Positions 1-20,406 of a stretch of DNA of 20,406 bases are shown one piece after another. Under the pieces are notes generated by a model that searched no databases, was not told where the DNA came from, and saw only the letters and a list, made by a program, of their open reading frames with translations. The translations under genes were made by a program, and so were the position numbers. This DNA comes from a virus. The DNA lies in the IMG/VR virus record IMGVR_UViG_3300010354_000878, positions 1 through 20,406 of that record; one strand, given 5' to 3'. The stretch's first letter is position 1. Each line of letters opens with the position of its first letter.

Positions 1-11
1 CAAATCTATTG

Positions 12-770
12 TCAACCTATGATGAACGTGTAACCTTGTCCGCCGGGAACTAACTTCATCAAATCATCAGTTAGCTTTTCCATCTCAGCCTGTGCTTCAG
101 TTTTCAGAGCAGCGCCATTAAGGCTGCTTCCTCCCTGTGGTCCAGCAATTTGAGCAAATTTTTCACGTGCCTGACCTAGCATCATTTTACAATTGGCTAA
201 TGAATAGTCTTTAATCCACTGCCCTGCATAGACATCGTTTATAATGGCAAAATCTGGTTTGACATTGTAACACCACAACATAACTTCTTCATCGCTGCGC
301 GGACGCTGATGTATGGTCAGCTTGTGAGCCTGAGGATTCCAAGTAAAGTTTATAAAACTACCAAACATTTTACCTACTAATTCTTGATAACCTGCGAAAA
401 GTTCATAGGTTAGTAGACCGCCCATGTTTGTTGAGCTTAATAGATATGTGTTTGAGTAGGCAAGATTAAATGGTTCAAATACAGTACCGCCAGAGCCGCT
501 GCCAGTTCTACTGCCTATACTACGGCGATAAATCTGTCTCACCTGCTGTATTTCTTTGGGCAGTATGTACTCGTTTTGTTCGTTTTGAATTGTTAAAAAT
601 GCAAAACTTTCTTCATAGGCGTTGTCACTACGCTGTCTAAAAACAGCTAGGGCACGATCTAATGCGGTTTGATAATGAGCTGGATCTAGCTCAACATCAA
701 TCATACCATCACCTAGCATGGTTTTACAAAAGGTGTAGACTTCCTGTCTAGCTTGGTCAACTTGGCTCAT
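12..770 (-). CDS. gp13: gp13-like neck protein (T4-type head-tail connector)
   Basis: This 252-aa protein is probably the homologue of T4 gp13, which with gp14 forms the neck that closes the filled head and receives the tail. What is seen: an N-terminal helical part rich in charged residues, a middle region with a Ser/Gly linker followed by Tyr/Phe-rich strands, and a C-terminal stretch running QWIKDYSLANCKMMLGQ, then a Gly-Gly-Ser loop with LNG and a helix ending near LTDDLMKL. That end resembles gp13 proteins of marine T4-like phages as I recall them. I chose ATG at 770; a TTG extension to 833 would run into the divergent gp14 gene and has no ribosome site. The gene is divergent from gp14, whereas T4 has the two genes co-oriented. 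The identification rests on remembered family resemblance and on the gp14/gp15 neighbours. Confidence 0.72.
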   Translation of the reverse strand: MSQVDQARQEVYTFCKTMLGDGMIDVELDPAHYQTALDRALAVFRQRSDNAYEESFAFLTIQNEQNEYILPKEIQQVRQIYRRSIGSRTGSGSGGTVFEPFNLAYSNTYLLSSTNMGGLLTYELFAGYQELVGKMFGSFINFTWNPQAHKLTIHQRPRSDEEVMLWCYNVKPDFAIINDVYAGQWIKDYSLANCKMMLGQAREKFAQIAGPQGGSSLNGAALKTEAQAEMEKLTDDLMKLVPGGQGYTFIIG

Positions 771-803
771 AGCAGTATTTATCGTAGCGGTAAATATATA
801 ACT

Positions 804-2195
804 ATGCCAAGACTGAGCCTTTATCGTCCGCAAAAGGGCAACGATTATAAATTTATAGACCGCAATATTTGGGAAATGTTCCAGGTTGGCGGTACAGATG
901 TGTTATTTCACAAGTATATAGGTCCTGATACAGCAGGATCGGACGGTAGTCCTAGTCAACCCATATACAACAATGACGATCCTTTAAACATACAAGATTT
1001 ACTATTTTTAGAAAATCGCGATCGCAAGTATGATCCAGACGTGTATGTACTACGGGGTGTATATAATCTCAGCGACATAGATTTTAATCTCAGTCAGTTT
1101 GGTTTATTTTTACAGAACGACACAATTTTTATGACCTTTCATATCAATGATACCATTGAAAAATTAGGCCGTAAAATTATATCCGGTGATGTTATTGAAC
1201 TTCCCCACCTCAAAGATCCTTATGCGCTTAACGATCTAAATTATGCACTGAAACGATTTTATGTGGTAGAAGAAGTTAATCGTGCAGCAGAAGGATTTTC
1301 TGTAACATGGTATCCTCATCTATATCGAGCAAAATGTAAACCACTGGTAGATAGCCAAGAGTTCAAACAGATTCTAGATGACATTGCCAACAAGGAAGCA
1401 CTGGTAGGCACATGGAACAGTTCTGCATCCTATGAGATTGGTGATATTGTTATAGCACCTAACGGCAAAAAGTACGAAGTAATAGCAGACGTCACAGGGG
1501 TTGAGCCTCCAAATGCTACCTATTACAGACTAGCGGATAGCCTAAGAGAAGTAATGAGCACCTATGAAAAAGAAATGCAAATTACCAAGGCTGTATTGGA
1601 TCAAGCTGAAGCTGACTCGCCAAAGAGCGGTTCAGACACCTCAGGACTTTATACACTCACAGTTGATGAAAATAACAATCCTGCCATAGTCAGCGTTGAC
1701 ACTACTGATGCAGACGCCAGTATTCAAACACAGGCCACAGACGAAGCCGGCAATCTATTGTTTGATGATAATGGCGATCCTATCTACGTTGGTATTACAG
1801 CCAGTACAGTTTACCACACAGCAGAAAAATCAGGCTATGATGGTTATCTAGTTGGTGACGGTATTCCGCCCAACGGTGCTCCATATACTGCTGGTATAGC
1901 GTTTCCTATCAATCCTGTGTTTGGACAGTTCTGTCTACGTAAGGACTTCAAACCAAACAGACTGTTTAGATATAATGGCAATCGTTGGGTCAAGGTAGAG
2001 GATAATGTGAGAACTACAATGAGTAAACTAGGTACCAGTGACACAGGTCCAGGCGATCGCTACGAAGGCAAGGCAGTACTGGATACACAACTTGGTAGCT
2101 TTGTGAACAATACTAATCTTGCCAACATTAATGGCAATGTTGTCAAAGAAAAACAAAGCCTTACTAAGGCTCTAAGACCAGAGGCTGATGAATAA
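804..2195 (+). CDS. gp14: gp14-like neck protein with C-terminal extension
   Basis: This 463-aa protein is likely the gp14 neck protein, which binds the portal side of the finished head together with gp13. Residues about 1-185 carry the family core: MPRLSLYRPQKGNDYKF at the start, a segment NIQDLLFLENRDRKYDPDVY, and a strand-rich part with GDVIELPHL and FYVVEEV, which matches the T4 gp14 pattern of a GDLIYFP-like strand followed by an interaction strand. T4 gp14 is only about 256 aa. The extra C-terminal half holds a small module at about 204-243 (WNSSASYEIGDIVIAPNGKK and onward to EPPNATYYRL) that looks like a chitin-binding-type CBM5/12 fold, then a low-complexity Asp/Thr-rich segment and an FRYNGNRWVKVEDNV motif. 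The start is ATG at 804, not the TTG at 753 inside the divergent gene. The stop overlaps the next start as TAATG, which suggests coupling to gp15. Confidence 0.75.
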   Translation: MPRLSLYRPQKGNDYKFIDRNIWEMFQVGGTDVLFHKYIGPDTAGSDGSPSQPIYNNDDPLNIQDLLFLENRDRKYDPDVYVLRGVYNLSDIDFNLSQFGLFLQNDTIFMTFHINDTIEKLGRKIISGDVIELPHLKDPYALNDLNYALKRFYVVEEVNRAAEGFSVTWYPHLYRAKCKPLVDSQEFKQILDDIANKEALVGTWNSSASYEIGDIVIAPNGKKYEVIADVTGVEPPNATYYRLADSLREVMSTYEKEMQITKAVLDQAEADSPKSGSDTSGLYTLTVDENNNPAIVSVDTTDADASIQTQATDEAGNLLFDDNGDPIYVGITASTVYHTAEKSGYDGYLVGDGIPPNGAPYTAGIAFPINPVFGQFCLRKDFKPNRLFRYNGNRWVKVEDNVRTTMSKLGTSDTGPGDRYEGKAVLDTQLGSFVNNTNLANINGNVVKEKQSLTKALRPEADE

Positions 2196-3691
2196 TGGAT
2201 TATTTTTATGACGGGCAGATAAGAAGATACGTAACGCAATTCATGCGTTGCTTCATTGGGTACAAGTATCAGACTGGCGGAGAAACTCCAGAGGAACGTC
2301 AGGTTCCGGTGATGTATGGCGATCTAACTCGTCAGGCCGCTGCTATCATAAAAGAAAACAGCGAAAACAAATTACTTACAGTACCTAAAATTGCTTGTTA
2401 TATCAGCGGTTTAGAAATGGACCAATCTCGTCAAGGTGACTTTAGTTTTGTTGGTAAGGTTCATCTCAGAGAAAAAGCCTTTGACCTAAACGAAAGCGGC
2501 GATAAGGTCTACAAAAATTATCAAGGTGGCGGATATACGGTTGAAAGACTCATGCCCGTGCCTTACAAGTTGCGTCTTAAAGCAGACATATGGACCAGCA
2601 GCACTGATCAAAAACTACAACTGCTAGAACAAATTTTAATCATGTTCAATCCCAGTCTTGAAATACAGACCACAGACAACTATATAGATTGGACCAGCCT
2701 TAGTGTAGTATTAATGACCAGCGTCAACTGGAGCAGCCGTACCGTACCTGTGGGCACAGAAAGCGAAATAGATATTACTACCTTAGAATTTGAAACACCA
2801 ATATATCTCACAGCACCAGCTAAAGTTAAGAAATTGGGCATTATTAAAAATATCGTGATGAATATATTTGGTGAGTCAGGACAATTACGTAGTATAGATG
2901 ATTTGATTTTTACCGAATCTTCCAGCACAGCAGACAATACTGCTGCATCTAGTGTATTGAGATTACAAAAAGGTGGATTTAAATTACTGCTGATGAAAAA
3001 TAGTACTACAGGTATGTATGATTGTTCGGTGCTAGATCCTACACAGGCCATAAATGAATTAGGTCTTGACCCCCCATCAAAGGCCTATCCAACTCGTATA
3101 GATTGGTTTAAGGTATTAGAAATGTATGGCGGCTATACAGAAACCAGTAAGATTTATTTTTTACAACCTAATGGTTATGAGATAGTGGGTACATTTGCAG
3201 TAAACGAACTTGATCCTAGTTACTTGGTTGTGGATCTAGATGTTGATACTGTGCCAACTAACACAGTTTCTGCAATTACCGCCATAGTAGATCCTTATAA
3301 GTTTAATCCTAAGAAAAAATTTGGATCTATAGCCAATATACCGGCAGGCACACGTTATCTTATGTTGGAAGATGTTAATCCAAGCCCCAACAGAGGTCAA
3401 TTTTTAGAGACAAATAAATGGAGCACAGACAATTCGTCGTTGAATGCCTACGACGGAGCTGACGGTTGGAAAGATCTAGCGGGTAATGATCTGTATCTAC
3501 GAGCAAATACCATTATTGAATGGTCTGGGTCAACTTGGGAAACAAAATTTGACCCAGATACTACTGAAACAACCGAATACGTAAGTAACCTAACCACTGG
3601 CATACAATACAAATGGGACGGTACACAATGGCTGCGTTCATTTGAGGGCGAATATTCGGAAGGCTATTGGCGCTTTGATTTAGACGCATAA
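2195..3691 (+). CDS. gp15: gp15-like tail terminator / sheath stabiliser
   Basis: This 498-aa protein is the likely homologue of T4 gp15, the hexameric ring that caps the tail tube and sheath and docks the tail to the neck. The N-terminus MDYFYDGQIRRYVTQFMRCF matches the gp15 opening, which in T4 has a YFYNSSFRRY core. It is followed by a conserved RQVPVMYGDLTRQAA strand-helix, then VPYKLRLKADIWTSSTDQKL, LLEQILIMFNP and WTSLSVVLMTSV, in the same order as the T4 protein. T4 gp15 is about 272 aa; here roughly 270 extra residues follow, ending in Trp/Gly-rich repeats (IIEWSGSTWETKFD, YKWDGTQWLRSFEGEYSEGY). Long C-terminal additions of this type occur in cyanophage gp15 proteins as I recall. It is translationally coupled to gp14 through TAATG. 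The terminase genes that follow gp15 in T4 are absent here. Confidence 0.85.
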   Translation: MDYFYDGQIRRYVTQFMRCFIGYKYQTGGETPEERQVPVMYGDLTRQAAAIIKENSENKLLTVPKIACYISGLEMDQSRQGDFSFVGKVHLREKAFDLNESGDKVYKNYQGGGYTVERLMPVPYKLRLKADIWTSSTDQKLQLLEQILIMFNPSLEIQTTDNYIDWTSLSVVLMTSVNWSSRTVPVGTESEIDITTLEFETPIYLTAPAKVKKLGIIKNIVMNIFGESGQLRSIDDLIFTESSSTADNTAASSVLRLQKGGFKLLLMKNSTTGMYDCSVLDPTQAINELGLDPPSKAYPTRIDWFKVLEMYGGYTETSKIYFLQPNGYEIVGTFAVNELDPSYLVVDLDVDTVPTNTVSAITAIVDPYKFNPKKKFGSIANIPAGTRYLMLEDVNPSPNRGQFLETNKWSTDNSSLNAYDGADGWKDLAGNDLYLRANTIIEWSGSTWETKFDPDTTETTEYVSNLTTGIQYKWDGTQWLRSFEGEYSEGYWRFDLDA

Positions 3692-3699
3692 GTAAAGGC

Positions 3700-4083
3700 A
3701 TGCAACAGCGTGCCGGATTACTATTTCTCGCCAAATCTACTAGTCGAATACTCTTGATTCATCAGGATCAAAAATGGACTATTCCAACTTTTATAAGAGA
3801 AAAGTCTGTACTTGAGGACGCAGAAATTTTAATGTCTAAATTTGAAAAAGGTAAAATTTTACCGATAGAGTTGTATCTTAGTACAGACAGGGGTTTTGAA
3901 TATGGTACATATGTTTGTCTTGTAGAAACGGAATTTCTAAGTCAGGCTGTTAAAAGTTTAGCATGGTGTGATCTTGATGAATTACCAAAAAATCTACACG
4001 GCGGGCTCAAGCAAACTTTACATAGCAATATTATTAGATCAAAATTGGAAACTGTACTTCAATTAGCCAATTCTTTCAAATGA
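3700..4083 (+). CDS. degenerate Nudix-fold protein
   Basis: A 127-aa protein that looks like a Nudix-fold domain without a usable Nudix box. Seen: an opening strand AGLLFLAKSTSRILLIHQDQ followed by KWTIPTFIREKS, where active enzymes have W-x-x-P-G-G; and a C-terminal LAWCDLDELPKNLHGGL, the W-x-D-x-x-x-L-P-x-x-L-H-x-G ending seen in many phage Nudix proteins. The catalytic REXXEEXGX helix is missing: the matching place reads EDAEILMSKFEKG. Hydrolysis of a nucleoside diphosphate derivative is therefore doubtful, and a binding or structural role is possible. The start ATG lies 8 bases after the gp15 stop. The only purine-rich site (AAAGG at 3694-3698) is unusually close to it, so expression may depend on read-through from gp15. 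Confidence 0.6.
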   Translation: MQQRAGLLFLAKSTSRILLIHQDQKWTIPTFIREKSVLEDAEILMSKFEKGKILPIELYLSTDRGFEYGTYVCLVETEFLSQAVKSLAWCDLDELPKNLHGGLKQTLHSNIIRSKLETVLQLANSFK

Positions 4084-4127
4084 TGGTTATACAACAAATT
4101 AAATATGCAAAATAGGATGATTTGATA

Positions 4128-6568
<2,441 letters not shown>

Positions 6569-6600
6569 TTTTACAGTTTTCAGTAGAATAGTTAATTAAA

Positions 6601-6608
6601 TATTTAAG
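6601..6608 (-). promoter_or_regulatory. possible late promoter for the minus-strand oxygenase
   Basis: Read on the minus strand this is CTTAAATA, matching six of eight positions of the T4-type late promoter TATAAATA. It ends about 32 bases upstream of the ATG at 6568, a suitable distance. It is weaker than the plus-strand counterpart and lies in AT-rich DNA, where such matches arise by chance. Confidence 0.3.
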
Positions 6609-6614
6609 AATAAT

Positions 6615-6646
6615 GGCCGTTGGATGAAAAAAAATTTACAATGGCC
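6615..6646 (+). promoter_or_regulatory. hairpin in the divergent control region
   Basis: GGCCGTTG (6615-6622) can pair with CAATGGCC (6639-6646) through eight base pairs, one of them a G-U wobble, around a 16-base A/T-rich loop. It is the only GC-rich stem in the 125-base gap between the divergent genes and lies just before the putative late promoter. There is no clear T-run directly after it on either strand, so a classic intrinsic terminator is not well supported; a regulator site or a block to incoming transcription are alternatives. Confidence 0.4.
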
Positions 6647-6656
6647 TTGATTTTGC

Positions 6657-6664
6657 AATAAATA
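6657..6664 (+). promoter_or_regulatory. putative T4-type late promoter of the enzyme operon
   Basis: AATAAATA matches seven of eight bases of the T4 late promoter TATAAATA, which is read by a phage sigma-like factor (gp55) in T4-like phages. It lies 29 bases upstream of the first start codon of the 15-gene run, leaving room for a short leader and the AGGAG ribosome site. It is the best-placed match I found outside coding sequence. Late expression would fit proteins that modify virion parts or the dying cell. Confidence 0.5.
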
Positions 6665-6680
6665 TCTCTGTATTTTCCTT

Positions 6681-6685
6681 AGGAG
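6681..6685 (+). promoter_or_regulatory. strong ribosome binding site, first gene of operon
   Basis: AGGAG lies 8 bases before the ATG at 6694. It is the strongest Shine-Dalgarno sequence in the window and supports high translation of the operon's first gene, with downstream genes largely coupled by overlap. Confidence 0.75.
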
Positions 6686-6693
6686 ACAAACCC

Positions 6694-7068
6694 ATGAGCA
6701 CAACAAGAATAGTAAACGGAGTTGAATATGTAATTCCTCCTGGAACAGAACACGTTTGGACACCTCCCGAACAAGTTAAAGTAACACCCCCAGAAACAAA
6801 TATTCCTATTCCTACTCTAATTGATAATCTTAGAGTACATAAACTAGTAAGACAAAACGATTCAGAAAAAGTTGAAGCACTAATTGTAAAGCTAGAAACT
6901 ATTTGGCAAAAATTTAACAACAAAACAATTAATTCTACCCAGTTAAGTACTGAGTTAGGAAAATTTAGAACAGAAACGTTAAGTTCTATGGACGGCTACG
7001 ACGACATTACTGTTCAAATTTTTGAAGATGTATTAGTTAGGATGATGGCGGTGAGCTCTAAAGTATGA
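6694..7068 (+). CDS. unknown leader protein of the halogenase operon
   Basis: I do not recognise this 124-aa protein. Its first 45 residues are Pro/Thr/Val-rich and probably extended (VIPPGTEHVWTPPEQVKVTP), followed by two or three predicted helices (VEALIVKLETIWQKFNN, then LSTELGKFRTETLSSM and IFEDVLVRMMAVSS). There is no signal peptide or membrane segment. It has the best ribosome site of the operon and its stop overlaps the first halogenase start as ATGA, so the two are translated together. That makes a partner, adaptor or scaffold role for the enzymes plausible, but nothing in the sequence proves it. Confidence 0.85.
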   Translation: MSTTRIVNGVEYVIPPGTEHVWTPPEQVKVTPPETNIPIPTLIDNLRVHKLVRQNDSEKVEALIVKLETIWQKFNNKTINSTQLSTELGKFRTETLSSMDGYDDITVQIFEDVLVRMMAVSSKV

Positions 7069-8663
7069 TTAAACCTTTAAATTCGATCGTTATTGCCGGT
7101 GGTGGCAGTTCTGGATGGATGACGGCTGCTGCATTAATAAAGGCCTTTCCTGATAAACAAATATATTGTATAGAATCTCCCGACGTTCCTATAATTGGAG
7201 TTGGGGAGAGTACATTAGGCGGTATTAACGATTACTGTAAATTTTTAGAAATTAATGAAAAAGATTTCATGACATTTACAGATGCAAGTTATAAGATGAG
7301 CATTAAATTTACAGATTTTTATGAAAAAGACGGAGGAGCATTTCATTATCCGTTTGGAAGACCTTTCACAGCAGGTACAAAAAATGGAATGAATGATTGG
7401 TTGGTGAAAAAAGCATTGTATCCCGAAACACCAGTTGAGGATTATGTTCATTGTTTTTTTCCTGCGGCCGCACTTTTTGAAAAAAATAAGTTTTCATTAA
7501 ACAAGTATGGTCTTTTTGATAACTACGATCCAGATAATGATGTGGCATATCACTTTGATGCAACAAAATTTGGAGCATGGCTAAGGGATCGCTATGCAGT
7601 TCCTAGAGGTGTTACACACATTAAGGCCACTGTGGTAGATGTAAAAGTTAATGACAATGGTATTGAAAAATTAATTCTTAATACAGGAGAAGAAGTAACA
7701 GCTGATCTTTTTATTGATTGTACTGGCTTTAAGAGTTTATTATTAGAAGGCGCCCTCAATGAACCTTTTATTCCTTATGATCATATGCTGCCTAATAATA
7801 GGGCATGGGCTACTCAGATTCCTTATAAAGACAAAGAAAAAGAGCTTGAACCATTTACGAATTCTACAGCTTTAGGTAATGGTTGGGTGTGGAATATACC
7901 TAGTTGGAAAAGATTAGGCACTGGCTATGTTTATAGCGATAAGTTTATCACTCCCGAAGAAGCTAAGGAAGAATTTAAACAACATCTAATGTCTAATAAG
8001 ATGGTATGTCCTAGGACTAGAGAAGAAGTTGATTCATACATTTTCAAAGATATTCCAATTAAAGTTGGCATTCATGAAAGAACATTTGTTAAAAATTGTG
8101 TAGCTATAGGTCTAGCAGCAGCCTTTATTGAACCTTTAGAATCAAACGGGCTTTATACTGTACACGAATTTCTTTTTAAATTAATTAAAGTTCTACAAAG
8201 ACCAGCAGTTACTCAATGGGATAAAGACGTTTATAATGCAGCGACATTTGGCATGTGGCGAAATTTCGCTGAATTTGTAGCTCTACATTATGCATTAAGT
8301 ATACGTAACGATACTGAATATTGGAAAGCTAATGCTAATAGAGTTTATGCCCCGGGATTACCTAAACTTGAACCTAATACATCAGTTGGCTTTTACCAAC
8401 TACAAAACAGTAAGATGTTTGAAGGGCATTATGCAAGCGAAATTGCAGGAATAAATTGGATAAGTGTTGGTATGAATTATTTTGTGCTTGATAAAATTTC
8501 TACAACAATAAGACAAAATTTTGACCATAGAAATTATAAATTAGAATTTGATCCAATATTTGCAATGTTTGAAGAAAGAAAAGCACGTTGGTCAGAGTTT
8601 GCAAGTTCTCAACCTTCACTATTTGAATATCTAGCGAAAAATATACATAAGGATGAAGATTAA
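7065..8663 (+). CDS. flavin-dependent halogenase 1 (tryptophan halogenase family)
   Basis: A 532-aa FADH2-dependent halogenase. Family members make hypohalous acid from O2, reduced flavin and halide, and pass it through a tunnel to the substrate. Seen: FAD-binding GGGSSGW at 12-18, GVGEST at 45-50, the halogenation lysine at Lys77 (SYKMSIKF, equivalent to PrnA Lys79), the diagnostic WxWxIP motif at 274-279 (GWVWNIPSWKRLGTGYVYS), and FIEPLESNG with Glu359-Ser360 in the position of PrnA Glu346-Ser347. All catalytic residues are present, so it should be active if supplied with FADH2. No flavin reductase is in the window, so the host must supply one or it is encoded elsewhere. A phage member of this family, VirX1 of cyanophage Syn10, has been characterised as a halogenase with a preference for iodide. 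Free tryptophan is not assured as the substrate. Confidence 0.93.
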   Translation: MIKPLNSIVIAGGGSSGWMTAAALIKAFPDKQIYCIESPDVPIIGVGESTLGGINDYCKFLEINEKDFMTFTDASYKMSIKFTDFYEKDGGAFHYPFGRPFTAGTKNGMNDWLVKKALYPETPVEDYVHCFFPAAALFEKNKFSLNKYGLFDNYDPDNDVAYHFDATKFGAWLRDRYAVPRGVTHIKATVVDVKVNDNGIEKLILNTGEEVTADLFIDCTGFKSLLLEGALNEPFIPYDHMLPNNRAWATQIPYKDKEKELEPFTNSTALGNGWVWNIPSWKRLGTGYVYSDKFITPEEAKEEFKQHLMSNKMVCPRTREEVDSYIFKDIPIKVGIHERTFVKNCVAIGLAAAFIEPLESNGLYTVHEFLFKLIKVLQRPAVTQWDKDVYNAATFGMWRNFAEFVALHYALSIRNDTEYWKANANRVYAPGLPKLEPNTSVGFYQLQNSKMFEGHYASEIAGINWISVGMNYFVLDKISTTIRQNFDHRNYKLEFDPIFAMFEERKARWSEFASSQPSLFEYLAKNIHKDED

Positions 8664-8665
8664 CT

Positions 8666-9295
8666 ATGTTTATTAATAATTTATTTTTTGGAGAATTACA
8701 GCCAAGTGCTACTGTAGGGGGCTGTATAGACATTTTTGAAAATGCATGGCCGGATCCAGATTTTACTATTCAACGAATTGAAATGGCATGTGCAGATAAT
8801 AATTCTGGTATAGGTTGGGGTAGAGCTACAACAGTTGGGCAAGAACACAGGCAAACGGCTAGAACTAATTTAGCTTTAGGTATAACATACGGAGCTGAAG
8901 GCGTATCTAATCAAACTATGATGGATGTACATAATCAAATGTATTTCTTGTTGTTAGCTGCAACTGTACCATATGCGGACAGATATCAAATAGCGGAACC
9001 AATGTTCCACGAACAATATCAGGCTCTTAAGTACAGACCGGGTGAACAATATAAAGTTCATTATGACGGGGGAACAGGATCTGGTAGAGCTTTAAGTGCA
9101 GTAATTTATCTAAACGACAATTACACTGGCGGGGAGATTGAATTTCCAAACTTTAAAGTAAAAATAAAACCAGAAAAAGGAATGCTAATTTTGTTTCCAT
9201 CAAATTATGCTTACAGACATATTGCACATCCAGTATTAGAAGGAACAAAATATTCATTAGTTACATGGATTCACGATAGACCGTTGAATAGTTAA
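8666..9295 (+). CDS. prolyl-4-hydroxylase-like 2OG-Fe(II) oxygenase
   Basis: A 209-aa protein of the P4Hc/PiuC-like branch of the 2OG-Fe(II) oxygenases. After a 115-residue helical N-terminal half it shows the core: QALKYRPGEQYKVHYDGGTG with His132 and Asp134 as iron ligands, SAVIYLNDNYTGGEIEFPNF, KPEKGMLILFPSN, then RHIAHPVLEGTKYSLVTW with His185 as third ligand and Lys195 as the 2-oxoglutarate anchor. The Lys and the HxxxPVxxGxKY pattern are typical of prolyl hydroxylases and set it apart from the Arg-anchored members of this operon. It starts 2 bases after halogenase 1. A peptidyl-proline substrate is a fair guess from the subfamily, and the nearby fibre proteins are rich in X-Pro-Gly; this is inference. 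Confidence 0.9.
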   Translation: MFINNLFFGELQPSATVGGCIDIFENAWPDPDFTIQRIEMACADNNSGIGWGRATTVGQEHRQTARTNLALGITYGAEGVSNQTMMDVHNQMYFLLLAATVPYADRYQIAEPMFHEQYQALKYRPGEQYKVHYDGGTGSGRALSAVIYLNDNYTGGEIEFPNFKVKIKPEKGMLILFPSNYAYRHIAHPVLEGTKYSLVTWIHDRPLNS

Positions 9296-9299
9296 TAAT

Positions 9300-9950
9300 A
9301 TGAGTGATAATCAAAAAACTTTTGAAGACAAGAAATACGTCTTGATTAAAAATGCCGTAGATTCAAAAATTATTGATTTAATTTCTACATACGCATTACT
9401 AGACGAGAAAAATAATTTAACTTTAGAGAAAGGAAAACATCCTCAAATACATAATTCGCATAGTCAGTACGCCGATTGTTTAATGGATTCGATGCTTTTA
9501 GAAATGCAACAACTGATGGAAGCAAATACCGGTTTAAAATTGTATCCTACTTATTCATACTATAGAGTATATCGCCCAGGTGCAATACTAGAAAAGCACA
9601 AAGACAGACCTAGTTGTGAAATATCCACTACTATCACGCTCAAATTTAATTATTTAGAAGCAGATTATAAATGGCCAATATACATAGAAGGTGCAGAATG
9701 TGCTATGGAAACTGGTGATTTAGTAATATACAGAGGTTGCGAAGTTGAACACTGGAGAGAAGAATTTATTGCGCCCAAAGGATCATATCATATACAAGTT
9801 TTTTTACATTATGTAGACGCTAATGGACCCTATGCTGATTACAAATACGATAGACGACCTTCAATAGGTTTTAATAAAGAACGGAATTTAGACAGAATAA
9901 TTTCTGAAACCTATGTTCCAAACAAACATTATATAATTTTTTCACCGTGA
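9300..9950 (+). CDS. 2OG-Fe(II) oxygenase-like protein, HKD type
   Basis: A 216-aa protein with a probable double-stranded beta-helix core. RVYRPGAILEKHKDRPSCEI supplies His100 and Asp102 as an HxD pair; GDLVIYRGCEVEHWRE supplies His151. The following strand, YHIQVFLHYVDANGPYADY, has no obvious Arg or Lys at the usual 2-oxoglutarate position, so cosubstrate binding may differ. The combination of WPIYIEGAE, YRGCEVEHWRE and HYVDANGP belongs to a family I recall in marine bacteria and phages as putative 2OG-Fe(II) oxygenases. It starts 4 bases after the previous stop and its stop overlaps the next start (GTGA). Substrate unknown. Confidence 0.8.
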   Translation: MSDNQKTFEDKKYVLIKNAVDSKIIDLISTYALLDEKNNLTLEKGKHPQIHNSHSQYADCLMDSMLLEMQQLMEANTGLKLYPTYSYYRVYRPGAILEKHKDRPSCEISTTITLKFNYLEADYKWPIYIEGAECAMETGDLVIYRGCEVEHWREEFIAPKGSYHIQVFLHYVDANGPYADYKYDRRPSIGFNKERNLDRIISETYVPNKHYIIFSP

Positions 9951-10501
9951 ATATCGAAGTTTTTGATAATTTGTTAGATCAGAAAGAACAAGATCATATA
10001 GAAAATTTTCTAAGAGATCCAAAATTCCCTTGGTTTTTATCTGTTGGGGTTAATCATTATACAGTAGATAAAGAAACTTATGACAATAACAAAAGTGATT
10101 ATAGGGATGAATGCATATTATTAACACATACTTTTTATCTAAATTCATCAAGAAATTCTGACAATTATCAATTATCTGATTTTATTCTAAATAGATTTCT
10201 GAACAGAACAAACATAAATTTTACAAATTTATTTAGAACTAAGGCAAATTTACAACTGCCGTACTATACAGACAAACTTCACACTACTCCTCATATTGAT
10301 AATAATAACGACCATAAAGTTTTAATTTATTATGCTAATAATTGTGACGGCGATACATTTTTCTTAGATTCACAACATAATATAATAAATCAAATTAATC
10401 CAATTAAAGGTAGATTTATCCTGTTTGATGGCAAAATTCTACATGCCGCTGGCTTCAGTAAGAGTCAGATGAGAATAAATGTAAATTTTAATTTTATATG
10501 A
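9947..10501 (+). CDS. 2OG-Fe(II) oxygenase, phage DGDT group (copy 2)
   Basis: A 184-aa paralogue of the products at 5993, 15315 and 15904. Predicted iron ligands are His116 and Asp118 (TPHIDNNNDHK) and His166 (KILHAAGF), with Arg176 (QMRINVNFNF) as the 2-oxoglutarate anchor; the shared strand reads IYYANNCDGDTFFLD. The start is GTG at 9947, overlapping the preceding stop as GTGA; it gives the family N-terminus NIEVFDNLLDQKEQDHI, and no in-frame ATG is better placed. Its end overlaps the next start as ATGA. Compared with the other copies its C-terminal sheet is shorter, and the residue after the third histidine is Ala instead of Ser. Confidence 0.86.
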   Translation: MNIEVFDNLLDQKEQDHIENFLRDPKFPWFLSVGVNHYTVDKETYDNNKSDYRDECILLTHTFYLNSSRNSDNYQLSDFILNRFLNRTNINFTNLFRTKANLQLPYYTDKLHTTPHIDNNNDHKVLIYYANNCDGDTFFLDSQHNIINQINPIKGRFILFDGKILHAAGFSKSQMRINVNFNFI

Positions 10502-11091
10502 TCCGTGCCTACTTAGAAAACGGCATAGCGGTTTACGATAATGTGATCGATCAAAACGCTTGCAATGATATAATCAAGTACTTTGAATCTGTTAGAAATT
10601 TAAATTTAGTTTTTAATCAAGAATCATATGCATCTGGGCCGTCGCACGTTAATCGTAAAGATCAAAGTGTTTTTATGTTAACTCCTAATGTATTAACATT
10701 AGATAAAACTCAACCTATTTTTAACAGTTTTCTTGAAGGCTTTTGGCAAGCATATGAAGATTATTCAAAAGAATTTAGTGTATTACAGACCGCAGGAAAA
10801 CACGGATTTTATCAAATACGCATTCAAAAAACCGAACCAGGCGGAGGATTTCATAATTGGCATTTTGAAAACTATGATGCTATAACATGTACGAGAGTAG
10901 TGACTTGGATGTTTTATCTCAACGAAGTAGATCATGGCGGAGAAACTGAATTTCTTTATTTGCATCAAAGAATAGTACCTAAAGCTGGTCGATTAGTTAT
11001 TTGGCCGGCAAGTTATTTGCATACTCACCGTGGTAATCCGCCGTTAAGTGGATCCAAATATATTATTACTAGTTGGTTGAGTTTTTTTTAA
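10498..11091 (+). CDS. 2OG-Fe(II) oxygenase with HxE metal motif
   Basis: A 197-aa member of the prolyl-hydroxylase-like (P4Hc) group. Seen in order: YQIRIQKTEPGGGFHNWHFE, where His122 and Glu124 form an HxE in place of the usual HxD; VVTWMFYLNEVDHGGETEFL; PKAGRLVIWPASYLHTHRG with His177 as the likely third ligand; and GNPPLSGSKYIITSW with Lys187 as the 2-oxoglutarate anchor. The WHxE variant is, as I recall, conserved in related phage and marine bacterial proteins, so it is probably a real subfamily feature and not damage. It overlaps the previous gene by ATGA and its stop directly abuts the ATG of the next. The substrate is unknown. Confidence 0.87.
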   Translation: MIRAYLENGIAVYDNVIDQNACNDIIKYFESVRNLNLVFNQESYASGPSHVNRKDQSVFMLTPNVLTLDKTQPIFNSFLEGFWQAYEDYSKEFSVLQTAGKHGFYQIRIQKTEPGGGFHNWHFENYDAITCTRVVTWMFYLNEVDHGGETEFLYLHQRIVPKAGRLVIWPASYLHTHRGNPPLSGSKYIITSWLSFF

Positions 11092-11667
11092 ATGCACATT
11101 GATCATTTTTTTCCAACAGCAATTTATTATGAACAGCTAGAACAGGTTGCATCAGAGATACTGCCTGTAGTCAAACAACATTTAGATGCAAAAGAAGAAC
11201 TAACTTATCATTGGGGTTATAAAACAACTTTTAAAGTTGAATTTGGTTTAGAAAAATTTAAAGAATTTGATCAATTTACCAATTTAATTGTTAATAAAGC
11301 TAAAGTTTTTTTAGACAAACAAGGTTATGATGTTAGTAATGCTGAATTTACAGTTCAAATTTTTGCTAGTGATATGACTGTAAACGATTCACACGGAATT
11401 CATACACACCCCAATGCTATAATTTCAGGAGTATTTTACTTGGATGTGGATGAAAACTCTGCCCCTATAGTTTTTTATGATCCAAGACCTTTTAGAAAGT
11501 TCTTAGCTTTACCAAGAAGCCAAGAGACTATAGCATCATACGAAAAAGTTATGATTATGCCCTTCAATGGGTTGCTATTGTTATGGGAATCCTGGTTAGA
11601 GCACGAGGTTCCTAAAAATAAATCAACCAAAAGAACTACATTAGTTTTTAATTTAGGTAGAAAATGA
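11092..11667 (+). CDS. TIGR02466-like putative 2OG-Fe(II) oxygenase (copy 1)
   Basis: A 191-aa protein resembling the TIGR02466 family, annotated as putative 2OG-Fe(II) oxygenases. It opens with the typical FFPTAIYYEQL and has HGIHTHPNAIISGVFYLDVD, then FYDPRPFRKF, a strand GLLLLWESWLEHEV, and KRTTLVFNLG. The likely metal ligands are His104, His106 and His171, so an HxH replaces the usual HxD; Arg181 is a candidate 2-oxoglutarate anchor. It is closest in this window to the product at 17668, which shares the FYDPR...R.FL segment. Its end overlaps halogenase 2 as ATGA. Function beyond the fold is unknown. Confidence 0.85.
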   Translation: MHIDHFFPTAIYYEQLEQVASEILPVVKQHLDAKEELTYHWGYKTTFKVEFGLEKFKEFDQFTNLIVNKAKVFLDKQGYDVSNAEFTVQIFASDMTVNDSHGIHTHPNAIISGVFYLDVDENSAPIVFYDPRPFRKFLALPRSQETIASYEKVMIMPFNGLLLLWESWLEHEVPKNKSTKRTTLVFNLGRK

Positions 11668-13088
11668 AAATTGTTATTTTAGGTGGTGGAACCGCGGGAT
11701 GGTTAGCTGCATATTATATTAGTGCCGCCCAGCCTGGAATACATGACATTACCGTAATTGAATCATCTAAAATTGGAATAATTGGAGCCGGAGAAGGTGC
11801 CACAGGACTTTTGACTAATGTGTTGTCGGGGCAATTTTTTCCTAAAAAAATTGATCTTTCTGAATTTATGAATTTTTGTGATGCAACAAATAAAATTGGT
11901 ATTAAGTTTGTTGACTGGAGTAAAGACGGGGGATCATTCTTTTCTCCTCTAGATGGATCCAATACCGCCATTAGTACCAACGATATAATTTTTAAATATG
12001 TTCTTTCCAAATTTGGTAACAAAAAAATACATTTGGCATCTAGATTAGGTGTTGATTACCATACTGGCAAAAATTATGAAGTAATTGACGCTTTACACTT
12101 TAATGCTCATAAGGTAGGACAATTTTTTAAAAACAGTTGTATAACATTAGGTGTAAAATTTTACGATACTATAGTACACAACATACAACAAGATAAAGAA
12201 ACAGGCGATATTACTAATCTTATTATTGATGATGGTGTATTAATTGGTGGAGACTTCTTTATAGATTGCAGCGGATTCAATAGAGTTTTAATGAATAAAC
12301 TTGATGTTAATTGGATCTCTTATAAAAAATCCTTGCCGTTAAATTCTGCAATTCCGTTCTTATTAGATTATCAACCAAATGATTATATAGAACCTTGTAC
12401 TACTGCAACAGCTTTATCAAGTGGTTGGATGTGGGATATTCCTTTAAAAAATCGAAGAGGATGTGGTTATGTTTTTAACGATCAATTTATTACGGCAGAT
12501 GAGGCAAAAAAAGAATTAGAAAAAAAATTAAATCGTCCTATTACCCCAATTAAAGTAATTAAATTTGATCCCGGAAGATCTGAAGTGTTATGGAAAAATA
12601 ATGTATTAGGTTTAGGGTTAGCTTCTAGCTTTGTTGAACCGTTGCAGGCTACTTCAATCCATACAACTCTAGCACAAATAATTATTTTTGTGAACGATTT
12701 TTTAGTAAAAGAGAAAAATTATGTAAACACGTTCGAAAACAAAAAATCTTATAATAAAAGAATGTGTGAAATGTATGACATTACTTTAGATTTTATTTCT
12801 TTACATTATCAGGGCGGTAGACAAGATACTGAATTTTGGCGCTGGGTGAAAGAAGATAATATTATTAGTCCGTACGTAAAAGATCTAATAGAGAGATCAA
12901 AATACAAAGTTCTAGGACATCACGAAATAGGAATAAAATTTGGGGCGCCGGCTGTTGGTTTATGGAATTGGACAATGGCCGGATTAAATTTGATTGATCC
13001 GGAAACAGCAACCGAAGATTTGATAGCCACTGAATTATATAACAAAGCAGAAGAAATGTTTATAAATTTTCTAAGCCATCATAGGTAA
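11664..13088 (+). CDS. flavin-dependent halogenase 2, catalytic Glu replaced by Gln
   Basis: A 474-aa member of the tryptophan halogenase family, shorter than halogenases 1 and 3. FAD-binding motifs are intact (ILGGGTAGWLAAYYIS at the N-terminus, GAGEGATG at 41-48). The halogenation lysine Lys77 is present (NKIGIKFVDW), and WxWxIP is present at 255-260 (GWMWDIPLKNRRGCGYVF). The odd point is FVEPLQATSIH: Gln328, codon CAG at 12645-12647, stands where the two other copies and the family have the catalytic Glu (PrnA Glu346). The rest of the gene is open, so this is not general decay. It may be slow, have altered chemistry, or act as a flavin-binding partner for another copy. It overlaps the previous gene by ATGA and is followed 5 bases later by the SGNH gene. 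Confidence 0.92.
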   Translation: MKIVILGGGTAGWLAAYYISAAQPGIHDITVIESSKIGIIGAGEGATGLLTNVLSGQFFPKKIDLSEFMNFCDATNKIGIKFVDWSKDGGSFFSPLDGSNTAISTNDIIFKYVLSKFGNKKIHLASRLGVDYHTGKNYEVIDALHFNAHKVGQFFKNSCITLGVKFYDTIVHNIQQDKETGDITNLIIDDGVLIGGDFFIDCSGFNRVLMNKLDVNWISYKKSLPLNSAIPFLLDYQPNDYIEPCTTATALSSGWMWDIPLKNRRGCGYVFNDQFITADEAKKELEKKLNRPITPIKVIKFDPGRSEVLWKNNVLGLGLASSFVEPLQATSIHTTLAQIIIFVNDFLVKEKNYVNTFENKKSYNKRMCEMYDITLDFISLHYQGGRQDTEFWRWVKEDNIISPYVKDLIERSKYKVLGHHEIGIKFGAPAVGLWNWTMAGLNLIDPETATEDLIATELYNKAEEMFINFLSHHR

Positions 13089-13093
13089 CACAT

Positions 13094-13768
13094 ATGAATA
13101 ATATTGCGGTGTTTGGCGATAGTACAGCTGATCCAAATCCTAAATTTAATCACAGCTGGATAGAAATTTTATCAAGAAAATTCAAAATAACGAATTATGC
13201 GCAAGCTGGCAGTAGCCTTCTTTTTAGCTACGAACAGTTATTAATTCATGGACATAAATATTCTAAAATAATTTTTTTTGTAGCACCCGTAGGTCGATTG
13301 TACGTTCCAAATTGTGAATTGACGCAACATTTTGTAAATCAAAATACTGCAAATTTGTTTAAGCCTGTTAACGATTTTAAACAAAAAAATATTGTAGATG
13401 CCGTTGAAAAATATTTCAATTATTTGTGGGTATGGGAAAAAGAAATTTTAATACAAAGATCCATTGTTGATTCAATACAAAAAAACTTCCCACAGGCATT
13501 GTTAATTCCGGTAACAAAAGATAGTATATACAATTTTCAAGGGTTATGTATGCACGATATCAGCGTTATAGATTACAATTATCACGATGTTAATTATTAC
13601 ACTCCAGACTTTGGAAGAACATGTCATATGAACAAGGAAAATAATTTAATTTTTTCACAAATTATTGAAAAATGGATTACGGATAAAAGTTTTCATATAG
13701 ATATTGATCAATTTAAATACCCTGTTGAAACAAAAGAAGATCTTTTTTATGAAAAATATCAATCATAA
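13094..13768 (+). CDS. SGNH/GDSL-type hydrolase-like protein
   Basis: A 224-aa protein with SGNH-hydrolase blocks; members of this fold are esterases, lipases or carbohydrate deacetylases. Block I is AVFGDSTADPN with Ser10 as nucleophile; block II is NYAQAGSS with Gly39; block III is FFVAPVGRLY, which lacks the usual GxND Asn; block V is PDFGRTCHMNKENN, with His178 as the likely catalytic base. The replaced block III means oxyanion-hole geometry may differ. No signal peptide is visible, so it acts inside the cell or on the particle. It lies between two halogenases; a role in removing an ester or acetyl group from the same substrate is a guess. Its last 20 bases overlap halogenase 3. Confidence 0.78.
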   Translation: MNNIAVFGDSTADPNPKFNHSWIEILSRKFKITNYAQAGSSLLFSYEQLLIHGHKYSKIIFFVAPVGRLYVPNCELTQHFVNQNTANLFKPVNDFKQKNIVDAVEKYFNYLWVWEKEILIQRSIVDSIQKNFPQALLIPVTKDSIYNFQGLCMHDISVIDYNYHDVNYYTPDFGRTCHMNKENNLIFSQIIEKWITDKSFHIDIDQFKYPVETKEDLFYEKYQS

Positions 13769-15314
13769 TTTTAAATTTTTGGTACTTGGAGGCGGTTCTG
13801 CAGGTTGGATTTCTGCACTTTTTATTAGAACTAATTTTCCGGACGCTCAAATTACCGTAATACAAAGTAAAGAAATAGGAATATTAGGTGCCGGCGAAGG
13901 CACAACACCTCATATATATGATTTTTTAGATGAAATTGATGTACCTGTTTCTGATATCGTAAAGAATTGTAGAGCTACAATCAAAAATGGGATTAAATTT
14001 TCAAATTGGAATGGTGATCGATCTTATTATTATCATCCCTTTAGAGATAATTTTGATTTAGATCATACGCTTATTAGTGAACTACCGCATACTAAATATC
14101 CTCTAATGGACCTAGAAGTTATCGCCAACGGGGGATCTATAGATCAGATAGATTTTAACTCTTTTGCAAGCGACAAAAACTGTGTAAGGTACGTTCCGGA
14201 TAGTTCTAGTCTTTACAAAGATCTTGATCCAATATTACATTTTACCAGATTAGGTAGGATGGCTTTACACTTTGATGCCAACTTACTTGCTGAGTATTTA
14301 GAAAAAATTGGGCGGCAAAGAAATATCTCTGTAATTGATACTGTAATAGATGAAATTATACAAGATAATACAGGAAATGTAATAGGTTGTAGGACAAAAG
14401 AAAATAAACTTGTAACTTGCGACTTTTTATTTGATTGTTCTGGTTTTAATAGATTAGTTATAGGTAAGAAATTTAAAACCAATTGGAAAAGTTATAAACC
14501 GTACTTGCCTGCTAAAAGGGCAATGCCTTTTTTTATAACTAATCAGTCAACCATAATACCCCCATATACTGAATCTACAGCAATGAAATGGGGCTGGATG
14601 TGGAAAATTCCTGTACAAGGCAGATATGGTTGCGGATATGTTTACGATAGCGACAGGATATCTGACGATGAAGCTAAGGCTGAATTAGATAAAGAAATTG
14701 GTTTAGAAGTTGAAGTTCCGCGATTAATAAATTTTGAACCTGGTAGATATGAAAAAATTTATGAAAAAAATTGTATCGCTATTGGTTTAAGTTCTGGATT
14801 TATAGAACCTTTAGAAGCTACGTCAATATGGACTTCTCTGATGATGTTAAATGCTTGGATCGAGAATATTGGAGCTATCACGCACGACGATCAAATGGCC
14901 AGAGATCGTGTTAACCAGCGCCATACCGATATGAATGATAATACCCTCGGTTTTGTATATTTTCATTATATAACAAAAAGAAATGACACAGATTTTTGGA
15001 GAAACTTTACCACAGATAATAAAATTCCAGAATCTCTACATAAATTAATTGAAGAATCTAAGTATACTATTCCTAGTTACGATATGTTTTCAAACATCGG
15101 TTTAGACTGGGCTGCAAAAAGTTTTTTGGCATGCGGTAACGGACAAAAGTTTTTTGATCCTCTCCATGCTAGAAAATTATTTGATAGCTTTTACCACGGC
15201 AAAAGAAAACATGATTATGATTTAATGAAGTACAGATATACTAAGAATGTAAATCTTAATTTGTCTACACTTATTGACCATTATTCTTTTTTGCAATATT
15301 TGAGAGAAAATTAA
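13749..15314 (+). CDS. flavin-dependent halogenase 3
   Basis: A 521-aa complete halogenase. Motifs: LVLGGGSAGWISALFI for FAD at about 11-26, LGAGEGTT at 46-53, Lys79 (IKNGIKFSNW), WxWxIP at 283-288 (GWMWKIPVQGRYGCGYVYD), and FIEPLEATSIWTSL with Glu356 in the catalytic position. The EPLEATS version is like that of BrvH-type and other halogenases not restricted to free tryptophan. Halogenases 2 and 3 share GRYE/GRSE-type sequence before EPL and the RGCGYVF/YGCGYVY strand, so they are closer to each other than to halogenase 1. I set the start at ATG 13749, overlapping the SGNH gene by 20 bases; an ATG 15 codons upstream (13704) would add a tail with no family counterpart. The stop directly abuts the next ATG. 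Confidence 0.93.
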   Translation: MKNINHNFKFLVLGGGSAGWISALFIRTNFPDAQITVIQSKEIGILGAGEGTTPHIYDFLDEIDVPVSDIVKNCRATIKNGIKFSNWNGDRSYYYHPFRDNFDLDHTLISELPHTKYPLMDLEVIANGGSIDQIDFNSFASDKNCVRYVPDSSSLYKDLDPILHFTRLGRMALHFDANLLAEYLEKIGRQRNISVIDTVIDEIIQDNTGNVIGCRTKENKLVTCDFLFDCSGFNRLVIGKKFKTNWKSYKPYLPAKRAMPFFITNQSTIIPPYTESTAMKWGWMWKIPVQGRYGCGYVYDSDRISDDEAKAELDKEIGLEVEVPRLINFEPGRYEKIYEKNCIAIGLSSGFIEPLEATSIWTSLMMLNAWIENIGAITHDDQMARDRVNQRHTDMNDNTLGFVYFHYITKRNDTDFWRNFTTDNKIPESLHKLIEESKYTIPSYDMFSNIGLDWAAKSFLACGNGQKFFDPLHARKLFDSFYHGKRKHDYDLMKYRYTKNVNLNLSTLIDHYSFLQYLREN

Positions 15315-15902
15315 ATGTTTATCAAAGTACCAAATTGTCTTCCAGAAAAATATACAGCTGATTTAGAGGAAGTAGTTTTTGAAATGCCTATGTATTATAG
15401 TGCAAATACTTCATACGCACCAGAAGATAAAAATTTTGATTTTTGGAATCAACAATTAGAACAATCTAATATTATCGACAATGGACAGTTTACTCATGCA
15501 ATCTTTCACAAAGGCGAAATTTTTTCAAAATATTATGGTTTAATATATCCGCTATTATATCTATATGCTGACAAAGCAGGAGTTACAGTAAAAAACATTG
15601 TTAGAATAAAAGTAAATTTGTTATTAAGAGACAGAACATTTGAACATAAAAACTATAATTTTCCTCATTCAGATCGAGATGGCAAATATGTGTTTTTATA
15701 TTATATAAATGATGCAGACGGAGATACTGTTTTGTTTAACGAATTTGATAATATGAAAACTATTCCAGATAAATTCACTACAATGGAACGCATATCACCT
15801 CAACGAGGCAGCGGAGTGTTTTTTGAAAGTATGCGATTTCATGCAAGTTGCAATCCGTCTATGTCTCAACATCGCTATGTGATTAATTTTAATTTTGACT
15901 AA
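15315..15902 (+). CDS. 2OG-Fe(II) oxygenase, phage DGDT group (copy 3)
   Basis: A 195-aa paralogue of the 5993, 9947 and 15904 products. Predicted ligands: His118 and Asp120 (FPHSDRDGKY), His176 (RFHASCNP), and Arg187 for 2-oxoglutarate (HRYVINFNFD). The shared central strand is YYINDADGDTVLFNEFD. The N-terminus FIKVPNCLPEKYTADLEEVV resembles the cap helices of the other copies. The ATG abuts the halogenase 3 stop with no gap, and a single base separates its stop from the next gene, so translation is probably coupled through the run. Substrate unknown. Confidence 0.88.
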   Translation: MFIKVPNCLPEKYTADLEEVVFEMPMYYSANTSYAPEDKNFDFWNQQLEQSNIIDNGQFTHAIFHKGEIFSKYYGLIYPLLYLYADKAGVTVKNIVRIKVNLLLRDRTFEHKNYNFPHSDRDGKYVFLYYINDADGDTVLFNEFDNMKTIPDKFTTMERISPQRGSGVFFESMRFHASCNPSMSQHRYVINFNFD

Positions 15903-15903
15903 T

Positions 15904-16491
15904 ATGATTTACGATGATTTAATTTCCAAAGAACAGCATGAAAAATTGGTTAATTTTTTGACTTGGAGAGATTTTCCTTGGTACTATCAACCTAATATTG
16001 CTTATAAGTATGACCCTAATAATCATGATCCAAATGCCATTGAAAGTTTTGGACTCACCCATGCGGTGTGGGACATCGAGCATGGAAAGGTATCAGAAGC
16101 ATTGTCTTATGTTGAACCTATAGTAGACAATTTTCAAAAGAAGTCTGGTATTAAAATAAACAACTTTTTAAGAATAAAAATTAATTTGCAAACTCCTATT
16201 CCAAATAATCAATCTCATATGTATAATGGTGCGCATGTTGATAGGTATCATGAACATAATGTGTTAATTTATTATCCATTAGATAGTGACGGAGATACTT
16301 TTATCTTTAACGAAGTTTTTGACAATAATATAGTTCAAACGCATCCAACTCATGTAAAACCAACAATCAAAGAAAGAATTACTCCTAAAGCAAATAGATT
16401 GCTTATGTTAGATACTGGATTACGATATCATTCAAGTAGTAATCCAATAAACTATAGTCAGCGTTATTCTGTCAACATAAATTTTACCTAA
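15904..16491 (+). CDS. 2OG-Fe(II) oxygenase, phage DGDT group (copy 4)
   Basis: A 195-aa protein adjacent to its paralogue at 15315. Predicted ligands: His111 and Asp113 (NGAHVDRYHEH), His176 (RYHSSSNP), and Arg187 (QRYSVNINF). The shared strand reads YYPLDSDGDTFIFNEVFD. Of the four copies its third-ligand segment is most like that of the minus-strand copy (RYHSSSTP). The start is taken at ATG 15904, one base after the previous stop; an in-frame TTG at 15895 would lie inside the upstream gene. Its stop overlaps the next start as TAATG. Confidence 0.88.
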   Translation: MIYDDLISKEQHEKLVNFLTWRDFPWYYQPNIAYKYDPNNHDPNAIESFGLTHAVWDIEHGKVSEALSYVEPIVDNFQKKSGIKINNFLRIKINLQTPIPNNQSHMYNGAHVDRYHEHNVLIYYPLDSDGDTFIFNEVFDNNIVQTHPTHVKPTIKERITPKANRLLMLDTGLRYHSSSNPINYSQRYSVNINFT

Positions 16492-17078
16492 TGAATACTT
16501 TAATAGCAAGCAAGTGGTTTGGAAATCCAATTTGGGAAATTGAACTTACTGATATTGATAACGATTCTATTATAGAATATGCATATTCGTTAGAAAAAAA
16601 TAATGATGTTAAATCGAACAGAGGCGGATGGCAATTTTACGACCTAAAAAATCCTACATTGCCTTACTTACAGCTTATTGATGTATGCAATCAAGCTGTA
16701 ATGGAGGCACATCTTTCTATGGGATTAAAAGAAGAATATCCGTCTTATATAAACGGCTCTTGGATAAACATAAATCCACCTCAAAGCTTTAATGTTAAAC
16801 ACCTGCATCCTAGAAGTTTGTTTAGCGGCGTATATTATGCTAAAGTTCCTCAGGGAGACTGTGGGGATATTACTTTTCATAGAGATCCATTACCGTTAAG
16901 CTATATTCCTAGCTATATTGTGCAAGATTGGAATGATTTAACTAGCGGGACTGCTACTTATAAAATAAAAACAGGAACACTTTTAATATTTCCTAGTTGG
17001 CTAGAGCATTCAGTTAGTCCAAATTTTACAAATGAAGATCGAATTTCAATAGCATTCAACACTAATTACAATTTTTAA
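16491..17078 (+). CDS. TIGR02466-like putative 2OG-Fe(II) oxygenase (copy 2)
   Basis: A 195-aa protein of the same HxH group as the product at 11092. It has WFGNPIWEIEL near the N-terminus, SWININPPQSFNVKHLHPRS with His104 and His106, then LFSGVYYAKVPQGDCGDITF, a long loop, TGTLLIFPSWLEHSV with His173, and EDRISIAFN with Arg184. It is plainly paralogous to the next gene across its whole length (shared SWININ, SGVYY.KVP.GDCGDI, PSYIV/PPYIV, LLIFP.WLEHSV, EDR.SI.FN), which points to tandem duplication. It overlaps the previous gene as TAATG and its stop abuts the next ATG. Whether it binds iron through three histidines is a prediction. Confidence 0.86.
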   Translation: MNTLIASKWFGNPIWEIELTDIDNDSIIEYAYSLEKNNDVKSNRGGWQFYDLKNPTLPYLQLIDVCNQAVMEAHLSMGLKEEYPSYINGSWININPPQSFNVKHLHPRSLFSGVYYAKVPQGDCGDITFHRDPLPLSYIPSYIVQDWNDLTSGTATYKIKTGTLLIFPSWLEHSVSPNFTNEDRISIAFNTNYNF

Positions 17079-17675
17079 ATGCTGATGAATAGATTTAAAA
17101 TGGATCAATGGTTTTCTAATCCTATTTGGGAAACAACTCTCAATTTAGATAACCTAGAACTTATTAACTTTGCCTATAGCTCAACACTACTTGAAAACAA
17201 ACACGAAAAAAATTTAAGCCAAGGAGGCCATCAATACTTTAATATAGAAAATCCTCCTACTAATTATACTCTGTTGTTGAAAAAGATAAACGAATTCTTA
17301 TTACAGATCCAAAAATCTGTAGGATTTAAAATTAATTATAGATCTTTCGTTAAAGAATCTTGGATCAATATTAATATTCCTAACAGCTATAATATGAAAC
17401 ATTTTCATCATAGAAATATGTTTAGTGGTGTGTACTATGTTAAAGTTCCAAATGGCGACTGTGGAGACATTATTTTTTATAATAACAATTTAATGACAAA
17501 TTATCTACCTCCTTATATTGTTAAAGAATACAATAACCTTAATAGTTCTACTGTATCATACAAACCCAAAGAAGGAATGTTATTAATATTTCCTGGATGG
17601 TTAGAGCATTCAGTCACAACAAATTTAACTGATGAGGATAGAGTGTCAATTAGTTTTAATGCACATTATGAATAA
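17079..17675 (+). CDS. TIGR02466-like putative 2OG-Fe(II) oxygenase (copy 3)
   Basis: A 198-aa tandem duplicate of the preceding gene. WFSNPIWETTL opens the domain; ESWININIPNSYNMKHFHHRN supplies His108 and His110; MFSGVYYVKVPNGDCGDIIF, GMLLIFPGWLEHSV (His177) and EDRVSISFNAHY (Arg188) follow. The first ATG at 17079 directly follows the previous stop; in-frame ATGs at 17085 and 17100 are alternatives, and the last would begin the protein close to the conserved WF motif as in the sister copy. The two copies have clearly diverged in loops, so the duplication is not recent. Its end overlaps the next gene by 8 bases. Confidence 0.85.
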   Translation: MLMNRFKMDQWFSNPIWETTLNLDNLELINFAYSSTLLENKHEKNLSQGGHQYFNIENPPTNYTLLLKKINEFLLQIQKSVGFKINYRSFVKESWININIPNSYNMKHFHHRNMFSGVYYVKVPNGDCGDIIFYNNNLMTNYLPPYIVKEYNNLNSSTVSYKPKEGMLLIFPGWLEHSVTTNLTDEDRVSISFNAHYE

Positions 17676-18252
17676 CAATTTAACTACAGAAATTTGGTTC
17701 CCAACTTTTATTTCTTATTCTTACAATAAAGAAATTTTACCAAATATAAAAAAAATATTTGAAAGCATTAACTGGGATTCATTAAAGGATGATAGATACC
17801 CTAATGGATATACAACTTTTTACGGCGGTCAAGATCTTAATGAACAACTTAAAAATTCAATGCCAGAATTTTGTGACTTTGTATTAGAAAGTTGTTATGA
17901 AATATTAAATAGACAACAAATTGCAATAGGCAATAAAAAACTAATAGTTACTACGTTTTGGCTCTCGCGAATGCTAGAGAACGGTCATCATTCTAAGCAT
18001 TTGCACACACATTCTTTTTATTCTGGTACATATTATGTGAATGCCGATAATGAAAGTGCTAAAATAAAGTTTTATGACCCAAGATTATATAGGCAATTTT
18101 TACCTAATGTAAATTCAAACGAAATTGTTGCTTATACACCAGAAGAAGGTAAATTACTTCTTTGGGATTCTTATTTAGAGCACGAAGTTGAAATGAATTT
18201 TTCAACCAATCCAAGAGATGCTATAAGTTTTAACATTGATATAATATGTTAA
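17668..18252 (+). CDS. TIGR02466-like putative 2OG-Fe(II) oxygenase (copy 4), last gene of operon
   Basis: A 194-aa protein, fourth of the HxH group. TEIWFPTFISYSY opens it; HHSKHLHTHSFYSGTYYVNA places His111 and His113 at the conserved spacing before SG; KIKFYDPRLYRQFLP, GKLLLWDSYLEHEV (His172) and NPRDAISFNI (Arg183) follow. It resembles the 11092 product more than its immediate neighbours, so the family was not built only by copying the adjacent gene. I chose ATG 17668, which overlaps the previous stop by 8 bases; upstream starts would give an N-terminus read from the wrong frame of its neighbour. It ends 3 bases from the convergent minus-strand gene, with no strong terminator between them. 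Confidence 0.86.
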   Translation: MNNNLTTEIWFPTFISYSYNKEILPNIKKIFESINWDSLKDDRYPNGYTTFYGGQDLNEQLKNSMPEFCDFVLESCYEILNRQQIAIGNKKLIVTTFWLSRMLENGHHSKHLHTHSFYSGTYYVNADNESAKIKFYDPRLYRQFLPNVNSNEIVAYTPEEGKLLLWDSYLEHEVEMNFSTNPRDAISFNIDIIC

Positions 18253-18255
18253 AAT

Positions 18256-18684
18256 TTAATAATTTTTAATTGCTTCTCTACTGTAAGCTGAATTACCGTT
18301 ATCTATATTACCGTAATTCTTATCATTAAATTTATCCATAAACCTAAAATGAGAATTTTTTGGATACCAAATTTTTAGTTCATCTAATCGTTCTATAACT
18401 TGTGGTTGAACAAATCGACCGTAAAATGCTTCTAAATCTTGTCCCCAGTTGTGCCTAATAATATAATATTCAGCATAAGGACACCATGCAGCATAACAAG
18501 CAACACCACCGCCTCGTTCTATAATAACTTCCCAAATTTCCACATCTTCCATTTGCATAACACGGTCATAACTCCAATCTGGGCTTGGCGGTAAAATTAT
18601 TTTATCGCTGTCCATGTTGTTATCGTTCCAAACTTCGTCACCGAAGTCTTTAAAAATGTTATGTGTAGTCTTAAACTGAGGCAT
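18256..18684 (-). CDS. conserved phage protein of unknown function next to fibre genes
   Basis: This 142-aa protein has no function I can name. It starts MPQFKTTHNIFKDFGDEVWN, has a Pro/Trp segment LPPSPDWSYDRVMQMEDVEI, then WEVIIERGGGVACYAAWCPY, AEYYIIRHNW and a helical region QPQVIERLDELKIW. I recall similar small proteins in marine T4-like phages, encoded near structural genes. The two Cys (63 and 68) flank aromatic residues but form no known metal motif. It is translationally coupled to the glycine-rich protein upstream (stop and start overlap as TAATG), so it may be a fibre-associated or fibre-assembly protein; that is inference from position only. Confidence 0.82.
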   Translation of the reverse strand: MPQFKTTHNIFKDFGDEVWNDNNMDSDKIILPPSPDWSYDRVMQMEDVEIWEVIIERGGGVACYAAWCPYAEYYIIRHNWGQDLEAFYGRFVQPQVIERLDELKIWYPKNSHFRFMDKFNDKNYGNIDNGNSAYSREAIKNY

Positions 18685-19901
18685 TAAATGTCTCTGTATC
18701 TAATTACAACTATTCCTGGGCCACCGGGACCCGACACATCCGGAGAACCGTGTACGCCACCACCACCACCACCACCGGTATTTGTGGCACCGGTTCCTCC
18801 AGGAGTGGCTCCTTCTGGACTTCCGGGATGTATTCCCGAACGACCGGCACCAAAAGCAGTTGCCATTGGTCCTGGTCCCCATGCTCCGTTTAATCCGTAG
18901 TGTCCAGGATTTCCCGGACCGTGTGTGCCACCGCCACCACCGCCAGCATATCTAGTAACTGTGCCTGTAATTTGGCTGGCTAAGCCTGCACCGCCTGTGC
19001 CTAAGGTATTGGAATTTGCAATAGGTTTGCCGGACGAACCTGCTCCGCCACCACCACCACCTGCGTGAATAACGGTGTTGCCAGCTGCCCAATCAAAGCC
19101 GCCACCGTGAGCTCCGTGACCGCCGGGGTGTCCTTGTCCTACAATACCGCTGCCGTAGCCGTTGCCTTCCATTGATATTTGATCTCGACCTACGCCATTA
19201 CTGTTACCCCAAGGATGTCCTATAGCCACCATTGGCCCTTGATGCCAATGATTATTTGGCGAAGCTCCGTGACCGGTAGGAGCTTGAGGCCAGAAGCCTC
19301 CTTCTGCGTTATTATGACCTCCCGGACCACCACCACCGGATCCGCCATTGCCAAATCTAGCACCCGATGTAGCACCCTGGCTGTAGGGTAATCCTCTACC
19401 GCCGCCTACAGCCACGTAAGTATTTGCAACTGATGGGCCTGTAATACTCGATGGGTTTCCTGGAGCTGCGATACTGTTGTGGCTCGGCTCACCGCCTCCA
19501 CCTGATCCAACGTTTACTGTATATGTGTTTGCAGGTAATTGAACTTGTTGTTCATAGACAAATCCGCCGGCGCCGCCCCCGCCGCCAATACCACCGCCTC
19601 CGCCACCTCCACCAACCATTAAAACTTCAACGACACCTTGATATGCCATTGTGAAACTAGTTGATCCGCTAGTGAAAGTATGTATTCTATAACCGCCTGA
19701 TGTTGTTACACTTCCGCCTGTAGCAGACATTGATCCTTCAAATAATGTCCATGTAGCACCATCGTAAAGTTCGTTTCTGCCTGTGGTAGTATTGTATCTC
19801 AACATCCCAGCAACAGGAGTACCTGGTCGCTCGGCAGTGGTGCCGTTGGGTAGGCGTATAAAACCCGTATCGTTAATAGTTAAATTACGTAATGTTGCCA
19901 T
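18684..19901 (-). CDS. glycine-rich tail-fibre-like protein 1
   Basis: A 405-aa likely virion protein. Residues 1-57 form a phage-fibre type N-terminal module (MATLRNLTINDTGFIRLPNG, then MLRYNTTTGRNELYDGATWT). A short strand region follows (GGYRIHTFTSGSTSFTMAYQ, then GVVEVLMV), which opens the glycine-rich domain known from many phage fibres. The remaining 300 residues are Gly runs broken by Asn, His, Pro and Trp (GHPGGHGAHGGGFDWAAGN, HAGGGGGGAGSSGKP). The end is GPGGPGIVVIRYRDI. Such proteins probably fold as polyglycine-II-like bundles at fibre tips and bind receptors. It contains many X-Pro-Gly triplets and several Trp in flexible context (FWPQ, HWHQ, HPWGN). It starts 2 bases after the stop of a paralogue and overlaps the small gene downstream. 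Plus-strand poly-Pro reading frames here are artefacts. Confidence 0.88.
   Translation of the reverse strand: MATLRNLTINDTGFIRLPNGTTAERPGTPVAGMLRYNTTTGRNELYDGATWTLFEGSMSATGGSVTTSGGYRIHTFTSGSTSFTMAYQGVVEVLMVGGGGGGGGIGGGGGAGGFVYEQQVQLPANTYTVNVGSGGGGEPSHNSIAAPGNPSSITGPSVANTYVAVGGGRGLPYSQGATSGARFGNGGSGGGGPGGHNNAEGGFWPQAPTGHGASPNNHWHQGPMVAIGHPWGNSNGVGRDQISMEGNGYGSGIVGQGHPGGHGAHGGGFDWAAGNTVIHAGGGGGGAGSSGKPIANSNTLGTGGAGLASQITGTVTRYAGGGGGGTHGPGNPGHYGLNGAWGPGPMATAFGAGRSGIHPGSPEGATPGGTGATNTGGGGGGGVHGSPDVSGPGGPGIVVIRYRDI
19564..19616. repeat. low-complexity GGN codon tract
   Basis: This is the densest of several runs of glycine codons in fibre-like protein 1 (seen on the plus strand as repeated CCN/GCC triplets). 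It encodes the first Gly run after the VEVLMV strand. Similar shorter runs occur at about 18757-18777, 18928-18948 and 19047-19061, and in the second fibre gene at about 19975-19998 and 20226-20247. Such tracts are prone to slippage and recombination between the two fibre genes. Confidence 0.65.
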
Positions 19902-19903
19902 GT

Positions 19904-20406
19904 TTATACCCTATATCTTACGACTACGATTCCTGGACCGCCTGTTCCTGAAGGATTTTCTCCGCCAGGATGGCCACCGCCACCGCCGCCACCGCCTCTA
20001 TTTGTTCCGCCTGGTGTGGCAAATATATTTCCTGAATCAGAACCGCCACGACCTTGATTATCTGGTGCGCCGCTTGGTGCTGGAGAGAATCCATATTGAT
20101 TGTGATGAGAGCCCCCGCCACCACCAAATGCATAATTTACTGCTACACCAGATATATTACTATCGATACCAAACCCGCCATTTCGTCTTGAATTATTAGA
20201 GTACGTACTTACGCCTCTAGATCCAGCGCCGCCACCGCCGCCACCTGCATGAGTAGCTCCGGATCCTTGACATCCAGGATTTGGATACCCAGGGCCGCCA
20301 CCGTGATGTCCATATCCGCCCGGATGGCCTTGACCTGCTATACCTGTACCGCCAGGGTGCTCGCCAGGTCTGCCAGTATAATCAGTCCCCGGACTTCCGG
20401 TACCGC
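19904..20406 (-). CDS. glycine-rich tail-fibre-like protein 2 (partial, N-terminus outside window)
   Basis: This open frame runs in from the right edge of the window and ends in TAA at 19904-19906; about 166 C-terminal residues are visible. I translated it by hand from the minus strand. It is Gly-rich throughout, with GIAGQGHPGGYGHHGGGPG, HAGGGGGGAGSRGV, FGGGGGSHHNQYGF, and the ending GGPGIVVVRYRV. That ending and the GQGHPGG and HAGGGGGGAGS segments match fibre-like protein 1, so the two are tandem paralogues with different central loops. It has many X-Pro-Gly triplets, one Cys and no Trp in the visible part. The missing start means the N-terminal module cannot be checked. Confidence 0.85.
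   Translation of the reverse strand, partial: GTGSPGTDYTGRPGEHPGGTGIAGQGHPGGYGHHGGGPGYPNPGCQGSGATHAGGGGGGAGSRGVSTYSNNSRRNGGFGIDSNISGVAVNYAFGGGGGSHHNQYGFSPAPSGAPDNQGRGGSDSGNIFATPGGTNRGGGGGGGGHPGGENPSGTGGPGIVVVRYRV

Follow-up and report, generated by a model that had tools for sequence, protein, structure and literature searches.

A phage island of three flavin-dependent halogenases and ten 2OG-type oxygenases beside glycine-rich fibre-tip-like genes: a candidate tail-fibre tailoring system

On what molecule do the halogenases and oxygenases of phages act? To our knowledge, phage halogenases and the 2OG oxygenases abundant in phages have lacked a known natural substrate ever since their first description in marine cyanophages. 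The question is raised acutely by the window analyzed here, a 20,406-bp IMG/VR fragment of a virus infecting aquatic bacteria, whose plus strand carries at positions 6694-18252 an island of 15 genes: three PF04820 halogenases, ten 2OG-oxygenase-type proteins, one probable SGNH hydrolase and a small gene, gene A.

Single phage halogenases, such as VirX1, and large numbers of phage 2OG genes are already known. VirX1 of cyanophage Syn10 (PDB 6QGM), the nearest solved relative of FDH1 with identical catalytic motifs, has been studied as a lone iodide-preferring biocatalyst, whereas the window has three halogenases from three clades (PMC8407142). Many divergent PF13640 and PF13759 oxygenases within one T4-like phage are likewise described for S-SCSM1 (24 2OG genes) and S-CREM1 (ten, with the halogenase prnA); a high density of 2OG genes within one phage is therefore not by itself new (PMC9602691, PMC9964418). 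There these oxygenases are read as host metabolic reprogramming, and the passages searched hold no discussion of fibre linkage, conserved order or fusions; the window differs in having three halogenases in one run. In the literature searched, we found no description of the natural substrate or island of VirX1, nor of a linked, fibre-associated halogenase-oxygenase system.

Gene content and promoter of the island

The features of the window are as follows.

12-770, minus: gp13-like head-tail adaptor, neck module (phrog_211, E 3e-36)
2195-3691, plus: T4-gp15-like tail sheath stabiliser, neck module (PF16724, E 1.5e-24)
4409-6001, plus: phage GroEL, cpn60 (PF00118, E 9e-80)
5993-6568, minus: eleventh 2OG oxygenase, divergent, kept in relatives (phrog_274, E 7e-40)
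6657-6664, plus: T4-type late promoter-like site, AATAAATA
6694-7068, plus: gene A, 124 aa, directly before FDH1 in close relatives, with order kept
7065-8663, plus: FDH1, flavin-dependent halogenase nearest VirX1 (PF04820, E 7e-102)
8666-9295, plus: OG1, prolyl-4-hydroxylase-like 2OG oxygenase (PF13640, E 7e-17; best PDB match a prolyl 4-hydroxylase)
9300-9950, plus: OG2, 2OG-type, family mislabelled "ferrochelatase" (phrog_2954, E 9e-49; invariant HxD, H and R)
9947-10501, plus: OG3, 2OG oxygenase (PF13640 below cut-off; phrog_274, E 9e-36)
10498-11091, plus: OG4, 2OG oxygenase (PF13640, E 1.5e-13)
11092-11667, plus: OG5, 2OG oxygenase (PF13759, E 2e-18)
11664-13088, plus: FDH2, halogenase in the second of three deep clades (PF04820, E 5e-87; tree)
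13094-13768, plus: probable SGNH/GDSL hydrolase (conserved blocks; model and Foldseek)
13749-15314, plus: FDH3, halogenase in the third of these clades (PF04820, E 1.5e-95; tree)
15315-15902, plus: OG6, 2OG oxygenase (PF13640 above cut-off)
15895-16491, plus: OG7, 2OG oxygenase (phrog_274, E 3e-27; Pfam below cut-off)
16491-17078, plus: OG8, 2OG oxygenase (PF13759, E 2e-24)
17079-17675, plus: OG9, 2OG oxygenase (PF13759, E 2.5e-25)
17668-18252, plus: OG10, 2OG oxygenase (PF13759, E 1e-20; start reassigned)
18256-18684, minus: gene B, 142 aa, always adjoining glycine-rich genes in close relatives
18684-19901, minus: glycine-rich fibre-tip-like protein, candidate substrate (PF21722, E 1e-9; Foldseek)
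19904-20404, minus: second glycine-rich protein, truncated by the contig end (PF21722 below cut-off; phrog_2295, E 1e-10)

The open reading frames and coordinates agree with the 15 collinear plus-strand genes claimed by the earlier note, the 14 junctions ranging from -20 to +5 nt, and the eleventh oxygenase that it placed across the promoter is present. For OG10, a start at 17668 is more probable than the one listed at 17632, and OG7 may begin at either 15895 or 15904. The proposed late promoter is also borne out by comparison: four relatives have a perfect TATAAATA at the corresponding site, 12-13 nt upstream of the unit's first gene, and the window contains three copies of ATAAATA where 14 would be expected. 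A TATAAATA-like site ahead of a collinear run points to a T4-type late unit, and transcription of the whole island as one transcript is plausible. For the window itself, neither a "marine T4-like" setting nor assignment to a cyanophage is supported, as psbA is absent from four related contigs (all possibly fragments). A nucleotide search of the phage collection gave no match.

The enzyme folds named in the earlier note were recovered for the three halogenases and the ten 2OG-type proteins, less firmly for the SGNH hydrolase; the family search with gene A, the first gene, gave no match. By profile and motifs FDH1-FDH3 are flavin-dependent halogenases: the GxGxxG (FAD), WxWxIP and catalytic-Lys motifs are complete in all three, and FxEPL(E/Q) has Gln in FDH2 and Glu in FDH1 and FDH3. 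The best PDB match of FDH1 is VirX1 (6qgm, E 2e-101), ahead of the Trp halogenases, and a relative of FDH1 is on record for cyanophage Syn10. The tree, with the three in three deep clades, rules out a recent tandem duplication.

Seven of the ten oxygenases (OG1, OG4, OG5, OG6, OG8, OG9 and OG10) pass Pfam cut-offs; OG3 and OG7 stay below them, yet belong to PHROG families common to other OGs. OG2 had no match in the Pfam search, the ferrochelatase profile included, so that this label is unsupported; its 2OG-type assignment is based on phrog_2954/3531, on HxD...H...R residues that are invariant and on a profile match to OG1, which is weak. Among the proteins studied here, the PHROG names "DNA endonuclease V" and "minor coat protein" lack Pfam support as well. 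The HxD/E...H iron ligands are visible in OG1-4, OG6, OG7 and the gene at 5993, whereas the PF13759 proteins OG5, 8, 9 and 10 have no clear HxD but His-rich HxH-type stretches and a distal His. In four relatives the hydrolase candidate keeps its GDS and H178-x-N blocks; it is called only a probable SGNH hydrolase because the family search gave no match, the AlphaFold model is weak (pLDDT 72) and the best Foldseek match, E. coli TesA, has an E-value of 4e-3.

Recurrence in relatives and linkage to fibre genes

The earlier note took the island for a dedicated system rather than scattered auxiliary genes, and proposed as a check whether at least two halogenases recur with at least four oxygenases within 15 kb, in conserved order. 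Among 46 FDH1 relatives on contigs of at least 12 kb, some of them near-duplicates, 21 have at least two halogenases and four oxygenases, and 41 carry one oxygenase or more; the order FDH1-OG1-OG2-OG3 is kept in eight distinct lineages, and halogenase-OG2 gene fusions occur in two relatives. Islands of like kind are found in marine cyanophages including syn9 (close to Syn10), S-RIM44 and S-CREM1, the last with a series of 2OG and JmjC genes behind a halogenase; the JmjC_2 protein-hydroxylase family is an additional member of cyanophage islands. The opposite pattern, single or scattered halogenases far from fibres, is confined to a minority of phage halogenases, as in S-H35, MbCM6 and Syn1. The linkage, order and fusions support a dedicated system. 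The glycine-rich fibre genes beside the island had been overlooked in the earlier note.

OG2 is a frequent, not an obligate, partner of halogenases: on neck-anchored contigs it was found in 23/29 cases versus 1/56, but in whole cultured genomes in only 7/13 versus 3/13.

The 18684-19901 protein, encoded beside the island, contains a PF21722-like glycine-rich domain with a predicted tip fold of the type seen in Pam3 gp24 and S16 gp38. Its model gave consistent Foldseek matches, though with weak E-values, to the Pam3 fibre and to ALK/LTK glycine-rich domains. In cyanophage Pam3, fibre gp24 (chaperone gp25) ends in a glycine-rich GGGGxGG domain with variable loops, a hypervariable receptor-binding tip that the PF21722 proteins of the window appear to resemble; unlike in the window, tailoring enzymes are not reported alongside (PMC9608196). 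Gene B, which had no family or PDB match, is possibly a fibre chaperone; PDB sequence searches with gene B and with the glycine-rich protein were uninformative.

PF21722 genes adjoin the island in the window clade, and they do so in 9 of the 13 cultured phages with a halogenase that were examined; these neighbours match the C-termini of tail-fibre families. In syn9 the island lies after the fibre genes and gp13 is at 99 kb; the fibre is therefore the constant neighbour, and the neck genes are excluded as such. In a 186-kb relative, 12 of the 13 halogenase, PF21722 and 2OG matches fall within 15 kb, a clustering equalled by none of 200,000 random placements and far exceeding chance. Phages with similar gp13 bear differing fibre-plus-enzyme cassettes; the enzymes seem to be swapped, as a cassette, along with the fibre type.

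A possible function in fibre-tip tailoring and its alternatives

We propose, with a probability of about 0.5, that the island is a late-expressed protein-tailoring system tied to the glycine-rich tail-fibre tips of the phage itself. That the substrate is a protein, that the adjoining tip is this protein and that binding is affected we infer from the fibre-tip linkage, the apparent shared exchange with fibre type, the conserved order and the halogenase-OG2 fusions. The likeness of OG1 to prolyl 4-hydroxylases, the JmjC_2 protein hydroxylases in cyanophage islands and the large, open active site of VirX1 (PMC8407142) lend further support. In such a system, the 2OG oxygenases, of which several are of prolyl-hydroxylase type, would hydroxylate residues as the virion assembles, and the three halogenases, drawing reduced flavin from the host, would halogenate aromatic residues in the tip or in its loops; phage GroEL and the small fibre-linked genes would aid folding. 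The modifications could make receptor binding more diverse or more robust, or adjust folding. More tentatively, dedicated fibre-linked enzymes may both halogenate and hydroxylate the virus's own receptor-binding tips, which would be the first such post-translational tailoring of host recognition in tailed phages. Linkage, apparent shared exchange and fusion give these enzymes one testable target; if the reading is true, phage host recognition relies on modifications unseen in protein sequence, and receptor prediction from structure or sequence is incomplete.

Several observations weaken this tip-tailoring reading. Some halogenases lie far from fibres, glycine-rich tips also occur in many halogenase-free phages, and the fibre genes of the window, being on the opposite strand, are not co-transcribed with the island. 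Counting only complete fibre-to-gp13 intervals, glycine-rich genes are present at 5/5 halogenase loci versus 10/18 (p 0.12). No Trp enrichment was found in glycine-rich proteins near halogenases. His, initially 2.4% versus 0.4%, was dropped as a halogenation-linked target residue when cultured halogenase-free phages were added: tips of S-RIM2, MbCM1 and P-RSM1 (a 269-270-aa family) have 3.3-4.1% His, so the enrichment is a family effect.

In biosynthetic clusters for RiPPs, too, the gene of a peptide or protein substrate is accompanied by those of several tailoring enzymes. The island would work alike without being a member, its candidate substrate being a virion protein; no precursor peptide, leader, RRE or protease was seen in it.

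Free tryptophan or indoles are the substrates of PrnA/RebH-type halogenases, and the island might by analogy make or alter a halogenated metabolite during infection, such as a tryptophan- or pyrrolnitrin-like compound, a host pigment or a signal. Antibiotic protection has been suggested in two publications (PMC2984593, PMC9964418), and VirX1 has in vitro halogenating activity on many small aromatics (PMC8407142). We consider this pathway quite unlikely, as family searches found no synthase, NRPS/PKS, prenyltransferase or other scaffold-making enzyme among the island genes, FDH1 is not nearest the Trp halogenases, and exchange with fibre type is left unexplained. Modification of the host surface or host proteins (LPS, S-layer, lipids or proteins), with the SGNH hydrolase acting in deacylation, could serve superinfection exclusion or takeover. 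SGNH folds often target lipids or O-acyl groups, and the related phage S-CAM3 has sugar-nucleotide genes at the corresponding fibre-side site; the late promoter, the position among virion genes and the protein substrates of prolyl-hydroxylase-like and JmjC_2 families in known cases nevertheless make this explanation unlikely.

Depletion of 2-oxoglutarate by the oxygenases, shifting the host nitrogen response, was proposed earlier for cyanophages (PMC3037559). One oxygenase would be enough for it, ten diverse ones with fibre-linked halogenases are left unexplained, and no island protein matched the AlkB DNA-repair families in Pfam; metabolic control or DNA repair is accordingly very improbable. 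The island might also have no joint function, if a recombination-prone site by variable fibres gathers unrelated moron genes. Its contents do differ greatly among relatives, and metaviromic islands are known in which Fe(II) oxygenases figure among variable genes tagged "host recognition", although, unlike here, without a mechanism, halogenases or a proposed system (PMC3909814). Such a hot spot is nonetheless distinctly improbable, given the order kept in eight lineages, the like enzyme classes across deep divergence, and the halogenase-specific partner families and fusions.

Composition and recurrence of the island

The window, an IMG/VR virus record of 20,406 bp, is a fragment with a T4-type neck module in its left part; downstream of gp15, small conserved genes are followed by a gene for GroEL:

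left part, minus strand: gp13-like adaptor, T4-type neck module
left part: structural protein at the gp14 position, T4-type neck module
left part: gp15 sheath stabiliser (PF16724), T4-type neck module
4409-6001: phage-encoded GroEL, between the neck module and the island

Neck-anchored contigs 11.5 kb or longer had GroEL in 2 of 30 cases with a halogenase and in none of 61 without; the protein may help fibre proteins to fold. A Nudix-like small gene without a Pfam match (window 3700-4083) lies 3' of gp15 in nearly all relatives.

The block of fifteen plus-strand genes (6694-18252) described in the earlier note was borne out; its junctions range from -20 to +5 nt. Its three flavin-dependent halogenases (FDH1-FDH3) match PF04820 with E-values of 5e-87 or better and retain intact GxGxxG, catalytic-lysine and WxWxIP motifs; in the tree they fall into three deep clades and are therefore not recent copies. 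All ten oxygenases of the 2OG type (OG1-OG10) were likewise upheld, seven by scores over the Pfam cut-offs and three by other evidence: OG3 and OG7 are sub-cut-off in Pfam and belong to PHROG families common to other island oxygenases, while OG2, which has no Pfam match, was assigned from its PHROG families, an invariant HxD...H...R pattern and weak similarity to OG1 in a profile comparison. The hydrolase of the block is probably an SGNH hydrolase, as had been proposed.

Scanning IMG/VR with FDH1 yielded 80 loci, 46 of them at least 12 kb long, with near-duplicates among these. At least two halogenases together with at least four oxygenases, the gene numbers sought by the earlier note, were found in 21 of the 46; at least one oxygenase occurred in 41 and a glycine-rich gene in 33. 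The order FDH1-OG1-OG2-OG3, consecutive and on one strand, was conserved in eight lineages (counted as distinct if FDH1 differs by more than 5%), in several of which SGNH, FDH3 and OG6-OG9 come afterwards. In a 186-kb relative the three halogenases occupy 27.5-36.3 kb, the three PF21722 genes follow at 36.5-39.4 kb, and every 2OG match but one, at 144.8 kb, falls within 25.8-34.2 kb; clustering as tight as this was reached in 0 of 200,000 random placements. The observation holds, and gene order is conserved where the block recurs; a system explains it better than scattered auxiliary genes do.

Association with glycine-rich fibre-tip genes

The island is directly followed, on the minus strand, by a small gene (gene B, 142 aa) and two or more glycine-rich proteins of the PF21722 type, which the earlier note had overlooked. 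The AlphaFold model of the window protein is weak (pLDDT 57); nevertheless, each of its 24 best Foldseek matches is either a phage fibre or tail-tip protein or a glycine-rich domain of ALK/LTK, at E-values of 5e-3 and above, and the Pam3 cyanophage fibre is among them twice. Pam3 has this domain as its hypervariable tip for receptor binding (PMC9608196). The equivalents in cultured cyanophages score over the PF21722 cut-off and align with the C-terminal ends of tail-fibre families. In four records (L081, L082, L051, L053), glycine-rich fibre genes stand in tandem, interleaved with genes for proteins of about 110-155 aa that may be dedicated chaperones; L051 and L053 have a halogenase beside the array.

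In nine cultured phages (S-RIM44, Sf-FP1, Sf-CH11, syn9, P-RSM6, S-CREM1, S-WAM1, S-SZBM1, P-TIM40) the fibre comes first, followed by one or more glycine-rich genes, in most cases a small gene encoding about 130-220 aa, one or more halogenases and then an oxygenase run; Sf-CH11 deviates in that two oxygenases lie upstream of the halogenase and another glycine-rich gene lies downstream. The island of syn9 is at 32-43 kb, away from gp13, which is at 99 kb. The fibre, rather than the neck, is therefore the island's constant neighbour. Four further halogenase phages depart from this pattern. In S-H35, MbCM6 and Syn1 the halogenase lies within replication or metabolic regions, near sbcCD or photosynthesis genes and distant from fibres, a second kind of placement that probably reflects a different function; in Pelagibacter phage HTVC008M it is surrounded by neck and terminase genes, and oxygenases lie close by. 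At the corresponding fibre-side site, the related cyanophage S-CAM3 (L270, 1-16000) has sugar-nucleotide and carbamoyltransferase genes and no halogenase.

Among 85 stretches selected solely by gp13 or gp15, cassettes of fibre, glycine-rich gene, small gene, halogenase and oxygenases alternate with the fibre alone. Halogenase-bearing stretches (29) exceeded halogenase-free ones (56) in having at least three oxygenases (24 versus 10), OG2 (23 versus 1) and glycine-rich genes (18 versus 12); relatedness and truncation of the contigs inflate the p-values of these comparisons. For strictly complete intervals of distinct architectures, the association of halogenase with glycine-rich genes was 5/5 versus 10/18 (p 0.12). 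In complete cultured genomes, OG2 occurred in 7 of 13 halogenase phages and 3 of 13 halogenase-free ones, so its linkage to halogenases is frequent, not obligate.

Halogenase-linked protein families

The most direct evidence for halogenase and oxygenase acting together is their fusion in a single protein, in which a divergent PF04820 halogenase domain at the N-terminus is joined to OG2 at the C-terminus, in two contigs:

L014, 10646-12622: halogenase-OG2 fusion
L016, 7347-9272: halogenase-OG2 fusion

The two proteins share 59% identity, and searches of viral contigs and of phage records detected no third copy at the sensitivity applied. The phage 'ferrochelatase' family phrog_2954 (window 9300-9950 and 156 phage records) has an invariant HxD...H...R of the kind found in 2OG oxygenases; it lacks a Pfam ferrochelatase match, and its public name looks wrong, as does 'DNA endonuclease V' for phrog_274. 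The 'ferrochelatase' genes co-occurring with 2OG genes in pelagiphages (PMC11561400) probably belong, by PHROG name, to the OG2 family.

A AATAAATA site lies 30 nt upstream of the first island gene of the window, where ATAAATA is below its expected frequency; in four relatives, a perfect TATAAATA precedes the first gene of the island unit by 12-13 nt. In relatives, the late unit begins with a phrog_7084 gene, which the window has lost:

L013, 8884-9630: phrog_7084
S-RIM44 (L005), 16685-17392: phrog_7084

It was found in 5 of 13 halogenase-bearing versus 0 of 13 halogenase-free cultured phages, always adjoining a halogenase in those five, and is a candidate halogenase partner.

Previous interpretations and proposed role

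Since 2010, cyanophages have been reported to carry single prnA genes and between one and five 2OG genes each, with proposed roles in the control of nitrogen, in DNA repair or in protection against antibiotics (PMC3037559, PMC2984593). Later reports describe 24 2OG genes in S-SCSM1 and ten in S-CREM1, interpret them as host reprogramming and call their viral functions uninvestigated (PMC9602691, PMC9964418). Fe(II) oxygenases of variable islands were classed as 'host recognition' genes (PMC3909814). Components of the island are of known kinds; as a fibre-linked set with three halogenases, the island is a variant that the papers found do not describe: the searches, which covered freely readable literature, returned neither a linked halogenase-oxygenase-fibre system nor any fibre hydroxylation or halogenation. 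The tip-tailoring role is newly proposed and unproven.

Most likely, the island enzymes would modify virion fibre-tip proteins at a late stage. The genetic findings (content, order, neighbourhood, exchange and fusion) are established, and the substrate and the effect are inferred. The host would supply the reduced flavin; no gene for a flavin reductase was found. Several of the enzyme families have known representatives that act on proteins. OG1 is closest to prolyl 4-hydroxylases, and the S-RIM44 island includes a JmjC_2 protein, from a family whose known bacterial and human members are hydroxylases of Arg or His residues of ribosomal proteins. An attempt to derive the target residue from tip composition was unsuccessful. 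VirX1, to which FDH1 is closest, accepts bulky substrates and has a large and accessible active site (PMC8407142).
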